Below are positions 1-64,000 of a DNA stretch of 64,000 nucleotides, one piece after another. The DNA is from Microbacterium rhizosphaerae. GTDB taxonomy: Bacteria > Actinomycetota > Actinomycetes > Actinomycetales > Microbacteriaceae. Under the pieces are notes generated by a model. That model had not been told where the DNA came from, searched no databases, and saw only the letters and a list, made by a program, of their open reading frames with translations. Position 1 is the stretch's first letter. Each line of letters begins with the position of its first letter. A program made the translations under genes and the position numbers. The stretch lies in contig NZ_CP139368.1 in NCBI RefSeq assembly GCF_034120055.1, positions 434,001 through 498,000 of the forward strand, written 5' to 3'.

Positions 1-231
1 CGCCTGCGCGAAGGTCGCCTCGGCACCCACGCTGTAGTGCAGGACGAACGCGTGGAACCCTTCGGCGAGGTAGGCGAGTGCCACGGGCTCGGCTTCGCCC
101 GGGCTCAGCGTCATGTACCCGCCGCCGGGAACGACGAGCACGGAACCTGTCGATGCGCCGCGACCCGCGTCGGAGAGGAAGCCCGTGAGGCGTGCGCCGT
201 TGACTCCGATCGTCTGCGTGAAGTGATTCAC
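1..231 (-). CDS. Alpha/beta hydrolase (acetyl-esterase-like), 3' end outside window
   Basis: Only the first 77 codons are inside the window. The visible N-terminus has a short beta-strand region, then VLVVPGGGYM at about residues 31-40, which resembles the HGGGY/PGGGY oxyanion-hole loop of BD-FAE/acetyl-xylan-esterase-type hydrolases, followed by a helix (about 44-60) and the strand AFVLHYSVG. The GTG start at 231-229 overlaps the stop of the GntR gene as GTGA, so the two genes are probably translationally coupled. Known members deacetylate or de-esterify carbohydrates. A role in removing acyl groups from hexuronides is inferred from the neighbouring uxaC operon. The catalytic Ser, Asp and His lie outside the window. 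Confidence 0.75.
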   Translation of the reverse strand, partial: MNHFTQTIGVNGARLTGFLSDAGRGASTGSVLVVPGGGYMTLSPGEAEPVALAYLAEGFHAFVLHYSVGAEATFAQA

Positions 232-938
232 CGCTCGGCGCCGCCGCGCCGGCCGCGGCCCGTCGCTGCGGAGTCCGGGCGGCGATCGCGCACGTGGCCT
301 CCGGTCGCGTGGAGCCGGAACAGGTCGGCCGCCTGCTCGGGCACGCCTCCTTCGAGAACCTCCAGCAGATCGCGGTGCGACTCCGCGACGGTGTTCCAGT
401 CGCCGGAATAGTCGGGGTCCGACAGCACGTGGAGCGACCGCAGGCTCGGCTCGATGATGTCCCACATCCGCGGGAGGTGGCTGTTGCCGCTCGCGACGAT
501 GACCGCGCGATGGAATTCGAAGTCGAACTCGCGGAAGGCTGTCACATCATTGCGCGCGGCAGACTCCGCCATCCGGTCGATGAGCGTTTCGAGCGCCATA
601 CGGGTCGCAGAATCCAGTCGACCGCAAGCGCACCGCCCCGCGAGCTCCTCGAGGGTCACCCTCGCGACCTTGGCCTGCTCTGCTTCGTCCCGCGAGTAGT
701 CGGCGACGAAGCTGCCGTGATGGCGCACCTGTTGGACGAGCCCTTCGTGGGTGAGGCGCTTCAGCGCCTCGCGCACCGGGGACTGGCTGACCTTCAGCTG
801 TCGCGCCAGCTGGGATTCGACGAGCTGCTCGCCCGGACGAAGCGTGGAATCCCGGATCATGCCCTTGACCAACGAGTAGATCTGATCGGACAGCAGGCCC
901 TTGTCGAGGTCGGGCAGTCGAGCGGCAAGGTCGGGCAT
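228..938 (-). CDS. GntR-family regulator with FCD domain, probable hexuronate repressor
   Basis: This 236-residue protein has an N-terminal winged helix-turn-helix (about residues 15-78, with the typical SPVREALKRLTHEGLV recognition segment). An all-helical FCD ligand domain follows (about 88-215). Its D139, H143, H188 and H210 sit where FCD proteins bind a metal and a carboxylate effector. It is transcribed away from uxaC-uxuB-manD and overlaps the downstream hydrolase by four bases. FadR/UxuR/ExuR-type members commonly repress hexuronate genes and release DNA on binding a uronate. Its effector here is inferred to be a glucuronate or mannonate pathway intermediate. Two related motifs in the 135-bp divergent spacer are the likely binding sites. 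The last 20 residues are Arg/Gly-rich and outside the fold. Confidence 0.85.
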   Translation of the reverse strand: MPDLAARLPDLDKGLLSDQIYSLVKGMIRDSTLRPGEQLVESQLARQLKVSQSPVREALKRLTHEGLVQQVRHHGSFVADYSRDEAEQAKVARVTLEELAGRCACGRLDSATRMALETLIDRMAESAARNDVTAFREFDFEFHRAVIVASGNSHLPRMWDIIEPSLRSLHVLSDPDYSGDWNTVAESHRDLLEVLEGGVPEQAADLFRLHATGGHVRDRRPDSAATGRGRRGGAER

Positions 939-952
939 TTCGCTACCCTACC

Positions 953-968
953 CGATAATCGACTATCG
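953..968. promoter_or_regulatory. Candidate GntR operator 1
   Basis: CGATA and TATCG form an inverted repeat around six bases, about 15 bp upstream of the GntR start. Read on the minus strand it contains TCGATTATCG, the same core as the site at 1024-1038. This suggests autoregulation; it has not been tested. Confidence 0.5.
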
Positions 969-1023
969 CTAGCGAAACGTCCGGCGTGGCTCGTCGACGA
1001 GATGGATGGCGAGGCGGGCCGCG

Positions 1024-1038
1024 AATCGATTATCGATT
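1024..1038. promoter_or_regulatory. Candidate GntR operator 2 upstream of uxaC
   Basis: AATCGAT-T-ATCGATT is a perfect 15-bp palindrome around one central base, 36 bp before the uxaC start codon. It shares TCGATTATCG with the first site. Its position would let a bound GntR protein block transcription of uxaC-uxuB-manD. Confidence 0.6.
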
Positions 1039-1073
1039 GACAGTGCTTCTCCGGATCACCACAATGGGATCCC

Positions 1074-2480
1074 ATGACTTTCGCACCCGACCGGGATCGC
1101 CTCTTCCCGGTCGATCCCGCCACCCGAAGCCGGGCGCGCGACCTCCATGCGAGCGTCGCGGACCTGCCGATCATCTCCCCCCACGGTCATGTCGATCCCC
1201 GCATCCTGGTGGAGGACCGCGCCTTCGACAACGCCGCCGATCTCCTCATCCGCGATGACCACTATGTGACGAGGCTGATGCACTCGGCCGGGATCGGACT
1301 CGAGCGTCTCGGCGTCTCGCCGCATGACGGCATGGCCGCCCGCCCGCGCGAGGTGTGGCGAACATTCTCCGAGAACTGGGACCTCTACACGGGGACGGCC
1401 TCCGGATATTGGCTGCGCTCCATCCTCGCCGAGCAGTTCGGTCTCAGCGAGCATCCGTCGTCGGCCAACGCGGATGCGGTGTTCGATGAGATCGGCGCGC
1501 GTCTGGCCGAGCCATCGTTCCGGCCCCGCGCGCTCTTCCGCACATATGGCATCGAGCTTCTCGCGACGACGGACGACCCGATGGACGATCTCGCCCCGCA
1601 CGCCATGCTCGCCGCGGATCCCGCCTTCGGCGGCCGCGTGGTTCCCACGTTTCGACCGGACGCCTACCTTGCGCCCACGTCCCCGGGCTGGGCGCAGCGC
1701 GTCTCGCGACTGTCGGAATGGAACGGCACCCGCGACACCGACTACGCCGGGTACCTGTCCGCGCTCGAGGGTCGGCGTGCCTATTTCATCCAGCACGGTG
1801 CCGTCTCCGCCGACCACGGTGTTGCGCAGCCCCGGGCGATCGAACTGGATGCCTCCGATGCCGCGCGCCTCTTCGAGAAGGCACATGCCGGCACCATCAC
1901 GACGGACGAGGCGAGCGTCTTCTCCGCACACATGCTGTTCGAGATGGCGCGGATGAGCACCCGCGACGGTCTCGTCATGACCGTGCATCCGGGTGTGTTC
2001 CGAAACCACGATCACGAGACGTTCACGAGGTTCGGCCCCGATTCCGGGCACGACATCCCGGTCGCCACGGAGTATGTGAACGCGCTGCGGCCGCTGCTCA
2101 ACCGCTTCGGCAACACCCCGGATTTCCACCTCGTGCTCTTCAGCGTCGACGAGACGACCTACTCCCGCGAGATCGCTCCACTCGCCGGCTACTACCCCGC
2201 GGTCTTCATCGGTGCGCCGTGGTGGTTCCTCGACGCCCCCGACGCCGGTCTCCGGTTCCGGGCCGCGGTCACGGAGACCGCGGGCTTCTCCCGCGGGTCG
2301 GGGTTCATCGACGACACGCGCGCATTCATGTCGATTCCCGTCCGGCACGACATGTCGCGGCGACTGGATGCGGCCTTCCTCGCCCGACTGGTCGGGGAAG
2401 GCCGCATCGACCAGCCCCAGGCCGAACGGACGATCGTGGATCTCGTGGATGCGCAGCCGCGGAGGGTGTTCAAGCTGTGA
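1074..2480 (+). CDS. uxaC: Glucuronate (uronate) isomerase
   Basis: The 468-residue protein matches the roughly 470-residue UxaC family along its length. Near the N-terminus it carries the PHGHVDP metal-binding motif of the amidohydrolase fold (about residues 37-43), and later the HPGVFRNHD and GAPWWFLD segments characteristic of the family. UxaC converts D-glucuronate to D-fructuronate (and galacturonate to tagaturonate) in the cytoplasm. It is the first gene of a three-gene operon, and its stop overlaps the uxuB start as GTGA. The ATG at 1074 has no obvious Shine-Dalgarno sequence but is the start that fits the family length. Control by the divergent GntR protein is inferred. Confidence 0.95.
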   Translation: MTFAPDRDRLFPVDPATRSRARDLHASVADLPIISPHGHVDPRILVEDRAFDNAADLLIRDDHYVTRLMHSAGIGLERLGVSPHDGMAARPREVWRTFSENWDLYTGTASGYWLRSILAEQFGLSEHPSSANADAVFDEIGARLAEPSFRPRALFRTYGIELLATTDDPMDDLAPHAMLAADPAFGGRVVPTFRPDAYLAPTSPGWAQRVSRLSEWNGTRDTDYAGYLSALEGRRAYFIQHGAVSADHGVAQPRAIELDASDAARLFEKAHAGTITTDEASVFSAHMLFEMARMSTRDGLVMTVHPGVFRNHDHETFTRFGPDSGHDIPVATEYVNALRPLLNRFGNTPDFHLVLFSVDETTYSREIAPLAGYYPAVFIGAPWWFLDAPDAGLRFRAAVTETAGFSRGSGFIDDTRAFMSIPVRHDMSRRLDAAFLARLVGEGRIDQPQAERTIVDLVDAQPRRVFKL

Positions 2481-3715
2481 GTGTGGAGACCGTCCGGCCC
2501 CGCATCTCCAGCCGCGCCGTCGAGAAGGCGCCCGTCCGGATCGCGCACCTCGGGCTCGGAGCTTTCCACCGTGCGCACCAGGCGTGGTACACGGCGCATG
2601 CCGCCGGCGACCCGTGGGGGATCGCGGCATTCACCGGCCGGTCGCCGGCGGTGGCACAGGTTCTGGCGGCGCAGGACTGCGTCTACACCGTCATCGAGCG
2701 CGGCGCCGAGGGTGATCGTGCGGAGATCGTCGAATCGATCGTCGAGGCTCACGACGGAGCCGACGTGTCGGCCTGGAGGAGCACGATCGCATCTCCCGAT
2801 GTCGCGGTCGTCACCCTCACGGTCACCGAGGCCGGCTATGCCCGGGGCTCGACCCCGCCGCGCCGACTGGTCGAGGGGCTCGCGGCGCGTCGAGCGGCGG
2901 ACGGCGGCCCCGTGTCGATCGTCAGCTGCGACAACCTGCCGGGCAACGGGCAGGCGATGCGCGCTGCCATCGACGCCCTCGCCGACCTCGACCTCGCCGG
3001 CTGGATCGACGCCAACGTGGCGTTCGTGGACACCATGGTGGATCGGATCACGCCATCCGTCACAGCTGCGGACAGCACTGCGGCGCTGGCGCTCACGGGA
3101 GCGCTCGACGAGGCGCCGGTGGTCACCGAGCCCTTCTCCGAATGGATTCTCGCGGGCGACTTTCCCGCGGGTCGTCCGGCATGGGAGACGGCCGGCGCGC
3201 GCTTCGTGGCAGATGCCACGCCGTACGAAGAGAGAAAGCTGTGGCTGCTCAACGCGGCGCACTCGCTCCTGGCATATGCCGGGTCCGGTCGGGGATTCGA
3301 CTCGATCGACGAGGCGTTCGCGGACGACGAGCTGAACGCGATGACCGAGCAGCTCTGGGCTGAGCAGCGTGCCGTCCTCTCGCTCGGCGACGAGGAGATC
3401 GACTCCGCACTCGCCGCGCTGCGCGAGCGATTCGCCAACCCCCGGATTCGCCACTCACTGCAGCAGATCGCGCAGATGGGCGCACTCAAGCTCCCCGTCC
3501 GGATCCTCGATCCGATGCGGCGTCGTGAAGAGCGGGGGCTCGGGCACGGGGCTGCTCAGCGGGCGACGATCGCCGCGTGGGCCGACCACCTCGTGCGTTT
3601 CGACCCCGCCGACGCTGCCTCGGCCGCCATCGCCCGACTCCTCGCGCGCAATCCGCGCGCGGAGCCGGTCGACCTCATCATCGACACCCTCACAACGGAG
3701 CAGCACGCATCATGA
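2477..3715 (+). CDS. uxuB: Mannitol dehydrogenase family fructuronate reductase
   Basis: The 412-residue protein belongs to the long-chain mannitol dehydrogenase family. The N-terminal Rossmann domain begins [17 protein letters not shown]. The C-terminal domain has the family [10 protein letters not shown] segment with its catalytic Lys and the conserved DRITP segment. In uronate catabolism UxuB reduces D-fructuronate to D-mannonate with NADH. The GTG at 2477 was chosen because it overlaps the uxaC stop as GTGA; a GTG six bases downstream is an alternative. The protein is shorter than E. coli UxuB (about 486 residues), as many actinobacterial homologues are. A mannitol or altronate oxidoreductase would look alike, but the uxaC and manD neighbours favour fructuronate. 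Confidence 0.88.
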
Positions 3716-4950
3716 TCATCGACAAAGCCGACGTCATCGTCACGAGCCCGGGACGCAACTTCGTGACACTCAAGCTCACCACGGACGACGGCCTGACCGG
3801 CCTGGGCGACGCGACGCTGAACGGGCGCGAGCTCGCCGTGGTCGCCTACCTCAGGGACCATGTCGTGCCGCTGCTGATCGGCGCCGATGCGTCGAGGATC
3901 GAGGACACGTGGCAGTTCCTCTACCGCTCCGCCTACTGGCGCCGCGGACCCGTGACGATGGCCGCCATCGCGGCGGTCGACATGGCGCTGTGGGACATCA
4001 AGGGCAAGGCCGCGGGGATGCCGGTCTACCAGCTGCTGGGAGGAGCCAGCCGCCGTGGCCTGATGGCTTACGGTCACGCGTCGGGGAAGGATCTGCCCGA
4101 GCTGTTCGACTCGATCCACGCCCACCTGGAGCTGGGGTACCGGTCGATCCGGGTGCAGACCGGTGTGCCGGGTCTGAAGGCGATCTACGGCATCGCGTCG
4201 CAGCACAGTGAGGCCGAGGACTCCCGCGGACGCTACGACTACGAGCCGGCGCATCGCGGCGCCCGCCCCGTCGAGGAGGACTGGGACACGCGCGCGTACC
4301 TGACGCACCTGCCGGGTGTGTTCGAGGCCGTCCGCAACGAGTTCGGCCCCGACCTCCCGCTGCTGCACGACGGGCACCACCGGATGACGCCGATCCAGGC
4401 CGCGCGGCTCGGCAAGGCGCTCGAGCCGTACGACCTGTTCTGGCTCGAGGACTGCACGCCCGCCGAGAACCAGGAGGCGCTGCGCCTGGTGCGTCAGCAC
4501 ACCACCACCCCGCTGGCGATCGGCGAGGTGTTCAACACGGTGTGGGACTTCAAGGACCTCATCCGGGAGCAGCTGATCGACTACGTCCGCGGCGCGGTGA
4601 CCCACATGGGCGGCATCACCGCGCTGAAGAAGACGCTCGAGTACGCCGCGATGTACCAGATCAAATCCGGCATGCACGGCCCCACCGACATCTCCCCGGT
4701 GGGCATGGCCGCCGCGATGCATCTCGGGCTCGCGATCCACAACTTCGGCATCCAGGAGTACATGCAGCACGGGCCGAAGACCGACCAGGTCTTCGAGCAG
4801 TCCTTCACCTGGCGTGACGGGATGCTGCACCCCGGCGACCAGCCCGGCCTGGGCGTCGAGCTGAACCTCGACGAGGCCGGGAAGTACCCGTACGAGCGGG
4901 CCTACCTGCCCTACAACCGGCTCAAGGACGGCACCGTCCACGACTGGTGA
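3712..4950 (+). CDS. manD: D-mannonate dehydratase, enolase superfamily (ManD/RspA type)
   Basis: The 412-residue protein has the enolase capping domain followed by the TIM barrel. The Mg-binding acidic residues are visible in [16 protein letters not shown] and AIGEVFN. The ManD-specific active-site loop is present (YGHASGKD, then a long segment after VPGLKAIYG). ManD enzymes remove water from D-mannonate to give 2-keto-3-deoxy-D-gluconate, completing the UxaC-UxuB route. The ATG at 3712 overlaps the uxuB stop as ATGA. No KDG kinase or aldolase lies in the window, so the pathway must finish elsewhere. ManD relatives vary in activity and some prefer gluconate, but the operon supports mannonate. 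Confidence 0.92.
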
Positions 4951-4996
4951 GCCCGAAGCCGAACCCGAACCGGCCGCGCAAGATTCCGCGGGAATG

Positions 4997-5070
4997 TGGA
5001 GGGGCTGACGGGAATCGAACCCGCGCTGTCTGCTTGGGAAGCAGAAGTTCTGCCATTGAACTACAGCCCC
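4997..5070 (-). tRNA. tRNA-Gly (anticodon CCC), CCA encoded
   Basis: On the minus strand the sequence folds as a 74-nt cloverleaf. The acceptor is GGGGCTG/CAGCCCC, the D stem GTTC/GAAC and the anticodon stem TCTGC/GCAGA, with loop TTCCCAA giving anticodon CCC. The T stem is GCGGG/CCCGT around TTCGATT, with a U discriminator and a genomically encoded CCA at 4999-4997. It reads GGG glycine codons. The gene lies between manD and the first glycosidase; no direct repeat or integrase accompanies it. Confidence 0.95.
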
Positions 5071-5214
5071 GTTGCCTTGAGATCACCGGGATCGAAGGTT
5101 CCCATCAAGGCGATGGTTCACCGTGGCGTACCAGCGGCGATGGCATCCGACTGCTCGGCGCCACGTCCCATACTACCGATCGGATGACGTGCACCAAGTT
5201 CGGCGGCGATGGGC

Positions 5215-5258
5215 GGATGCCGCGTGCCGCCCCCCGAGGGAAGCGGCACGCGGCATCC
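5215..5258 (-). terminator. Strong hairpin terminator after the multidomain glycosidase
   Basis: GGATGCCGCGTGCCGC (5215-5230) and its exact complement (5243-5258) form a perfect 16-bp stem around a 12-nt loop. It lies nine bases beyond the stop codon of the minus-strand glycosidase gene. No U-tract is obvious, as is common in high-GC actinobacteria. Confidence 0.8.
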
Positions 5259-5266
5259 GTCATCCG

Positions 5267-8200
5267 CTAGTTCAGGAAGGAGAACATCGCCGTGTGCGTC
5301 GTCCCGTCGACGAGCGTCAACGAGAGCGTCGCGCACGTGCCCGCCCAGGACTTGTTCGTCTTCCAGACGTACGTGTACTGGTCGGTGGTGGGGTCGTACT
5401 GCAGGCTGCTGGCCCCAGCCGTGAGGGTCTGCTCGATCGCGTCGACCTGCGCCGACGGCGAGCATGCGCCGAAGGAGACAGACGGCGAGCCGGCAGCCAG
5501 CACCGCTGTGCCCTGATCACCGCCCAGACTGAACTTCACCGGAACCGCACTGCCGGCCTTGACGCTGTTCACGACGTCGCCCGTGTTCACCGGGGCGGCG
5601 AAGCCCGACCAGGCGTACACGACCGAGTACGTGCAGTTCACTGCCGCCGACGCATTCCCCGCATTGTCGAGGGCCGTGCCGGCCGGAGCGACGGCCGTCT
5701 TCGATCCCACGCTGGAGGTATCCAGCGCGATCGAGCCGCCGGCGGGTGTCGCCAGGCCCGAACCGTCCGCTTCATCCGCCGCCGTCCAGGTGGCGTCGGC
5801 CGATGTCCCGAGCACGACGGCATCGCTCGGGCACGTCAGCGCCACGACCGGGGCGGTGACGTCGACCCGCGTGAGCGTCCAGAAGTGGTCGGCTGTGGCA
5901 GCATCCGTCGCCGTCGTGGTGCCCGACGATCCGGTCGCCGCGACCACAGTGCCGTTGCGTCCGGCGCCCGACGAGTCGACCAGCGTCGTCCCGCCGGTCT
6001 CGTCGAACGCGTAGTGCACGACATCCCCGGCGCCGGCCTGTCCGCCTGCAAGCGCACCCACCTCTGCAGCGGACAGCGCTCGGTCGTAGATGTTGAAATC
6101 ATCGACGGCTCCGTTGAGCGCGGGGTCGCCGCCGTACTGCGACTTGCCGAGGTAGTTCCTCGTGCTCTGGCCGAACGCGGACGGGTGCACGGTCATGGCC
6201 GTGTTGGTCGCAACGACCTGGCCGTTCACATACATGGTGCCCGTCGTGCCCGCGACGGTGACGGTGACGAGCGACCACTGGTTGAGCGGCAGCGTCTTCG
6301 GGTTGGTGCTGTTGAGGCGCTGCTCGCCTCCGGCGCCGCCGGTCGTGATGGCGAAGCGCAGCTCCGATCCGTCGTTCGTGGTCAGGAACATGCTGGCGTT
6401 GCTGCTCGAGCCGATGTCGAACACGCGCTGCCACGAGGCGTTGCCGGCGGGGTTGACCCAGGCGGACACCGTGTAGTCGCCGGTCAGGCTGCTCACCGCG
6501 CCGGTCGGCAGCGTCGCGTAGGCGTTGCTGTTGCAGAACGACAGCGCCGTGCCGATCCTGCCGGGCTGACGCGCTCCCGTCGCCGTGCATCCCGACGTGA
6601 TCGATCCGTCGGTCCACTGGATGACCTGAGCTCCGTCCGTCTTGCTCATCCCGGTGACCGAGAGCACCCGGCCGGTGCCGTCGTTCGCGAGGCGGTAGTG
6701 CCCCTTGCCGTCGGGCACGAGCTGCCACAGCTGGCTGTCGGCGCCCGTGTCGGCGCTCAGCACCGCAGATGCTCCATTGGACGTCGAGGCGCCCTGCACG
6801 TCGAGGACCCGGCCGTCGATCATGCTCACGACCTTGTACAGGCCGGACCCCGCCGCGACGAGCTTCCAGGTCTGGTCGGTGACGCCGCCACCCGCCTGTG
6901 CGGCCTGCTGCTGAACGGAGTCGCCTGCGGTCAGCTGGAGTCCGCTGTTCAGGTTGGCGATGGTGTACGTCCCGGCCAGCGACGCGGGGTTGCCCGCGGG
7001 GGTGACCACGAGGTGGTAGCCGTACGCCGGGTTCATCACGATCGGCACGCTGATCGAGCCGTCGTCGCCGACCTGGTAGGTGGTGTCGGAGACGGTGATC
7101 GGCGCGGCCACCGCGACGGTGCGACCGTAGGTGGGTGTGTAGTCGACCTTCACGTTCACCGTGGAGCCGAGCGCCAGCTTGTCGAGACCCGCGACCTTCA
7201 CCGCTGCGGGGCCGGATGCGCCACCCGTGATGACGTCGAGTTCCTTCTTGTCGGACGTCACGGATGCGGCCGCGTCGAAGTTGTTGTTGCCGGGCGGTGT
7301 CGTGGCGACCATGTCGCCCGACATGTCGGCGTACCACTTGTACAGCCAGTAGGCGCCGTTCGGGTTGCCGCCCTGACCCGTCAGGAGATCGCCCAGCGCT
7401 CCCGACTGGTTCCAGAAGGCGAGCTCAGCGGTGTGGATGCCGAGCCGTTCGAACTTCGCGATGTAGCCGACCAGCGAGCCGGGGATGCCGACCTCGGCAG
7501 GGGCCGCATACTCTTCGATGTCGATCGGACGGCGGGCGATGCCCAGTGCGTCTTCCATCGCCTGCACCTTGGCCACGTCGCCGGCGATCTTCGACGACGT
7601 CTCGAGCTCATGCCAGGCGAGGATGTCGGGCACGGTATTGGTGGCGACCGCGTTGTTCAGGAAGTTCTGCATGTCGCCGATGTTGTCCGAGAAGCTCGGA
7701 CCCTGGATCGGGGTCGTCGGATCGAGGCTCCGGATCAGGTTGTACGTGTGGGTCCAGAAGTCCTCGAAAGTGCCGTTGCTCGTCTTCCAGGTGTTGTCGG
7801 ACTCGTTCCAGATCGCATAGGCCGCGAGATTGCTCATCCCGGATGCCTGCACCTGCTGCACTTGCTGCGTGACGACCTGGTCCCAGTTCGACCAGCTGAA
7901 CTGGTAGGGCCACCCGGCGTAGTAGTCGGAGAGACGGTCGACGACCTTTGCGCCCACGTTGGCCGCCTTCTGCCACGTCTGCCCGATGTCGCCGGAACCC
8001 TGTTGTCTGCCGCCGATCGGCATCATGACGAACTCACTGGGCTTGATCGCCTGTACGAGGCTGTCTGAGGGCGTGGTGGCGTTCGCCAGGCCGTAGAGCG
8101 AGCCCGTTGCGACGTGCGAGACAGAGCGGAACGGCTGATCTGCATGGACGACGATCGTGTTGGCCGCAGCGGGGGCCGCCGCGGCGGGCGCGGCGGTCGC

Positions 8201-8341
8201 GGCCAGGCCCGCAAGCGCCAGCCCCGAGACGGCCGCAAGCGCGGCCGTCGTACGTGCAGCGCGTGACGCCGCGTGGGCGTTCGGCGGGGCCGGCCGACGC
8301 CATGCGCTCCGCTGCCCCCCAGATCCAGTCTTCGATGACAT
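5267..8341 (-). CDS. Secreted multidomain glycoside hydrolase (GH39-like barrel, RICIN, LamG, PxKF)
   Basis: This 1024-residue exported enzyme starts with a long Arg-containing, Ala-rich signal peptide (about residues 1-58). A clan-A TIM barrel follows (about 65-350), with a probable acid/base E180 in AIWNES and nucleophile E277 in IDIEEY. After a beta domain come a RICIN-type trefoil with QxW-like repeats (about 455-580), a LamG/concanavalin domain (about 595-762), an Ig-like domain (about 828-905) and a C-terminal PxKF domain (about 920-1024). The LamG appears inserted inside the last RICIN lobe with its first strand at the wrong end (see findings). The ATG at 8341 gives the signal peptide. 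The neighbours suggest action on plant arabinosyl or galactosyl polysaccharides; the specificity is unknown. Confidence 0.82.
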   Translation of the reverse strand: MSSKTGSGGQRSAWRRPAPPNAHAASRAARTTAALAAVSGLALAGLAATAAPAAAAPAAANTIVVHADQPFRSVSHVATGSLYGLANATTPSDSLVQAIKPSEFVMMPIGGRQQGSGDIGQTWQKAANVGAKVVDRLSDYYAGWPYQFSWSNWDQVVTQQVQQVQASGMSNLAAYAIWNESDNTWKTSNGTFEDFWTHTYNLIRSLDPTTPIQGPSFSDNIGDMQNFLNNAVATNTVPDILAWHELETSSKIAGDVAKVQAMEDALGIARRPIDIEEYAAPAEVGIPGSLVGYIAKFERLGIHTAELAFWNQSGALGDLLTGQGGNPNGAYWLYKWYADMSGDMVATTPPGNNNFDAAASVTSDKKELDVITGGASGPAAVKVAGLDKLALGSTVNVKVDYTPTYGRTVAVAAPITVSDTTYQVGDDGSISVPIVMNPAYGYHLVVTPAGNPASLAGTYTIANLNSGLQLTAGDSVQQQAAQAGGGVTDQTWKLVAAGSGLYKVVSMIDGRVLDVQGASTSNGASAVLSADTGADSQLWQLVPDGKGHYRLANDGTGRVLSVTGMSKTDGAQVIQWTDGSITSGCTATGARQPGRIGTALSFCNSNAYATLPTGAVSSLTGDYTVSAWVNPAGNASWQRVFDIGSSSNASMFLTTNDGSELRFAITTGGAGGEQRLNSTNPKTLPLNQWSLVTVTVAGTTGTMYVNGQVVATNTAMTVHPSAFGQSTRNYLGKSQYGGDPALNGAVDDFNIYDRALSAAEVGALAGGQAGAGDVVHYAFDETGGTTLVDSSGAGRNGTVVAATGSSGTTTATDAATADHFWTLTRVDVTAPVVALTCPSDAVVLGTSADATWTAADEADGSGLATPAGGSIALDTSSVGSKTAVAPAGTALDNAGNASAAVNCTYSVVYAWSGFAAPVNTGDVVNSVKAGSAVPVKFSLGGDQGTAVLAAGSPSVSFGACSPSAQVDAIEQTLTAGASSLQYDPTTDQYTYVWKTNKSWAGTCATLSLTLVDGTTHTAMFSFLN

Positions 8342-8388
8342 GAGAGATTCGACTCCGATTCCACAGGGTTGGTGAGTGAGATCAGCCG

Positions 8389-8402
8389 TCGAACCGGTTC
8401 GC
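8389..8402. promoter_or_regulatory. LacI-family operator, one mismatch, in the 5' leader of the multidomain glycosidase
   Basis: TCGAACCGGTTCGC differs from the perfect palindrome TCGAACCGGTTCGA in the last base. It lies about 50 bp upstream of the minus-strand ATG, downstream of that gene's promoter. It is 118 bp centre-to-centre from the perfect copy at 8507. Confidence 0.75.
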
Positions 8403-8468
8403 CAGTGAATCGCGCCGAATCGCACGTGCTTCGAGGGAGATGCGGGGACGAGGACTGATCGCGGGAGC

Positions 8469-8498
8469 ACGCTAACAGGGCGCGAAGACGCCGGTCAA
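8469..8498 (-). promoter_or_regulatory. Sigma-70-like promoter for the multidomain glycosidase
   Basis: Read on the minus strand, TTGACC (8498-8493) and TAGCGT (8474-8469) are separated by 18 bp. The promoter lies between the operators at 8389 and 8507, so LacI proteins bound to both could loop across it. Confidence 0.55.
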
Positions 8499-8506
8499 GG
8501 AAAATG

Positions 8507-8520
8507 TCGAACCGGTTCGA
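8507..8520. promoter_or_regulatory. LacI-family operator, perfect palindrome
   Basis: TCGAACCGGTTCGA lies just upstream of the minus-strand -35 box. It is identical to the sites at 8803, 12403 and 12449. Confidence 0.8.
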
Positions 8521-8768
8521 AGAGAGTCGAACCGTGTGGGACGCGTCTGCGCTCAGAGCCGGCCGGCGCGGTGCGCTCTTGGAGCGACCCTGCGGCCGGC
8601 GCGGGCCGGGCTGCGGGCATCGCCAAGAAAAGCTGTGTGACCAGGGAAAAACTGCACGGCTCATGTGTCCGCGTCTGTCGGTGGCTCGCGCCGACGTCAC
8701 CGCTGCGCGCGACGAGGCTCTCGCGGCCGTGGTCGGCAGTATCCACCGCGCCTATCGCCGGCGTCCTC

Positions 8769-8798
8769 TTGTGATGGCCGACGAATTAGTTGTACCGT
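8769..8798 (+). promoter_or_regulatory. Promoter for the plus-strand GH39-like glycosidase
   Basis: TTGTGA (8769-8774) and TACCGT (8793-8798) are separated by 18 bp. The LacI operator begins five bases further on, covering the expected transcription start, which fits repression by a bound LacI protein. Confidence 0.5.
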
Positions 8799-8802
8799 GT
8801 GA

Positions 8803-8816
8803 TCGAACCGGTTCGA
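8803..8816. promoter_or_regulatory. LacI-family operator upstream of the GH39-like glycosidase
   Basis: A perfect TCGAACCGGTTCGA palindrome placed over the predicted transcription start, 115 bp upstream of the coding region. Confidence 0.8.
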
Positions 8817-8930
8817 CACAAAATCGGCGGCGTCGGCATGAGCGCGGACGCCGTGAGGAAGAGATGCGAGGGAGCGTCAGATGCGTGAACATCACACCGG
8901 CCATGACAACACCGAGGCGGTGGTCCCGTC

Positions 8931-11108
8931 ATGAACCTCGAGCGAAGGTCGATCCAGCGGGTTGCGGCGATCGGCGCCGCCGCCGTCCTCGGCCTGATCG
9001 GATCCACGGTCGCCACGGCGGGCGCGGTCGCCGACACGGCGGCGGCATCCACGTCTCTGACAGTGGACCTGTCGACCGTGACGGGCCCGTCGACCGGGGT
9101 CGGTCAAGGCATCCTCTACGGGATCACGCAAGACGGGTCACAGCCGGGCGACGAGTACGTCAAGCCGCTGAACCTCAACGCATTCCGTGGGGGTGGCTGG
9201 TTCTCCGGCGGCTGGGCGACGGACGGATACACGTACGGGCCCGCGACCCATGCCGAGGTGACGGCGATCATCGACCAGGCGAAGCGCCTGAAGGCATCGT
9301 CGCAGAACCCGGCCGGCTTTCAGTACCAAGTCCTGCTCAGCGACCTGTGGGGGTCGACCGGCGGGCGCGGGACGCAAGCGGCTCAGCATGTCTGCAACGC
9401 CGGCGACTGCTCCAACTGGCTGCAGTTCATCGATGACACGGTGGCAGATCTTCAGGCGTCGGGGATCGATTTCACCTACGACATCTGGAACGAGTCGGAC
9501 TTGTCGATCTTCTGGGGCGCCGGTGCGGTGACGCCGCAGTACTTCCAGATGTGGGACAGCGCATACAACGAGCTGCGCAAGATCGCCCCGGGCGCTGCCA
9601 TCGCGGGTCCGTCGTTCGCGTTCACGCCGGCACGCAATCCGCAGGAGTGGACGTCGTTCTTCGCGCACGTGAAGGCCGCGAACACCGTTCCTGATTGGAT
9701 CACGAACCACGACGAGGGCGATGTGGACGATCCGGTGACGGTGGCCCAGGACATCCGGGCAGACCTGACCGAAGCGGGGCTCCCGCAGTTGCCTCTGTCC
9801 GCCAACGAATACCAGCCGGCCGACCGCGGCAACGCCGGAGTCACCGCCTGGTATCTGGACCGGTTCGCCCAGTCGACCTACTCGACGGCGATGCGCGGCA
9901 ATTGGAGCTGCTGCATGGTCCCGAACCTGACGGGACTGCTCACCCACACGCAGACCGGTTGGGCACCCACCGGCAACTGGTGGGCGATGCGCACCTATGC
10001 GCAGATGACCGGATCCCTGGTGCAGACATCCCAGCAGGTGGATTCGATGGCCATCACGGCCGCGAAGGATCCGTCCAAGGGACAGGCCATCGCCTTGCTG
10101 GGTGACGTCAACGGGTACACGGGCAGTGCGTCGGTGACGTTCACAGGGCTCGACTCCGCCGCCTATCTGGTGCGGGAAGGCCAGGTGCACGCCACGGTCT
10201 ACCGGATGCCGGACGGCGGTGCTCTCTACGCGCCGATGGTGGAGTCCAGTGGCGATCTGCCGGTCGCTCCCGACGGTTCGGTGACCGTTCCGACGCAGTT
10301 CGTCGGCGCGCACGATGCGGTCGCGGTGTTCCTCTCCTGGACCGACCCGCAGACGACGGTCATCCATGCGCCTGACCAACTGATCGCCGGCACCTCCTAC
10401 GACGTTCCGGTGACCTTCACGAACGGCAGCGAGTCGCAGGATACACAGGTGCAGACATCCCTCGCGGTCACCGCGGACGACCCGGCGGATGCCGCGGGAA
10501 TCACGGTGGACTGCGTGCCGGGCGGAGGGGCCGCCTGTGCCGTCGTCAGCCACCTGGCCCCGGGCGAGTCGGCGACGGCGATGTTCCATGTGGTCGTGCC
10601 GCCCGGCACTCCGTCCGTGGCATATCGACTCGTCGCGACCACCGACCTCGTCAACCGAGGGCACATGACGGTGAGCAACTCGGCTGACGTCGTCTCGCCC
10701 TGCGCACTCGGCGCCGACTGCGAGGCGGAGAACGGTCAGCTGGCAGGCGGGGCCTGCCTCGCGACGGATCATCCCGGCTATACCGGGGCGGGCTTCGTGG
10801 CGTGCCTCACGAGCGTCGGGGCGAGCGTGACCCCGCAGTTCGGGGTGCCGACCGCCGGCACCTACACTCTGGATCTGCGCTATGCCGCAGGGCCGGATGG
10901 TCCCTCGGCCCAGCTCGATCGCACGGCGACGGTGACGGCGGGCGGCGTCTCGCAGCAGGTCGTGCTGCCGAAGACCGGGAGCTGGAACACCTGGGCCGAC
11001 GCCACGGTCACGGTGACCCTGCCGGCCGGTGTCGACGACATCACGGTGGCGTACAACAAGACCGATCGCGGGTGGTTCAACCTGGACCACATGGTGCTGA
11101 CCCAGTAG
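8931..11108 (+). CDS. Secreted GH39-like glycoside hydrolase with C-terminal CBM35-like module
   Basis: The 725-residue protein has a signal peptide (about residues 1-38) and a GH39-like TIM barrel (about 45-380). Acid/base E188 is in YDIWNESD and nucleophile E293 in LSANEYQP. A beta-sandwich follows, then an NEW3/CARDB-like Ig domain (about 475-585) and a CBM35/CBM6-like module (about 594-725, beginning CEAENGQL and ending WFNLDHMVL). The barrel shares IWNESD and a GPSF segment with the divergent 1024-residue enzyme, so the two are distant relatives. GH39 includes beta-xylosidases and side-chain arabinofuranosidases acting on gum arabic. A similar exo activity is inferred from the GH127 gene downstream. 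The operator at 8803 implies LacI control. Confidence 0.82.
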   Translation: MNLERRSIQRVAAIGAAAVLGLIGSTVATAGAVADTAAASTSLTVDLSTVTGPSTGVGQGILYGITQDGSQPGDEYVKPLNLNAFRGGGWFSGGWATDGYTYGPATHAEVTAIIDQAKRLKASSQNPAGFQYQVLLSDLWGSTGGRGTQAAQHVCNAGDCSNWLQFIDDTVADLQASGIDFTYDIWNESDLSIFWGAGAVTPQYFQMWDSAYNELRKIAPGAAIAGPSFAFTPARNPQEWTSFFAHVKAANTVPDWITNHDEGDVDDPVTVAQDIRADLTEAGLPQLPLSANEYQPADRGNAGVTAWYLDRFAQSTYSTAMRGNWSCCMVPNLTGLLTHTQTGWAPTGNWWAMRTYAQMTGSLVQTSQQVDSMAITAAKDPSKGQAIALLGDVNGYTGSASVTFTGLDSAAYLVREGQVHATVYRMPDGGALYAPMVESSGDLPVAPDGSVTVPTQFVGAHDAVAVFLSWTDPQTTVIHAPDQLIAGTSYDVPVTFTNGSESQDTQVQTSLAVTADDPADAAGITVDCVPGGGAACAVVSHLAPGESATAMFHVVVPPGTPSVAYRLVATTDLVNRGHMTVSNSADVVSPCALGADCEAENGQLAGGACLATDHPGYTGAGFVACLTSVGASVTPQFGVPTAGTYTLDLRYAAGPDGPSAQLDRTATVTAGGVSQQVVLPKTGSWNTWADATVTVTLPAGVDDITVAYNKTDRGWFNLDHMVLTQ

Positions 11109-11127
11109 GTCCGCACGGTCGACGAGT

Positions 11128-11161
11128 GGATGACTCGCTGCAGGCGTACAGCGAGTCATCC
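11128..11161 (+). terminator. Hairpin terminator after the GH39-like glycosidase
   Basis: GGATGACTCGCTG (11128-11140) pairs perfectly with CAGCGAGTCATCC (11149-11161) around an eight-base loop, 20 bp after the stop codon. No U-tract follows. Confidence 0.75.
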
Positions 11162-11304
11162 GCCCGATCCGCAGCAACGCCCAGCGGGGCGACATCGTCG
11201 AAACGCTGGGCGTCGGCGCGTCTTCGACACGTGACCACCATGCGCCCGGGCTGCCCCGCCGATGTCGGCCGTGGAACAATGTGGCGAACGGGGAGGAGGC
11301 CGCG

Positions 11305-12321
11305 ATGGCTGCGACGATCGGCGATGTCGCCCGGCTTGCGGGTGTCTCGCGCAGCACGGTCTCGTACGCACTGACCGGCAAGCGGTCGATCTCCGAGGAC
11401 ACCCGTGCCCGCATCCAGGAGGCGATCGAGGAGCTGGGCTTCACGCCGAACGCAGGAGCGCGTGCGTTGGCGACCTCGCAGACGAACGTGCTCGGGCTCT
11501 ACCTGCAGTTCGAAGAGGACGAGTTCGCGCCGGCGATGCTGCAGTACGTGCTGCCGGTGTCCTCCGAGGCTCGCGAGCACGGCTACGACCTGCTGATGGT
11601 CACGGACCCCGACCTGGAGGGCGCCGTCCGCAGGACGACGTCGTCTGCCATGGTCGACGGCGTCGTCCTGCTGGACGTGACCTTCGACGATCCGCGATTG
11701 GGCCCTCTCCGGGAGGCGACGCAGCCTGCCGTGCTCATCGGCTACGCACGCAACGGTGAGGGATTCGACTCGTTCGACCTGGACTTCGGCGAGGCCGCCC
11801 GCATGGCGGTCGACCATCTGGGGACGCTGGGCCACCGCGATCTGGCGCTCATCACTCCGCCTCGCCACGTCTACGAGCGGGGCGGATCGTACGCGTGGCG
11901 CTTCCGCGACGCCGCGATCGAGCGCGCGGCGCGCTACGGGATGCGGATCACGACGCACTACGGCGACTCCCGGCAGCCGGGTATCGAGGCCGTCTTGGAC
12001 CGGGCTCTCTCCGACGATTCGAGTCCGACCGCGCTGATCCTCCACAACGATGCGACGCTCGCCGCCCTGCCGAGCTACTTGAACGCGCGGGGGATCAGCT
12101 CTCCGGGCGATCTGTCGGTCGTGGGATTGTTCTCGCATGAGTTCGGCCAGGCCTTCTCACTGCCGTTCACATCCATCGAGACCTCCCCCGACCAGCTGGG
12201 CCGACAGGCGGTGCTGCAGCTCCTGAAGCGTCTGGCCGGCGGCGGTTCGCTGGAGGCGCCGCGCGCACGGTTCGTCGAGCCGATCCTCGTGGACCGCGGC
12301 AGCACCCGGTCCGCGCTCTGA
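11305..12321 (+). CDS. LacI-family transcriptional regulator (copy 1)
   Basis: The 338-residue protein has an N-terminal LacI helix-turn-helix and hinge (about residues 3-58, TIGDVARLAGVSRSTVSYAL) and a periplasmic-binding-protein-like sugar domain. The ATG at 11305 is preceded at good spacing by GGGGAGGAGG, so it is preferred over the in-frame GTG 24 bases upstream. It is a close paralogue of the next gene: both carry SRSTVSYAL.GKRSIS, then GARALATSQT and FAPAMLQYVLP. No copy of TCGAACCGGTTCGA is present in front of this gene, unlike copy 2. It probably senses an oligosaccharide released by the neighbouring enzymes; the ligand is unknown. Confidence 0.92.
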   Translation: MAATIGDVARLAGVSRSTVSYALTGKRSISEDTRARIQEAIEELGFTPNAGARALATSQTNVLGLYLQFEEDEFAPAMLQYVLPVSSEAREHGYDLLMVTDPDLEGAVRRTTSSAMVDGVVLLDVTFDDPRLGPLREATQPAVLIGYARNGEGFDSFDLDFGEAARMAVDHLGTLGHRDLALITPPRHVYERGGSYAWRFRDAAIERAARYGMRITTHYGDSRQPGIEAVLDRALSDDSSPTALILHNDATLAALPSYLNARGISSPGDLSVVGLFSHEFGQAFSLPFTSIETSPDQLGRQAVLQLLKRLAGGGSLEAPRARFVEPILVDRGSTRSAL

Positions 12322-12362
12322 GCACGGGCCGGACACGCGCCGTGCCAGCCCGGCGCCGGTAA

Positions 12363-12376
12363 TCGAACCGCTTCGA
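12363..12376. promoter_or_regulatory. LacI-family operator (one mismatch) between the two lacI genes
   Basis: TCGAACCGCTTCGA, a one-base variant of the perfect palindrome, 40 bp upstream of the next copy. Confidence 0.7.
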
Positions 12377-12402
12377 TGAGTGATCTCGCCCCGCTTCGAT
12401 AA

Positions 12403-12416
12403 TCGAACCGGTTCGA
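12403..12416. promoter_or_regulatory. LacI-family operator upstream of lacI copy 2 promoter
   Basis: A perfect TCGAACCGGTTCGA copy lying directly against the -35 box at 12418. Confidence 0.8.
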
Positions 12417-12417
12417 C

Positions 12418-12446
12418 TTGCGCGGCTCCGAAATGCTCGCTACATT
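12418..12446 (+). promoter_or_regulatory. Promoter of lacI copy 2 and the sugar ABC operon
   Basis: TTGCGC (12418-12423) and TACATT (12441-12446) are spaced by 17 bp. Operators flank it at 12403 and 12449, 46 bp centre to centre. Because no other control signature lies before the transporter genes, this promoter may drive both. Confidence 0.6.
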
Positions 12447-12448
12447 GA

Positions 12449-12462
12449 TCGAACCGGTTCGA
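12449..12462. promoter_or_regulatory. LacI-family operator over the lacI copy 2 start site
   Basis: A perfect TCGAACCGGTTCGA copy starting three bases after the -10 box and ending just before the ribosome-binding site. Confidence 0.8.
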
Positions 12463-12477
12463 CGGAGAGGAGGTACG

Positions 12478-13485
12478 GTGGCTGTCACGATCACCGATGT
12501 GGCCCGCCATGCGGGCGTATCGCGGAGCACGGTCTCGTACGCCCTCTCCGGCAAGCGCTCGATCTCGGCATCGACGCGCGACCGCATCGCCGAGGCCATC
12601 ACGTCGCTCGGCTTCACCGCGAACGCGGGCGCACGTGCGCTCGCGACATCCCAGACGATGGTGCTCGGGCTCCTCACGCAGTTCCACCAGGACGAGTTCG
12701 CCCCCGCGATGCTGCAGTACGTGCTGCCGATCTCCGACACGGCGCGCGAGCTCGGCTACGACATCCTCCTCGTGACGGAACTGGACGCGACGGACGCGCT
12801 GCGGCGCGTGACCAGCGCCGGCATGGTCGACGGCGTCCTTCTCCTCGATGTGATCCACGAGGATCCTCGGCTGGACACCCTGCGCGCCGCCGCCCAGCCC
12901 GGTGCGCTCGTCGGGCTGCCGAAGGACACCGAGGGCCTCGACGTGTTCGATCTCGACTTCGGTGAATCCGCCCGCATCCTCGTCGACCATCTGTTCGGTC
13001 TCGGCCACCGCGAGATCATCGTCATCTCGCCGCCGCTGCACGTCTTCGAGCGCGGAGGGGCATACGGCTGGCGATTCCGGGATGCGGCGCTGGAGCGTGG
13101 AGCCCGCTATGGACTGCAGATGCACTCGTACTACGGCGAGTCCCAGCAGCCCACGATCGGCCAGAGCGTCAACGCGATCCTCGACGCTCGACCCACGGCG
13201 ACGGCGCTGATCGTCCACAACGACGCGACGATCGCCGCACTCCCCTCGATTCTGGCGGCACGCGGCGTCCGCGTCCCGGACGACCTGTCGGTCGTCAGCC
13301 TCTTCTCGAAAGACTTCGGGAGATCCTTCTCACTGCCGTACACGGCGGTGGAGAGCTCGCCCGATCAGCTGGGCCAGCACGCGGTCCGGCAACTGGTGCG
13401 GCGGATCACCACGCCGGAGCTCGCCGGAGCCCCGGTCACACGCTTCATCGCACCAGAGCTCGCGATCCGCGGAAGCACGATGTGA
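12478..13485 (+). CDS. LacI-family transcriptional regulator (copy 2), autoregulated
   Basis: The 335-residue protein is organised like copy 1, with helix-turn-helix ITDVARHAGVSRSTVSYAL at the N-terminus and the same GARALATSQT segment after the hinge. The GTG at 12478 follows GGAGAGGAGG and is the start that places the helix-turn-helix at residue 3; an upstream TTG would add 20 unrelated residues inside the operator. Three operators precede the gene, which points to autoregulation. The transporter genes follow 70 bp downstream in the same direction. Which of the two paralogues binds TCGAACCGGTTCGA cannot be told from sequence, but their recognition helices are nearly identical, so both may. 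Confidence 0.92.
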   Translation: MAVTITDVARHAGVSRSTVSYALSGKRSISASTRDRIAEAITSLGFTANAGARALATSQTMVLGLLTQFHQDEFAPAMLQYVLPISDTARELGYDILLVTELDATDALRRVTSAGMVDGVLLLDVIHEDPRLDTLRAAAQPGALVGLPKDTEGLDVFDLDFGESARILVDHLFGLGHREIIVISPPLHVFERGGAYGWRFRDAALERGARYGLQMHSYYGESQQPTIGQSVNAILDARPTATALIVHNDATIAALPSILAARGVRVPDDLSVVSLFSKDFGRSFSLPYTAVESSPDQLGQHAVRQLVRRITTPELAGAPVTRFIAPELAIRGSTM

Positions 13486-13555
13486 CCCGGAAGCGGTCCA
13501 CGGGGACGCTCCCGAACGTTCCCACCACCACTGCACGATTCAAGGAGGAATTACT

Positions 13556-14785
13556 GTGATCACCACCAAGAGCGCGCGCGTCATCGGCGTCGCCGTGCTG
13601 GCAGCGGCCGTCGTCGGCGGCACCGCCGCCTGCTCGGGGTCTCCGTCGGGCGGCGGCAGCACCGCGGGCGGCACCTACACGCTGTGGGATCCCTACCCCG
13701 ACCGCGATGCCTCGTCGGACTGGGCGAAGGCGATCGACAAGTGCGCCGGCGACCTGGGCATCACCATCAAGCGCACCGCCAGCAACACCGGCGACACCGT
13801 CAAAGACCTGACGACGGCATCCCCGAACCTGCCGGACATCGCCCTCGTCGACAATCCCAAGGTCGCCACGCTGGCTGCCGCAGGCCTGCTGACGACGACC
13901 GCGGACAACGGCCTCGATGTGTCGAGCATCCAGGAGAACATCCTGACCGCCGGTCAGATCGACAAGAAGACCTACGGCGTGCCCGTCGGGGCGAACACGC
14001 TCGGGCTCTATTACAACCCGGCGGTGCTTCAGGCGGCCGGGGTGGACCCCTCGAGCGTGAAGGACTGGGCATCCCTCACCGACGCGCTCAAGAAGGTCGT
14101 CGCCGCGGGGAAGAAGGGGATCACGTTCTCGGCCGTCGGCACCGAGGAAGGATCGTTCCAGTTCCTCCCCTGGTTCTGGGGAGCGGGTGGCGACCTCACC
14201 AAGCTGAACTCCTCCGAGGCGACCACGGCGCTCTCGACGTGGACCGACTGGGTGAAGCAGGGCCTGGCACCGAACTCGGTGCTGCAGAACACCCAGGGGA
14301 CGAGCTGGGATGAGTTCAAGACGGGCGACTTCGGCTTCGCCGAGAACGGATCCTGGTTCAAGGCCGACGCCGACAAGGCCGGCTACAAGGTGATCCAGCT
14401 CCAGAAGACCGACGGGGGAGCGGCCCCCGCCCCCACCGGAGGCGAGTTCATCACGATCCCGGTGCAGAAGGACACGTCGCGCTACGCGACGTCGGTGAAG
14501 ATCACCAAGTGCCTCACCGACGGGGATGCCGGCGCGAATGCGCTCGGGTACATCGCCCCGACGAAGGCCGGCCAGGATGCGCAGCTGAAGGCCGACCCGA
14601 CGCTCAGGTTCTGGGTCGACGCCGTCGCCGACGCGAAGCCGCGCACGGCGGACAACCTCGGTGTGAAGTACGGCACGATCTCGGAGCAGCTCTACACGGC
14701 TGTCCAGGCCGCACTGTCGGGGTCCGCCAGCCCGGCCGATGCACTCGCCACGGCGCAGAAGAACGTCGACGCGAAGTCGAAGTGA
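13556..14785 (+). CDS. Sugar ABC transporter substrate-binding lipoprotein
   Basis: The 409-residue family-1 solute-binding protein starts with a lipoprotein signal ending GGTAAC, so Cys26 is the lipidated residue, followed by a Gly/Ser linker. The mature part has the MalE-like two-lobed layout with the IPVQKDTSRY and LKADPTLRFWVDA segments. An excellent AAGGAGG (13542-13548) sits seven bases before the GTG start. It delivers an oligosaccharide to the two permeases that follow. The long intracellular glycosidase and GH127 genes in the same direction suggest an arabinose-containing ligand. Position -3 of the lipobox is Thr rather than Leu, a tolerated variant. Confidence 0.92.
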   Translation: MITTKSARVIGVAVLAAAVVGGTAACSGSPSGGGSTAGGTYTLWDPYPDRDASSDWAKAIDKCAGDLGITIKRTASNTGDTVKDLTTASPNLPDIALVDNPKVATLAAAGLLTTTADNGLDVSSIQENILTAGQIDKKTYGVPVGANTLGLYYNPAVLQAAGVDPSSVKDWASLTDALKKVVAAGKKGITFSAVGTEEGSFQFLPWFWGAGGDLTKLNSSEATTALSTWTDWVKQGLAPNSVLQNTQGTSWDEFKTGDFGFAENGSWFKADADKAGYKVIQLQKTDGGAAPAPTGGEFITIPVQKDTSRYATSVKITKCLTDGDAGANALGYIAPTKAGQDAQLKADPTLRFWVDAVADAKPRTADNLGVKYGTISEQLYTAVQAALSGSASPADALATAQKNVDAKSK

Positions 14786-14826
14786 CCGCCCGCCCCGCCC
14801 CCGCCGCTACGGAAAGGATCCATCGC

Positions 14827-15816
14827 ATGTCGGCGATCCGAATCGACTCGAGAGCGCGCGGGGGCGGGGCATCCCTCCCCGAGTCCACCGTCGTGCGCGC
14901 ATCGCAGCCGCCGCGCCGGGCGCTGCGCAGTCGCCAGCTGCGCGCGCAGCTGGCGGCCTGGGCGTTCATCGCGCCCGTCGTGCTGTACATGGTGATCTTC
15001 TACGCCTATCCGCTGCTGAAGAACCTCGACCTGAGCTTCCGGAACTACTCCCTCGCCTCGTTCATCACCGGCAACGCGCCGTGGGTGTGGTTCGACAACT
15101 ACGTCGAGGTGATGCAGAGCTCCACGTTCTGGCCGGCCATCGTGAACACGGCGATCTTCACGTTGATGTCGATCCTGTTCCAGTACTCGATCGGGCTCGC
15201 CCTCGCGGTGTTCTTCTTCCGGAAGTTCCCCCTCGCCGGAACGCTGCGCGCTCTGTTCCTCGTGCCGTGGCTGCTGCCGCTGCTCGTCTCCGCCTCGATC
15301 TGGGCGTGGATGCTCAACAGCGAGTCCGGTGTGGTCAACGCCGCCATCGAAGCCCTCGGCGGTCAGCAGATCAACTGGCTCACCTCGCCGCAGTGGTCGC
15401 TCATCTCGGTGCTGATCGCGAACATCTGGATCGGCATCCCGTTCAACCTGGTCATCCTGTACAGCGGACTGCAGAACATCCCGGGCGACCTCTACGAGGC
15501 CGCATCCCTCGACGGGGCCAACGGCTGGCAGACGTTCTGGCGGATCACCTTCCCGCTGCTGCGGCCGGTCTCGGCGATCACGATCCTCCTGGGCCTCGTG
15601 TACACGCTGAAGGTGTTCGACATCATCTGGATCATGACCCGCGGCGGGCCCGGCGACTCGTCCACCACCCTCGCGATCTGGTCCTATCGCCTCGGATTCG
15701 GCGGTGAGACGCCCGAGCTCAGCCCCGCCGCGGCCGTCGGCAACATCCTGATCCTGGTCGCGTTCGTCTTCGGCCTGATCTACATCCGCGCCGAGCGGCG
15801 CATGGAGCAGTCATGA
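14827..15816 (+). CDS. Sugar ABC transporter permease (MalF-like)
   Basis: The 329-residue membrane protein has a polar 40-residue N-terminus followed by about six transmembrane segments, the first around AAWAFIAPVVLYMVIFY. The EAA loop that docks the ATPase is clear (EAASLDGANGWQTFWRI). The ATG at 14827 is preceded by GGAAAGGA. Its stop overlaps the next permease start as ATGA. No ATP-binding subunit is encoded nearby; actinobacterial CUT1 importers usually use a shared MsiK-type ATPase, which is inferred here. Confidence 0.93.
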   Translation: MSAIRIDSRARGGGASLPESTVVRASQPPRRALRSRQLRAQLAAWAFIAPVVLYMVIFYAYPLLKNLDLSFRNYSLASFITGNAPWVWFDNYVEVMQSSTFWPAIVNTAIFTLMSILFQYSIGLALAVFFFRKFPLAGTLRALFLVPWLLPLLVSASIWAWMLNSESGVVNAAIEALGGQQINWLTSPQWSLISVLIANIWIGIPFNLVILYSGLQNIPGDLYEAASLDGANGWQTFWRITFPLLRPVSAITILLGLVYTLKVFDIIWIMTRGGPGDSSTTLAIWSYRLGFGGETPELSPAAAVGNILILVAFVFGLIYIRAERRMEQS

Positions 15817-16622
15817 AGCGCACCCTCACCACCGTCATCGGCGTGGTCCTCACGGCGATCATGCTCTTCCCGCTCTACTGGATGATCAACGTCTCGCTCA
15901 CGCAGCCCACCAAGCTGCGCAAGGACCCGCCCGACCTGTTCCCCGTGGACCCGACCTTCGCCGGATACCAGCGCGTCCTGGCCGACCAGCTGCCGAACCT
16001 CGCGACCAGCCTCGTCATCGGGCTCGGCACGGTCGTCATCACCCTGGTGCTGTCGGCTCCGGCGGCGTACGCGCTGGCGAAGCTGCGCCCGCGAGGACGC
16101 AACGTGATGAACTTCGGGCTGCTGATCGCGCAGATGGTCCCCAGCATCATCATGGCGATGGGCTTCTATCTGATCTTCTACAACTGGGGCGTGCTCAACA
16201 CGATCCCCGGGCTCATCCTCGCCGACTCGACTCTCGCGGTGCCGTTCGGGGTCTTGATCTTCACCGCGTTCATGGCCGGCATCCCCAATGAGCTCATCTC
16301 GGCCGCGAAGATCGACGGCGCCGGCGCGTGGCGCACGTTCCGATCGATCGTGCTGCCGGTCAGCCGCAACTCGATCGTGACGGTGTCGCTGTTCGCGTTC
16401 CTCTGGGCGTGGTCGGACTTCATCTTCGCCTCGACGGTGAACCGCGGCGGCGACTTCCAGCCCATCACGATCGGCATCTACCGCTACATCGGCAACAACA
16501 CGCAGGACTGGAACGCGATCATGGCCACGGCCGTGGTGGCATCCATCCCGGCCGCCGTGCTCCTGGTGGTCGCACAGCGGTACGTCGCCGCCGGTGTGAC
16601 GGCCGGCGCGGTGAAGGACTGA
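15813..16622 (+). CDS. Sugar ABC transporter permease (MalG-like)
   Basis: The 269-residue protein has six predicted transmembrane helices and the EAA-type loop SAAKIDGAGAWRTFRSI about 85 residues from the C-terminus. Its ATG overlaps the stop of the first permease by four bases, so synthesis of the two subunits is coupled. It pairs with the upstream MalF-like subunit to form the channel of a CUT1-type importer. The six-hairpin glycosidase gene begins three bases after its stop, linking uptake with intracellular cleavage. Confidence 0.93.
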   Translation: MKRTLTTVIGVVLTAIMLFPLYWMINVSLTQPTKLRKDPPDLFPVDPTFAGYQRVLADQLPNLATSLVIGLGTVVITLVLSAPAAYALAKLRPRGRNVMNFGLLIAQMVPSIIMAMGFYLIFYNWGVLNTIPGLILADSTLAVPFGVLIFTAFMAGIPNELISAAKIDGAGAWRTFRSIVLPVSRNSIVTVSLFAFLWAWSDFIFASTVNRGGDFQPITIGIYRYIGNNTQDWNAIMATAVVASIPAAVLLVVAQRYVAAGVTAGAVKD

Positions 16623-16625
16623 GCC

Positions 16626-18362
16626 GTGACCGACGCAGAGACGCTCGCCTTCGACATCGCCGAGATCCCGTTCTCGTACCGGGGGTCCTGGCTGAACCTG
16701 TCACCCGTCGTCGGCTTGCACGAGACAGCCGAGGACGTGCATCTGGTGACCCATACCGGCGGGATGCACGCCATCTTCCGCCTCGTCGTGGATGCCGGCG
16801 GCCCGGCGCCGCGCACGGACGTGTGGGCGACGCCCACCACCCTCACGTGGGTGACGCAGGAGGGCATGGTCGAGGCCGTCTTCGAGAGCGTGCGCGCGAT
16901 CCGGTTCCGCGGGCGAGGACTGGGACTGCGTTTCGTCGCCCCCGACGAGCTCACCCCGTTCACCGGCGGATATCTCTTCCGCGACCCGTCGGACGGTGCC
17001 GTGACGCTCACGAGCTACGAGTCGGGTCGGCGCTACCGCTTCACCGTCCTCACCGGCTCCCCCGTCGTTCAGGGCGAGAAGCGCACGGGCGCGGCTGCGC
17101 GGGCGCTGATCTTCGGCCCGCAGGCGGAATGGGAGGTGGTGCTCGAGGAGATCAGCACGGCGGCGGATCCCCTGCGGACGCACGCGGACTTCGACACGAC
17201 CGCGGCGGAGCGCGCGCGCGAGTTCGACGGATACGCGCGCGCCCTGCTGGCGGGCATCCCGGAGTCCGCAACGGCGACCAAGGCGGCCTACGTGATGTGG
17301 TCGGCGACGGTCTCGCCCGCAGGATTCGTCGGACGCGAGGCCATCCTCATGTCCAAGCACTGGATGGACAAGGTCTGGAGCTGGGATCACTGCTTCAACG
17401 CCATCGCGCTCGCCGCGGCGGACACGGATGCGGCCCTCGACCAGTTCCTGCTGCCGTTCGATCATCAGACCTCGAGCGGGGCCATCCCGGATTCCGTGGC
17501 GCACTCGGAAGTGCTCTACAACTTCGTCAAACCGCCCATCCACGGCTGGGCGTTCGCGCTGCTGCGCAAGAGGGCTTCGCGGCCGCTCACCGCGGGCGAG
17601 CTCACCGACGTGTACGAGCGACTGAGCTCCTGGACGAGGTTCTGGCTGGACCACCGCAGGAAGCCGGGGCATGCGCTGCCCTACTACCAGCACGGCAACG
17701 ACAGCGGATGGGACAACGCCACGACGTTCGACCGTGATCGGGTCATCGAGTCCCCCGATCTCACAGCCTTCCTGCTGCTGCAGCTCGACGAACTCGTGGG
17801 CCTGGCCCGGGAGCTCGAGCGGCCGTCATCGGAATGGGACATCGCGGCGCGCGAGCTGGAGACCGCTCTTCTGGCACAGCTCTGGACCGGTGCCGGCTTC
17901 GTCGCCCGCTCCGTCGACGACCGCGGCGCGTGCGGGCAGACCAGCCTGCTGACGGCGATGCCGATCGTGCTCGGCGAGCGACTGCCGGCGGACATCGCCG
18001 AGAAGCTCTGTGCCCGGATCATGCAGCACCTCACGCCGTGGGGTCCGGCAACGGAACTGCCGGAGTCCACGCTGTACGAATCCGACGGCTACTGGCGCGG
18101 ACCGATCTGGGCTCCGTCGACCCTCCTCGTCGAAGACGGCCTGCGCCGCGCCGGGCACGTCGAGCCGGCCGATCGGATCAGCGACTCCTTCCGGGCGGTG
18201 TGCGAGCGGTCCGGGTTCGCGGAGAACTTCGATGCCCGCACCGGCAGCGGCCTGCGCGACCGGGCGTACACCTGGACCGCCGCGGCCTACCTGATCCTCG
18301 CCGCCGACGAAGCCGCGCGCACGACCTCCCGCCCCGCGACCGACCGCACAGGAGCACGATGA
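16626..18362 (+). CDS. Six-hairpin glycosidase (MGH1/GH63-like), cytoplasmic
   Basis: The 578-residue protein lacks a signal peptide. An N-terminal beta-sandwich (about 1-190) precedes an (alpha/alpha)6 barrel (about 200-560). The barrel carries motifs shared by GH37/GH63-type inverting glycosidases: KVWSWDHCFNA, LPYYQHGNDSGWDNATTF with its Asp, and YWRGPIWAPSTLL. It starts at a GTG three bases after the permease stop, and its own stop overlaps a 13-codon mini-ORF created by a 38-bp duplication. The role is probably cleavage of imported oligosaccharides. The sugar specificity cannot be read from sequence; alpha-glucosidase and mannosyl-glycerate hydrolase relatives exist. Confidence 0.85.
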   Translation: MTDAETLAFDIAEIPFSYRGSWLNLSPVVGLHETAEDVHLVTHTGGMHAIFRLVVDAGGPAPRTDVWATPTTLTWVTQEGMVEAVFESVRAIRFRGRGLGLRFVAPDELTPFTGGYLFRDPSDGAVTLTSYESGRRYRFTVLTGSPVVQGEKRTGAAARALIFGPQAEWEVVLEEISTAADPLRTHADFDTTAAERAREFDGYARALLAGIPESATATKAAYVMWSATVSPAGFVGREAILMSKHWMDKVWSWDHCFNAIALAAADTDAALDQFLLPFDHQTSSGAIPDSVAHSEVLYNFVKPPIHGWAFALLRKRASRPLTAGELTDVYERLSSWTRFWLDHRRKPGHALPYYQHGNDSGWDNATTFDRDRVIESPDLTAFLLLQLDELVGLARELERPSSEWDIAARELETALLAQLWTGAGFVARSVDDRGACGQTSLLTAMPIVLGERLPADIAEKLCARIMQHLTPWGPATELPESTLYESDGYWRGPIWAPSTLLVEDGLRRAGHVEPADRISDSFRAVCERSGFAENFDARTGSGLRDRAYTWTAAAYLILAADEAARTTSRPATDRTGAR

Positions 18363-18420
18363 CCGACACGCTTGCCAGCGCCCGCACAGGAGCACGATGA
18401 CCGACACGCTTGCCAGCGCC
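18345..18420 (+). repeat. Perfect 38-bp tandem duplication covering the GH127 ribosome-binding site and start codon
   Basis: Unit 1 is 18345-18382 and unit 2 is 18383-18420; each begins CGCACAGGAGCACGATGACC. Both carry AGGAG and the ATG with eight codons. Thirty-eight is not a multiple of three, so the first start reads out of frame into a TGA at the second start. Confidence 0.95.
18359..18400 (+). CDS. 13-residue mini-ORF made by the duplication
   Basis: The first duplicated start opens MTDTLASARTGAR and then stops at a TGA that overlaps the genuine GH127 ATG as ATGA. It has the same AGGAGCACG leader as the real gene, so it may be translated and may couple translation of GH127 to the glycosidase before it. 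It is probably a by-product of a recent slip rather than a functional peptide. Confidence 0.5.
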   Translation: MTDTLASARTGAR

Positions 18421-20316
18421 CGCACCGGCGGCCCGGTGAGCCCCACGCGATCACGGCTGCGCCCCCTCGCGCAGGACGAGATCCGCCTCACGGGGGGCTT
18501 CTGGGGGTCGAAACAGGACCTCAACGCCGACGCGATCATCGACCATTGCCTGACGTGGATGGAACGCACGGGATGGCTCGCCAATTTCGATCGGGCCGCG
18601 AACGGGACGGTCGCAGAGCATCGCGACGGCATCGAGTTCGTCGACTCGGAGGTCTACAAGCTGCTCGAAGCGATGGCGTGGGAACTCGGACGCACGCCCA
18701 CGCCTGTCCTCGAGGAGACGTACGCCGCACTGGTGGCGCGCGTCTTCGCAGCCCAAGAAGCCGACGGATACCTTCACACCGCCTTCGGGCGCGCGGGGCA
18801 GCGTCCGCGCTACTCGGATCTCGAATGGGGGCACGAGCTGTACTGCTTCGGGCATCTCTTCCAGGCCGCGGTCGCGCGGATCCGCACCGGGCACGACGAT
18901 GAGATCGTCGATGTCGCACGTCGACTCGCAGATCACGTGTACCTCGAATTCGGGCCCGATGGGCGCGATGCGATCTGCGGACATCCCGAGATCGAAACCG
19001 CGCTCGCCGAGCTCGGCCGTGCGCTCGACGTCCCTCGCTACCTCGAACTGGCCGGGCTCCTCCTCGATCGGCGCGGTCGGCGACGCCTGAAGACGACGCT
19101 GTTCCAGAGCAGCGAGTACTTCCTGGACGACGTTCCCGTACGGGAGGCCGACATCCTCCGCGGCCACGCCGTCCGTGCGATGTACCTGGCGGCGGGCGCC
19201 GTCGACATCGCCACGGAATTCGATGACGCGGAACTCCTCGCGGCGGTCGAACGCCAGTGGGCCCGCACCGTCGCGACACGCACCTACGTCACGGGAGGTG
19301 TGGGCGCGCACCATCAGAACGAGGAATTCGGCAACGACTTCGAGCTTCCTGCCGACCGGGCGTACGCCGAGACCTGCGCGGCGATCGGATCGATCATGCT
19401 CAGCTGGCGACTTCTGCTGCAGACAGGGGAGGGCAAGTACGCCGATCTGATCGAGCGGACCCTCCTGAACGCCGTCCTCGTCTCTCCGCGTGCGGACGGA
19501 AGGGCGTTCTACTACGCGAACACGCTGCACCAGCGCACCCTCGGCGCCATGCCTGCGGAGGACGAGCTCAGCGAGCGCGCGGAGGCCACCGTTCGTGCGC
19601 CGTGGTTCGAAGTGTCCTGCTGCCCCACCAACGTGGCGCGAACCCTCGCGAGCGTCTCGTCCTATTTCGCCACCAGCACCTCCGACGGAATCCAGATCCA
19701 TCAGTTCGGCGAGGCGAGCATTCGAACGACGACGGGGACCGGCACCCGCGTCGATGTGCTCATGCGCGCGGCCGAGTACCCGTTCGAGGGCACGATCGTG
19801 CTCGACGTCTCGTCCGACGACGAGGTCGAGATCAGCGTACGGATACCCTCATGGGCGGCGACCGACGCAACCGTGAGATTCGGCGACCGGGACGTCCTGG
19901 TCGGTGACGGATATGCGCGCATCCGCGCGCGCTTCGACGGAACCCAGCCGATCGAGGTCGAACTGCCGATGGCGCCGCGATTCGTCTACCCCGACCCGGC
20001 CATCGACGCGCTGCGCGGGACGGTCGCGATCGAGCGCGGGCCGCTGGTCCTGTGCGCGGAATCCACGGACCTCCCCGCGGACGTCGCCCTCGACGCCATC
20101 CGCGTGATGGATGCGCAGCCGGCCACCGCGACGGACCGCGGCGCCGAGGCGTGGTTCTCGGTCTCGAGGAGATCTCCTGCGGACTGGCCGTACACGGGCT
20201 CACCGGTCACCGTGAGCGACGAACGGCGGATACATCTCGCTCTCCATCCGTACTTCGCCTGGGCGAACCGGGGGCCGAGCATGATGCGGGTCTTCATCCC
20301 GATCGGTCGACACTGA
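18397..20316 (+). CDS. GH127 beta-L-arabinofuranosidase (DUF1680)
   Basis: The 639-residue cytoplasmic enzyme matches the whole GH127 family: an (alpha/alpha)6 barrel (about residues 30-420) followed by beta-sandwich domains. The family signature FEVSCCPTNVARTL carries the metal-bound catalytic Cys region, and YVTGGVGAHHQNEEFG contains the conserved glutamate. GH127 enzymes release beta-L-arabinofuranose from hydroxyproline-linked or arabinan-derived oligosaccharides. Its place at the end of the transporter operon suggests it handles imported arabinosides. The start is the second of two duplicated ATGs; only that one is in frame. Confidence 0.93.
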   Translation: MTDTLASARTGGPVSPTRSRLRPLAQDEIRLTGGFWGSKQDLNADAIIDHCLTWMERTGWLANFDRAANGTVAEHRDGIEFVDSEVYKLLEAMAWELGRTPTPVLEETYAALVARVFAAQEADGYLHTAFGRAGQRPRYSDLEWGHELYCFGHLFQAAVARIRTGHDDEIVDVARRLADHVYLEFGPDGRDAICGHPEIETALAELGRALDVPRYLELAGLLLDRRGRRRLKTTLFQSSEYFLDDVPVREADILRGHAVRAMYLAAGAVDIATEFDDAELLAAVERQWARTVATRTYVTGGVGAHHQNEEFGNDFELPADRAYAETCAAIGSIMLSWRLLLQTGEGKYADLIERTLLNAVLVSPRADGRAFYYANTLHQRTLGAMPAEDELSERAEATVRAPWFEVSCCPTNVARTLASVSSYFATSTSDGIQIHQFGEASIRTTTGTGTRVDVLMRAAEYPFEGTIVLDVSSDDEVEISVRIPSWAATDATVRFGDRDVLVGDGYARIRARFDGTQPIEVELPMAPRFVYPDPAIDALRGTVAIERGPLVLCAESTDLPADVALDAIRVMDAQPATATDRGAEAWFSVSRRSPADWPYTGSPVTVSDERRIHLALHPYFAWANRGPSMMRVFIPIGRH

Positions 20317-20352
20317 CCGTCCGGATGGGGGCGATCTACCGGGCCGCCCCTC

Positions 20353-20371
20353 GCGGGCATATCCTGCCCGC
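20353..20371 (+). other. Small hairpin between GH127 and the SRPBCC gene
   Basis: GCGGGCA (20353-20359) and TGCCCGC (20365-20371) form a 7-bp stem with a 5-base loop, two bases before the next start codon. It could terminate the glycosidase operon or affect initiation of the next gene; the evidence is weak. Confidence 0.35.
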
Positions 20372-20373
20372 AC

Positions 20374-20913
20374 ATGGATGCTCGGTATCACTTCGTCACC
20401 ACCTACCGCCTCACGGGGAAGGCGACCAGGGTGTGGGACGTGCTGCGCGACGTCGAGGGGTGGGCGCGCTGGTGGCCCGGGCTCGAGAGCGTCAGGCTGA
20501 TCCGCGCGCCGAACGGTCGTGAGGGAGTCGGGGCGGTGCACCGCTACGTCGTCCGCGCGCCTGTCGGCTACCGCTTCGCGTACGAGACCGAGGTCACGGC
20601 CATCGAGCCGATGCGATATGTGGATGCCGTGGCCCGCGGCGAGCTGGCCGGACGCGGCCGCGTCGCCATGGAGCCGCCCGCCGGCGAGGACGTGACGGTC
20701 TGGATCGCGTGGCTCGTCGAAACACCCAAGCGATGGATGCGGGTGCTCTCGCCCATCGCGCGACCGGCGTTCGCGTGGAATCATCACCGCCTGATGAACG
20801 GGTTCGGCACGGGTCTGGCATCCGCATCCGGAATGCTCCTCGTGTCCACCGAGCACGCTGAGCTGTCGCCGCGGCAGCCGGGCTTCTGGGTGATGCCCGA
20901 GCCGGCCCGCTGA
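20374..20913 (+). CDS. SRPBCC (START-like) family protein
   Basis: The 179-residue protein has the helix-grip START-like fold: an N-terminal strand HFVTTYRLTGKATRVWDVL, the typical VEGWARWWPGLESVRL turn, a strand-rich middle and a long C-terminal helix around PAFAWNHHRLMNGFGTGLAS. Such proteins bind hydrophobic ligands or act as cyclase or dehydratase-like factors. No catalytic residues identify a reaction. It follows the GH127 gene after 57 bp but has no evident link with sugar metabolism. The ATG at 20374 fits the fold boundary. Confidence 0.8.
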   Translation: MDARYHFVTTYRLTGKATRVWDVLRDVEGWARWWPGLESVRLIRAPNGREGVGAVHRYVVRAPVGYRFAYETEVTAIEPMRYVDAVARGELAGRGRVAMEPPAGEDVTVWIAWLVETPKRWMRVLSPIARPAFAWNHHRLMNGFGTGLASASGMLLVSTEHAELSPRQPGFWVMPEPAR

Positions 20914-20974
20914 CGCCGAAGCCGGGCGCCGTCACACCCGAGCTCTGCGCCGACCTCCCGGCTAGGCTGAACGC

Positions 20975-21580
20975 GTGCTGCTGTCTGACGGGGATATCCG
21001 CCGCGAGATCGAGTCCGAACGCATCGGCCTGTCCCCGTGGGATGCCGACATGGTGCAGCCCTCGAGCGTCGACGTGCGGCTCGACCGGTACTTCCGCCTG
21101 TTCGACAACCACAAGTACCCGTTCATCGATCCGGCGCTCGACCAGCCCGACCTCACGCACCTCGTCGAGGTCGAGCCCGACGAGCCGTTCATCCTGCACC
21201 CGGGCGAGTTCGCTCTCGGGTCGACCTTCGAGCAGGTGACGCTGCCCGACGACATCGCGGCGCGCCTCGAGGGCAAGTCGTCGCTGGGACGCCTCGGGCT
21301 GCTCACGCACTCGACCGCCGGATTCATCGACCCGGGCTTCTCGGGGCACGTGACACTGGAGCTCTCGAACGTCGCGACGCTGCCCATCAAGCTCTGGCCG
21401 GGGATGAAGATCGGGCAGATGTGTTTCTTCCGCCTCTCGTCGCCGGCCGAGAACCCCTACGGCACGGGGTCATACGGCAACCGGTACCAGGGCCAGCGGG
21501 GGCCGACGGCATCCCGTTCGTTCCAGCGGTTCCACGTCACGGACGTCGGGGTGTCGGATGCCGGTTCCCAGGGGCACTGA
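20975..21580 (+). CDS. dcd: dCTP deaminase, probably dUMP-forming
   Basis: The 201-residue protein is a clear Dcd, with the family core [17 protein letters not shown] then [15 protein letters not shown], which includes the catalytic glutamate and the trimer interface. It begins [13 protein letters not shown], as in actinobacterial homologues, and the GTG start fits this. Dcd deaminates dCTP. Several actinobacterial enzymes also hydrolyse the product directly to dUMP, feeding thymidylate synthesis, and that dual activity is inferred here from kinship. The gene is a housekeeping neighbour with no operon link to the flanking genes. Confidence 0.95.
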
Positions 21581-21601
21581 CCGGCGACGCCCGATGCACC
21601 C

Positions 21602-22114
21602 GTGAAGCGTCCGGACACCGTGGGCATGGGGAGCGCGTCGGCTCGGAGCCTGTGGGTCGTGGTCGCGCTGTTCGAGGCGGTGACGCCCGGGATGTCGTTC
21701 AGCCGCCGCGAGTGGCCGCCCCACGTCACGCTGGCCTCGCCCTTCGTCGTCGAGGCACCGGCCGAAGATCTCGCCAGAGCGGTGGAATCAGCCGGCGGTG
21801 ACGAATGGCCGCTGCGCGTCCGGTTCGGTGGTCGGGCGATGTTCGGCGCCCGCCACGACGTCCCCGTGCAGCTGGTGGAATCCGCCGACGTCGTCGCCCT
21901 GCATGAGCGCCTGGCCGTCGTTCTCGAGACGATGCCCGGCTTCGTCGCCCGTGATCCGCGGCACTGGCGACAGGGCTACCGGCCGCACATGACGCACGTG
22001 CCGACGGTCGCCGTCCACACGGGGGACTCCCGCGAGCTTCGGTCCATGGCGCTCGCCGAGCTCGCGGGTCCCACTGCGACCGTCATCGCCGCGTTCGACG
22101 GTTCTCGGATGTGA
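21602..22114 (+). CDS. 2'-5' RNA ligase family protein (2H phosphoesterase)
   Basis: The 170-residue protein has two HxT-type motifs, PPHVTLASPF (about residues 40-49) and RPHMTHVP (about 137-144), which mark the duplicated 2H phosphoesterase active site. In the second motif Met sits between His and Thr, as the HxT pattern allows. Members hydrolyse 2',3'-cyclic phosphates or 2'-5' linkages in RNA or nucleotides. The natural substrate is unknown. It starts at GTG 21602, 21 bp after dcd, so the two may be cotranscribed. Confidence 0.85.
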   Translation: MKRPDTVGMGSASARSLWVVVALFEAVTPGMSFSRREWPPHVTLASPFVVEAPAEDLARAVESAGGDEWPLRVRFGGRAMFGARHDVPVQLVESADVVALHERLAVVLETMPGFVARDPRHWRQGYRPHMTHVPTVAVHTGDSRELRSMALAELAGPTATVIAAFDGSRM

Positions 22115-22139
22115 ACCTGTGCGGGCCTCCTGCACACGA

Positions 22140-22168
22140 GCGCGAGCGCCTCTCGACAGCTCTCGCGC
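22140..22168. terminator. Possible bidirectional hairpin between convergent genes
   Basis: GCGCGAG (22140-22146) and CTCGCGC (22162-22168) form a 7-bp stem with a 15-base loop between the 2'-5' ligase-like gene and the end of the alkylphenol operon. There is no U-tract. Confidence 0.4.
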
Positions 22169-22198
22169 GTGGGCGAAGGCTGCCGGGACGGCGGCCGA

Positions 22199-23707
22199 TC
22201 ATCTCCTCCGCCTGTGGACGGACTGCGGCGTGAGATAGGCGGAGAGACCCTCGATGCCGTACTCGAGGCCGAGGCCCGAGTCGTGGCGACCGCCGAACGG
22301 CGCGACGTGGTTCGAGGCGAAGAAGTTGATTCCGATCGAGCCGGTGTCGATGCGGCGGGCCACCTGGAGGGCGGCATCCTCATCCGCCCCGAACACGATC
22401 CCGCCCAGACCGAAGCGGGTCGAGTTCGCGATCGCGATCGCATCATCGACGTCTCGGGCGCGCAGGATCGTCAGGACCGGTCCGAACACCTCCTCCTGGG
22501 CGATCCGCATGTCAGGCCGCACATCGGCGAACACCGTGGGCGCGACGAAGCTGCCGATCTCGAACGGGGGGTCGACGTCTCCCCCGAGGGTGGGACGCGC
22601 GCCCTCCGCGACACCGGCGCGGATCAGCCCGCGGACGGTGTCGCGTTGCGCGGCGGTGGCGACGGGCCCGAACACGGTCGTCGCATCCAGTGGGTCGCCG
22701 ACGCGTGCCGCTCCCACAGTCGCCGTCACCATCGACACCAGCGCGTCGTACCGCTCGGGTGTGGCGATCAGGCGGGTGGATATGTAGCAGGTCTGCCCGG
22801 TGTTGCGGATGCAGCTGCGCAGCAGCACGGCCGACATCGCATCGAGGTCGGCATCGGGCAGCACGATCGCCGCGGACTTGCCGCCGAGCTCGAGCGTGAC
22901 CGGACGCAGCAGTTCCCCGCAGGCTGCCGCGATGCGCCGGCCCACCGGCGTCGACCCGGTGAACGCGACCTTGTCGACATCGGGGTGCCGCACGAGCGCG
23001 TCGCCGGTCGCGGCCCCGCCGGTGACCAGGTTGATCACGCCCGGCGGGATGCCTGCCTCATCCGCCGCATCGAGCAGGAAGCGCACGGAGAGGGGCGTCG
23101 GGCTCGCGGGCTTGATCACGACGGTGCAGCCGGCGAGCAGCGCGGGGGCGAGCTTGATGACGACGAGGTTGATCGGAAAGTTCCACGGAGCGATCAGCGC
23201 GCACACCCCGACGGGGTCGCGGGCGACGAGAGTCTCGTTCGCGCCGCCCGGAAAGGGCCGGATATCGGGCTCCTCCAGGAACGTCGAGAGTCCCGCGAAG
23301 ACGCGGAGGATGGATGCCGCGTTCCCGGCCGCCCCGGACGTCTCGGCGATCGGTGACCCGTTCTCGAGCGTGTTCGTGCGGGCCAGCGCCTCCGAGCGAC
23401 GCTCGATGGCGTCGGCCATCCGGCGCAGCGCACCGGCCCGCTCTGCAGGCGTGCGCGAGGACCAGTCACCGAACGCCGCGCGGGCCGCTCGGACGGCCGC
23501 ATCCACCTCGGCCGGTGAGGCCTCGGGAACCGAACCCCACTGTTCGCCGGTCGCCGGATCGGTCACGGGCAGGGCGTCCCCCGTGGAGCGGACCTCCTCG
23601 CCGCCGATGCGCAGCGTCGTGACGTCCGCATAGGGGAGGCGGGTCGCTGCGGAGCGATGCCGCTCCCGCATCCGGGCGGCCGCATCCGTTTCCCGCAGCG
23701 TGTTCAC
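22199..23707 (-). CDS. creC: NAD(P)-dependent aldehyde dehydrogenase, last gene of the cre-like operon
   Basis: The 502-residue ALDH superfamily protein has all core motifs: IAPWNFP, VTLELGGKSAAIV with the general-base Glu, FTGSTPVGR, the catalytic Cys in NTGQTCYIS and EEVFGPVLT. The GTG at 23707 overlaps the HD gene stop as GTGA and follows the family alignment. In the corynebacterial cre pathway CreC oxidises 4-hydroxybenzaldehyde to 4-hydroxybenzoate; the same step on a p-alkylphenol-derived aldehyde is inferred from operon order. The ring-cleavage genes expected next are not in the window. ALDH substrate choice cannot be read from sequence alone. Confidence 0.85.
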   Translation of the reverse strand: MNTLRETDAAARMRERHRSAATRLPYADVTTLRIGGEEVRSTGDALPVTDPATGEQWGSVPEASPAEVDAAVRAARAAFGDWSSRTPAERAGALRRMADAIERRSEALARTNTLENGSPIAETSGAAGNAASILRVFAGLSTFLEEPDIRPFPGGANETLVARDPVGVCALIAPWNFPINLVVIKLAPALLAGCTVVIKPASPTPLSVRFLLDAADEAGIPPGVINLVTGGAATGDALVRHPDVDKVAFTGSTPVGRRIAAACGELLRPVTLELGGKSAAIVLPDADLDAMSAVLLRSCIRNTGQTCYISTRLIATPERYDALVSMVTATVGAARVGDPLDATTVFGPVATAAQRDTVRGLIRAGVAEGARPTLGGDVDPPFEIGSFVAPTVFADVRPDMRIAQEEVFGPVLTILRARDVDDAIAIANSTRFGLGGIVFGADEDAALQVARRIDTGSIGINFFASNHVAPFGGRHDSGLGLEYGIEGLSAYLTPQSVHRRRR

Positions 23708-24348
23708 GACAGCTGGCCCGTCTTCAGGAGCGATTCGGAGCGGGAGAGCTCGGCATCCGCCATCTGCACGGCCGCCTCGGTGAGCAGCTCCGGGATGATC
23801 TCCGAGCGCAGGCGCCGGCAGTACTCGGCCGGAGTGAGCCGGAACCAGCCCGATGCCAGGGCGATGCCGGCCGGCGTGAAACGCCACAGCCGGTCGGCGT
23901 CTCGGACGAGGCTGTCTTCGAGCGAGCGCGAGTCCGGGCGGGTGTCGTGGCCGTCGATGATGTCGGTGACACGGGCGATGAACGCGGGGTCGTATCCGAG
24001 CGGAGGCAGCACCTCGCGGGCGATCATGCAACCGTGACGTTCGTGCTCGTAGCGCACATCGGCCTGGCGCCAGTCGCCGCTGAAGCCTTCACTGAGGATG
24101 CGCGACTCGTCCACGCGCGCCCACCCCGTGTCGTGCAGCAGGATCGCGACCCGCACGACGAGGGAGTCGGCCTCGGGATACGCGTCGCACAGGCGCTCGG
24201 CGAACGCGAACGAGATGGGCAGGTGGATGTCGTTGGCCCGGGCGCGCGACTCGACGACGATCGACCGCCAGACGGGGTCGAGGTCATCGCCCGACTCCCA
24301 CGCGGAGATCGGTGAGGTGTCGGCGGGCACGGCGGTGGGGAGTGTCAT
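23704..24348 (-). CDS. creD: HD-domain phosphohydrolase (CreD-like)
   Basis: The 214-residue HD protein shows AILLHDTGWARVD (HD pair about residues 72-73), HERHGCMIA, IIDGHDTR and DADRLWRFTPAGI, so all the H...HD...D metal ligands are present. It lies between the ferredoxin reductase and aldehyde dehydrogenase genes, overlapping the latter by four bases. In the cre pathway an HD phosphatase removes phosphate from the oxidised aryl phosphate, freeing 4-hydroxybenzyl alcohol or a related product. A second paralogue sits at 32160, sharing ILLHDTGW, IIDGHD and DAD(R/K)LWR. The function is assigned by synteny. Confidence 0.82.
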   Translation of the reverse strand: MTLPTAVPADTSPISAWESGDDLDPVWRSIVVESRARANDIHLPISFAFAERLCDAYPEADSLVVRVAILLHDTGWARVDESRILSEGFSGDWRQADVRYEHERHGCMIAREVLPPLGYDPAFIARVTDIIDGHDTRPDSRSLEDSLVRDADRLWRFTPAGIALASGWFRLTPAEYCRRLRSEIIPELLTEAAVQMADAELSRSESLLKTGQLS

Positions 24349-24363
24349 CGCGGGTCTCCGGTT

Positions 24364-25668
24364 CTAGACGAGTGCCGCGGCGGCGGGCTCGACGATGGAC
24401 CTCTTCACGGGGATGCCGGTGTCGGCGGCGTCTGCGGGTGGAATGGTGGCGCCGCGGCCGAGGGCGTGGCGTATCGCCATGAACTCCGCCGGGTGGTTGA
24501 TGCAGTCCGCGGCGATGAGCCGACCGCTGCGGTAGTACAAGACGCTGAACTTCTCCGTTTCCGGATCGCCGCGCACCACGACCGAGTCGTAGCCCGTCGA
24601 GAGTCCGGCGATCTGCAGCTTGATGTCGGCCTGATCCGACCAGAACCACGGCACGCCTGAGTACACGGCGTCGCGCCCGAGCAGCGTCGCGGCGGCGACC
24701 TTCGCCTGCTCGAACGCGTTGTTGACGCTCTCGAGACGGATGCGACCCCCCGTGCCCAGCGGGTAGGGGTTCGGCATCACCGCGCAGTCGCCGGCGGCGA
24801 CGGTGAGGCCGTCCGACGTGCGGCACGCCTCGTCGACGACGATGCCGCCGTCGACCTCGAGGCCGAGCTGATCCGCGAGCTCGACACGTGGGATGATGCC
24901 GATGCCGATGACGACGAGGTCGGCGGCGACGACCGTGCCGTCCTCCATCTCGACCCCGCTGACCGCCCCCTTGCCGCCGGCGACCGAGGAGTCGTCGCCC
25001 ACGATGCGGGCGATGCGCGCATTCAGGAGGACCTCCGTGCCGCGACGGCGGTGCGCGCCGAGGTAGAACGCGCTGGTCTCCTCAGCGACGACGCGGCCGA
25101 CGAGGCGGGGCGCCGCTTCGAGCACGGTGACGCTCTTGCCGAGCCCGCGGGCCACGGCTGCGGTCTCGAGCCCGATGAAGCCGCCCCCGACGACGACGAC
25201 CCGGCGGGTGGCAGGGTCGCGCATCGCAGCCTCGAGGCTGATCGCGTCGTCGGCGTCGCGCAGGTAGTGGACTCCGCGGTAGTCGGTGCCGGGCAGCGGC
25301 AGGCGACGTACGGCGGCGCCCGTTGTGAGGGCCAGGCGTGCGAAGCGGATGCTGCGACCGCCCTCAGTCGTCGCGGTGCCGGCGCCGTCGGCGCCGCGGT
25401 GGATCGTCACGACCCGGTCGCCCGTCACGAGCTGGATGCCTCGATCGGCGAACCACTCCCGTGTGCGCAGGATCACGTCATCGGGCTCGAGCTCGCCCTT
25501 GATCCATCCCTTCGACAGCGGCGGCCGCTGGTACGGGCGATGATTCTCCTCGCCGATCAGGACGATCGGCTCGGTGTCGCCGAGTTCGCGCATGATCGAT
25601 GCGAGCTGGACGCCCGCCTGGCATGCGCCGACGATCAGTGTGGTGCCCGCAGTGTCCGAAGAGCCCAT
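24364..25668 (-). CDS. creE: FAD-dependent ferredoxin reductase of the P450 system
   Basis: The 434-residue flavoprotein resembles putidaredoxin/rhodocoxin reductases. The N-terminal FAD motif is TLIVGACQAG (Cys where Gly is usual). The NAD motif is VVVVGGGFIGLE. RPPLSKGW and the C-terminal WFWSDQADIKLQIAG segment are family hallmarks. The ATG at 25668 shares its A with the ferredoxin stop (TGATG), so reductase and ferredoxin are coupled. It passes electrons from NAD(P)H to the ferredoxin for the P450. With CreF and CreJ it would form a three-component class I P450 system. Confidence 0.9.
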   Translation of the reverse strand: MGSSDTAGTTLIVGACQAGVQLASIMRELGDTEPIVLIGEENHRPYQRPPLSKGWIKGELEPDDVILRTREWFADRGIQLVTGDRVVTIHRGADGAGTATTEGGRSIRFARLALTTGAAVRRLPLPGTDYRGVHYLRDADDAISLEAAMRDPATRRVVVVGGGFIGLETAAVARGLGKSVTVLEAAPRLVGRVVAEETSAFYLGAHRRRGTEVLLNARIARIVGDDSSVAGGKGAVSGVEMEDGTVVAADLVVIGIGIIPRVELADQLGLEVDGGIVVDEACRTSDGLTVAAGDCAVMPNPYPLGTGGRIRLESVNNAFEQAKVAAATLLGRDAVYSGVPWFWSDQADIKLQIAGLSTGYDSVVVRGDPETEKFSVLYYRSGRLIAADCINHPAEFMAIRHALGRGATIPPADAADTGIPVKRSIVEPAAAALV

Positions 25669-26039
25669 CACAGCTGCTCCCGGGGAGTGGTCACGTGGTA
25701 CTCGCAGCCGCCCTGGAGCTTGATCTGGCACGACAGCCGGGAGTTCTCTTCGCGCTCGACGGCGGTGCCGTCGAGCATCTCGTCCTCGAGATCTCCGGGG
25801 CCGCCGACGAGCGCGAGCGTGTCTTCGGCGACGAAGACGTGGCAGGTCGCGCAGGAGAGGCTGCCGCCGCATTCGCCGACGATCCCCGGCACGCCGTTGC
25901 GCACCGCGGTCTCCATGATCGAATCTCCGGGCCTGCCGGTGATCGTCGTCACGCCGCCGTCGTCGGCGGTGTACACCACGACGCTGTGCGTGCTGTCGAC
26001 CAGCGCGGATTCTCGCGCGGGTGTCTCGATGATGCTCAT
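25668..26039 (-). CDS. creF: [2Fe-2S] ferredoxin of the P450 system
   Basis: The 123-residue adrenodoxin/putidaredoxin-type ferredoxin has the four cluster ligands C57, C63, C66 and C104 (C-x5-C-x2-C then a distant C). The ATG at 26039 follows AGGAG five bases upstream; an upstream in-frame Met would add 13 residues without a ribosome site. It carries electrons from the reductase to the cytochrome P450. The gene sits between the SDR and reductase genes, with the stop overlapping the reductase start. Confidence 0.92.
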   Translation of the reverse strand: MSIIETPARESALVDSTHSVVVYTADDGGVTTITGRPGDSIMETAVRNGVPGIVGECGGSLSCATCHVFVAEDTLALVGGPGDLEDEMLDGTAVEREENSRLSCQIKLQGGCEYHVTTPREQL

Positions 26040-26058
26040 GTCTTCTCCTGACTGAGGT

Positions 26059-26820
26059 CTAGAGGAACTGCCGCCCACCGTCGACGACGAGCGTCTGACC
26101 GGTGACGAAGGCGGATTCCGGGCTGGCGAGGAACAGGACGGCCCCCACGATGTCGTCGGGCTGGATGGGCCGCTTGATCGAGCCGCGGTCGATGCCGTAC
26201 GACTCGGCGTCGGGCATGAGACTGTGGCTCGCCTCGGTGAGGGTGAAGCCGGGGGCGACGGCGTTCACGGTGATGCCGCGCGCGCCGAGCTCCTTCGCGA
26301 GCACGCGGGTCAGCCCGATCACGCCGGCCTTGCTCGCCACATAGTGCGCCCACTGAGCCGATCCGCTCATGACCGTCGCGGACGAGATGTTCACGATCCG
26401 CGCGCCCGTGTTCAGGAGCGGCGAGGATGCGCGGGCGACGAGCCACGGGCCCTTGAGGTTCACCGCCATCACGCGATCCCACTCGGTCTCGTCGATGTCC
26501 TCGAAAGGCGATCGGGTGAGGGTCGCGTAGATCGCGGCGTTGTTGATCACGACGTCGATGCCACCGCGTCCCGCCTCGGCGGTCAGGGCTGCCAGCTCGG
26601 CCGTGGAGGAGGCATCCGTCACATCGACCCCGGCGCCCGTGACGGTCAGCCCCTCCGCGGCCAGCTCGGCGGCCGCGCGCTCGGCGCCCACTCGGTCGAT
26701 GTCGGCGATCACCACGACGTCGCCGCGGCGCGCGAACGCCTCTGCGAAGGCTCGTCCCAGCCCACCCGCCGCGCCCGTCACGAGGACCGTGCGGGGACTG
26801 CTCGTGGTGTCGTCGATCAT
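26059..26820 (-). CDS. creG: Short-chain dehydrogenase/reductase (alcohol dehydrogenase step)
   Basis: The 253-residue classical SDR has the TGAAGGLG cofactor motif (about residues 15-22), NNAA, the catalytic Tyr and Lys in HYVASK and the C-terminal GQTLVVDGG. An Asp after the second strand (VIADID) indicates NAD preference. In the cre order this is CreG, the dehydrogenase that oxidises the hydroxybenzyl alcohol to the aldehyde. It starts nine bases after the kinase-like subunit. The substrate assignment rests on synteny; the SDR fold alone would allow many alcohols. Confidence 0.85.
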   Translation of the reverse strand: MIDDTTSSPRTVLVTGAAGGLGRAFAEAFARRGDVVVIADIDRVGAERAAAELAAEGLTVTGAGVDVTDASSTAELAALTAEAGRGGIDVVINNAAIYATLTRSPFEDIDETEWDRVMAVNLKGPWLVARASSPLLNTGARIVNISSATVMSGSAQWAHYVASKAGVIGLTRVLAKELGARGITVNAVAPGFTLTEASHSLMPDAESYGIDRGSIKRPIQPDDIVGAVLFLASPESAFVTGQTLVVDGGRQFL

Positions 26821-26829
26821 CGCCTCGCC

Positions 26830-28668
26830 TCAGTCCAGGATCGTCACGGTGCCGGAGTTGCCGTCGACGCGGAGCATCTGTCCGGTGCGGATCTCGGAGG
26901 ACGCCGTGCCCGTGCCGGTGACCGCCGGCATCCCGTATTCACGGCAGACGATCGCGGCGTGGCTCATCATGCCGCCGATGTCGGTGACCGTTGCGCGGAT
27001 CTTGCCGAAGATCGGGCCCCAGCTGGGCGCCGTGACCGGGGCGACGAGGATCTCGCCGTCGCACACGTCGGAGAGCTGGTCCGCACTCGAGATCACGCGG
27101 GCCGGCCCCTCGGCGATGCCCGGAGAGGCGGCCATGCCCTTGAGCGTGCCCTCAGGCACATCGCCCACGCCCAGCCAGTTCTGGATCTGGTCGTCGGTGA
27201 TGCCCCACAGCATGAGGGTGAACGGCTCGGTGATGACCGCGGGCGGCGTGTTGAGGGCCGGCTGCGGACGGGCGGTCGAGAGGGCGTCCACGATTCCGCG
27301 CCGGCGTTCGACCTCGGCCGGCCAGTAATCCGGTCCGATCGCAGGGGCGCCCACCATCCAGCCGTTGATGTAGTCGAACAGCGCCTCGCGGACCTCGTCA
27401 CGGCGGAGGTAGAACATGTCGTTCGCCTGCGGCCAGAAGCCCTCGCCCTGCAGAACAGCGGACAGCTGCCGGGCCTTGCGCCAGAACACCCCCATCGTCC
27501 AGTGCTCGATGTAGAAGTTGTGGTTCTCGACGTAGGGGTACACCGTGCGGGCGAGTCCGAGCTTGCCGCGGAAGGTCTCGACCGCGTCGCCGCTGAGCAT
27601 CTCGGCGTACTCCTCCGTGATCCGGTCGCGCTCGGCGATCAGGACGTCGACGTGGCGGTCGATGTCGGCGCCGCTGCGCAGGCGCTCGATGTAGCCCTTG
27701 ACGAAGGCGAGCGGCGTCTCAGGCGCGTCGCGCCAGTACTCGTCGTGTGCGTAGAACCCGTTGCCGGTGGTGAAGTTGAACCACGGGTCCTGAGCGTCGG
27801 CCCATGCGTTCGTCCAGTCGACGCCGGCAGGGTCCGCGGCGATCGCGGCGAGCAGGCCGGCGGCATCCGACGTGTCGGCGAAGTGAGCGTCCAGGCCGTC
27901 GCGCACGGCGATGTGCGCGAGCTTCTTGAGCTCGTCGTCAGGGCGGAACAGCTCCATGTCGACGCCCTGCACCATCGTGGCGATCGCCTGGTCCGGAATG
28001 CGAGGGAACACGTCCTTGCAGAACATGAACAGGTCGAGATACGCGACGTAGCCGAGGTTGAGGAACTCGAAATGGTACTGCCAGGCGCGGTACGCCAGAG
28101 CGATGAGCCGGTCGTAGTCGGCGAGCAGCCGGGTCGCCGGACCGGTGCCCTTGCCGCTCAGCACGTCCTCGAGGGGGATCGCGTCGGGCAGGGCGACGAA
28201 CTCGATCGACTCGAGCTCGTCGATCGTCTCCTTGAGCTTGCGGTGCCAGTTCTGCAGCAGGCTCTCCCAGTTCTGGAAGTAGTGCCCGGCGCGCTCCATG
28301 AACTGCGGGATGCGAGCCTCGATGTGCTGCGGGTCGACCGCCACGGGCGACATGAAGACGTATCCGTTGTGGATGCGGTACTCGATGCCGTTCGCCGTGG
28401 GGATCAGCAGCTGGCGGGAGTTGTACTGGCCGAGACAGCCGACCGCGAACTCGAACCCGATCGTCTCGAACGGCTTGGTGACCGTGGGCCAGTGCTGGCT
28501 GTCGCAGAACCAGAACTTCGCCTCCTCGGTCGCTCGGCGGTTCTCCTGGAAGACCAGGTTGTATGCGTAGAGGTCCTTCCAGCCCTCGGCGCCGGCGGGT
28601 GCCGGCTGCTCGTATGGGCTGGGGAAGGAGTTCTTCACCGGTGCGATGACAGCTGTCGCCTGTGACAT
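26830..28668 (-). CDS. creH: Large subunit of a PEP-synthase-like aryl phosphate synthase (swivelling His domain)
   Basis: The 612-residue protein has a helical N-terminal part (about 1-500) and a C-terminal PEP-utiliser mobile domain. The phosphorylatable His is H570 in GGMMSHAAIVCREYG. The size and architecture match the 70-kDa subunit of phenylphosphate synthase, in which the histidine swivel moves phosphate from an ATP-grasp partner to a phenol. The next gene upstream supplies that partner. In the cre pathway CreH and CreI phosphorylate p-cresol before oxidation. The start ATG follows AAAGGA. PEP synthase itself is excluded because the two domains are split and no PEP-binding barrel is seen. 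Confidence 0.85.
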   Translation of the reverse strand: MSQATAVIAPVKNSFPSPYEQPAPAGAEGWKDLYAYNLVFQENRRATEEAKFWFCDSQHWPTVTKPFETIGFEFAVGCLGQYNSRQLLIPTANGIEYRIHNGYVFMSPVAVDPQHIEARIPQFMERAGHYFQNWESLLQNWHRKLKETIDELESIEFVALPDAIPLEDVLSGKGTGPATRLLADYDRLIALAYRAWQYHFEFLNLGYVAYLDLFMFCKDVFPRIPDQAIATMVQGVDMELFRPDDELKKLAHIAVRDGLDAHFADTSDAAGLLAAIAADPAGVDWTNAWADAQDPWFNFTTGNGFYAHDEYWRDAPETPLAFVKGYIERLRSGADIDRHVDVLIAERDRITEEYAEMLSGDAVETFRGKLGLARTVYPYVENHNFYIEHWTMGVFWRKARQLSAVLQGEGFWPQANDMFYLRRDEVREALFDYINGWMVGAPAIGPDYWPAEVERRRGIVDALSTARPQPALNTPPAVITEPFTLMLWGITDDQIQNWLGVGDVPEGTLKGMAASPGIAEGPARVISSADQLSDVCDGEILVAPVTAPSWGPIFGKIRATVTDIGGMMSHAAIVCREYGMPAVTGTGTASSEIRTGQMLRVDGNSGTVTILD

Positions 28669-28735
28669 TGTCGGGTCCTTTCGGGATGCTGGTTCGGGAG
28701 TGCGTGCGGGCGGGCGCCGCAGATCGGGACGATGA

Positions 28736-29809
28736 TCATCGGCCGATCTGGGCCATGAGCGACTGGGTGATGCTGGCGATGCCGAAGCCCGACGTCGTCG
28801 CTGCGGCCGTGGATTCCTTCGACGCCCAGACGGTCTCGGGCCGGGATTGCAGGAGCAGCAGGTTCTCGCCGTCGGGCAGGCCCCGGTCGATCGCCCATTC
28901 GATGTCCTGCGGCGAGCCGAAGTGCTTCTCGGCCCGCTTGGCCATCGCGGCGACGAGGGTCACTTCCGCGTCGGTGAGCGAGCGGATGCTGCGCCGTTCG
29001 GGCTCGACCTCGCGCTCGATGATGCGCCGGGCGGACGCGTCCGGGACGAGCTCGATGTGCTTGTCACCGAGGTGCTCGGCAGAGATCGTCAGCATCACCT
29101 TGTCGACGTGGAGGTTGTCGGGCGTCACGAGACCGGACACGACCAGCTCACCCAGGCCCCACGCGGCGTCGATCACGATGGTGGAGCGGTCGCCGTTGGA
29201 CGGGTCGATGGTCATTGCGACGCCGGCGGCCTTCGCATCCACCATCTTCTGGACGGCGACGGCCATCGACAGGCCCTCGTTCGGGATTCGGGCCCGCAGA
29301 CGGTAGACGATCGCCCGGGACGTGTACAGCGAAGCCCAGCACCGGCGCACGTGCTCGGCGACCTCTTCGCGGCCGACGAGCCACAGATACGTGTCCTGCT
29401 GACCCGCGAAGCTCGCATCCGGCAGATCCTCGGCGGTGGCAGAAGACCTGACTGCGACGGGCGTCTCGGCGTCGAACCTCGACTGCAGGTCGGCGTATGC
29501 GGCCGTGAACTCGTCGTGGATCGCCGGCGGAACCGGGCGCTGCAGGATCTCGGCGCGGATCTGCGCGGAGACGGCGTCGATGCTGTCGACGTCGGCGGGG
29601 TCGATCGTGGCCAGCAGCGCGTGGATGTCGTCGGCGATGCCCGAGGTCTCGATGAACGCGGTGTACGCATCGGTGGTGATCGCGAATCCCGGGGGCACCG
29701 GCATCCCCGCCGTCGTGAGTGCCACCAGGGAGGCGCACTTCCCGCCGAGCATCTCGATCGGCGCGGGTCCGGCCTCGTCGAAGAAGCGGATGAACAGTCG
29801 CTCTGACAT
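28736..29809 (-). CDS. creI: ATP-grasp subunit of the PEP-synthase-like aryl phosphate synthase
   Basis: The 357-residue protein is the N-terminal nucleotide-binding half of PEP synthase/PPDK on its own. It has GGKCASLVAL near the N-terminus, PVAVRSSATAEDLPDASFAGQQDTYL, AWGLGELVVSG and the LLLLQSRPETVW end. The size fits the 40-kDa subunit of phenylphosphate synthase. It would bind ATP and phosphorylate the swivelling His of the 612-residue partner. Its ATG comes one base after the P450 stop, and 67 bp separate it from creH. Function is inferred from the pairing and from cre synteny. Confidence 0.87.
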   Translation of the reverse strand: MSERLFIRFFDEAGPAPIEMLGGKCASLVALTTAGMPVPPGFAITTDAYTAFIETSGIADDIHALLATIDPADVDSIDAVSAQIRAEILQRPVPPAIHDEFTAAYADLQSRFDAETPVAVRSSATAEDLPDASFAGQQDTYLWLVGREEVAEHVRRCWASLYTSRAIVYRLRARIPNEGLSMAVAVQKMVDAKAAGVAMTIDPSNGDRSTIVIDAAWGLGELVVSGLVTPDNLHVDKVMLTISAEHLGDKHIELVPDASARRIIEREVEPERRSIRSLTDAEVTLVAAMAKRAEKHFGSPQDIEWAIDRGLPDGENLLLLQSRPETVWASKESTAAATTSGFGIASITQSLMAQIGR

Positions 29810-29810
29810 G

Positions 29811-31145
29811 TCAGACCTCCCAGGTCACGGGGACGGATGTGGGCGCGCGGAACGAGAGGTTCTCGCCGAAGGCGATCTCGCTGCCGGTGAGGCGGACGCT
29901 GGGCACGGCCGCCGCCGTCTCTTCGAGCACGATGCGGTCCTGGAGCTTGGCGAGCATGTTTCCGAGGCAGTAGTGGATGCCGTAGCCGAAGGACATGTGA
30001 TTGCGGGCGTCCGTGCGGTCGATGTCGAACACGTCGGGGTGCGCGAACACCTCTTCGTCGCGGTTCGCCGAGCCCATCACGAGCAGGATGCCGGCGCCCC
30101 GGGGGATCGGCACGCCGCCGATCTCGGTGTCACGGAGGGCCTTGCGCCGCCACGCCACGATCGAGCCGCTGTAGCGCAGCACTTCGTCGATCGCGGCAGG
30201 GATGCGGGCGGGGTCGGCGACGATCGCATCCCATGCCTCACGGTGTCCGAGCAGCACACGCACCGAGTTGGCGATGAGCGTGGTCGTGGTCTCGTGGCCG
30301 GCGAACAGAAGGCTGTAGCAGAGCGAGGCGATCTCGTGATCGGTGATCTCGGCGCCGGCATCCTGCGCTTCGACGAGATCGGCGATCAGGCTGTCGCCGC
30401 CGTTGCGGTGGGCCTCGACGACGAGGCGCTGGCACTCCTGCCAGTACTCCACCAGGTTGTGCGCGTGCGGGATCTGCTGCTCGTCGGCGAGGTCGCCCCA
30501 CGTCATCGCGGCGCGGGAGTCGGACCAGCGCTTGTATGTGGGCACCATCGCGGGGTCGACGCCGAGAAGCGTGAGGATCGTGATGGTCGGGATGTCGAAA
30601 GCGATATCGCGGAGGAAGTCGCCGTGACGGTCGGCGTCGGCGAGCATGCGCTGCAGCGCGGCGCGGGTGTTCTCGCGGATGGCGGGCTCGAGAGCCTTGA
30701 AGCGGCGCGGTGTGAAGGCGCGCTGGGCGATCGCGCGGATGCGGGTGTGATCCGGCGGAACGCGGGCCGAGAGGCCGGAGTAAGCGGTGAAGCCGCCCTC
30801 CTTCATGATGCGGGACGCCTCTTCTCCGCGTTCGCGCACGGGGGCCTGGGCGTTCTCGCTCGAGAAGGTCTCCCAGTCGTCGAACACGGCGCGCACGTCG
30901 GCCCAGCGCGTGACGACCCAGAGGCCGATGCGCTCGTCGTACATGACGGGCTCCTCCGAGCGGAGGCGCGCATACGCCGGGAACGGGTCGGTCATGTCGA
31001 ACGGCTCGTAGCCGTGGTGCGCGTCCGCGCCAGCGGTGAAGGCCGAGTGGTCGACCGGGCAGGCCGCAGGGCCGGCAGCATCCGTCACGGCATCCGTGTC
31101 TGCTTCCGTTCCCGCGTCGTGCAGGTCGGTGCGCGATACTGCCAT
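29811..31145 (-). CDS. creJ: Cytochrome P450 (CreJ-like), first gene of the cre-like operon
   Basis: The 444-residue bacterial P450 shows the I-helix LLFAGHETTT, the ExxR pair in DEVLRYSG, and the heme loop FGYGIHYCLGN with its thiolate Cys. The ATG at 31145 follows GAAGGAG at correct spacing; the longer reading frame upstream has no ribosome site. In corynebacteria CreJ with CreE and CreF hydroxylates the benzylic carbon of phosphorylated p-alkylphenols, the phosphate acting as a handle. The operon here carries the same parts in the same order. The first 45 residues are Asp/Ala-rich and probably disordered. Confidence 0.88.
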   Translation of the reverse strand: MAVSRTDLHDAGTEADTDAVTDAAGPAACPVDHSAFTAGADAHHGYEPFDMTDPFPAYARLRSEEPVMYDERIGLWVVTRWADVRAVFDDWETFSSENAQAPVRERGEEASRIMKEGGFTAYSGLSARVPPDHTRIRAIAQRAFTPRRFKALEPAIRENTRAALQRMLADADRHGDFLRDIAFDIPTITILTLLGVDPAMVPTYKRWSDSRAAMTWGDLADEQQIPHAHNLVEYWQECQRLVVEAHRNGGDSLIADLVEAQDAGAEITDHEIASLCYSLLFAGHETTTTLIANSVRVLLGHREAWDAIVADPARIPAAIDEVLRYSGSIVAWRRKALRDTEIGGVPIPRGAGILLVMGSANRDEEVFAHPDVFDIDRTDARNHMSFGYGIHYCLGNMLAKLQDRIVLEETAAAVPSVRLTGSEIAFGENLSFRAPTSVPVTWEV

Positions 31146-31244
31146 GGCGACTCCTTCGTCTCTGAACGTCGTGTCCTGGTTCAGCTCATGCCACCCGGAG
31201 GCGGCAGTCACATCTCACCCCCCGGGGCGTCGACCGCGATAGCC

Positions 31245-31265
31245 GGCTTCCACTGAGCGGAAGCG
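31245..31265. promoter_or_regulatory. Candidate IclR operator upstream of creJ
   Basis: GCTTCC (31246-31251) and GGAAGC (31259-31264) form an inverted repeat with a 7-base spacer, 100 bp upstream of creJ. The same arrangement occurs at 32099-32119 before the IclR gene. Confidence 0.65.
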
Positions 31266-31268
31266 ACC

Positions 31269-32063
31269 TCATCGCGGACGCGTGCCCGCCGGGGTCATGC
31301 TGCGCAGCGGGAATGCCCCGACACTGGTCTCGATGCGGTGAGCGATGCCGCGCAGCGCGGGCAGGTGCCGCTCCAGGCCCACCGCGGTGTCCGCGGATGT
31401 CACCAGGCCGAGTGCCGCCCCGATGCCGCCGTCGCGCTGGAAGATCGGCACCGCGATCGAGGCCGACCCGAGCCGGACTTCGTCGGCGGTCAGCGCGTAG
31501 CCGCGCGCGCGGATGACATCCAGTTCCACCCGCAGGGCGTCGGGGTCGACGTGGGTCTTCGGCGTGCGGCTCTCGAGCGGCTGGGCGAGCACGGCTTCGC
31601 GCAGCCACGACTCCTCGTGCGCGAGCAGGACCTTGCCGACCGCGGTCGCGTGCAGCGGAAGCCTGCCGCCCACACGTGATGCTTGCGGTACGCGGCGCGA
31701 GCCGTACACCCGATCGATGTACAGCGCCTCGGTATGCTCGCGCACCGCGATGTGCACGGTCTCCTGCGTGAGGCTGTAGAGGTCCTGCAGCAGAGGACGG
31801 GCGATGTCGCGTACCTGGCGACCGGCGTGCTGTCCGAGCTCCCACAAGCGCAGGCCGATCTGATACCGGCCGTTGTCGTCGCGCTGCAGCGCGCCCCAGT
31901 CCTCGAGCTCGGCGAGCAGGCGATGCGTGGTGCTCAACGGCAGTCCCGTCTCGTTGCTCAGCTCGGTGAGACTGCGGGGCGCGAGAGTCTTCTCGAACAC
32001 GGCGAGGATCGACAGCATCCGCCCCGTCACCGACTGCCCCGGAGGGCTCACCCCACCCGCCAT
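31269..32063 (-). CDS. IclR-family regulator of the alkylphenol operon
   Basis: The 264-residue protein has the N-terminal winged helix (about 10-70, RSLTELSNETGLPLSTTHRLLAEL) and the IclR effector domain (about 85-255, with ATAVGKVLLA and the GIGAALGLV strand). The ATG at 32063 gives the normal family length. It lies head-on to the cre-like operon, 123 bp upstream of creJ on the same strand, and diverges from the second HD gene. IclR proteins often control aromatic catabolism with a phenolic effector. The paired GCTTCC-N7-GGAAGC motifs suggest control of itself, the second HD gene and the operon. Confidence 0.88.
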   Translation of the reverse strand: MAGGVSPPGQSVTGRMLSILAVFEKTLAPRSLTELSNETGLPLSTTHRLLAELEDWGALQRDDNGRYQIGLRLWELGQHAGRQVRDIARPLLQDLYSLTQETVHIAVREHTEALYIDRVYGSRRVPQASRVGGRLPLHATAVGKVLLAHEESWLREAVLAQPLESRTPKTHVDPDALRVELDVIRARGYALTADEVRLGSASIAVPIFQRDGGIGAALGLVTSADTAVGLERHLPALRGIAHRIETSVGAFPLRSMTPAGTRPR

Positions 32064-32098
32064 GCCGACTCCGCCCCTCGTGTCCGTCGGAGCATCAT

Positions 32099-32119
32099 CG
32101 CTTCCGACCAGTGGAAGCG
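32099..32119. promoter_or_regulatory. Candidate IclR operator between iclR and the second HD gene
   Basis: CGCTTCC (32099-32105) and GGAAGCG (32113-32119) form a perfect 7-bp inverted repeat with a 7-base spacer, placed in the 96-bp divergent spacer. It repeats the motif at 31245-31265. Confidence 0.7.
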
Positions 32120-32159
32120 TAGTTGCTCGGGACCGGCGCTGCCTGAGAGCCTCCCGTTC

Positions 32160-32918
32160 ATGAGCTCGTCGACGAGCACGCGCCTGGGCCGCGACATCCG
32201 CTCGCACATCCCGCCCGCATCCGACGTGCCCGGGGTCATCCGTCTGCGGGATCCGGACGCCGAGGTCTGGAATCGGGCGGCGCCGTACCTCGCGGTGCGC
32301 AACAACGACAGCCACACTCTGTACGCGTACGGCCTCGCCCGCGCCCTGTTGGCTCTGCTGCCGGATGCCGACCCGGAGGTCGTGCTGCCGGCGATCCTCC
32401 TCCACGACACCGGCTGGTCGACCGTGTCGGACGACCTGATCCTGGAGGCGATCGCGCCGGGAGGGGGACGTCCGGATCTGGTGCTGAAACACGAGAAGGA
32501 GGGTGCGCGGATCGCGACCGAGGTGCTGTCGTCACTCGGGCGAGACTCGGAGACCGTGCGTCGAATCGTGGAGATCATCGACGGGCATGACTCGCGACTT
32601 CATGCGCTGCACATCGACGATGCGATCGTGAAGGATGCCGACAAGCTCTGGCGGGTGACACCGCACGGGATCGAGATCGTCTGCGGGTGGTTCGGGCTGT
32701 CCCGCGAGGAATCCCTGCGCCTCACGTCACTGCGCGTGCAGGACGACCTCTTCACCGTGCCGGCGCGCGCAATGGCGCGCGGGTTCGCGGCGATCGGATC
32801 GATCGTGGTCGCGCCCCAGCGAGCCGGCTTGATCTCGCGGTCGACGTCCCTTCAGGTGGGCGATGGCACGATAACCGTCGGACCGGTCGGTCCGCGGGAA
32901 GCGGCACGGCCCGCGTAG
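32160..32918 (+). CDS. Second HD-domain phosphohydrolase, paralogue of creD
   Basis: The 252-residue HD protein keeps the same ligands as the operon copy: AILLHDTGW, KHEKEGARI, IIDGHDS and KDADKLWRVTPHGI. It is about 40 residues longer, with an N-terminal extension and a Gly/Ser-poor C-terminal tail. It is transcribed divergently from the IclR gene and shares its operator, so it probably belongs to the same regulon. It could dephosphorylate the same aryl phosphate or a different intermediate; which of the two HD proteins is the functional equivalent of CreD cannot be decided. The ATG at 32160 has only a weak ribosome site. Confidence 0.82.
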   Translation: MSSSTSTRLGRDIRSHIPPASDVPGVIRLRDPDAEVWNRAAPYLAVRNNDSHTLYAYGLARALLALLPDADPEVVLPAILLHDTGWSTVSDDLILEAIAPGGGRPDLVLKHEKEGARIATEVLSSLGRDSETVRRIVEIIDGHDSRLHALHIDDAIVKDADKLWRVTPHGIEIVCGWFGLSREESLRLTSLRVQDDLFTVPARAMARGFAAIGSIVVAPQRAGLISRSTSLQVGDGTITVGPVGPREAARPA

Positions 32919-32951
32919 GCTTCGGCTGGGGAACAGACGGAGGAGACGCAC

Positions 32952-33515
32952 GTGTCGGACGCGGAGTCACGATCGACCTGGGTGCTCGTGGATGGTGAGA
33001 ACATCGACGCGACCTTCGGCACGTCGATCCTCAACAGGAGGCCGCAGCCAGACGAGCGGCCGCGATGGGATCGCCTCCTCGCGTTCGCGCAGAGGACGTG
33101 GGGTCAGGCCGCGCGCGGCGTGTTCTTCCTGAATGCGTCCTCGGGCATTCCGATGCCCTTCGTGCAGGCGTTGAAAGCGATGGACTACATCGTCGTCCCG
33201 CTGTCGGGTGCGCCGGACGAGAAGGTGGTGGATATCGCCATCCAGCGCACGCTGCAGGCCCTCGCCGGCAGGACAGCGGATGTGATGCTGGTCAGTCACG
33301 ACGGCGACTTCCTTCAGGACGTGTCCGATCTCATCGGACCGCAGCGGCGGGTGGGGATCGTCGCCTTCTCGGAGTTCCGCAACGCCGGCTACAGCACGCT
33401 CGCCGGTCTCGAGAAGTTCGACCTCGAGTACGACGCACGGGTCTTCGACGCCCCGTTGCCCCGCATCAGGGTCATCCCGATCGACGAATTCGATCCGAAC
33501 ACGTTCCTCGACTGA
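32952..33515 (+). CDS. NYN-domain (PIN-like) putative ribonuclease
   Basis: The 187-residue protein has the NYN/LabA-like fold: WVLVDGENIDATF at the N-terminus with the catalytic Asp, DEKVVDIAIQRTL, and LVSHDGDFLQDV with two acidic residues. These acidic positions bind a metal in PIN-type nucleases. The GTG at 32952 places the first strand at residue 9. Members act on RNA, but the substrate here is unknown. It begins 33 bp after the second HD gene in the same direction and may be cotranscribed. Confidence 0.85.
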   Translation: MSDAESRSTWVLVDGENIDATFGTSILNRRPQPDERPRWDRLLAFAQRTWGQAARGVFFLNASSGIPMPFVQALKAMDYIVVPLSGAPDEKVVDIAIQRTLQALAGRTADVMLVSHDGDFLQDVSDLIGPQRRVGIVAFSEFRNAGYSTLAGLEKFDLEYDARVFDAPLPRIRVIPIDEFDPNTFLD

Positions 33516-33544
33516 GTGCCCGCCTCGCGCCGGCTGCCACCTGC

Positions 33545-34516
33545 TCAGTGGGCGGTGACCACGCCGACGAGGTCGTGCACGATGACGGCCGCGCTGCGCG
33601 CGCCCTGGCCCGCCGCCACGATGAGCTGCTGGGGACCGGGGGCCGCCGCATCCCCCGCACCGTACAGGCCGGGGATGCTCGTGCGGCCCGAGCGGTCGAC
33701 CACGAGATGCCCGTGCTCGTCGCGCGACGCGTCGAGGCCCGCCAGGAACTCCAGTGCGGGCGTCCAGACCGGACGGACGAAGCCGCCCTCGACCGGCACG
33801 ACCGCCCCGCTCGCGAGGCGCACGCCGGTGATCGCGCCGCGGTCGCCCTCGAGGTCGGCGATCGATTCGCGCTCGACACGCACACCGGATGCCGCGAGCT
33901 CCGCTTCGTCGGCGGTATCCACCGTGTCGGCGCCGTTCGTGAAGACCGTGAGGCTGTGCGTCCAGCGGGCGATGAGCCGAGCCCGAGCCGCGAGATCGCC
34001 GGTCTCGCCGATGAGGGCCAGGGGTCGGTCCTGCAGCTCCCACGCGTCGCACGCCGCGCAGCTGAAGACGCTCATGCCGTAGAAACCGCGGATTCCCGGC
34101 ACATCCGGCAGCGTCTCGCGCAGTCCCGTGGCGACGAGCACCGAGCGGGCATGCACGGATGCGGGACCCTTGCGGCCCTCGAGGACCGCGGCGAAGCGCG
34201 CCCCGTCGGCACCGGCGGTCTCCTCGAGCGACGCCACCTTCGTGCGCACCAGGACCTGGACGTTCGGGTACGCGGCGAGCTCCTCGCGCGCGAGGCGGCG
34301 GAGCTCCTGCGGCGGGACTCCGTCGCGTGTGAGGAAGCCGTGCGAGCGGAGGGTCGCCGCGTTGCGGGGGCGGTCGGCATCCACCACCACGACCGTCGCG
34401 CGGGCGCGACCGAGGTTCAGGGCGGCGGAGAGCCCGGCGGGTCCGCCGCCGATGACGAGCACATCGACGACGGGAGTCTCGCCGCTCTCCGCTCCGCCGG
34501 GCGCCGGGTCGGTCAT
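33545..34516 (-). CDS. Thioredoxin-reductase-like FAD/NAD(P) oxidoreductase, end of the sulfur operon
   Basis: The 323-residue two-domain flavoprotein has DVLVIGGGPAGLSAALN at the N-terminus, FSCAACDAWE in the middle and GLYGAGDAAAPGPQQL at the end, all TrxB-family features. The redox pair is spaced C-A-A-C as in thioredoxin reductase. The NAD half-domain lacks the usual GGGNSA motif and reads GETGDLA instead, so the cofactor preference may be altered. The ATG overlaps the fprA stop as ATGA. Its partner is unknown; being last in an assimilatory sulfur operon suggests a redox role there. No terminator was seen in the 29 bp before the convergent NYN gene. Confidence 0.82.
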   Translation of the reverse strand: MTDPAPGGAESGETPVVDVLVIGGGPAGLSAALNLGRARATVVVVDADRPRNAATLRSHGFLTRDGVPPQELRRLAREELAAYPNVQVLVRTKVASLEETAGADGARFAAVLEGRKGPASVHARSVLVATGLRETLPDVPGIRGFYGMSVFSCAACDAWELQDRPLALIGETGDLAARARLIARWTHSLTVFTNGADTVDTADEAELAASGVRVERESIADLEGDRGAITGVRLASGAVVPVEGGFVRPVWTPALEFLAGLDASRDEHGHLVVDRSGRTSIPGLYGAGDAAAPGPQQLIVAAGQGARSAAVIVHDLVGVVTAH

Positions 34517-35886
34517 GAGCCGAGCAGGGAACCGCTGCGCGAGAGCTCGACCTGCTCGTCGCGCGGCACGACCTTCACGCGCTCGCGCGTGTGCTCGTGC
34601 GCAGCGCCGAGCGCGCGCTCGTGGGCATCGAGGGCCAGCCAGCCGTCCCAGGTCGTGTACGCGACGTCGCGCTCGGCCAGCAGATCGAGCACGTCGCCGT
34701 CGACCGTCGGAGCCGTCAGCACGCCGTGCTCGACGTCGGCGACCAGGTGGGCGATCGTCTCCATCGCATCGGACTTCGTGTGACCGATGAGGCCGACCGG
34801 TCCGCGCTTGATCCAGCCGGTCGCGTAGAGCCCGGTCGACACCCGGCCCTCGACGTTCGGGATGACGCCGCGAACGTCGTCGAACGGCGCATCCACGATC
34901 GGCGAGCCGAAGTACCCGACCGCGCGGTAGACCTGCTGCACCGGGATCTCGCGGTACTCGCCGGTTCCGACGACGCCGCTCTCGGTGGGCGTCGTCCGCT
35001 CGAACCGCACCGCCTCGACGCGCTCCGTGCCGACGACCTCGACCGGCGCGTGCCAGAAGTGCAGGTGCAGGCGACGGGACGCGCCGGACGGCCCGCGGTC
35101 CCGCCACGACTGGAACGTGCGCAGCATGACCTTGAGCTGGTTGTTCGTGGCGGCCGCCGCATCCAGCGTCTCGAAATCCTCGTCGGCGAGCACGATGTCG
35201 ACGTCGCGCACCTCGCCGAGCTCGCGCAGCTCGATGGGCGTGAACTTGACGTCGGCCGGGCCGCGGCGTCCGAAGACGTGCACGTCGGTGACGGCCGAGG
35301 CCTCGAGTCCCGCGAGCACGTTGTCCGGGATCTCGGTCGGGCGCAGGTCCACCGCGTGCTTCGCGAGGACGCGGGCGACGTCGAGCGCGACGTTCCCGTT
35401 GCCGATGACGGCGACCGCGGAGGCATCGAGCGGCCACTCGCGCGGGACGTCGGGGTGCCCGTCGTACCAGGCGACGAAGTCCGCGGCACCGTACGAGCCG
35501 GGGAGGTGGATGCCGGGGATGTCGAGCTCCGCATCGCGGATCGCACCGGTGGCGAGGATCACGGCGTCGTAGCGCTCGTGCAGCTCGTCGATCGCGATGT
35601 CGCGGCCGACCTCGACGTTGCCGATGAACCGGGTGGTGCCGGCATCCAGCATCTCGTGCAGCGAGGTGACGATGCCCTTGATGCGCGGGTGGTCGGGCGC
35701 GACGCCGTAGCGGATGAGGCCGTACGGCGCGGGGAGGGACTCGAACAGGTCGATGCGTGCTCCGACAGGCTCAGCAACCGGTCCCTGAGCTTGTCGAAGG
35801 GCGTTCGTGAGGATGTTGCCGGCGTAGATGCCGGCAGGGCCGGCTCCGACGATCGCGACGCGGAGGTGATTCAAAGAGGAGGTCAC
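34513..35886 (-). CDS. fprA: Ferredoxin/flavodoxin-NADP reductase (FprA, adrenodoxin-reductase type)
   Basis: The 457-residue protein matches the FprA family: VAIVGAGPAGIYAGN at the N-terminus, YGLIRYGVAPDH, VIGNGNVALDVAR for NADP, and YATGWIKRGPVGLIGH. It supplies reduced ferredoxin, most likely to the sulfite reductase encoded seven genes upstream. The GTG start overlaps the cobA stop as GTGA. A 12-residue insertion (RQAQGPVAEPVG, residues 31-42) corresponds exactly to a palindromic repeat element at 35761-35800 placed in frame between the first helix and strand. The rest of the fold is intact, so the enzyme is probably functional. Confidence 0.92.
   Translation of the reverse strand: MTSSLNHLRVAIVGAGPAGIYAGNILTNALRQAQGPVAEPVGARIDLFESLPAPYGLIRYGVAPDHPRIKGIVTSLHEMLDAGTTRFIGNVEVGRDIAIDELHERYDAVILATGAIRDAELDIPGIHLPGSYGAADFVAWYDGHPDVPREWPLDASAVAVIGNGNVALDVARVLAKHAVDLRPTEIPDNVLAGLEASAVTDVHVFGRRGPADVKFTPIELRELGEVRDVDIVLADEDFETLDAAAATNNQLKVMLRTFQSWRDRGPSGASRRLHLHFWHAPVEVVGTERVEAVRFERTTPTESGVVGTGEYREIPVQQVYRAVGYFGSPIVDAPFDDVRGVIPNVEGRVSTGLYATGWIKRGPVGLIGHTKSDAMETIAHLVADVEHGVLTAPTVDGDVLDLLAERDVAYTTWDGWLALDAHERALGAAHEHTRERVKVVPRDEQVELSRSGSLLGS
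35761..35800 (-). repeat. REP-like palindromic element inserted in fprA
   Basis: CGACAGGCTCAG on one arm and CTGAGCTTGTCG on the other form an imperfect inverted repeat around ACCGG. It encodes residues 31-42 of FprA without breaking the frame. Related sequences lie at 37579, 40818 and 60825. Confidence 0.85.
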
Positions 35887-36656
35887 AGCGAGGCGGCCTT
35901 TCTGTCTTCGGTTTCGAGAGCTTCTGCGTACAGGCTGAGCGACACGACGTCGCCGGCGACGACGACGGCGGGCGAGCGCACGCCGCGGAGCGCGGCCTGG
36001 TGCGCGATGGTGGCGAGCGTTCCGACGGTGACCCGCTGGCCGGGGCCGAACCCGTCTTCGACGATCGCGACGGGGCAGTCGGCCCCGCGCTCGCCGCGGG
36101 CCAGGGTCATGGCCGCGTGCGCGAGGGTGCCGATGCCCATGAGCAGGACCACCGTGTGATCGCGGCCGCCGCCGAGCTGCTGGATCTGGTCGTGGGCGGT
36201 GACGACGGTGAAGGCCGTCGCGACGCCGCGGTGGGTCAGCGGGATGCCGGCGATCGCGGGCACCGAGACGGCTGACGTGACGCCCGAGACGACCTCGACG
36301 TCAACGCCCGCCTCGAGGCAGAACTCGCGCTCCTCGCCGCCGCGGCCGAAGACGTACGGGTCGCCGCCCTTCAGCCGCACGACGTTCTTGCCGTCGCGGG
36401 CGAGGTGCACGAGCAGGGCGTTGATCGCGTCCTGCGGCACGGCGTGGTGCCCCGGGAGCTTGCCCACGTCGACGACCTCGGCCGCGAGCTCCACGCCCTC
36501 GGCGGCGAGCCCGTCGAGGACCGCGCGCGCGCCGAGGCGATCGGCGACGATGACGTCGGCCCGCTCGAGAGCGCGCAGGCCCCGCAGGGTCAGCAGGCCG
36601 GGATCGCCCGGGCCCGCCCCGACGAGCCAGACCTTGCCGGTCGCACGGCGGCTCAT
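35883..36656 (-). CDS. cobA: Uroporphyrinogen-III C-methyltransferase
   Basis: The 257-residue SUMT has the GAGPGDPGLLTL signature at residues 13-24, VVRLKGGDPYVFGRGGEE, the PLTHRGVA loop and a C-terminal AVVVAGDVVSL strand. It methylates uroporphyrinogen III twice to give precorrin-2, the start of siroheme. Siroheme is the cofactor of the sulfite reductase at the operon head. It is the single-domain CobA type without the CysG dehydrogenase half; a chelatase gene at 44643 supplies a later step. The ATG overlaps the ABC permease stop as ATGA. Confidence 0.95.
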   Translation of the reverse strand: MSRRATGKVWLVGAGPGDPGLLTLRGLRALERADVIVADRLGARAVLDGLAAEGVELAAEVVDVGKLPGHHAVPQDAINALLVHLARDGKNVVRLKGGDPYVFGRGGEEREFCLEAGVDVEVVSGVTSAVSVPAIAGIPLTHRGVATAFTVVTAHDQIQQLGGGRDHTVVLLMGIGTLAHAAMTLARGERGADCPVAIVEDGFGPGQRVTVGTLATIAHQAALRGVRSPAVVVAGDVVSLSLYAEALETEDRKAASL

Positions 36657-37621
36657 CGGGCCGTCTCCACGAGCAGGCCCCGGCGGCGCAGCATCCGTCG
36701 CTCGAACGGGGCGAAGACCACGAGCTCCACGAGGATGCCGATGACGAGGATCACCAGGATGGCGGCGAGCACCGACGAGATGTCGGCGAGCTGGCGCGAG
36801 GTGTCGAGCAGCGAGCCCAGACCGAAGCCCATGGTGCCTCCGACGGTGATGATCTCTGCGGCCATGAGCGACCGCCACGCGAACGCCCACCCCTGCTTGA
36901 GGCCGGCGACGTACCCGGGCAGTGCGGCAGGCAGCACGATGAGGGTCGCCAGGCGCAGGTGCCGCGCGCCGAGCACCGTCCCCACCCGCCGCAGCTGCGG
37001 CGGCACCTGGTCGACGCCCGACACGAGGCCGTTCACGATGGACGGGATGGCGCCCATCAGCACGACGAAGTAGGCGGTGGCATCCGTCAGTCCGAACCAC
37101 AGGATCGCGGCGGGGACCCATGCGACGGACGGCAGCACCTGCAGCCCCGAGATGATCGGGCCGACGGCGCGACGGATGGGTCGCACCTCGGCGAGGAGCA
37201 GCCCGACGGGCGTCGCGACGACGATCGAGATGAGGAAGCCCAGGATGCCGCGCTCCAGGCTCGTCACGATCGCGGTGGGCAGTCGGCCCGACGCCCAGGC
37301 GTCGCCGAGGGCGGCCGCGACATCCGCCGGTGAGGGCACGATGTCGGGCCGCGGCTGGGCGATGACGATGTAGAGCTGCCACGCGACGAGCAGCACGACG
37401 ATGAAGAGGATGGGCGGCAGCACGCTCGTGCGGAACCGGCGCCACCCGCTCGGGCGGCGCTCGGCATCCGTCTGCAGGCTGTCGAGGCCGGCGGCGAGGT
37501 CGCGAAGCTCGGTGTCGGTCGGTGCGACGACGCGGACGACCGCCGGGCTCGGGGACGCGCTCGCCCCTGCGGGTGGAGCCTCGACGGGCTCGGCGACGGG
37601 GATGCGGGTTTCAGGCGGCAT
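36653..37621 (-). CDS. Sulfonate/taurine-type ABC transporter permease (SsuC-like)
   Basis: The 322-residue protein has an unusually long polar N-terminus (about 70 residues) before six transmembrane helices starting VLPPILFIVVLLVAWQLYIV. It carries the conserved loop LRRVGTVLGARHLRLATLIVLP and the SLMAAEIITVGG signature of SsuC/TauC/NrtB permeases. The start overlaps the end of the ATPase gene by 11 bp. Its place between cysN and cobA indicates organosulfur uptake for assimilation. Residues 7-14 (IPVAEPVE) come from a degenerate copy of the operon's palindromic repeat. Confidence 0.9.
   Translation of the reverse strand: MPPETRIPVAEPVEAPPAGASASPSPAVVRVVAPTDTELRDLAAGLDSLQTDAERRPSGWRRFRTSVLPPILFIVVLLVAWQLYIVIAQPRPDIVPSPADVAAALGDAWASGRLPTAIVTSLERGILGFLISIVVATPVGLLLAEVRPIRRAVGPIISGLQVLPSVAWVPAAILWFGLTDATAYFVVLMGAIPSIVNGLVSGVDQVPPQLRRVGTVLGARHLRLATLIVLPAALPGYVAGLKQGWAFAWRSLMAAEIITVGGTMGFGLGSLLDTSRQLADISSVLAAILVILVIGILVELVVFAPFERRMLRRRGLLVETAR
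37579..37602 (-). repeat. Degenerate REP-like element in the permease N-terminus
   Basis: CTCGACGGGCTCGGCGACGG resembles the TCGACAGGCTCAGCAACCGG arm found in fprA. It lies in frame in the non-conserved N-terminal tail. It is an older or weaker copy. Confidence 0.5.
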
Positions 37622-38408
37622 TGCGGCGGATCTCCTTGCGCAGCTGCTCGGTGATCTGCTGCTCGAGGACGACGTGGTCGGCTCCTGCGGTGCGCCACTG
37701 GCCGGCGATGCGGCCCGGACGGCTCGAGAGCAGGATGACGCGCTGGCCGAGGCGGGCGGCCTCGCGCACGTTGTGCGTGACGAAGACGATCGTGCGGCCG
37801 GTGGCGCGCCACACCCGCGCGAGCTCCTCGTGCAGGAGGTCGCGCGTGATGGCGTCGAGCGCGGCGAACGGCTCGTCCATCAGGAGCACCGGGCGGTCCT
37901 GGGCGAGGGCGCGAGCCAGCGCGACACGCTGGCGCATGCCGCCGGACAGCTCGTGCGGGCGCTTGTCCGCCGCATCCGTCAGCGAGACGATGTCGAGCAG
38001 CTCCAATGCTCGCTCGCCGCGCTCCGCACGCGGCACGCCCCGCAGGCGCAGCGCGAGCTCGATGTTGCGGCGGGCGGTGAGCCACGGCATGAGGGCCGAG
38101 TCCTGGAACATGAAGGCCGAGCCCTCCGCCGGCGTCTCGATCGTCCCGGCGGTCGGGGCATCGAGGCCCGCGATGAGGTTCAGCAGGGTCGACTTGCCGC
38201 AGCCGGACGCGCCCAGGAGGCAGACGAACTCGCTCGGTGCGATGTCGAGGGAGATGTCGTCGAGCACGACCGGCCCGGCGCCGTAGCGCTTGCCGACGTG
38301 CTGCAGGCGGACGGCCGGCGCCGGAGCGAGCGGCGGCGCGACCGGCGGCGTCGTCATGTCGAAGCTCGGTCCGAGGCGGCGCTCGGGCGCCGGCGATCCG
38401 GAACTCAT
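37611..38408 (-). CDS. Sulfonate/taurine-type ABC transporter ATP-binding protein (SsuB-like)
   Basis: The 265-residue ATPase has Walker A LLGASGCGKSTLL, the Q-loop in FQDSALMPWLT, the signature LSGGMRQRVALARAL and Walker B VLLMDEPFAALD, followed by the H-loop in VFVTHNVREA. The MPWLT after the Q-loop and the general length match SsuB/TauB. The ATG overlaps the stop of the binding-protein gene as ATGA. It energises uptake of sulfonates or another organosulfur compound through the permease downstream. Confidence 0.92.
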   Translation of the reverse strand: MSSGSPAPERRLGPSFDMTTPPVAPPLAPAPAVRLQHVGKRYGAGPVVLDDISLDIAPSEFVCLLGASGCGKSTLLNLIAGLDAPTAGTIETPAEGSAFMFQDSALMPWLTARRNIELALRLRGVPRAERGERALELLDIVSLTDAADKRPHELSGGMRQRVALARALAQDRPVLLMDEPFAALDAITRDLLHEELARVWRATGRTIVFVTHNVREAARLGQRVILLSSRPGRIAGQWRTAGADHVVLEQQITEQLRKEIRRNAA

Positions 38409-39475
38409 TGTTCTCCGAGCCCGTGCGCCGAGACGGTCTTGTCGCCGTCGGCCTTCAGGACCTCGTTGAGCAGCCGCAGGTCGAACAGCCCGTCGACCGA
38501 GCCCCTCTTCTGCGTGCCGGCCCGGAGGCCGTGCTGTACGAGCTGGGTGTAGGTCTGCGCCTGCGGGTCGGCCGAGAACGTCACGTGCTCGAGCGACCGG
38601 CGCAGCACCGCGTCGGACAGCCCCTTGCCGGAATCGGCCTTCAGCTTCTCGTTGATCGCGTTCGCGGCCGTGCTCTTGTTCTCGTTCAGCCACGCGATCG
38701 CGTCGACGTCGCCCTGGACGAGCTGCTTGACGGTCTGCGGATGCTTCGCCAGGAATTCCGCGTTCACCAGCAGCACGGTCGTGGGGAACGCGCCGTTCTT
38801 CCACAGATCGGCCTCGTCGACGAGCACGGTGGCGCCCGCCTCCTCGACCAGGCGCGACACCCACGGCTCCGGCAGCCACGCGCCGTCGATCTTGCCCTGC
38901 CGGAACAGCGCGAGCGTCTGCGCGTTGTCGGTCGGCGTGATCTTGACGTCGCCGCCGCCGGTCGTGTCGGTCTTGAAGCCCCGGCCCGCGAGCCAGTTGC
39001 GCAGCGCGACATCCTGCGTGTTGCCCAGCTGCGGAGTCGCGAGCGTCTTGCCCTTGAGGTCCTCGGGCTTCGTGATGCCGCTCTTGACGACGAGTGCCGC
39101 GCCGCCGGTGGTCGCACCGGCGACGATGCGCACCGAGCGCCCCGCCGACTGGATGTACGAGTTGATCGACGGGTTCGGGCCGATGAACGCCGCGTCGATC
39201 GCGCCGGCGGACAGCGCCTCGATCGTCGCCGGGCCGGCGTTGAACAGCTCGGCCGAGACCTTCGCCGTGATGTCCTTGTCGAAGATCCCCTCCTGCAGCC
39301 CGACGAGCGCCGGTGCGTGGGTCACATTGGCGAAGTAGCCGATGCGGATCTCGGAGGCGGGAGTCCCGCCGGTGAGAGCGGCGGGCGTGCGCGTCGCCGC
39401 ATCTGCGGAGGCGGCGCAGCCGGCAAGCATCATGGCCGCCAGGGCCAGGGTCGTGAACTTCGCGGTCTTCATCAT
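38405..39475 (-). CDS. Aliphatic sulfonate/taurine-binding lipoprotein (SsuA/TauA-like)
   Basis: The 356-residue protein has a short lipoprotein signal with MMLAGC (Cys20). The SsuA-like fold follows, with IRIGYFANVTHAPALVGLQEGIF, AFIGPNPSINSY and WLPEPWVSRL. It captures an organosulfur ligand outside the membrane for the ATPase and permease that follow. The start ATG (39475) lies 57 bp after cysN and is preceded by AGGAGG. The exact ligand (taurine, alkanesulfonate or sulfate ester) is unclear; no desulfonating monooxygenase is in the window. Confidence 0.9.
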   Translation of the reverse strand: MMKTAKFTTLALAAMMLAGCAASADAATRTPAALTGGTPASEIRIGYFANVTHAPALVGLQEGIFDKDITAKVSAELFNAGPATIEALSAGAIDAAFIGPNPSINSYIQSAGRSVRIVAGATTGGAALVVKSGITKPEDLKGKTLATPQLGNTQDVALRNWLAGRGFKTDTTGGGDVKITPTDNAQTLALFRQGKIDGAWLPEPWVSRLVEEAGATVLVDEADLWKNGAFPTTVLLVNAEFLAKHPQTVKQLVQGDVDAIAWLNENKSTAANAINEKLKADSGKGLSDAVLRRSLEHVTFSADPQAQTYTQLVQHGLRAGTQKRGSVDGLFDLRLLNEVLKADGDKTVSAHGLGEQ

Positions 39476-39532
39476 TGCGTTGCGCCTCCTTCGTGATCAG
39501 TGGATGTGACGGTGTTGCGGTATCCGGGCGGT

Positions 39533-40897
39533 TCAGGCCAGGACGGTCCCGGCGGCGAGCGTCGCGCCGTCGGACGGATGGATGACCAGGAACGATCCGC
39601 CCGCGCGCCCCTGCGCGTAGGGCTCGACCGGCAGGTCGGCGGCGACGCGCACGTGCGCCCGGCCGATGTCGTTCACCGAGAGGGATGCCGCGTCCTCGTG
39701 CGCGAGCGCGTCGAGGTCGTAGCGGCTCGTGATCTGCAGCACCGCCTGGACCGTGGAGGTGCCGTGTTTCACCAGCACGCGAGTGCCGGATGCGAGTCCG
39801 CGGGCGTCGAGCTGGAACAGCTCGGCGTCGAACTCACGGGTCGGCGCGGGCGCGGCGTCGGCAGCGGCGATGACCGTGCCGCGGGCGGCATCCACATCGT
39901 CCGCGAGTTCGATCGCGACCGACTGGGGGGCGGATGCCTCGTCCGTCGGCGCTCCGGCCACCCACACACCCGTCACCGTCGTCCGCAGGCCCGTCGGGAG
40001 GACGGTGACCTCGTCACCGACGCGGACACGGCCCGAGGAGACACGGCCGGCGGAGGCGCGGTAGTCGCGGAACTCCTCGGCATCCAGCCCCGGCGCGAGG
40101 GCCCCCTGCGGGCGGATCACCAGCTGCACAGGCAGCCGGAACGGCTCGCGCTCGGTCTCGAGCTGGTCCTCGGCGGGGAGGGTCTCCAGGAGGTCGATGA
40201 GCGAGGGGCCGTCGTACCAGGGGGTCCGCTCCGAGCGGTCGACGATGTTGTCGCCGTCGAGGGCCGAGACGGGCAGCACGTGCAGGTCGTCGATCTGAAG
40301 CTGCGCCCCGACGGCGCGGGCCTGGGCCTCGACGTCCGCGAAGACCTCGGCGGAGAAGTCGACGAGGTCGATCTTGTTCACGGCGATGATGACGTGCGGC
40401 ACGCGCAGCAGCGCGACGACGGCCAGGTGACGTCGGGTCTGCTCGAGCACGCCCTTGCGCGCGTCGACCAGGACGATGACGGCGTCGGCCGTCGCGGAGC
40501 CGGTGACCATGTTGCGGGTGTACTGCACATGTCCGGGGCAGTCGGCGAGGATGAAGCTCCGGCGGTCGGTCGCGAAGTAGCGGTAGGCGACATCGATCGT
40601 GATGCCCTGCTCGCGCTCGGCGCGCAGGCCGTCGGTGAGCAGGGCGAAGTCGAAGCCGGTGCCGTGCGCGAAGCCGCGCTCGGCGGATGTGCGGGCCACC
40701 TGCTCGAGCTGGTCGGCGAGGATGGCCTTCGCGTCGTGCAGCAGGCGGCCGACGAGCGTCGACTTGCCGTCGTCGACCGAGCCGGCGGTCGCGAAGCGGA
40801 AGAGGGTCGTCCCCTCCGGTCGCCGAGACGGTCGAAGCGTGGAGATGTGCGGCCCCTCGACGAGCTCGGGGACCGGATCGATCTGAGCGGTGCTCAT
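39533..40897 (-). CDS. cysN: Sulfate adenylyltransferase subunit 1 (GTPase)
   Basis: The 454-residue protein has the elongation-factor-like GTPase core: P-loop GSVDDGKSTLVGRL, the switch region EQGITIDVAYRYF, DCPGHVQYTRNM and NKIDLVD, then two beta-barrel domains. With CysD it makes adenosine 5'-phosphosulfate. There is no fused APS kinase, consistent with the adjacent APS-type reductase. The ATG shares its A with the cysD stop. Residues 7-27, before the P-loop domain, derive from a copy of the palindromic repeat and are not part of the family alignment. Confidence 0.95.
   Translation of the reverse strand: MSTAQIDPVPELVEGPHISTLRPSRRPEGTTLFRFATAGSVDDGKSTLVGRLLHDAKAILADQLEQVARTSAERGFAHGTGFDFALLTDGLRAEREQGITIDVAYRYFATDRRSFILADCPGHVQYTRNMVTGSATADAVIVLVDARKGVLEQTRRHLAVVALLRVPHVIIAVNKIDLVDFSAEVFADVEAQARAVGAQLQIDDLHVLPVSALDGDNIVDRSERTPWYDGPSLIDLLETLPAEDQLETEREPFRLPVQLVIRPQGALAPGLDAEEFRDYRASAGRVSSGRVRVGDEVTVLPTGLRTTVTGVWVAGAPTDEASAPQSVAIELADDVDAARGTVIAAADAAPAPTREFDAELFQLDARGLASGTRVLVKHGTSTVQAVLQITSRYDLDALAHEDAASLSVNDIGRAHVRVAADLPVEPYAQGRAGGSFLVIHPSDGATLAAGTVLA
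40818..40880 (-). repeat. REP-like inverted pair within the cysN 5' coding region
   Basis: GGTCGCCGAGACGGTCGAAG (40819-40838) and CCTCGACGAGCTCGGGGACC (40856-40875) resemble the two arms of the element in fprA, arranged tail to tail. They encode the unaligned CysN N-terminus. Confidence 0.6.
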
Positions 40898-41922
40898 CAG
40901 AAGTATCCGTCCTTCTTGCGGTCCTCCATGGCGGCCTCGCTGATGCGGTCGTCGGCGCGCGTCGCGCCCCGCTCGGTCAGCGTCGAGACGGCGACCTCGG
41001 CCACGATGTCGGCGGTGGTCGCGGCATCCGATTCGACCGCTCCGGTGCAGCTCATGTCGCCGACCGTGCGGTAGCGGACCGTGCGCTTCTCGACCGTCTC
41101 GTGGGCGAGCGGCTGCGAGACCTCGCCGACCGCGCGCCACATGCCGTCACGGCGGAAGACGTCGCGCTCGTGCGCGAAGTACAGCGGCGGGAGGGCGATG
41201 CCTTCGCGCTCGATGTAGCGCCACACGTCGAGCTCGGTCCAGTTCGAGATCGGGAACGCGCGGACGTGCTGACCCGGGGTGTGGCGGCCGTTGTACAGGC
41301 TCCACAGCTCCGGACGCTGGTTGCGCGGATCCCACTGGCCGAACTCGTCGCGCAGGGAGATGATGCGCTCCTTGGCGCGGGCCTTGTCCTCGTCGCGGCG
41401 GGCGCCGCCGAAGACGGCGTCGTGGCGGCCGGCGGCGATGGCGTCGAGGAGAGGCGTCGTCTGCAGCGGGTTGCGCGTGCCGTCGGCGCGCTCATGCAGG
41501 CGGCCGTCGTCGATGTAGTCCTGCACGCGGGCGACGTCCAGACGGATGCCGAGGCGGGCCACGGTGTCGTCGCGGAACGCGATGACCTCGGGGAAGTTGT
41601 GGCCGGTGTCGACGTGCAGCACCGGGAAGGGAACCTTGCCCGGGAAGAACGCCTTGGTCGCCAGGTGCAGCACGACGACGGAGTCCTTGCCGCCGGAGAA
41701 GAGCAGCACCGGGCGCTCGAACTCGGCGACCACTTCACGGATGATGTGGATCGCCTCGGCCTCGAGCTGGTCGAGGGCATCGAGGCCGCCGGGTGCAGTC
41801 ACAGCATCCCGATCCTGCGCACTGCCGGTGATCCGGCCGAAATCGGGGCTATCGGCCGAATTCGCCCGATATCCGCCGGATTGCCGCCCGGCGGCGGAAA
41901 GGTCGATCGTGTCGGTGCTCAT
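40897..41922 (-). CDS. cysD: Sulfate adenylyltransferase subunit 2
   Basis: The 341-residue protein has the PP-loop motif LLFSGGKDSVVVLHLA, LHVDTGHNFPEVI, GARRDEDKARAKER and a C-terminal RKKDGYF, all CysD hallmarks. It adenylates sulfate at the expense of ATP with CysN driving the reaction. The ATG overlaps the cysH stop as ATGA. The first 50 residues precede the usual CysD start (which aligns near LDALDQLEAEAIHIIREV) and are Ser/Gly/Ala-rich; their DNA contains inverted repeats of GGCCG type. Confidence 0.95.
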   Translation of the reverse strand: MSTDTIDLSAAGRQSGGYRANSADSPDFGRITGSAQDRDAVTAPGGLDALDQLEAEAIHIIREVVAEFERPVLLFSGGKDSVVVLHLATKAFFPGKVPFPVLHVDTGHNFPEVIAFRDDTVARLGIRLDVARVQDYIDDGRLHERADGTRNPLQTTPLLDAIAAGRHDAVFGGARRDEDKARAKERIISLRDEFGQWDPRNQRPELWSLYNGRHTPGQHVRAFPISNWTELDVWRYIEREGIALPPLYFAHERDVFRRDGMWRAVGEVSQPLAHETVEKRTVRYRTVGDMSCTGAVESDAATTADIVAEVAVSTLTERGATRADDRISEAAMEDRKKDGYF

Positions 41923-42662
41923 ACGTGCAGCCCGCATTCCGTCTTGGAGGTGCCGGCCCAGCGGCCCGATCGGGGGTCTTCGCCGGCGGCGACCGGCTTC
42001 GTGCACGGCTCGCAGCCGATGGATGGGTAGCCGAAGTTCACGAGCAGATTGACCGGTGCCTTGTGCTCGGCGGCGTAGGCGAGGAGGTCGTCGAAGCTCC
42101 AGGATGCGACCGGGTTGACCTTGACGAGACCGTTGCGCTCGTCCCACGAGACGAGGGGCGTGTTCGTGCGCGTAGGCGCCTCGTCGCGGCGGACACCGGT
42201 GAACCACACCTCGTAGCCGCCGAGCGCGTCGTGCAGTGGCGCCACCTTGCGGCGGGCGCAGCACAGCGCCGGGTCGCGCTCGAAGAGCTTGGCGCCGAAC
42301 TCGGCATCCTGCTCGGCGACCGTCTGATCCGGGGTGATGTCGATGATCCGCACGTCGAGGACGCGCTCGACCTCGTCCCGCGTCGCGTACGTCTCCGAGA
42401 AGTGGTAGCCCGTGTCGAGGAAGAGCACGTCGATGCCCGGGAGCTGCTCGGCGACGAGGTGCGGGAGGGCGGCGTCGGCCATCGAGCAGGCGACGGCGGC
42501 GGCATCCGCCCCGAAGTTCTGCGCGACCCACGCGACGACCTCGGCGGGCGTCGCCTCGTGGTCGGTGAGGCTGCCGAGCTCGACGTTGCCGCGCTCGGCG
42601 AGGGCCTTGAGCTCTTCGGCGCTGCGCTTGGCGGCGGCGCGGGGGGCAAGCGAAACGGTCAT
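41919..42662 (-). CDS. cysH: Assimilatory adenylylsulfate (APS) reductase
   Basis: The 247-residue protein carries the PP-loop-related SMADAALPHLV region and the four iron-sulfur cysteines typical of APS (not PAPS) reductases: C134-C135 and C217/C220. The C-terminal ECGLH motif holds the redox-active C243. It reduces APS to sulfite using thioredoxin. The absence of an APS kinase in the operon agrees with this. The gene lies between sir and cysD, 52 bp after sir and overlapping cysD. Confidence 0.95.
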   Translation of the reverse strand: MTVSLAPRAAAKRSAEELKALAERGNVELGSLTDHEATPAEVVAWVAQNFGADAAAVACSMADAALPHLVAEQLPGIDVLFLDTGYHFSETYATRDEVERVLDVRIIDITPDQTVAEQDAEFGAKLFERDPALCCARRKVAPLHDALGGYEVWFTGVRRDEAPTRTNTPLVSWDERNGLVKVNPVASWSFDDLLAYAAEHKAPVNLLVNFGYPSIGCEPCTKPVAAGEDPRSGRWAGTSKTECGLHV

Positions 42663-42714
42663 TGTCCTGAGGTCCTTTCTGAGGCGCCGGCTCGCTGCGC
42701 CGCGAGAGCGGCGC

Positions 42715-44463
42715 TCATTGCAGAGCCTCCTCATCGGCGCGGTGCGCCCACTCGGCGAACGACTCGTCGGCCTCGCGGTCGGCGAGGAACCGGCGGACGA
42801 CCCGCTCGACGTAGTCCGCGATGCCGTCGGCCGCGACCTTGAGGCCGCGGACCGTGCGGCCGAGGCCCGGCTCTTCGCGCAGCGGCGAGGCGAGTCCGCC
42901 ACCGAGGTGCACCTGGTAGCCGGGCACCTGCTCGTCGTCGATGACCACCAGCTGGCCCTTGAGGCCGATGTCGGCGGTCTGGATGCGGGCGCACGAGTTC
43001 GGGCAGCCGTTGACGTGGAGCGAGATCGGATGCGGGAGGTCGATGCCTGCGAGGCGCTCTTCGAGGACCTCGATGGCGGCCGCGGCGTTGACCTTGGTCT
43101 CCACGATCGCGAGCTTGCAGAACTCGATGCCCGTGCACGCGATGGTGCTGCGGCGGAAGAGATCCGGGCGCGACGAGAGGCCGAGCTCATCCAGGCCGGC
43201 GACGAGCGAGGGGATGCGGTCCTCCTCGATGTCGAGGATGACGAGCTTCTGGTGCGGGGTCGTCCGCACGCGGGTCGATCCGTGGGCCTCGACGAGGTCG
43301 GCGAGCCGGGTCAGCTGGCTCCCGGAGGAGCGGCCGACGAGCGGCGTGACGCCGACGAAGAACCGACCGTCCTTCTGGCGGTGGATGCCGACGTGATCGC
43401 CGGGGCTCGTCGGCTTCGGGGCGGCCGGGCCGTCGGGGAGCGGCGCATCCAGGTACTCCGTCTCGAGCACCTGGCGGAACTTCTCCGTGCCCCACTCGGC
43501 GAGGAGGAACTTCAGGCGCGCCTTGTTGCGCAGGCGCCGGTAGCCGTAGTCGCGGAAGATCTGCGTGACGCCGTGCCACACCTCGGCGACGCGATCAGGC
43601 GGCACGAAGGTGCCGAGGCGCTCGCCGAGGCGGGGAGTCGTCGAGAGGGCCCCGCCGACCCAGAGGTCGTAGCCGGGGCCGAGCTCGGGGTGCACGATGC
43701 CGACGAACGCCACGTCGTTGATCTCGTGGACGACGTCCTGGCTGGGGTGGCCGGTGATGGCGGTCTTGAACTTGCGCGGAAGGTTCGCGAGCGACGCGTC
43801 GCCGATGAAGCGCTCGGTGATCTCCTGGATCTGCGGCGTCGGGTCGATGATCTCGTCCGCGGCGATGCCGGCGACGGGGGATCCGAGGATGACACGGGGG
43901 ACGTCGCCGCAGGCCTCGGTGGTCTGCAGGCCGACCGACTCGAGCCGGCGCCAGATCTCCGGGACATCCTCGACGCGGATCCAGTGGAGCTGGATGTTCT
44001 GGCGGTCGGTGACGTCGGCGGTGTCCCGGCCGAACTCGGTCGAGATCCCCGCGATGACGCGCAGCTGCTCGGTGGTCAGCTGCCCGCCGTCGATGCGGAC
44101 GCGCAGCATGAAGTACTCGTCCTCGAGCTCGTGCGGCTCGAGGGTCGCGGTGCGGCCGCCGTCGATGCCCGGCTTGCGCTGCGTGTAGAGGCCCCACCAG
44201 CGGAAGCGCCCGTGGAGGTCGGTGGGGTCGATGCTCGCGAATCCGCCCTCCGCGTACGTGTTCTCGATGCGCTCGCGGACGGCGAGGCCGCCGTCCTCCT
44301 GCTTCCACTCCTCGTTGCCGTTCAGCGGCGTGGTGCCGTCGATCTTCCACTGGCCGTTCGGCTTGGATGACGGGCGCGGCGGGCGCGCGCGGTCTGTGAT
44401 CGGGCGGGCGTGCCCGGACGCAGACGCCGCCGGCTGTCGCTCGCTCGTGTCGCTGATCGTCAC
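42715..44463 (-). CDS. sir: Ferredoxin-type assimilatory sulfite reductase
   Basis: The 582-residue protein has the duplicated nitrite/sulfite reductase layout and the siroheme/[4Fe-4S] cysteines in ACTGIEFCKLA and NGCPNSCAR. It reduces sulfite to sulfide, taking electrons from ferredoxin that FprA can recharge. The GTG at 44463 was preferred because GGGGAGG lies at normal spacing before it; an in-frame GTG nine bases upstream overlaps that ribosome site. As first gene it probably carries the promoter for the whole sulfur operon. A ferredoxin-nitrite reductase is the alternative, but cysH-D-N downstream settle the role. Confidence 0.95.
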   Translation of the reverse strand: MTISDTSERQPAASASGHARPITDRARPPRPSSKPNGQWKIDGTTPLNGNEEWKQEDGGLAVRERIENTYAEGGFASIDPTDLHGRFRWWGLYTQRKPGIDGGRTATLEPHELEDEYFMLRVRIDGGQLTTEQLRVIAGISTEFGRDTADVTDRQNIQLHWIRVEDVPEIWRRLESVGLQTTEACGDVPRVILGSPVAGIAADEIIDPTPQIQEITERFIGDASLANLPRKFKTAITGHPSQDVVHEINDVAFVGIVHPELGPGYDLWVGGALSTTPRLGERLGTFVPPDRVAEVWHGVTQIFRDYGYRRLRNKARLKFLLAEWGTEKFRQVLETEYLDAPLPDGPAAPKPTSPGDHVGIHRQKDGRFFVGVTPLVGRSSGSQLTRLADLVEAHGSTRVRTTPHQKLVILDIEEDRIPSLVAGLDELGLSSRPDLFRRSTIACTGIEFCKLAIVETKVNAAAAIEVLEERLAGIDLPHPISLHVNGCPNSCARIQTADIGLKGQLVVIDDEQVPGYQVHLGGGLASPLREEPGLGRTVRGLKVAADGIADYVERVVRRFLADREADESFAEWAHRADEEALQ

Positions 44464-44544
44464 CGCTGGCACCTCCCCGCTCGTCCGGCTGGGCCGGGCA
44501 GGCCCGTTCGGACCTCTGGCGAGGCTATGGCGGAGCGTCGGCCT

Positions 44545-44568
44545 GTGACATCTCGTGTGTCATGTCAC
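44545..44568. promoter_or_regulatory. Inverted repeat upstream of sir
   Basis: GTGACAT (44545-44551) and ATGTCAC (44562-44568) are perfect 7-bp arms around 10 bases, about 80 bp before the sir start. This is a candidate site for a sulfur-responsive regulator. Confidence 0.5.
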
Positions 44569-44612
44569 GGAACGCGGCGTAACGCAGAGACATGAACTTG
44601 ACGCATGTATTC

Positions 44613-44629
44613 CATAACGTCCAGTTATG
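44613..44629. promoter_or_regulatory. Second inverted repeat upstream of sir
   Basis: CATAAC (44613-44618) and GTTATG (44624-44629) are perfect 6-bp arms around five bases in an AT-richer stretch, about 150 bp upstream of sir and 14 bp beyond the chelatase stop. A matching -10/-35 pair was not clear. Confidence 0.45.
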
Positions 44630-44642
44630 TTTGCACGGGAGC

Positions 44643-45341
44643 TCATTCGGAGAGTTGTGCCGCGTCCAGATACCGCTCGACGACGATGTCGACGAGGGAT
44701 GCCGCGGGCTCGCTGTCCGGGGTGAGGAGCGGGCGGGCGAGGGGCCGGCCGTGCGCCTCGCGCGTCGCGAGGTCGTGGAAGTAGCCCGGCGCGAGCAGGT
44801 AGTTCGCGACGACGGTGTCGGGTGAGTCGGCGATCGCGGCGTCGACCGCTGCGCCCAGTCGCGGTTCGGCGGCGGCGAGGAAGCCGACGTGGACCTCGCG
44901 CCCGAGCGTGTCGCCGAGCATGCGGGCGACGAGGCGGCAGTCGTCGTTGGCGCGTTCGTCGCTGGATCCTGCGACCGCGAGCACGACATGCCCCGGATTC
45001 GGCTCGATCTCCCGCAGGCGCTCGGCGAGGAGGTCGGCGAGCCGCGGGTCGGGGCCGAGGGCGGGCGTGATCGTGACGTCGTCGCGGTGCGCGCTCTGCT
45101 CGCGCAGGTCGATGCGCACGTGGTATCCGGCCGACAGCAGGAGCGGGACGATGACGACCGGGCCGTCGGAGAGCTCGGCGAGGGATGCCGCCACATCCGG
45201 CTGCTGGACGTCGACGTGTCCCAGCCGCACTCTGGCCTGCGGCAGGCGCCGCCCGACGGCGTCGACGAGCGCCTGGATCGACGCCTGTCCCTCCGCGGAC
45301 GCGGTGCCGTGCGATATCGCGAGGAGTGCAGGGTGCGGCAT
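44643..45341 (-). CDS. Sirohydrochlorin chelatase (CbiX/SirB-like)
   Basis: The 232-residue protein has two tandem chelatase-like halves. The metal-binding His is in AISHGTASAEGQ (His10) and a second is in LSAGYHVRID. Such proteins insert Fe2+ into sirohydrochlorin to make siroheme, or Co2+ in cobalamin synthesis. Siroheme is the likely product because sir and cobA are in the neighbouring operon. The precorrin-2 dehydrogenase that must act between them is not in the window. It is oriented like sir but separated by 179 bp with its own regulatory elements. Confidence 0.88.
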   Translation of the reverse strand: MPHPALLAISHGTASAEGQASIQALVDAVGRRLPQARVRLGHVDVQQPDVAASLAELSDGPVVIVPLLLSAGYHVRIDLREQSAHRDDVTITPALGPDPRLADLLAERLREIEPNPGHVVLAVAGSSDERANDDCRLVARMLGDTLGREVHVGFLAAAEPRLGAAVDAAIADSPDTVVANYLLAPGYFHDLATREAHGRPLARPLLTPDSEPAASLVDIVVERYLDAAQLSE

Positions 45342-45430
45342 CCGCTCATTCTCCCGTCATCTCCCGCCGCCGGCTCACATCTCTGCTCGTTCGTTCCCCT
45401 CAGACCGCATCCATCCGACGATGCCGAGAT

Positions 45431-45450
45431 ATTGACAGTATGCTGTCAAT
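45431..45450. promoter_or_regulatory. Palindromic MarR operator candidate
   Basis: ATTGACAG and CTGTCAAT are perfect 8-bp arms around TATG, ending 16 bp before the MarR start codon. It includes a TTGACA, so a bound repressor would cover the promoter. Confidence 0.7.
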
Positions 45451-45466
45451 CTGGAAGGATGTGCGC

Positions 45467-45922
45467 ATGTCGGGGAAGCAGGACGAGCTGTGGGCGCTGT
45501 CGCTGGCCGTGTTCCGCGTGAACGGCCTCTTGATGCGCAACGGCGAGCGGCTGACAGCGCCGTCCGGTCAGTCGAGCGCGCGCTGGCAGGTACTGGGACG
45601 TGCGGACGACTCGCCTCGCACCGTCGCTCAGATGGCACGGGAGCTCGGCCTCGCTCGCCAGAGCGTGCAGCGAGTGGCTGACGCGCTCGAAGCCGACGGA
45701 CTGGTCGCCTATGTCGAAAATCCTGCAGATCGGCGCGCACGTCTGGTGGCGATCACGCCGGCGGGTGCGCGGGCACTGTCCGACATCGTCGCGCGCTACA
45801 GCGCGTGGGCCGAGCGGATGGCGGGGATGCTGGATGCCGCGGACCTTGCTTCGGCCGCCGCCTCGCTCGCGCGGGTCGGAGACCGGATCGAGGCCGACTT
45901 GGCCGGCGGCGACGGGTGGTGA
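45467..45922 (+). CDS. MarR-family regulator
   Basis: The 151-residue protein shows the MarR winged helix: WQVLGRADDSPRTVAQMARELGLARQSVQRVADALEADGLV and the DRRARLVAIT wing. The ATG at 45467 follows GGAAGGA; earlier in-frame starts fall inside the palindrome at 45431. Autoregulation through that palindrome is inferred. The YCII-like gene 52 bp downstream is its probable target or operon partner. The ligand is unknown. A 10-bp sequence GACGGGTGGT is duplicated at its 3' end. Confidence 0.88.
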   Translation: MSGKQDELWALSLAVFRVNGLLMRNGERLTAPSGQSSARWQVLGRADDSPRTVAQMARELGLARQSVQRVADALEADGLVAYVENPADRRARLVAITPAGARALSDIVARYSAWAERMAGMLDAADLASAAASLARVGDRIEADLAGGDGW

Positions 45923-45974
45923 CGGGTGGTGACGGTGCATCGCCGTCGAGGGATGCCGAGGGAATGGAGTGGGT

Positions 45975-46307
45975 ATGAAGACGTACGTCGTGCTGTACCA
46001 CGCGCCGCAGGAGGTCGCCGCACGGTTCGCGCAGGCGACCGCGGAGGAGGCGCAGGCGGGGCTCGCCCAGTGGCAGGAGTGGAGTGCTGGGCTGGGTGAC
46101 CGGCTCGTCGATCTCGGTCGCCCGCTCGGTGCCGCCGCGACCGTGACCGCTGCGGGCTGCGTCGACGGCGGGAGCGATGTGATCGGGATGTCGGTCGTCC
46201 GCGCGCAGTCACGCGACGAGGCGCTCGAGCTTGTGCGTGAGCACCACCACCTCGCGTGGGGTTCGATCACGCTGCTGGAGGAGCAGGTGGTCCCGGAACT
46301 CGCCTGA
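45975..46307 (+). CDS. YCII-like (dimeric alpha/beta barrel) protein
   Basis: The 110-residue protein has the YCII/DGPF-type pattern: KTYVVLYHAP, a Trp-rich helix, LVDLGRPLGAAATV, then VIGMSVVRAQSRDEALELVREHHHL. Such small proteins bind ligands or act as simple enzymes; no known activity can be read. It follows the MarR gene and is probably cotranscribed with it. The ATG at 45975 was preferred over GTG 45969 because GGAG stands at better spacing. Confidence 0.75.
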   Translation: MKTYVVLYHAPQEVAARFAQATAEEAQAGLAQWQEWSAGLGDRLVDLGRPLGAAATVTAAGCVDGGSDVIGMSVVRAQSRDEALELVREHHHLAWGSITLLEEQVVPELA

Positions 46308-46406
46308 GACTCAGGGTGGCGAGCGCATCACCGCGCGGGGTTCATAGCGCCTTCTACCTCGCTCGGCTGACGGGATGCGGCGGAGGGCGGCGCGGCCACC
46401 CGCGCC

Positions 46407-46763
46407 TCAAGCCGGCGGCGGCGCGTACGACATCCGGTCGAAGATCAGGACGCTCTCGACGATCCTCCCGCCCCGCACGGTGAAGCACTCGGCCGCGGGT
46501 GTCGTGCTCGTCGCCGCTGTCTGCGGATAGTAGAAGAGCGCGACGCGATCGCCGTCGGCGAAGGTCGCGATGTCCGCGATGCCCGTGAGCTTCGGCGCGA
46601 AGCCGGCCAGGAACGCTCCGTACGCCTCCTTGCCGACGAGATCCTGCCCGGGAGCCCGGCATCGGATGTCGTCCGACACCAGGCTCAGCGCATGCTCGAC
46701 GTCACCACCCGTCCAGGCGCGGTGGTACTCCTGCACGATCTTCGACGGTGTCGATTCAGCCAT
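46407..46763 (-). CDS. SnoaL-like (NTF2-fold) protein
   Basis: The 118-residue protein begins with a helix-rich segment (SKIVQEYHRAWTGGDVEHALSLV), followed by strands RVALFYY and ECFTVRGGRIVESVLIFD, typical of the SnoaL/NTF2-like superfamily. Members are ligand-binding proteins or small isomerases and hydrolases. The ATG at 46763 follows AAGGAGG. No partner is evident; the MBL-fold gene lies 27 bp upstream on the same strand and the two may be one transcription unit. Confidence 0.8.
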   Translation of the reverse strand: MAESTPSKIVQEYHRAWTGGDVEHALSLVSDDIRCRAPGQDLVGKEAYGAFLAGFAPKLTGIADIATFADGDRVALFYYPQTAATSTTPAAECFTVRGGRIVESVLIFDRMSYAPPPA

Positions 46764-46789
46764 GTCAGCCTCCTTGGACGACACCGACG

Positions 46790-47542
46790 CTACCCCGCAC
46801 CACCGACAAGCCGTCGCAGCCTTTCGTACTCGGCATCCATGCCCGCGTTCGCCCGGCGGGGATCATCCGACGAGGCGCGGTGCACGACGTCGTCGATGTA
46901 CCGCCGATCAGCGTCGAGCCGGGTGAGGGCATCCGCTCCGACGCGCCCGTGTCCGGGCACCACGACAGCCGCCCGCGCGGCGTAGGGCGCCAGCACGTCG
47001 AGCGCCTCGAGGTAGGCCGGCACATCGTCCGGATCGAAGGGGAGCGGCAGCTCGACATCGCTCAACATGTCGCCCGCGAGCAGCAGGCGCTCGCGCGGCA
47101 GCCACAGTGCGGTGTGGCCGGGCGCATGCCCGTCGTGCACGATCAGCTCGATGTCGAATCCCGCAGATTCGGGGATGCGGCCGGCCACCGCATCCACCCT
47201 CCCCATGAGTTCGACGAGCGGATGCGGGAACTCCGCGCCCAGCCCCTCGACGAGGGCGTCGCGCTCCTGGCGCGCGAGTTCGGTCGTGCGCTGCGACGCC
47301 CACCGCGGAGCATCCCCGAATCCGGGATGCCAGAGCAGATGATCGTGGTGCGCGTGCGTCGCGAAGCCGCCGACCACACGCGATCCCCCCACGAACGCGG
47401 CGAGCGCGGCGAGCTCGTCGGGCATCCATGCCGGATCGACGAGGAATGCCTCCTCACCGCCGATGAGCACCGTGGATGTCGTCAGCGTCCTCCGGCTCGT
47501 CGCGACGTGGATGCCGGGTGCCACCTCCTGCGGAACGCCCAC
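46790..47542 (-). CDS. MBL-fold metallo-hydrolase
   Basis: The 250-residue protein has the metallo-beta-lactamase-fold motif THAHHDH (H63, H65, D67, H68), a further His in GHTALWL, an Asp in LLAGDML and a His in VVPGHG, so both metal sites look complete. Similar proteins are thiolesterases, lactonases or related hydrolases. The neighbours give no hint of substrate. It starts with GTG 47542; a hairpin terminator separates it from the His-rich regulator upstream. Confidence 0.85.
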   Translation of the reverse strand: MGVPQEVAPGIHVATSRRTLTTSTVLIGGEEAFLVDPAWMPDELAALAAFVGGSRVVGGFATHAHHDHLLWHPGFGDAPRWASQRTTELARQERDALVEGLGAEFPHPLVELMGRVDAVAGRIPESAGFDIELIVHDGHAPGHTALWLPRERLLLAGDMLSDVELPLPFDPDDVPAYLEALDVLAPYAARAAVVVPGHGRVGADALTRLDADRRYIDDVVHRASSDDPRRANAGMDAEYERLRRLVGGAG

Positions 47543-47569
47543 GGCGTCACGCTACCGTCCGCCCGCGGA

Positions 47570-47601
47570 AGAGGCCCGCGACGTCTCCATCGCGGGCCTC
47601 T
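47570..47601 (-). terminator. Hairpin terminator after the Gly/His-rich regulator
   Basis: AGAGGCCCGCGA (47570-47581) and TCGCGGGCCTCT (47590-47601) form a perfect 12-bp stem with an 8-base loop, 12 bp after the stop codon on the minus strand. Confidence 0.8.
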
Positions 47602-47612
47602 CGTACGGCCGG

Positions 47613-48389
47613 TTAGGCGCCCCGGTGCGCTGCGAACCCGGCGGCGAAGCCGCGCTCATACGCCGCCTCGGCGCCGCCGTGTTCCTGCTCTCCGTGCGGG
47701 TGCGCGTGCCCGTGACCGTGGTGGGCGTGCGCGTGCCGGCCATGACCGCACTCCGCGCCGTGCCCCGCGTGTCCGTGGTGGCCGTGGTGCTCCCAGGGTG
47801 CGTGACCCTGCTCCCAGGGTCCGTGACCCTGCTGCCACCCGCCGGCGAACTCCGGCCGGAAGCCCGGGCCGAAGCCAGGACCGAATCCCGGTCCGAAGCC
47901 CCGACGAGCGGCCCACGGGCCGAACCCGGGTCCGAAACCGCGACCCCGGAATCCGGGCCCGAAGCCGGCGCCGCCGAAACCGCGCCCGGGAACCCCGGAC
48001 TTCTCGTCCCAGCCGAGCGCACGCGAGACCGACTCGAGCGACGAGGCGAGTGCCTCATACCGCTCTTCGCCGACCGCGTCGCGGATCGTGGCGTGCAGCT
48101 CGTCGAGCCGCTCGGACAGCCGGTCGGCGGCGGCTCGGCCGTCCTCCGTCAGCTCCCACGTGCCATCGCCGCGCTGGTGGGCCCAGCCGCGGTCCTCGAG
48201 CGAGCGCAGCTTCTTGTCGCGATCGGTGGTCAAGGGACCCTTCGCCAGCCGGCGCAGCAGCATCCCGTCGCGCCGCGGCAGCCCCTCGGCCGCGAACGCG
48301 GCCCCCAACGACTGGGCGACCTGGAAGTCTGCGATGCGGAGCCAGTCGCGCAGCGACGGCGTCCATTCGGTGTCTTCGTTCTCCGTCAT
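47613..48389 (-). CDS. MarR-like winged-helix regulator with long Gly/Phe- and His-rich tail
   Basis: The 258-residue protein has a winged-helix N-terminal half (about 1-130): LLRRLAKGPLTTDRDKKLRSLEDRGWAHQ, then the wing GTWELTEDGRAAADRL. The C-terminal half is low complexity. Residues 134-180 are GFGPG-type repeats, and residues 189-237 hold 18 His in 49 positions (HHGHHGHAGH and similar). The ATG at 48389 follows GAGTTCTC, a weak ribosome site. It diverges from a second MarR protein that also has a His-rich insert; they share a nested palindrome. The His tail suggests metal binding, but regulation by metal is only inferred. The repeats may vary in length between strains. Confidence 0.75.
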   Translation of the reverse strand: MTENEDTEWTPSLRDWLRIADFQVAQSLGAAFAAEGLPRRDGMLLRRLAKGPLTTDRDKKLRSLEDRGWAHQRGDGTWELTEDGRAAADRLSERLDELHATIRDAVGEERYEALASSLESVSRALGWDEKSGVPGRGFGGAGFGPGFRGRGFGPGFGPWAARRGFGPGFGPGFGPGFRPEFAGGWQQGHGPWEQGHAPWEHHGHHGHAGHGAECGHGRHAHAHHGHGHAHPHGEQEHGGAEAAYERGFAAGFAAHRGA

Positions 48390-48409
48390 GAGAACTCCTC
48401 TCGATGAAG

Positions 48410-48447
48410 TACATGTCATCTGGCATGTACATGCAGTGTGACATGTA
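48410..48447. promoter_or_regulatory. Nested palindromic operator between the two His-rich regulators
   Basis: TACATGTCA (48410-48418) and TGACATGTA (48439-48447) are perfect 9-bp arms. At their centre GCATGTACATGC (48423-48434) is itself a perfect palindrome. Further ATGT and TGTCA half-sites run on to 48485. Confidence 0.8.
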
Positions 48448-48484
48448 TCTGGGATCCATGTCAAGTCGCATGTATCGTCGATGT

Positions 48485-49069
48485 ATGAGCGACTCCGACA
48501 TCGACCGCATCGCGAACGCGCTCGCGCGGCTGCGCGGGCGACGTATGCCGTTTCCCGGCGGGCCCGGCATGCCGCCGCGTCCGCCGGATCAGCCGTGGCC
48601 GGGCATGCATGGCGGCCCCGGCATGCACGACCACTGGTCGGGGCACGACCACGGTCCGCACGGCCACCAGCCGCCCCCGTGGGCCGGCGCCATGCACGGC
48701 CGCTTCGGCGGTCCCGCGCGCTTCCGGCTCCTGGAGGCGCTCGCCCGGGCCTCCGGTCCGCTCTCGGTGAGCGAACTCGGCGAGGCGATCGGCGTGGATC
48801 AGCCGCGAGCGTCGCGGCTCGTCCAGCAGTCCGTCGAGATGGGACTCGTCCGCCGCGAGGCCGACCCCGACGATGCCCGCCGCACGCGCATCGCACTGAC
48901 GACCGACGGCGAGCGTCTCGTGCGCGGCTTCCTCGGGCAGCGGACGGATGCGGTGGCCTCCGCGCTCGCGAGCTTCACCGACGCCGAGCGGGCGGAGCTG
49001 GCGCGCCTGCTCACGAAGCTCGCCGACGCGTGGCCGGCGAGTCCGCCGCGCCCCGACGGACGGCCCTGA
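48485..49069 (+). CDS. MarR-family regulator with N-terminal Pro/Gly/His/Met-rich segment
   Basis: The 194-residue protein has a short helix (1-18), then a low-complexity segment (about 20-76) rich in Pro, Gly, His (8) and Met (5). A MarR winged helix follows (about 78-190): LSVSELGEAIGVDQPRASRLVQQSVEMGLVRREADPDDARRTRIALT. The start is uncertain: ATG 48485 has no ribosome site and an in-frame ATG exists at 48470, so a leaderless mRNA is possible. It is divergent from the Gly/His-rich regulator and shares the nested palindrome. Metal-dependent action is inferred only from composition. Confidence 0.8.
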   Translation: MSDSDIDRIANALARLRGRRMPFPGGPGMPPRPPDQPWPGMHGGPGMHDHWSGHDHGPHGHQPPPWAGAMHGRFGGPARFRLLEALARASGPLSVSELGEAIGVDQPRASRLVQQSVEMGLVRREADPDDARRTRIALTTDGERLVRGFLGQRTDAVASALASFTDAERAELARLLTKLADAWPASPPRPDGRP

Positions 49070-49078
49070 TGTGACGGC

Positions 49079-50632
49079 TCAGCGCAGGAAACCGTGGTCG
49101 ATCGCGAACAGACTCGCACCCACGCGGTTGCTCACGCCGATCTTGGCGTAGGTGTGCTCGACGTGGTTGCGCACGGTCTTCTCGCTGATCGAGAGGGATG
49201 CCGCGATCTGCCGGTTCGTGCGCCCCTGGGCGACGAGCGTGAGGACCTCCGCCTCGCGCGGAGTGAGACCCGCGGGCGTCGCGGTCCGCGCACGTGCCCC
49301 GACGGCCCCGACCGCGGCGGCGATCGCGGCGACCGCCTCCGCATCCAGCTGACCCGCCGCCGCCCGCCGTTGCAGCCGGGCCGCCGCCTCGGCCGGCTCC
49401 AACGCCACCCGATAGGGACGCGGCTCGGTCGCCGAGCGATAGGCGACGGCCGCGGCGAGCAGGCGATCGGCCCTGGTGAGAGTCGTTCCGCGGCTTCCGG
49501 CGGGATATCCGCCGCCGTCCGGCCGCTCGTGGTGCGCGCGGACGAGGGCGGCCTCGGCATCCATCCCGGGAACCCGTGAGAGCACACGACCGCCGAGGTA
49601 CGGATGCATCCGCACGCGCTCCCAGTCCGCGTCGTCGAGCGGGCCGTCCTTCGACCAGATGAGGTTCGAGACGCCGAGCCGCCCGATGTCGTGCACGTAT
49701 GCGGCCCGCCGCAGGGTCGACGCATCGGCCGGCGACATGCCCATGGCGAGCGCGGCCGACCCGGCGAGGTCCGCCACCCCTCGCGAATGCCCGAGCATGA
49801 ACGGGCATTTGAGGTCGACGAAGTCGCCGATCGCGGCGAGGGTCTCGTCGAGGGCCTCGCCGTGGAGCACCGCATCGCGATCCGGTGCGGAGTCGATCGC
49901 GGCCGTCCAGGCAGCCGAGCCGTGCGGGATGTCGAGCAGGGCACCGGCGTCCGCGGCGAACGCGTCGACCACCACCGGATCGAACTGACCGCCGCGCCTG
50001 CTCTGCGCCATCGCGATTGCGGCATCCACCCCGCCGAGGCGGTCGTGCACCTCGGCGGTGTCGGCGAGCTGCGCGATCCGCATCTCGAGCGGAATCCGGT
50101 CGCCGGACAGCGCCTGCGGGAGCCCGCGACCGTCGTACCGCTCGAAAGCGCACGCGACGGCATCCTGAACCTCCTGCGGAAGGCCGAGCCGGCCGGCCAG
50201 CAGCGCCGCCGACATGCAGTGCGAGTGCAGCAGGCGCCCGAGGTTGCCGCGCGCATCCGACATCATCCCGGCGAGCGTCGCGGCCCGTCGTGTGAGCGGC
50301 CGGCCCTCGGCGACGTGGTCGACGAGGAAGCGCAGGAACGGCAGGCCCGACCAGTCCACGAGGTACGACGCCGCGCGCACGGCGATGTCGTCGCCGAACC
50401 AGCGGGCGTACTCCTGCGAATCGGCGGTGCAGCCGATCCACATGAGCAAGGTCGAGTAGTAGGTCGCGCCGCGCTGCTGCGCGGACAGCCCGAGACGCTC
50501 GGCGAGCCTGCGCGCGAGGATCGCGGCGCGCAGCATGTGCTCGGCCGGCTGACCGAGTCCGAGGTCGATCGCGATCGACAGCGCCGCGAGCATCTCGGCC
50601 CGCGTCGGAGCTCCTGCCGTCGACCCGCTCAC
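49079..50632 (-). CDS. Tandem HD-GYP-like protein with C-terminal LuxR DNA-binding domain
   Basis: The 517-residue protein has two HD-GYP-related halves. The first (about 20-215) is degenerate, ending AFERYDGRGLP. The second (about 270-400) is complete in outline: AAYVHDIGRLGV, MHPYLGGRVL and AHHERPDGGGYP. A LuxR/NarL helix-turn-helix occupies about 450-512 (GLTPREAEVLTLVAQGRTNRQIAASL). HD-GYP proteins bind or cleave cyclic dinucleotides. Here the second messenger may switch a transcription output directly, which is inferred. The gene starts at GTG 50632. No phosphoacceptor domain or partner kinase is fused. Confidence 0.85.
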   Translation of the reverse strand: MSGSTAGAPTRAEMLAALSIAIDLGLGQPAEHMLRAAILARRLAERLGLSAQQRGATYYSTLLMWIGCTADSQEYARWFGDDIAVRAASYLVDWSGLPFLRFLVDHVAEGRPLTRRAATLAGMMSDARGNLGRLLHSHCMSAALLAGRLGLPQEVQDAVACAFERYDGRGLPQALSGDRIPLEMRIAQLADTAEVHDRLGGVDAAIAMAQSRRGGQFDPVVVDAFAADAGALLDIPHGSAAWTAAIDSAPDRDAVLHGEALDETLAAIGDFVDLKCPFMLGHSRGVADLAGSAALAMGMSPADASTLRRAAYVHDIGRLGVSNLIWSKDGPLDDADWERVRMHPYLGGRVLSRVPGMDAEAALVRAHHERPDGGGYPAGSRGTTLTRADRLLAAAVAYRSATEPRPYRVALEPAEAAARLQRRAAAGQLDAEAVAAIAAAVGAVGARARTATPAGLTPREAEVLTLVAQGRTNRQIAASLSISEKTVRNHVEHTYAKIGVSNRVGASLFAIDHGFLR

Positions 50633-50677
50633 GGCGCCATTGTGGACGATCGGATGCGTCGCATCCAGAGCCCGCGC

Positions 50678-51421
50678 TCACACGGCGTCGGCGTGCAGCC
50701 CGGGGGCGAGGTGACGAAGCGGGTCGAACGACTCGAACCGCGCCTCGCCGACGTAGAAGATCCCGCGCTGGGGCATCCAGAAGTCCCCGAGGCGCGACTG
50801 CTCGTCGAGCGGATGCGTCGAGCCCGGATCGTCACCGTCGAGCGTCGCGGTGCTCGAGGCGACCGACCATACGCGCAGCGGCACCACCTGGAAGTGCTGC
50901 CGGTTGGGCGAAGCGCCGGTCAGGCGCATCCTGCCCGCCCGCAGCATCGGGCGCGACATCGGCCCCATGGCGGCCAGCAGCGGATCGCTGCTCCGCGCGG
51001 CGGCCGGCATCGCGCCCGCCATGGCCGACATCGTGCGGGTCGCCGGTGTGGCGCGAAGCGCGATGTCCCACTCCAGCGTGCCGGGGATGCGCACGCGCAG
51101 GCGGTGCGCATCCGTCCAGGTCAGCTCGATCCGGGCGACGCGCTCGTAGGATGCGGCGGCGCTGAAGTAGCGCGGGCAGCTCCGCTCGGGCGGAGCCGTC
51201 ACGTACATGTGCCATCGGCCCTGCGGATCGCGGTGCCACACCGACCGGTAGGGGTCGCCGATCGTGGTCTGCGTCCACGCTCGCAGGGCCAGGTAGTGCC
51301 CGGTGTCGAAGGCGACGCCCATGACGCCGAACCCGGTGAAGCGCTCGCCGACGCCGCTCGGCAGCGCGGGCCGCGCGGTGGTGGCCGCGGCGGCGGATGC
51401 GGGAGTGATTCGCGTGCTCAT
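50678..51421 (-). CDS. Conserved protein of unknown function
   Basis: I do not recognise this 247-residue protein. It is rich in beta-strand sequence: GVMGVAFDTGHYLALRAW, RWHMYVTAPP, VARIELTWTDAHRLRVRIPGTLEWDIAL and FQVVPLRVW, spaced like a lipocalin or beta-barrel. It has no signal peptide or catalytic signature. It lies 45 bp upstream of the HD-GYP/LuxR gene on the same strand, so the two may be cotranscribed. The start is the ATG at 51421. A ligand-binding role is a guess. Confidence 0.7.
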   Translation of the reverse strand: MSTRITPASAAAATTARPALPSGVGERFTGFGVMGVAFDTGHYLALRAWTQTTIGDPYRSVWHRDPQGRWHMYVTAPPERSCPRYFSAAASYERVARIELTWTDAHRLRVRIPGTLEWDIALRATPATRTMSAMAGAMPAAARSSDPLLAAMGPMSRPMLRAGRMRLTGASPNRQHFQVVPLRVWSVASSTATLDGDDPGSTHPLDEQSRLGDFWMPQRGIFYVGEARFESFDPLRHLAPGLHADAV

Positions 51422-51535
51422 GACCTCACTCTCGTCGCCGGATCACCGGCGGGCATGAGGCATCCGCCCCATCTTGCGAGGCCTCGAGGAGACTTCGTAT
51501 AGCGCGCGAGCGCGGCGGAGTGGTTCACTTCACGC

Positions 51536-53116
51536 ATGACGACCGATGCGGGCGCGACCACGTTCAACCGCCGTCTCGCGGCCCTGCTCGCGATGGCGAT
51601 GTTCGTGCTCGTGGTCGACACGTCGATCATGAACGTGTCGATCTCGGCCGTCGTGAAGGAGCTGGACACCACAGCGAGCGGCGTGCAGGGGGCGATCGCC
51701 CTCGAAGCGCTCGTCTCGGCGGCGTTCATCCTGATCGGCGGCAAGACCGGCGATCTCATCGGGCGCAAACTCGCCTACATCCTCGGCCTGCTCGGATACG
51801 CGATCGGCGCGGTCGCGATGACGTTCGCCCAGAGCCTCACGGCGGTCATCGTCTTCTGGGCGATCATCGGCGGGATCGGCGCATCCCTGCTGCTGCCCTC
51901 GATGCAGTCGCTCATTCACGGGAACTTCGCCGGCGCGTACCAGAAGCGCGTCTATGCGCTCGTGGGCGCATCCGCCGCGATCGCGGCCGCCGTCGGCCCT
52001 CTGCTCGGCGGGTTCATCACGACGTTCTGGTCGTACCGTGTCGCGTTCGGGCTGGAGGCGGTGATCATCGCGGTCGTGCTGGGCGGCATCGGGCTCGTGA
52101 AGGATGTGAAGTACACCGGCGACCGCTCGATCGATCTCGTCGGCGCGGCCCTGTCGGTGCTCGGCATGGGCGGTGTCGTCCTCGGCATCCTGGTGTGGCA
52201 GGAGGGCGGCGGCTATGTGGGGCTGCTCATCGGCCTCGGCGTCGTCGCGCTCGGCGGCCTCACCTGGTGGCTGCGCTCGCGGAAGAAGCGGGGCAAGCCG
52301 GTGCTGCTCGACCCCGCGCTGTTCTCGTCGAAGCCGTTCCGCACCGGCGTGAGCGGCCAGCTGCTGCAGCAGATCGCGCTGGGCGGAACCATGATCGTGC
52401 TGCCGCTGTATCTGCAGATGGTGCTGGAGTACAACGCCCTGCAGGCGGGCCTGTCGATCGCCCCCTTGTCGCTCAGCATGTTCGCCGTCGCGATCTGGGC
52501 GGGCCGCCGCGCCAAGGGCCGGCCGGCGAACCTCATCCTGATCGGATTCATCCTCGCGTTCGTCGGCCTCCTCGGCATCGTCCCGCTCGTGCCGATCGCG
52601 ACCTCCGGCTGGTATCTCACGATCCCGCTCATCGTCGCGGGCGCAGGCCTCGGACTCCTGGTGTCGCAGCTGAACAACTTCACGCTCTCGCCGATCTCCG
52701 ACGAGCGCGTGAGCGAGGCCGCCGGCGTCAACTCTGCGGCGGGATCCTTCGGCCTCTCCTTCGGCCTCGCGTTCGCCGGGGCGATCATGCTCGCGACGCT
52801 CGCCTCGGCGTTCACGACGCTGGCGTACCAGAGCGAGGTGCTCACCGCCGAGCAGCAGACGCAGGTCGCCTCGGTGCTGGAGGAGGATGCGCAGCTCATG
52901 TCGAACACGGGCCTGGCGCAGATGCTCGCCGACGAGCCGCCCGCGGCGTCGGCCGAGGTCATCCGCATCAACACCGAGGCGCGGCACATCGCGCTGCAGG
53001 TGGCGCTGCTGATCCCGATCCTCGCTTCGGTTCTCGGCACGCTGAACGCCCTCCGGATGCGTCGCCTGCCCGACCCGCAGCCCAACGAGGCGGCCGAGGG
53101 GATGATCGGCGGCTGA
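51536..53116 (+). CDS. MFS transporter, DHA2 (14-TM drug:H+ antiporter) type
   Basis: The 526-residue membrane protein begins with a cytoplasmic tail and helix AALLAMAMFVLVVDTSIMNVSI, the DHA2 motif D1 (LDxTIVNVAxP-like). It continues with GGKTGDLIGRKLAY (motif A) and about 14 predicted helices. These pumps export drugs, dyes or metabolites using the proton gradient. There is no neighbouring regulator in the same direction, so the substrate is unknown. The ATG at 51536 has no strong ribosome site. It converges with the next MFS gene, with no gap between their stops. Confidence 0.9.
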   Translation: MTTDAGATTFNRRLAALLAMAMFVLVVDTSIMNVSISAVVKELDTTASGVQGAIALEALVSAAFILIGGKTGDLIGRKLAYILGLLGYAIGAVAMTFAQSLTAVIVFWAIIGGIGASLLLPSMQSLIHGNFAGAYQKRVYALVGASAAIAAAVGPLLGGFITTFWSYRVAFGLEAVIIAVVLGGIGLVKDVKYTGDRSIDLVGAALSVLGMGGVVLGILVWQEGGGYVGLLIGLGVVALGGLTWWLRSRKKRGKPVLLDPALFSSKPFRTGVSGQLLQQIALGGTMIVLPLYLQMVLEYNALQAGLSIAPLSLSMFAVAIWAGRRAKGRPANLILIGFILAFVGLLGIVPLVPIATSGWYLTIPLIVAGAGLGLLVSQLNNFTLSPISDERVSEAAGVNSAAGSFGLSFGLAFAGAIMLATLASAFTTLAYQSEVLTAEQQTQVASVLEEDAQLMSNTGLAQMLADEPPAASAEVIRINTEARHIALQVALLIPILASVLGTLNALRMRRLPDPQPNEAAEGMIGG

Positions 53117-54436
53117 CTATCCCTTGGGCACGGGCTGCGGTGCCTTCACCGGCAGCAGGAGCAGCAGCCCGATGAGCAGCACGAGGACGATCGCGAGAAT
53201 CCCCCAGTACTGCGCACCGCCGAGCGCGACGAAGATGCCGAAGAGCGTCGGGGCGATGAACGTCGCGGCCCGGCCGGTGGTCGCGTAGAGGCCGAACACC
53301 TCGCCCTCGCGGCCGGGCGGGATGACCCGGGCGAGGAACGTGCGGGATGCCGACTGCGCAGGCCCGACGAACAGGCACAGGAGCAGGCCGAAGATCCAGA
53401 ACATCGTCTGGCCGCCGCCGTGGAGGAAGAACACCGCCGTCCCGCAGACGATCAGGCCGACGAGCGAGACGACGATGAGGGGCTTCGCGCCGAACCGGTC
53501 GTCCAGGGCCCCGCTGGACACGGTCGCGATGCCGGCGACGATGTTGGCCGCGATCCCGAAGAGGATGACCTCGCTGGCGGTGAAGCCGAAAGTCCCGGCC
53601 GCGAGGACGCCGCCGAAGGTGAAGACGCCGGTCAGGCCGTCTCGGAAGACGGCGCTCGCGATGAGGAAGTAGACGGTGTGCCGAGCCTCGCGCCAGAGCC
53701 GTGCGATGTCGCGGAAGAGCTTCGCGTACGACGCGGCGAGCCCGATCTTCACCGGATCGCCGTCGGGACGGTTCTCCGGGACGGCGATGAGCACGGGCAG
53801 CGCGGAGAGCAGGAACCACACCGCAGCCGCGGCCATCGCCACGCGCACGCCGGTCGCACTGTCGAGACCGAGGATGCCGAACGGCGGGATGAACAGGATC
53901 AGGAGGATCAGCAGCAGCACGATGCCGCCGAAGTACCCCATGCTCCACCCGAAGCCCGACACCTTGCCGACATTCCGTGGCGTGGACACCTGCGACAGCA
54001 TCGCGTTGTAGTTGACGCTCGCCAGCTCGTAGAAGACGGTGCCGATGGCCAGCAGCGCGATGCCGAACCAGAAGAACGCCGGATCGGGCTGCACGAACGC
54101 CATGAGTGCGAGCATCACGACGACGATCACCGTGTTGACTGCGAGCCACAGCTTGCGCCTTGCGGAGGCATCCGTCCGCTGTCCGGTGACCGGCGCGGTG
54201 ATCGCCACGAGCAGGCCCGCCGCGCCCAGGGCGAATCCGAGGGCGGCGCTCGTCGAGGCGTTCGAGCCGAACGAGTCGCTCGTGATGTAGCGCGTGAACA
54301 CGAAGGTGGTCGCGACGGCGTTGAAGGCGGCGGAGCCCCAGTCCCACAGGCCCCAGGCGAGCACCTTCCCCCTGCCCGGCGCCGCGGCGCCCGCAGGCGC
54401 CTGAGGGGCGGAGGAGCCGGCTGCGATCGCGTCCAT
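53117..54436 (-). CDS. MFS transporter of the UMF1/Atg22-like family
   Basis: The 439-residue protein has 12 predicted transmembrane helices and the UMF1 signature WGLWDWGSAAFNAVATTFVFTRYI at the first one. FYELASVNYNAMLSQVS and the second-half SASRTFLARVIPPGREGEVFGLY segment also fit. UMF1 relatives are Atg22-like effluxers, mostly of unknown substrate in bacteria. The ATG at 54436 removes an upstream stretch lacking similarity; a TTG nine bases before it is possible. It starts 128 bp from the divergent histidine kinase gene. Confidence 0.88.
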   Translation of the reverse strand: MDAIAAGSSAPQAPAGAAAPGRGKVLAWGLWDWGSAAFNAVATTFVFTRYITSDSFGSNASTSAALGFALGAAGLLVAITAPVTGQRTDASARRKLWLAVNTVIVVVMLALMAFVQPDPAFFWFGIALLAIGTVFYELASVNYNAMLSQVSTPRNVGKVSGFGWSMGYFGGIVLLLILLILFIPPFGILGLDSATGVRVAMAAAAVWFLLSALPVLIAVPENRPDGDPVKIGLAASYAKLFRDIARLWREARHTVYFLIASAVFRDGLTGVFTFGGVLAAGTFGFTASEVILFGIAANIVAGIATVSSGALDDRFGAKPLIVVSLVGLIVCGTAVFFLHGGGQTMFWIFGLLLCLFVGPAQSASRTFLARVIPPGREGEVFGLYATTGRAATFIAPTLFGIFVALGGAQYWGILAIVLVLLIGLLLLLPVKAPQPVPKG

Positions 54437-54563
54437 GTCGCTCAAGCCAGGGCCCTTTCGTGAACGTCCGGTGCCGCGCATCCATGGTTCTCGGGGATGG
54501 ATGCCGCGCCGCGTCGTCACGGCGCGCGCTCAGGCTACCGCGGGCAGGCCACAATGGAGCCAC

Positions 54564-56312
54564 ATGACGCCTGTTCCCCGCGTGCGGTTCGCGCTGCGGC
54601 GCTCCCTCGATCGAGCCCTCGTGGTCATCGGGGTCTCCGCAGTGCTGCTCGGCGTGTTCCAGTACGCGGTCATGCCGGTGCACGACAGCCCGGTCGGGCT
54701 CCTCCTGCGCTGCCTGCCGCTGATCTTCTGGGCCTACATCGTTGGCGGGGTCATCGCCTGGCGCCGCCGCCCGAGCAACCCGATCGGCTTCCTCATCGTC
54801 ATCGCCGGCGTCGCGATCTACCTCGGGCTGCTCGGCAACGCCACGATTCCGCTGCTGCAGGCGCTCGGCGCGATCTTCGCGAGCGTCGCGCTCGCCGCGA
54901 CGCTGCACCTCCTGCTCGCGTTCCCGGCGGGACGGCTGACCCGCCCGGCGTTCTGGATCGTCGTCGCCGGGTACTTCGTCTCGCTCGTGCTGCAGGCGCC
55001 CCTCTATCTGCTCGACCCCCACGGGCCGTTCCCGCCGTTCGCGATCGCCGACGACCCGTCGCTGGCCCAGACGTCTCAGCACGTGCAGGTCGTCGCCGGG
55101 TTCGTGGTCATGAGTGCGGCGGCGGTCGTGCTGGCTGTCCGCATGGGCCGGGCCGACGCATCCCACCGCCGCGTCCTCATCCCGCTGTACGTCTACGGCA
55201 TCATCACGGTGCTCTACACCCCGCTCTCGACGCTGATCGGGGTCGATCTGCTCGGCCTCGACCCGTTCGCCCGCACGGTGATCCAGCTCGCGCTGATCGC
55301 CTGCATCCCGCTCGTGCTCACGATCGCCATCCTGCGCGGTGGCTTCGCGCGCACGAGCGAGCTCGAGGAGCTGTCGACGTGGCTCGGCAGCACCACCCGG
55401 ACGAGCCTGTCGATCGAGGCTCTGCTCGCGACCGCCCTGGGCGATGCGTCGTTGCGGCTGGGTGTGTGGGTCGGCGAGCGCGGCCAGTTCATCGGCGACG
55501 ACGGACAGGTCATCGAGCCGCCGACGTCACCGACGCGCGCGTGGCATGTGATCGAGCGCAACGGCCGCACGATCGGCGGGTTCTCGTACGACTCGGCGCT
55601 CCAGGGAGACGCGGATCTCGTCGCCCGGGCGGGCAACGTCGTCGCGATCGCGGTCGAGAGCGAGCAGCTCACCGCCGAGCTGCTCGCCAGCCGTCAGGCG
55701 CTGGTGGCGTCGCGCGAGCGCATCGTCGAGGCGGCGGACCGGGAGCGCCGGCGCATCGCGGGCGACCTGCACGACGGGCTGCAGGCCCAGCTCGTGATGC
55801 TGGCGCTCGAGGCGCACCGGCTCGCATCCAGCCCCGCCGCCGACGTGCCCGAGCGCGCGCTGCGCCTGCGCGCCGACATCGACGCTGCCGCCGCCGACCT
55901 CCGCGCGTTCGTCCACGACCTCGTGCCCGCGGCGCTCATCGAGCGCGGGATCACGGCGGCCGCCGAGGACCTCGTCGATCGCATGCCGATCGCGACGGTG
56001 CTGGAGGACACGACGGATGGAACGGTCTTCGACCCGGCGATCGAGAACACCGCTTACCACGTGATCTCGGAGGGCCTGACGAACATCGTCAAGCACTCGC
56101 AGGCGAGCTTCGCGCAGGTGCGGCTCGGCAGCTCCGAGGGGTGCCTCCAGATCGAGATCACCGACGACGGCGTCGGCACGGCGGCGATCGACCGCGGCAC
56201 GGGACTGCGAGGTCTCGCCGACCGGGTGGACGCCCTCGGCGGCACCCTCCACATCCAGAGCCGGCCCGGTACGGGCACGATCCTCAGAGCGGAGCTGCCG
56301 TGCGCATCGTGA
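54564..56312 (+). CDS. Sensor histidine kinase, NarL-type partner (HisKA_3)
   Basis: The 582-residue protein has about eight membrane-spanning segments in its first 260 residues, then a linker and a GAF-like region (about 280-370). The HisKA_3 dimerisation helix carries phospho-His H403 in RRRIAGDLHDGLQAQL. The HATPase domain has ISEGLTNIVKHSQA and the G-box DDGVGTAAIDRGTGLRGLADRV. It phosphorylates the response regulator downstream, overlapping it by 13 bp. The sensed signal is unknown; the membrane domain suggests a lipid, voltage or small-molecule cue. The ATG at 54564 was chosen as the first in-frame Met before the membrane part. Confidence 0.9.
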   Translation: MTPVPRVRFALRRSLDRALVVIGVSAVLLGVFQYAVMPVHDSPVGLLLRCLPLIFWAYIVGGVIAWRRRPSNPIGFLIVIAGVAIYLGLLGNATIPLLQALGAIFASVALAATLHLLLAFPAGRLTRPAFWIVVAGYFVSLVLQAPLYLLDPHGPFPPFAIADDPSLAQTSQHVQVVAGFVVMSAAAVVLAVRMGRADASHRRVLIPLYVYGIITVLYTPLSTLIGVDLLGLDPFARTVIQLALIACIPLVLTIAILRGGFARTSELEELSTWLGSTTRTSLSIEALLATALGDASLRLGVWVGERGQFIGDDGQVIEPPTSPTRAWHVIERNGRTIGGFSYDSALQGDADLVARAGNVVAIAVESEQLTAELLASRQALVASRERIVEAADRERRRIAGDLHDGLQAQLVMLALEAHRLASSPAADVPERALRLRADIDAAAADLRAFVHDLVPAALIERGITAAAEDLVDRMPIATVLEDTTDGTVFDPAIENTAYHVISEGLTNIVKHSQASFAQVRLGSSEGCLQIEITDDGVGTAAIDRGTGLRGLADRVDALGGTLHIQSRPGTGTILRAELPCAS

Positions 56313-56947
56313 TCGCCGAAGACGAGGCCCTCATCCGCCGCGGACTGGAGCTCGTGCTGGCCGACGCCGGTCACGAGGTGGTCGCCTCGGCGACGGATGC
56401 CGCGGGCCTGACCGAGGCGGTCGGCCGGCTGCATCCCGATCTCGTCGTCACCGACATCCGCATGCCGCCGACCTGCACCGACGAGGGGCTCGTCGCCGCG
56501 CTGGAGATCCGCCGGACCGACCCGAGCACGGCGGTCGTGGTGCTCTCTCAGCACGTGCAGCGGCGCTATGCGCGCGAGCTGCTCGCCGACGGTGTCGGGC
56601 GCGTCGGCTATCTGCTCAAGCAGCGGATCGCCGACATCGACACATTCCTCGTGGACCTCGAGCGCGTCGCCGCCGGAGGCACCGCCCTCGACCCCGACGT
56701 CGTCGCGGTCATGATGGGGCGTGCGCGCAACGCCGACTCCGCGGTGGGTTCGCTCACCCCCCGGCAGCAGGAGGTGCTCGCGCTCGTCGCGGAGGGGCTC
56801 AGCAACGCGAGCATCGCCGCCCGTCTCTTCCTCACCGAGAAGGCGGTCGTGCAGCATGTGTCGCGCATCTACGACGCGCTGGGATTGACGGCGGATGCCG
56901 AGTCCCACCGTCGCGTCCAGGCGGTCGTCCGCTACCTCGACGGGTGA
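56300..56947 (+). CDS. NarL/FixJ-type response regulator
   Basis: The 215-residue protein has a receiver domain with the acidic pair ED (residues 7-8), phosphoacceptor D52 in VVTDIRMPP, a switch Ser and the conserved Lys in GYLLKQRI. A LuxR helix-turn-helix follows (about 150-210, LTPRQQEVLALVAEGLSNASIAARL). The GTG at 56300 begins before the kinase stop and overlaps it by 13 bp. It acts as the output of the adjacent kinase. Targets are unknown; no palindrome recognisably tied to it was seen nearby. Confidence 0.9.
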   Translation: MRIVIAEDEALIRRGLELVLADAGHEVVASATDAAGLTEAVGRLHPDLVVTDIRMPPTCTDEGLVAALEIRRTDPSTAVVVLSQHVQRRYARELLADGVGRVGYLLKQRIADIDTFLVDLERVAAGGTALDPDVVAVMMGRARNADSAVGSLTPRQQEVLALVAEGLSNASIAARLFLTEKAVVQHVSRIYDALGLTADAESHRRVQAVVRYLDG

Positions 56948-57142
56948 GAGAGGACCGGGAAGGGGCGCCCAGCCCGCCCCATTCCCGTCCGTTGCATCCG
57001 GGCTCGTTTGACGACGCTCCCCAGCGTGGCGTCCGAGCTCTCCGGATACATGTCCGCACCGATGGCGCGAAGACCTTTCGGACACTACGTGAGCCGCTTC
57101 GCGAGTGACTAGGGACCCAGGTCCCCACTCCGTCCGCGCGCA

Positions 57143-59186
<2,044 letters not shown>

Positions 59187-59188
59187 GC

Positions 59189-59818
59189 ATGACGGACAAG
59201 GACTTCCCCGAGCCGGCGAACGGCGACGACGAGGTCCGTCCCACCGACGAAGGGTCGGAGGCTCAGGCCTCCGACCCTCAGTCGCAGGACGGGCCCGCAC
59301 CGGAGCCTCAGGCTTCCGACGACGAGGAGCTGACGGTGGACGACATCCTCGGCACGACCCAGAACGCGGATGCCGCGGCCGAGGACGCGGCGCTGGCCGA
59401 CCTCGAGTCGGCCCTGCTCAACGACCTCAAGCGTCTGCAGGCCGAGTACGCCAACTACCGGCGCCGCACCGAGGAGCAGCGCGAGGTCGAGATCGCCCGC
59501 GCGCAGGGCGCCGTGGCGAAGGGCCTGCTGCCCGTGCTCGACGACCTCGACCGCGCCGAGAAGCACGGCGACCTCGACGATGGCAGCCCCTTCGCGGCCA
59601 TCGCCGAGAAGCTGCGCGCGGTGGCCGACCGCATGGGCATCTCCACGTACGGTGCCAAGGGCGAGCTCTTCGACCCCCAGCAGCACGAGGCGATCTTCCA
59701 GCAGCCGACGCCCGGTGCGACCGAGACGACGATCCTCGAGGTCGTCGAGGTGGGCTACCGCCTCGGCGATGTCGAGCTGCGACCGGCGAAGGTCGTCGTC
59801 GCCGTTCCCGCCGAGTAG
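59189..59818 (+). CDS. grpE: Nucleotide exchange factor GrpE
   Basis: The 209-residue protein has an acidic disordered N-terminus (about 1-70), a coiled-coil helix (DLKRLQAEYANYRRRTEEQ) and the beta domain ending GYRLGDVELRPAKVVVA, the GrpE signature. It releases ADP from DnaK. It begins two bases after the dnaK stop, so the pair is coupled. The 70-residue acidic tail is longer than in E. coli, as in other actinobacteria. Confidence 0.97.
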   Translation: MTDKDFPEPANGDDEVRPTDEGSEAQASDPQSQDGPAPEPQASDDEELTVDDILGTTQNADAAAEDAALADLESALLNDLKRLQAEYANYRRRTEEQREVEIARAQGAVAKGLLPVLDDLDRAEKHGDLDDGSPFAAIAEKLRAVADRMGISTYGAKGELFDPQQHEAIFQQPTPGATETTILEVVEVGYRLGDVELRPAKVVVAVPAE

Positions 59819-59826
59819 GAGGCTCG

Positions 59827-60819
59827 ATGGCCAGCCAGGACTGGTTCGACAAGGACTTCTACGCGGTCCTCGGCGTCTCGAAGGACGTCGAGGCGGCCGA
59901 GCTGAAGAAGACGTATCGCAAGCTCGCGCGCCAGTACCACCCGGACTCCAATCCGGGGGATGCGGCTGCCGAGGCGAAGTTCAAGGAGATCAGCGAGGCG
60001 TACTCGGTGCTGTCGGACCCCGATCAGCGCACCGAGTACGACCAGATCCGTGCGATGGGCTCGGGCGCGCGCTTCCAGGCCGGCGGCCCGGGCGCGGGCG
60101 GCTTCGAGGACGTCTTCAGCATGTTCGGCCAGGGTCGCGGTGGTCCGCGCTCCCAGACGGCGGCCGATTTCGACGACATCTTCGCGATGTTCAACCAGCA
60201 GGGCGGCGGTTTCGGCTCCGGCCGGTTCGGCCAGCCCACGGGCGGCTACCGCGGCTTCGGCGGTCCCACGAAGGGGGCCGACGTCACGGCCCGCACGACC
60301 ATCGACTTCATCACGGCGACCAAGGGCGAGACGATCACGCTGCAGGGCGAGGACGGCAAGCCGTTCAAGGTGAAGATCCCCGCCGGTGTCGCCGACGGCC
60401 AGAAGGTGCGTCTGCGCGGCCGAGGCCGCCCGTCGCCCGACGGCGGTGAGAACGGCGACGTCGTCGTGCTCGTCTCGGTGCGCCCGCATCCGGTGTTCAC
60501 CCGCGAGGGGCTGAACCTCCGCGTGCACGTGCCGGTGACCTTCACCGAGGCGGCGCTCGGCGCCACCATCGAGGTGCCGACGCTGGGTGGCGAGCCGGTC
60601 CGACTCCGCGTCGCCCCGGGCACGCCGTCCGGACGCGTGCTCCGTGTGAAGGGCCGCGGCGTCACGACGTCGAAGGGCACCGGCGACCTGCTCGCCGAGG
60701 TCCAGGTGGCCGTGCCGTCGCACCTCGACGACGCCGCCCGTGCGGCGCTCGAGCGCTTCCAGGAGCTCGAGCCGAAAGAGAACCCGCGTGCCGACCTCAT
60801 GGCCAAGGCCCGCGGCTAG
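59827..60819 (+). CDS. dnaJ: DnaJ-family co-chaperone without zinc finger
   Basis: The 330-residue protein has the J domain (about 8-75, with HPD in RQYHPDSNPGD), a Gly/Phe-rich stretch (about 78-150) and the C-terminal client domain (GADVTARTTIDF through VQVAVPSHL). The CxxCxGxG zinc-finger repeats are missing, so it is a type II J protein like CbpA, although it occupies the dnaJ place of the operon. It stimulates DnaK ATPase. The ATG at 59827 follows TAGGAGG. A type I DnaJ presumably exists elsewhere. Confidence 0.93.
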   Translation: MASQDWFDKDFYAVLGVSKDVEAAELKKTYRKLARQYHPDSNPGDAAAEAKFKEISEAYSVLSDPDQRTEYDQIRAMGSGARFQAGGPGAGGFEDVFSMFGQGRGGPRSQTAADFDDIFAMFNQQGGGFGSGRFGQPTGGYRGFGGPTKGADVTARTTIDFITATKGETITLQGEDGKPFKVKIPAGVADGQKVRLRGRGRPSPDGGENGDVVVLVSVRPHPVFTREGLNLRVHVPVTFTEAALGATIEVPTLGGEPVRLRVAPGTPSGRVLRVKGRGVTTSKGTGDLLAEVQVAVPSHLDDAARAALERFQELEPKENPRADLMAKARG

Positions 60820-60824
60820 TCCTT

Positions 60825-60906
60825 CGACAGGCTCAGGAACCGGGGAGACAGGCTCAGGAACCGGGAAACAGACCCAGGAACCGGTAGAAAGGCTTCAGGA
60901 ACGGGA
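60825..60906 (+). repeat. Four tandem copies of a 20-21-bp repeat between dnaJ and hspR
   Basis: CAGGAACCGG or a close variant recurs at 60834, 60855, 60875 and 60896. The first copy begins CTTCGACAGGCTCAGGAACC, the arm of the dispersed palindrome found in fprA. The fourth is the most degenerate and merges with the hspR ribosome site. Confidence 0.9.
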
Positions 60907-60920
60907 GAGGAGGCGACGAG

Positions 60921-61391
60921 GTGGCAGATCGACTCGACATCGACGAAAACGCCCCGATCTTCGCGATCGCGGCGGCCGCTGAGCTGTCCGGGATGCATCC
61001 GCAGACCCTCCGCCAGTACGACCGCCTCGGGCTCGTCGTCCCCGCGCGCACGCAGGGCGGCTCTCGCCGCTACTCCCTGCGCCATGTCGCGAAGCTCCGT
61101 GAGGTCGCGCGCATGTCGTCCGACGGCATGAGCCTGCCCGCCATCGTTCGCATCCTCGAACTCGAAGAGCGGGTACGCGAGCTGCACGGCCGTGTCCAGG
61201 CGCTCGAGCAGCGCGTGCAGATGGAGCTCGACAACCGGCCCGGCGCGCGGGTCTTCGCGGCCGAGGCGAGCGGCTCCGTGATCCGGCTGAAGTCCGGAAC
61301 CCGCGTGCGCCGCACGCGGGACGTCGTGCTCTGGCAGCGGCCGCGCGGCGAGCTCGGCTCCGGAACGGATGCCGCGGCTCGCGGCGACTGA
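60921..61391 (+). CDS. hspR: Heat-shock repressor HspR (MerR-type)
   Basis: The 156-residue protein has a MerR helix-turn-helix (about 12-60, FAIAAAAELSGMHPQTLRQYDRLGLV and the wing TQGGSRRYSLRHVAKL), then a coiled-coil (ELEERVRELHGRVQALEQRVQ) and a tail with SGSVIRL. HspR represses this operon at HAIR sites with DnaK as co-repressor. It is the last gene of the operon. The GTG at 60921 follows GGAGAGGAGG. Its own expression may be tuned by the repeats just upstream. Confidence 0.95.
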   Translation: MADRLDIDENAPIFAIAAAAELSGMHPQTLRQYDRLGLVVPARTQGGSRRYSLRHVAKLREVARMSSDGMSLPAIVRILELEERVRELHGRVQALEQRVQMELDNRPGARVFAAEASGSVIRLKSGTRVRRTRDVVLWQRPRGELGSGTDAAARGD

Positions 61392-61406
61392 GCGACCGAG
61401 CAGCTG

Positions 61407-61826
61407 ATGGCGACGATCGACGATCTCCGCGCGATCACCCGGTCGCTGCCGCAGACCGAGGAGAGCAGCCACCACGGCCACGGCGGCGGCCTCGCGTGGC
61501 GCGTCGGCTCCGGCGGCGCGTACGCGTGGGAGCGGGGACCGCGCACGACCGACCTGGCCTCCCTTGAAGCCCTCGGGCGCACTTGGCCGGCGGGTGTCGT
61601 GATCGGCGTGCGCACCGATGGCCAAGAGGGCAAGGAGGCGCTGCTGGCATCCTTCCCCGACGTCGTCTTCACGATCCCGCACTTCGACGGCTACCCCGCC
61701 GTGCTCGTCCGGCTCGACGACATCGCGCCCGACCTCCTCGCCGAGATCGTGAGCGACGCCTGGCTGGTCAAGGCGCCGAAACGGCTCGCGCGGGAGTGGC
61801 TCGCCTCACGCGGACTCGACGCGTAG
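61407..61826 (+). CDS. MmcQ/YjbR-family protein
   Basis: The 139-residue protein has a helix ATIDDLRAITRSLPQTEES with strands after it, then a C-terminal DDIAPDLLAEIVSDAWLVKAPKRLAREWLASRG, the pattern of MmcQ/YjbR (CyaY-like fold) proteins. These are small DNA-binding-like or unknown-function proteins. It starts 15 bp after hspR and could be cotranscribed with the chaperone operon. No function is assigned. Confidence 0.85.
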   Translation: MATIDDLRAITRSLPQTEESSHHGHGGGLAWRVGSGGAYAWERGPRTTDLASLEALGRTWPAGVVIGVRTDGQEGKEALLASFPDVVFTIPHFDGYPAVLVRLDDIAPDLLAEIVSDAWLVKAPKRLAREWLASRGLDA

Positions 61827-61844
61827 CTCAGGCGCCGCGCCTCG

Positions 61845-61863
61845 CCGTCGCATCGCGCGACGG
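61845..61863. terminator. Small hairpin between convergent genes
   Basis: CCGTCGC (61845-61851) and GCGACGG (61857-61863) form a 7-bp stem with a 5-base loop between the MmcQ-like gene and the DUF1918 gene. It is a possible bidirectional terminator. Confidence 0.4.
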
Positions 61864-61877
61864 ACGCTGCGGGCGAC

Positions 61878-62063
61878 TCAGCCCTGGTGCAGGATCTCGC
61901 AGTCGGCGCCGGGCGAGAGCACGCCTTCGTGGCCGTCGTCGTAGCGGATGACCAGGAGCTGATCGTCATCCGTCCCGCGGATCTCGACGACCTCGCCGAG
62001 GTGATCCGCCATCCCGACCGCCCTGCCGTGCACACGGATGCGGTCACCCACCGTCGCTCGCAT
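61878..62063 (-). CDS. DUF1918-domain small protein
   Basis: The 61-residue protein consists of one DUF1918 domain: MRATVGDRIRVHGRAVG, GEVVEIRGTDDDQLLVIRYDDGHEG and the closing LSPGADCEIL. This SH3-like small domain is widespread in actinobacteria and its function is unknown. The ATG at 62063 follows GAGGGAGT. It may be expressed alone, as the next gene upstream is 82 bp away on the same strand. Confidence 0.85.
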   Translation of the reverse strand: MRATVGDRIRVHGRAVGMADHLGEVVEIRGTDDDQLLVIRYDDGHEGVLSPGADCEILHQG

Positions 62064-62145
62064 CTTGGACTCCCTCCCGCTTGTCCGTACGGCTCTCGCT
62101 CTTACACGGTACGGCGGCGCGGCGACGAATGACAGGGGGCGCGCG

Positions 62146-63507
62146 TCAGCCGGCCTTCTTCTTCGCCACGAACGCCTTCCAGTCGCCGTACGACACGTCG
62201 GCGTAGGCATTGGCCCACGCCACGATGGCGTCCGCGACGATGCGGCCGTTGCCGATGTAGCCCACGACGCGGCCGGCATCCGCTGTCTGCCCATGCGCCC
62301 GCGCGAGCGTGATCGCACACGCCTCGCCGAAACGCCTGAAGGGCTCGTCCGCCAGTGCCTCCGCATCGATGCCGCCCTTCATATCCCGGAACTGCCGCAC
62401 GTAGTACGCGCCGTGGTCGTCCTTGGAGTGGCCGAGGAAGGGGTCGGAGATCGCCTGCAGCACGCGCTGCATCCCGACGACCCGGCCGCCCTCTCCGTGG
62501 CGCTCGATGTGCTCGAGCGCCGCGGCCGGCTGGACCGCACGCCCGTAGCGGATGAGCACGCTCTCCTGCGCCTCCTTGGTCTGCAGCAGCAGCGCGTGGC
62601 CGTCGCCGTCCTCGAGGACCGTGAGGTAGCACCGGGTCCCCACGCTGCCGACGCCGACCGCGCGGAAGGCGGTGTCGGATGCCGAGTAGTGCAGCAGGAG
62701 CATCTGGATGTCGACGTTCGCGGTGCGGGCGTACGCGCGCAGGCGGGCCTCGGCCTCCGCTTCGAGCGCGGCATCGAGGTGGAACATCGCCGGCGGACGG
62801 ATGATGAACCTCAGACGTCCGTCGGGCCCCCGCTCGGTCATGCGGCGCACGGCCTGCTCGCCGGTCCGCTTGCGTGCCGAGCGCACGGCACCCAGCAGCA
62901 CGTCGCGCGACGACTTCTCGATCGCGTGCACCGACGCCTTGGCGTCGAAGTGCGTCCAGTAGCGCTCGAGCGGGCTCTTGCGCGCCGCCCGCGCGAGGCG
63001 TCTGCTGTATGCATCCACGGCGCTGCGGGCGGCGGTCTCGACGACCTCGTCCTTGCGTCCCGTGGCTCTGCCGGCGACGACGATGCTCGTGACGAGCCGC
63101 TTCACATCCCACTCCCACGGAGCCCACGCGGCCTCGTCGAAGTCGTTGAGGTCGAACAGCAGCGTGCGCTGGGGGGATGCCGAGAACCCGAAGTTGGCGA
63201 GGTGCGCGTCGCCGCACGATCCGACCGAGATGCCGGTGCTCGCGTCGCGGGCGAGGTCGGCCGCCATGATCGCGGCCGTACCGCGGTAGAACGCGAACGG
63301 GCTCGCTGCCATCCGCTCGGCCCTCAGCGGCAGCACCTGCTGCACGCGGGTGGACTCCTGTTCCTCGAGGATCCCGAGGGGAGCGCGCCCCGCCGTCGTC
63401 AGCCGGGCCAGGTCGTGGCGCGGGGTCCGCCGGCGTTCGGCCTTGCCGGCGGCCAGTCGCTGCGCGAGAGAGGGGATCGCCGGGCGGGCGGAGTCCGTGT
63501 CGGTCAT
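62146..63507 (-). CDS. DUF2252-family protein (kinase-like fold suspected)
   Basis: The 453-residue protein is a full-length DUF2252 member. It has RMAASPFAFYRGTAAIMAADLA, then GDAHLANFG (reminiscent of the HGDxHxxN loop of aminoglycoside-phosphotransferase-like kinases), FDLNDFDEA (DFD-like), and C-terminal GYIGNGRIVADAIVAWA. The similarity to the GDxHxxN and DFD elements suggests phosphotransfer, but this is inferred and no substrate is known. The ATG at 63507 (MTDTD) was chosen over the ATG nine bases earlier; both are possible. Confidence 0.85.
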   Translation of the reverse strand: MTDTDSARPAIPSLAQRLAAGKAERRRTPRHDLARLTTAGRAPLGILEEQESTRVQQVLPLRAERMAASPFAFYRGTAAIMAADLARDASTGISVGSCGDAHLANFGFSASPQRTLLFDLNDFDEAAWAPWEWDVKRLVTSIVVAGRATGRKDEVVETAARSAVDAYSRRLARAARKSPLERYWTHFDAKASVHAIEKSSRDVLLGAVRSARKRTGEQAVRRMTERGPDGRLRFIIRPPAMFHLDAALEAEAEARLRAYARTANVDIQMLLLHYSASDTAFRAVGVGSVGTRCYLTVLEDGDGHALLLQTKEAQESVLIRYGRAVQPAAALEHIERHGEGGRVVGMQRVLQAISDPFLGHSKDDHGAYYVRQFRDMKGGIDAEALADEPFRRFGEACAITLARAHGQTADAGRVVGYIGNGRIVADAIVAWANAYADVSYGDWKAFVAKKKAG

Positions 63508-63701
63508 GCGCGCCATCCTCGCATCGGCATCCGACCCGCCGCCTATGCCTTGGCCGAGAGTCTGTCCGAGGCCAGGAGCGGGAGTGCGGCGAAGCGTTGC
63601 GCGGCGGGGCGGCGCGAACCGCATCCCTCGTCTAAGCTCGCTGGAGCGGTGCGTCCCCCCGGAAGGCGCCGATGCTGACGTTCCGGCCGCCCGGAGGAGC
63701 C

Positions 63702-64000
63702 ATGCCCGAGATCGCCGCATCCTCGACAGAGAGCGAGGATGCCGCGCCGCCCGCATCCGCGGCGCGTGCGGCAACGGCCGAGTTCGGGCCGCCGACCGTG
63801 GGGAGCCTGCGCTCGCGCGAGGCGCTGGCCATGGGGCTCGGCGCCGTCGCGTTCGTGGTCGCCGCCCTCGTCAGCGTCCCCGCGCTCCACCTCCAGCCCG
63901 TGCCCATCGCCGGACGCGGCTCGCTCGGCCAGTTCGTGGCGCTCGCGTCGGCGATCGTCGCGATGGCATCCTTCGTCCTGGGAAGGTTCGTGCTGCGCGA
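63702..64000 (+). CDS. Membrane protein, 3' end outside window
   Basis: The visible 99 codons encode a 45-residue Ala/Pro/Glu-rich cytoplasmic start, then two hydrophobic stretches: MGLGAVAFVVAALVSVPAL and FVALASAIVAMASFVLG. GGAGGA precedes the ATG closely. No family can be recognised from this part. It could be the start of a membrane-bound signalling protein. Confidence 0.6.
   Translation, partial: MPEIAASSTESEDAAPPASAARAATAEFGPPTVGSLRSREALAMGLGAVAFVVAALVSVPALHLQPVPIAGRGSLGQFVALASAIVAMASFVLGRFVLR

Follow-up and report, generated by a model that had tools for sequence, protein, structure and literature searches.

A widespread Cre-type operon for predicted p-alkylphenol catabolism in Microbacterium rhizosphaerae, with a candidate second phosphatase and a predicted common operator

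Does Microbacterium rhizosphaerae carry the phosphorylation-first alkylphenol pathway of Corynebacterium glutamicum, and what accompanies it? The question is raised by a window of 64,000 nucleotides (contig NZ_CP139368.1, positions 434,001 to 498,000; all coordinates below refer to this window), in which a sequence-only reading had proposed a minus-strand run of eight genes in the order J-I-H-G-F-E-D-C. Domains and coordinates bear out this run: eight tightly packed cre genes occupy 22199-31145 on the minus strand, with all expected domains present. In C. glutamicum the genes creC to creJ and their functions are assigned to cg0637-cg0645 (PMC7764795, accessible part), and that locus has the same eight enzymes, gene order (creC-D-E-F-G-H-I-J) and motifs as the one analysed here, all eight genes being orthologues. 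Identities are 52-71% for seven of the Cre proteins and 57% for the ferredoxin (by tblastn). The gaps between genes from J to C range from -4 to 67 bp, which fits a single transcription unit, and a sequence motif check found the active-site motifs of the Cre proteins intact.

For the individual steps we draw on the C. glutamicum functions (PMC7764795, PMC8796525 and PMC9549646, accessible parts, plus general background), so that the reactions are assigned by homology. The first step would be carried out by CreI (28736-29809; ATP-grasp (PPDK_N) dikinase subunit of 357 aa, PF01326 at 373 bits, 58% identical to its counterpart) together with the swivel histidine of CreH (26830-28668; phosphohistidine swivel subunit of 612 aa, PF00391, 64%), transferring phosphate from ATP to the phenol hydroxyl group. 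The cytochrome P450 CreJ (29811-31145; 444 aa, Pfam p450, 71%) would then hydroxylate the methyl group of the aryl phosphate; it has the heme-cysteine motif FGYGIHYCLG and the motif AGHET, and its best PDB chains are 5xjn (E 2e-198) and 5gwe. Electrons would arrive via the ferredoxin reductase CreE (24364-25668; PF07992 and PF14759, 52%) and the [2Fe-2S] ferredoxin CreF (25668-26039; CGGSLSCATC, PF00111), for which the tblastn match lies in the C. glutamicum locus. Phosphate would be taken off by CreD (23704-24348; 59%), an HD-domain phosphohydrolase (PF01966) that we also refer to as HD1 and that falls in the D1 clade with 100/100 support. Finally, the alcohol and then the aldehyde would be oxidised to 4-hydroxybenzoate by CreG (26059-26820; a short-chain dehydrogenase (SDR), PF13561/PF00106, 70%, motifs YVASK and GAAGGLG), a presumed 4-hydroxybenzyl alcohol dehydrogenase, and by the aldehyde dehydrogenase CreC (22199-23707; PF00171 at 513 bits, 63%). 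The most likely start of creC is the GTG that overlaps the creD stop rather than the upstream TTG of a 610-aa open reading frame.

A chance arrangement is excluded, because 75 of 80 other loci, spread over many families of actinobacteria, have the full set in J-C order, and the remaining five run into contig ends. Only 3 of these 80 loci carry a Corynebacterium title and the operon is found widely across Actinomycetota, so there is little novelty in its presence outside corynebacteria, which the sequence-only reading had implied to be new. This indicates that phosphorylation-first breakdown of alkylphenols is a general actinobacterial strategy and not a corynebacterial oddity. A paper on p-cresol in Rhodococcus opacus 1CP was considered as a possible report of cre outside Corynebacterium and set aside; its accessible part describes other routes (PMC13101518), and neither 'phosphorylat' nor 'creJ' occurs in its main text.

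As two-component dikinases are common to Cre, Hpe and phenylphosphate synthase (PMC12167813, accessible part), the kinase might instead come from another phenol-phosphorylating pathway, either Hpe-type acetophenone catabolism or the phenylphosphate synthase of anaerobic phenol degradation. We regard this as very improbable. In a tree that included three Hpe-like kinase rows and left out PpsA, CreH groups with the Cre kinases and apart from the Hpe-like ones, and it is only 43-46% identical to Hpe-like kinases of the same genus and of Corynebacterium. Predicted 4-alkylphenol kinases are already known to form a clade of their own (PMC9618137, accessible part). The swivel motif TDIGGMMSH, starting at CreH residue 562, follows the rule T/SxxGGxxxH (PMC12167813, accessible part) and has Ser instead of Cys directly before the histidine, which argues against an Hpe-type kinase; PpsA, however, has Ser as well. 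Gene content points the same way: beside the kinase of the Hpe-type contrast locus (L135) lie genes for biotin carboxylase, carrier and HAD phosphatase, whereas a domain search found no carboxylase gene in the cre operon. Neither the P450 (71% to C. glutamicum) nor the kinase (64% for CreH) was thus found in a family of different chemistry.

The three systems can be compared directly. HpeHI of Rhodococcus rhodochrous GD02, like CreHI, combines ATP-grasp and swivel subunits and proceeds via a phosphorylated phenol intermediate, but the Hpe pathway has a kinase of another clade (judged on the Hpe-like rows), a biotin-dependent carboxylase in place of the P450 and an HAD-type rather than an HD phosphatase (L135; PMC9618137, accessible part). 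PpsAB of Thauera aromatica is likewise a homologous dikinase (PMC12167813, accessible part), but acts anaerobically and is followed by carboxylation (PMC9618137, accessible part); it is set apart here by this description.

Altogether, we consider it highly probable that the operon serves Cre-type peripheral catabolism of p-alkylphenols, most likely p-cresol, with IclR-type control and a second HD-domain protein acting in the pathway. Degradation via aryl phosphates, as predicted, is well supported by homology, and the earlier proposal of p-cresol or p-alkylphenol breakdown by the cre route gains support from orthology, the placement of CreH and the lower-pathway genes. Sequence cannot fix the substrate, because the C. 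glutamicum Cre system (PMC9549646, accessible part) and the HpeHI kinase (PMC12167813, accessible part) each accept several phenols. The same chemistry might therefore serve another natural substrate (4-ethylphenol, m-alkylphenols or another lignin-derived phenol), given the variety of p- and m-alkylphenols oxidised by the C. glutamicum-derived system and the acceptance of cresol, vanillin and 4-hydroxybenzaldehyde by the related HpeHI (same sources). We find this rather unlikely, as all eight genes are closely orthologous to the p-cresol set and a PobA/protocatechuate lower pathway suits 4-hydroxybenzoate as the end product.

For this lower pathway, the genome contains PobA above the subfamily cut-off (507 against 351 bits), though under the stricter TIGR02360 cut-off (394 against 538.7 bits), a fused LigAB above cut-off (880 against 837) and LigK above cut-off. 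No PF00775 match to an intradiol dioxygenase was obtained in the genome, whereas the same profile does match in C. glutamicum. The pathway should accordingly be predicted to end here with hydroxylation of 4-hydroxybenzoate to protocatechuate (PobA) and 4,5-(meta)-cleavage (LigAB, LigK), and not with the intradiol (beta-ketoadipate) branch of C. glutamicum. The Cre pathway and protocatechuate meta-cleavage are, on this assignment, combined in one genome.

Adjoining the operon, and differing in this from what can be seen in C. glutamicum (where masking hides the sequence upstream of creJ), are a gene for an IclR-family regulator (31269-32063, minus strand; PF01614 and PF09339) directly upstream of creJ, and divergent from it a gene for a second HD-domain phosphohydrolase, HD2 (32160-32918, plus strand; PF01966), a paralogue of CreD. 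The sequence-only reading passed over both, though they lie within its own coordinates. An IclR gene is found upstream of creJ in 69 of the 74 loci whose upstream sequence spans 3 kb or more, which makes the protein a candidate regulator of the operon. The gap between regulator and creJ contains a perfect match to a predicted 17-bp palindromic operator, CTTCCACTGAGCGGAAG (31247-31263), the sole perfect match in the 4.06-Mb genome; a second predicted operator, with two mismatches, lies in the divergent gap between HD2 and the regulator (32101-32117). Evaluated with a dinucleotide-preserving control, the palindrome is present before creJ in 60/79 loci and before HD2 in 23/37, while the site deviates by more than three mismatches in 19/79 and 14/37, respectively. 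The creJ count leaves out one locus (L018) that lacks upstream sequence. Since the palindrome precedes both creJ and HD2, a single regulator probably governs both: the IclR-type protein would act at the predicted operator CTTCCRCTNAGYGGAAG to control the operon and the divergent HD2. A concrete candidate operator and regulator are hereby supplied.

HD2 is 41% identical to HD1 and 36% to CreD of C. glutamicum, and its clade (D2) is separated from the D1 clade with 100/100 support. It retains the H...HD...H...H...D residues of the HD fold: H52, H82-D83, H111, H143, D159 and D161 are 100% conserved across 33 D2 rows, and so are the corresponding positions of 84 D1 rows. We take these residues to be metal binders, as in HD proteins. 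HD2 might nevertheless be a bystander that travels with the locus, given that it lies on the strand opposite to the operon in this window and that many cre loci, those of Cryobacterium and Corynebacterium among them, lack it. No HD2 gene was detected in 39 of the 74 loci that extend 3 kb or more upstream, so the protein is dispensable in many lineages. Such a role outside the pathway seems improbable to us: among 366 genomes of the genus HD2 occurs in 12, every one of them among the 18 genomes that count as cre-positive (Fisher p 2e-18, though related genomes are not independent), and the creJ palindrome also stands in front of it. Moreover, HD2 remains with the cluster despite differing positions (divergent from the regulator, upstream of it, between regulator and creJ, behind creC, or between creH and creG).

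We therefore place HD2 in the same pathway as the Cre enzymes, where it would apparently be a second phosphatase not yet described. That HD2 is an additional phosphohydrolase dedicated to aryl phosphates, in a widespread form of Cre with two phosphatases, perhaps for another intermediate or for inducer level, is a tentative proposal, somewhat short of even odds. Because a stretch near the HD motif, corresponding to CreD residues 87-99, is unlike CreD, HD2 may dephosphorylate a different intermediate, e.g. over-oxidised 4-carboxyphenyl phosphate; alternatively, it may control how much of a phosphorylated inducer is available for the neighbouring IclR protein to sense. The C. glutamicum model locus, as far as it is visible, lacks this conserved second phosphatase, and one with other selectivity could be useful, because CreJ oxidation is already employed in biocatalysis (PMC9549646, accessible part). 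What the locus encodes is a known pathway in a variant of wide distribution; new are HD2, the predicted operator common to creJ and HD2, and the predicted meta-cleavage lower route.

As to the history of the locus, CreH rows from one genus are scattered over at least three tree positions (the window clade, L130/L131 and L132). Vertical inheritance alone was set aside on these grounds, and the scatter suggests that cre was acquired repeatedly within the genus.

The minus-strand run creJ-I-H-G-F-E-D-C (22199-31145) described by the sequence-only reading is borne out: Pfam domains were found for each named ORF, namely P450 (creJ), ATP-grasp (PPDK_N; creI), swivel (PEP-utilizers; creH), SDR (creG), Fer2 on the ferredoxin (creF), ferredoxin reductase (creE), HD (creD) and ALDH (creC). 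Gaps between the genes, from J to C, range from -4 to 67 bp, and creC most likely starts at a GTG overlapping the creD stop. Two genes within the range of that reading were absent from it: an IclR regulator beside creJ (31269-32063, minus strand) and a second HD-domain phosphohydrolase paralogous to CreD, here called HD2 (32160-32918, plus strand). Catalytic motifs are intact in the window proteins J, H, F, G, C and E and in both HD proteins, neither of which reached an NCBIfam model at E 1e-10. The genome is a single contig of 4,057,055 bases (99.95% complete), and among the matches listed the best named ones for CreJ and CreH are Microbacterium records. Judged by homology and sequence statistics, from which every catalytic and regulatory step is predicted, the operon is a well-supported member of the Cre pathway, in a widespread form with a second HD phosphohydrolase.

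For comparison we used locus L128, whose P450 is identical (399/399 residues) to PDB chains 5gwe and 5xjn, which we take to be CreJ of C. glutamicum (the PDB listing itself reads only 'Cytochrome P450'). Because, in addition, its gene order is that of cg0637-cg0645, the C. glutamicum cre reference tabulated in the accessible part of PMC7764795, L128 is taken as C. glutamicum. Pairwise identities with this corynebacterial set agree with the proposed assignment: 63% (C), 59% (D), 52% (E), 70% (G), 64% (H), 58% (I) and 71% (J) with BLASTP, and 57% for creF with tblastn.

CreH matches in the family fall into two identity bands, 61-84% (100% for the window's own) and 44-48%, and any match (E 1e-50 or better) is seen in 31/398 genomes. 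In the window's genus, Cre-type CreH occurs in 18/366 genomes (63-100% identity) and the low-identity match (43-46%) in five, one genome having both; G719 gave no CreH match, yet it has a cre cluster that a contig end truncates, leaving C, D and E visible. In the genus to which a Corynebacterium locus belongs, 16/242 genomes have matches, L128 among them: 15 lie at 63-66% identity, and the remaining one, at 44%, is Hpe-like. At L135 (Corynebacterium genus, 44%) the kinase lies beside biotin carboxylase, carboxyl transferase, biotin carrier and HAD phosphatase genes, which resembles the hpe cluster described with such a gene set in the available portion of PMC9618137. The low band is Hpe-like (acetophenone-type kinase relatives), L135 providing the gene neighbourhood basis. 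The claim of a Cre-type kinase also held in a quick CreH tree of 38 rows, in which three Hpe-like rows (branch SH-aLRT 99) served as the root: the window row stands apart from these and clusters with Microbacterium, Agromyces and Microcella. Five Corynebacterium rows adjoin Arthrobacter, Glutamicibacter and Brevibacterium rows, so that the corynebacterial set makes up a single small branch within a wide actinobacterial tree.

A P450 scan of GTDB species genomes yielded 131 relatives, of which we used the best 80, a set of close relatives without bearing on distant ones. The full gene order is found in 75 of these 80 loci, while the other five run to a contig end. Only 3/80 carry Corynebacterium titles; the remaining 77 include Microbacterium, Cryobacterium, Arthrobacter, Kocuria, Rhodococcus, Nocardia, Nocardioides, Streptomyces, Saccharopolyspora, Georgenia and Brevibacterium. 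Thus, the claimed occurrence outside corynebacteria stands, but not as a novelty: the spread of CreHI is probably partly known already, since PMC9618137, as far as its text is accessible, gives predicted 4-alkylphenol kinases a clade of their own. Inside single genera the set is patchy (18/366 in the window's genus, 15/242 in that of the Corynebacterium locus).

Some individual loci stand out. Cre-type CreH is present in eight sampled genomes of only 1.6-1.8 Mb from one genus of the family (L163 at G059:C1:994000-1013000, G128, G181, G229, G270, G306, G336 and G362), and retention of a catabolic operon at this size is unexpected; L163, which was the genome looked at (one contig; 55% GC over the stretch), reads R-J-I-H-HD2-G-F-E-D-C, with R for IclR. 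At L133 (G607:C1:268000-284000) the creH match at 7795-9629 is split between two frames (residues 1-351 in one, 353-612 in the other), and the gene looks broken or mis-sequenced; HD2 and the remaining cre genes are there as well. L132 (G485, 4425-13342) reads D2-R-J-I-H-G-D-C, having HD2 (D2) and IclR and no match for creF or creE, and its P450 presumably depends on redox partners from elsewhere. In L055 (Arthrobacter sp. C2) a second kinase-like pair (about 50% for H, 41% for I), possibly another phenol kinase set, is matched immediately upstream of the cre cluster, and the same chromosome holds a further cre locus, L063.

HD2 is 41% identical to CreD of the window operon and 36% to that of C. 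glutamicum (L128), and in a careful tree (68 rows, chosen subset of loci) the two types form separate clades (100/100). Where 3 kb or more of upstream sequence is available (74 loci), IclR precedes creJ in 69 and HD2 is present in 35. In these it mostly adjoins IclR (between IclR and creJ in L031 and L057), but lies behind creC in L032 and L042 and about 6 kb upstream in L080. L130, L131 and L163 have it within the operon, between H and G. In the window's genus, 12/366 genomes have an HD2-type match (at least 51%), and each of them also has Cre-type CreH; the two lie on one contig, about 5 kb apart or less, in ten of these genomes and on different contigs in two fragmented assemblies (Fisher p 2e-18 for 12/18 against 0/348, the genomes not being independent and G719 counted as cre-negative). 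No such match was found in the other six of the 18 cre-positive genomes, of which one is only 72% complete and two are single-contig. The H, HD, H, H and D positions are kept in both types (84 CreD and 33 HD2 rows, after ten HD2 rows interrupted by a stop within the alignment were dropped), whereas at CreD residues E87, G88, F89, W93 and R99 HD2 has other residues in most or all rows; for these reasons we read HD2 as a putative active phosphohydrolase with a substrate other than that of CreD.

In the IclR-creJ gaps of 73 loci, shared short words combine into a 17-bp palindrome, CTTCCRCTNAGYGGAAG, a predicted operator. When up to 3 mismatches are allowed, 60/79 loci have it ahead of creJ (controls: 5/1600 base shuffles, in a row set with the wrongly cut row L018, and 3/1580 dinucleotide shuffles). 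As the motif was derived from creJ upstream regions, HD2 offers a largely independent test: 23/37 loci (4/740 and 1/740, respectively), 18/31 pointing with the operon and 5/6 divergent. For IclR the count is 9/73 (2/1460 and 7/1460); of these nine, five have a divergent HD2, whereas in three (L009, L015, L016) HD2 is missing. The window has a perfect site ahead of creJ (31247-31263) and one with 2 mismatches in the HD2/IclR gap (32101-32117). Since 14/100 shuffled windows reach two or more matches (up to 3 mismatches), the weaker site rests on its position and on the other loci. Genome-wide, up to 2 mismatches, four places match, two being the window sites and the creJ site the sole perfect one; a reversed control pattern matches two. 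HD2 is probably co-regulated with the operon, and from its position the IclR protein may bind the operator. The inducer is termed unknown in the part of PMC7764795 available. HD2 seems undescribed so far: no description of it or of the operator was found in the literature examined, partly accessible and leaving out most subscription papers, including the primary Cre papers.

For the lower pathway, the genome encodes a 4-hydroxybenzoate 3-monooxygenase (507 bits, above the subfamily cut-off of 351; for TIGR02360, however, 394, below the cut-off of 538.7), a fused protocatechuate 4,5-dioxygenase (880 against 837) and LigK (410 against 304.5). Between these genes lies an amidohydrolase with a match to 4-sulfomuconolactone hydrolase that stays under the cut-off; it could be the pyrone-dicarboxylate hydrolase. 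An intradiol dioxygenase (PF00775) gave no match in the window genome, whereas the same search matches in C. glutamicum. Given the 4,5-dioxygenase and LigK and the absence of a PF00775 match, the end product of the operon should be meta-cleaved here.

Elsewhere in the window, a minus-strand run at 34513-44472 (tetrapyrrole methylase, ABC permease, NMT1-like binding protein, EF-Tu-like GTPase, PAPS reductase and sulfite/nitrite reductase domains) looks like sulfur assimilation. A plus-strand sugar locus at 8931-20316 holds a CBM protein, two LacI regulators, a solute-binding protein, permeases, an MGH1-like glycosidase and GH127.
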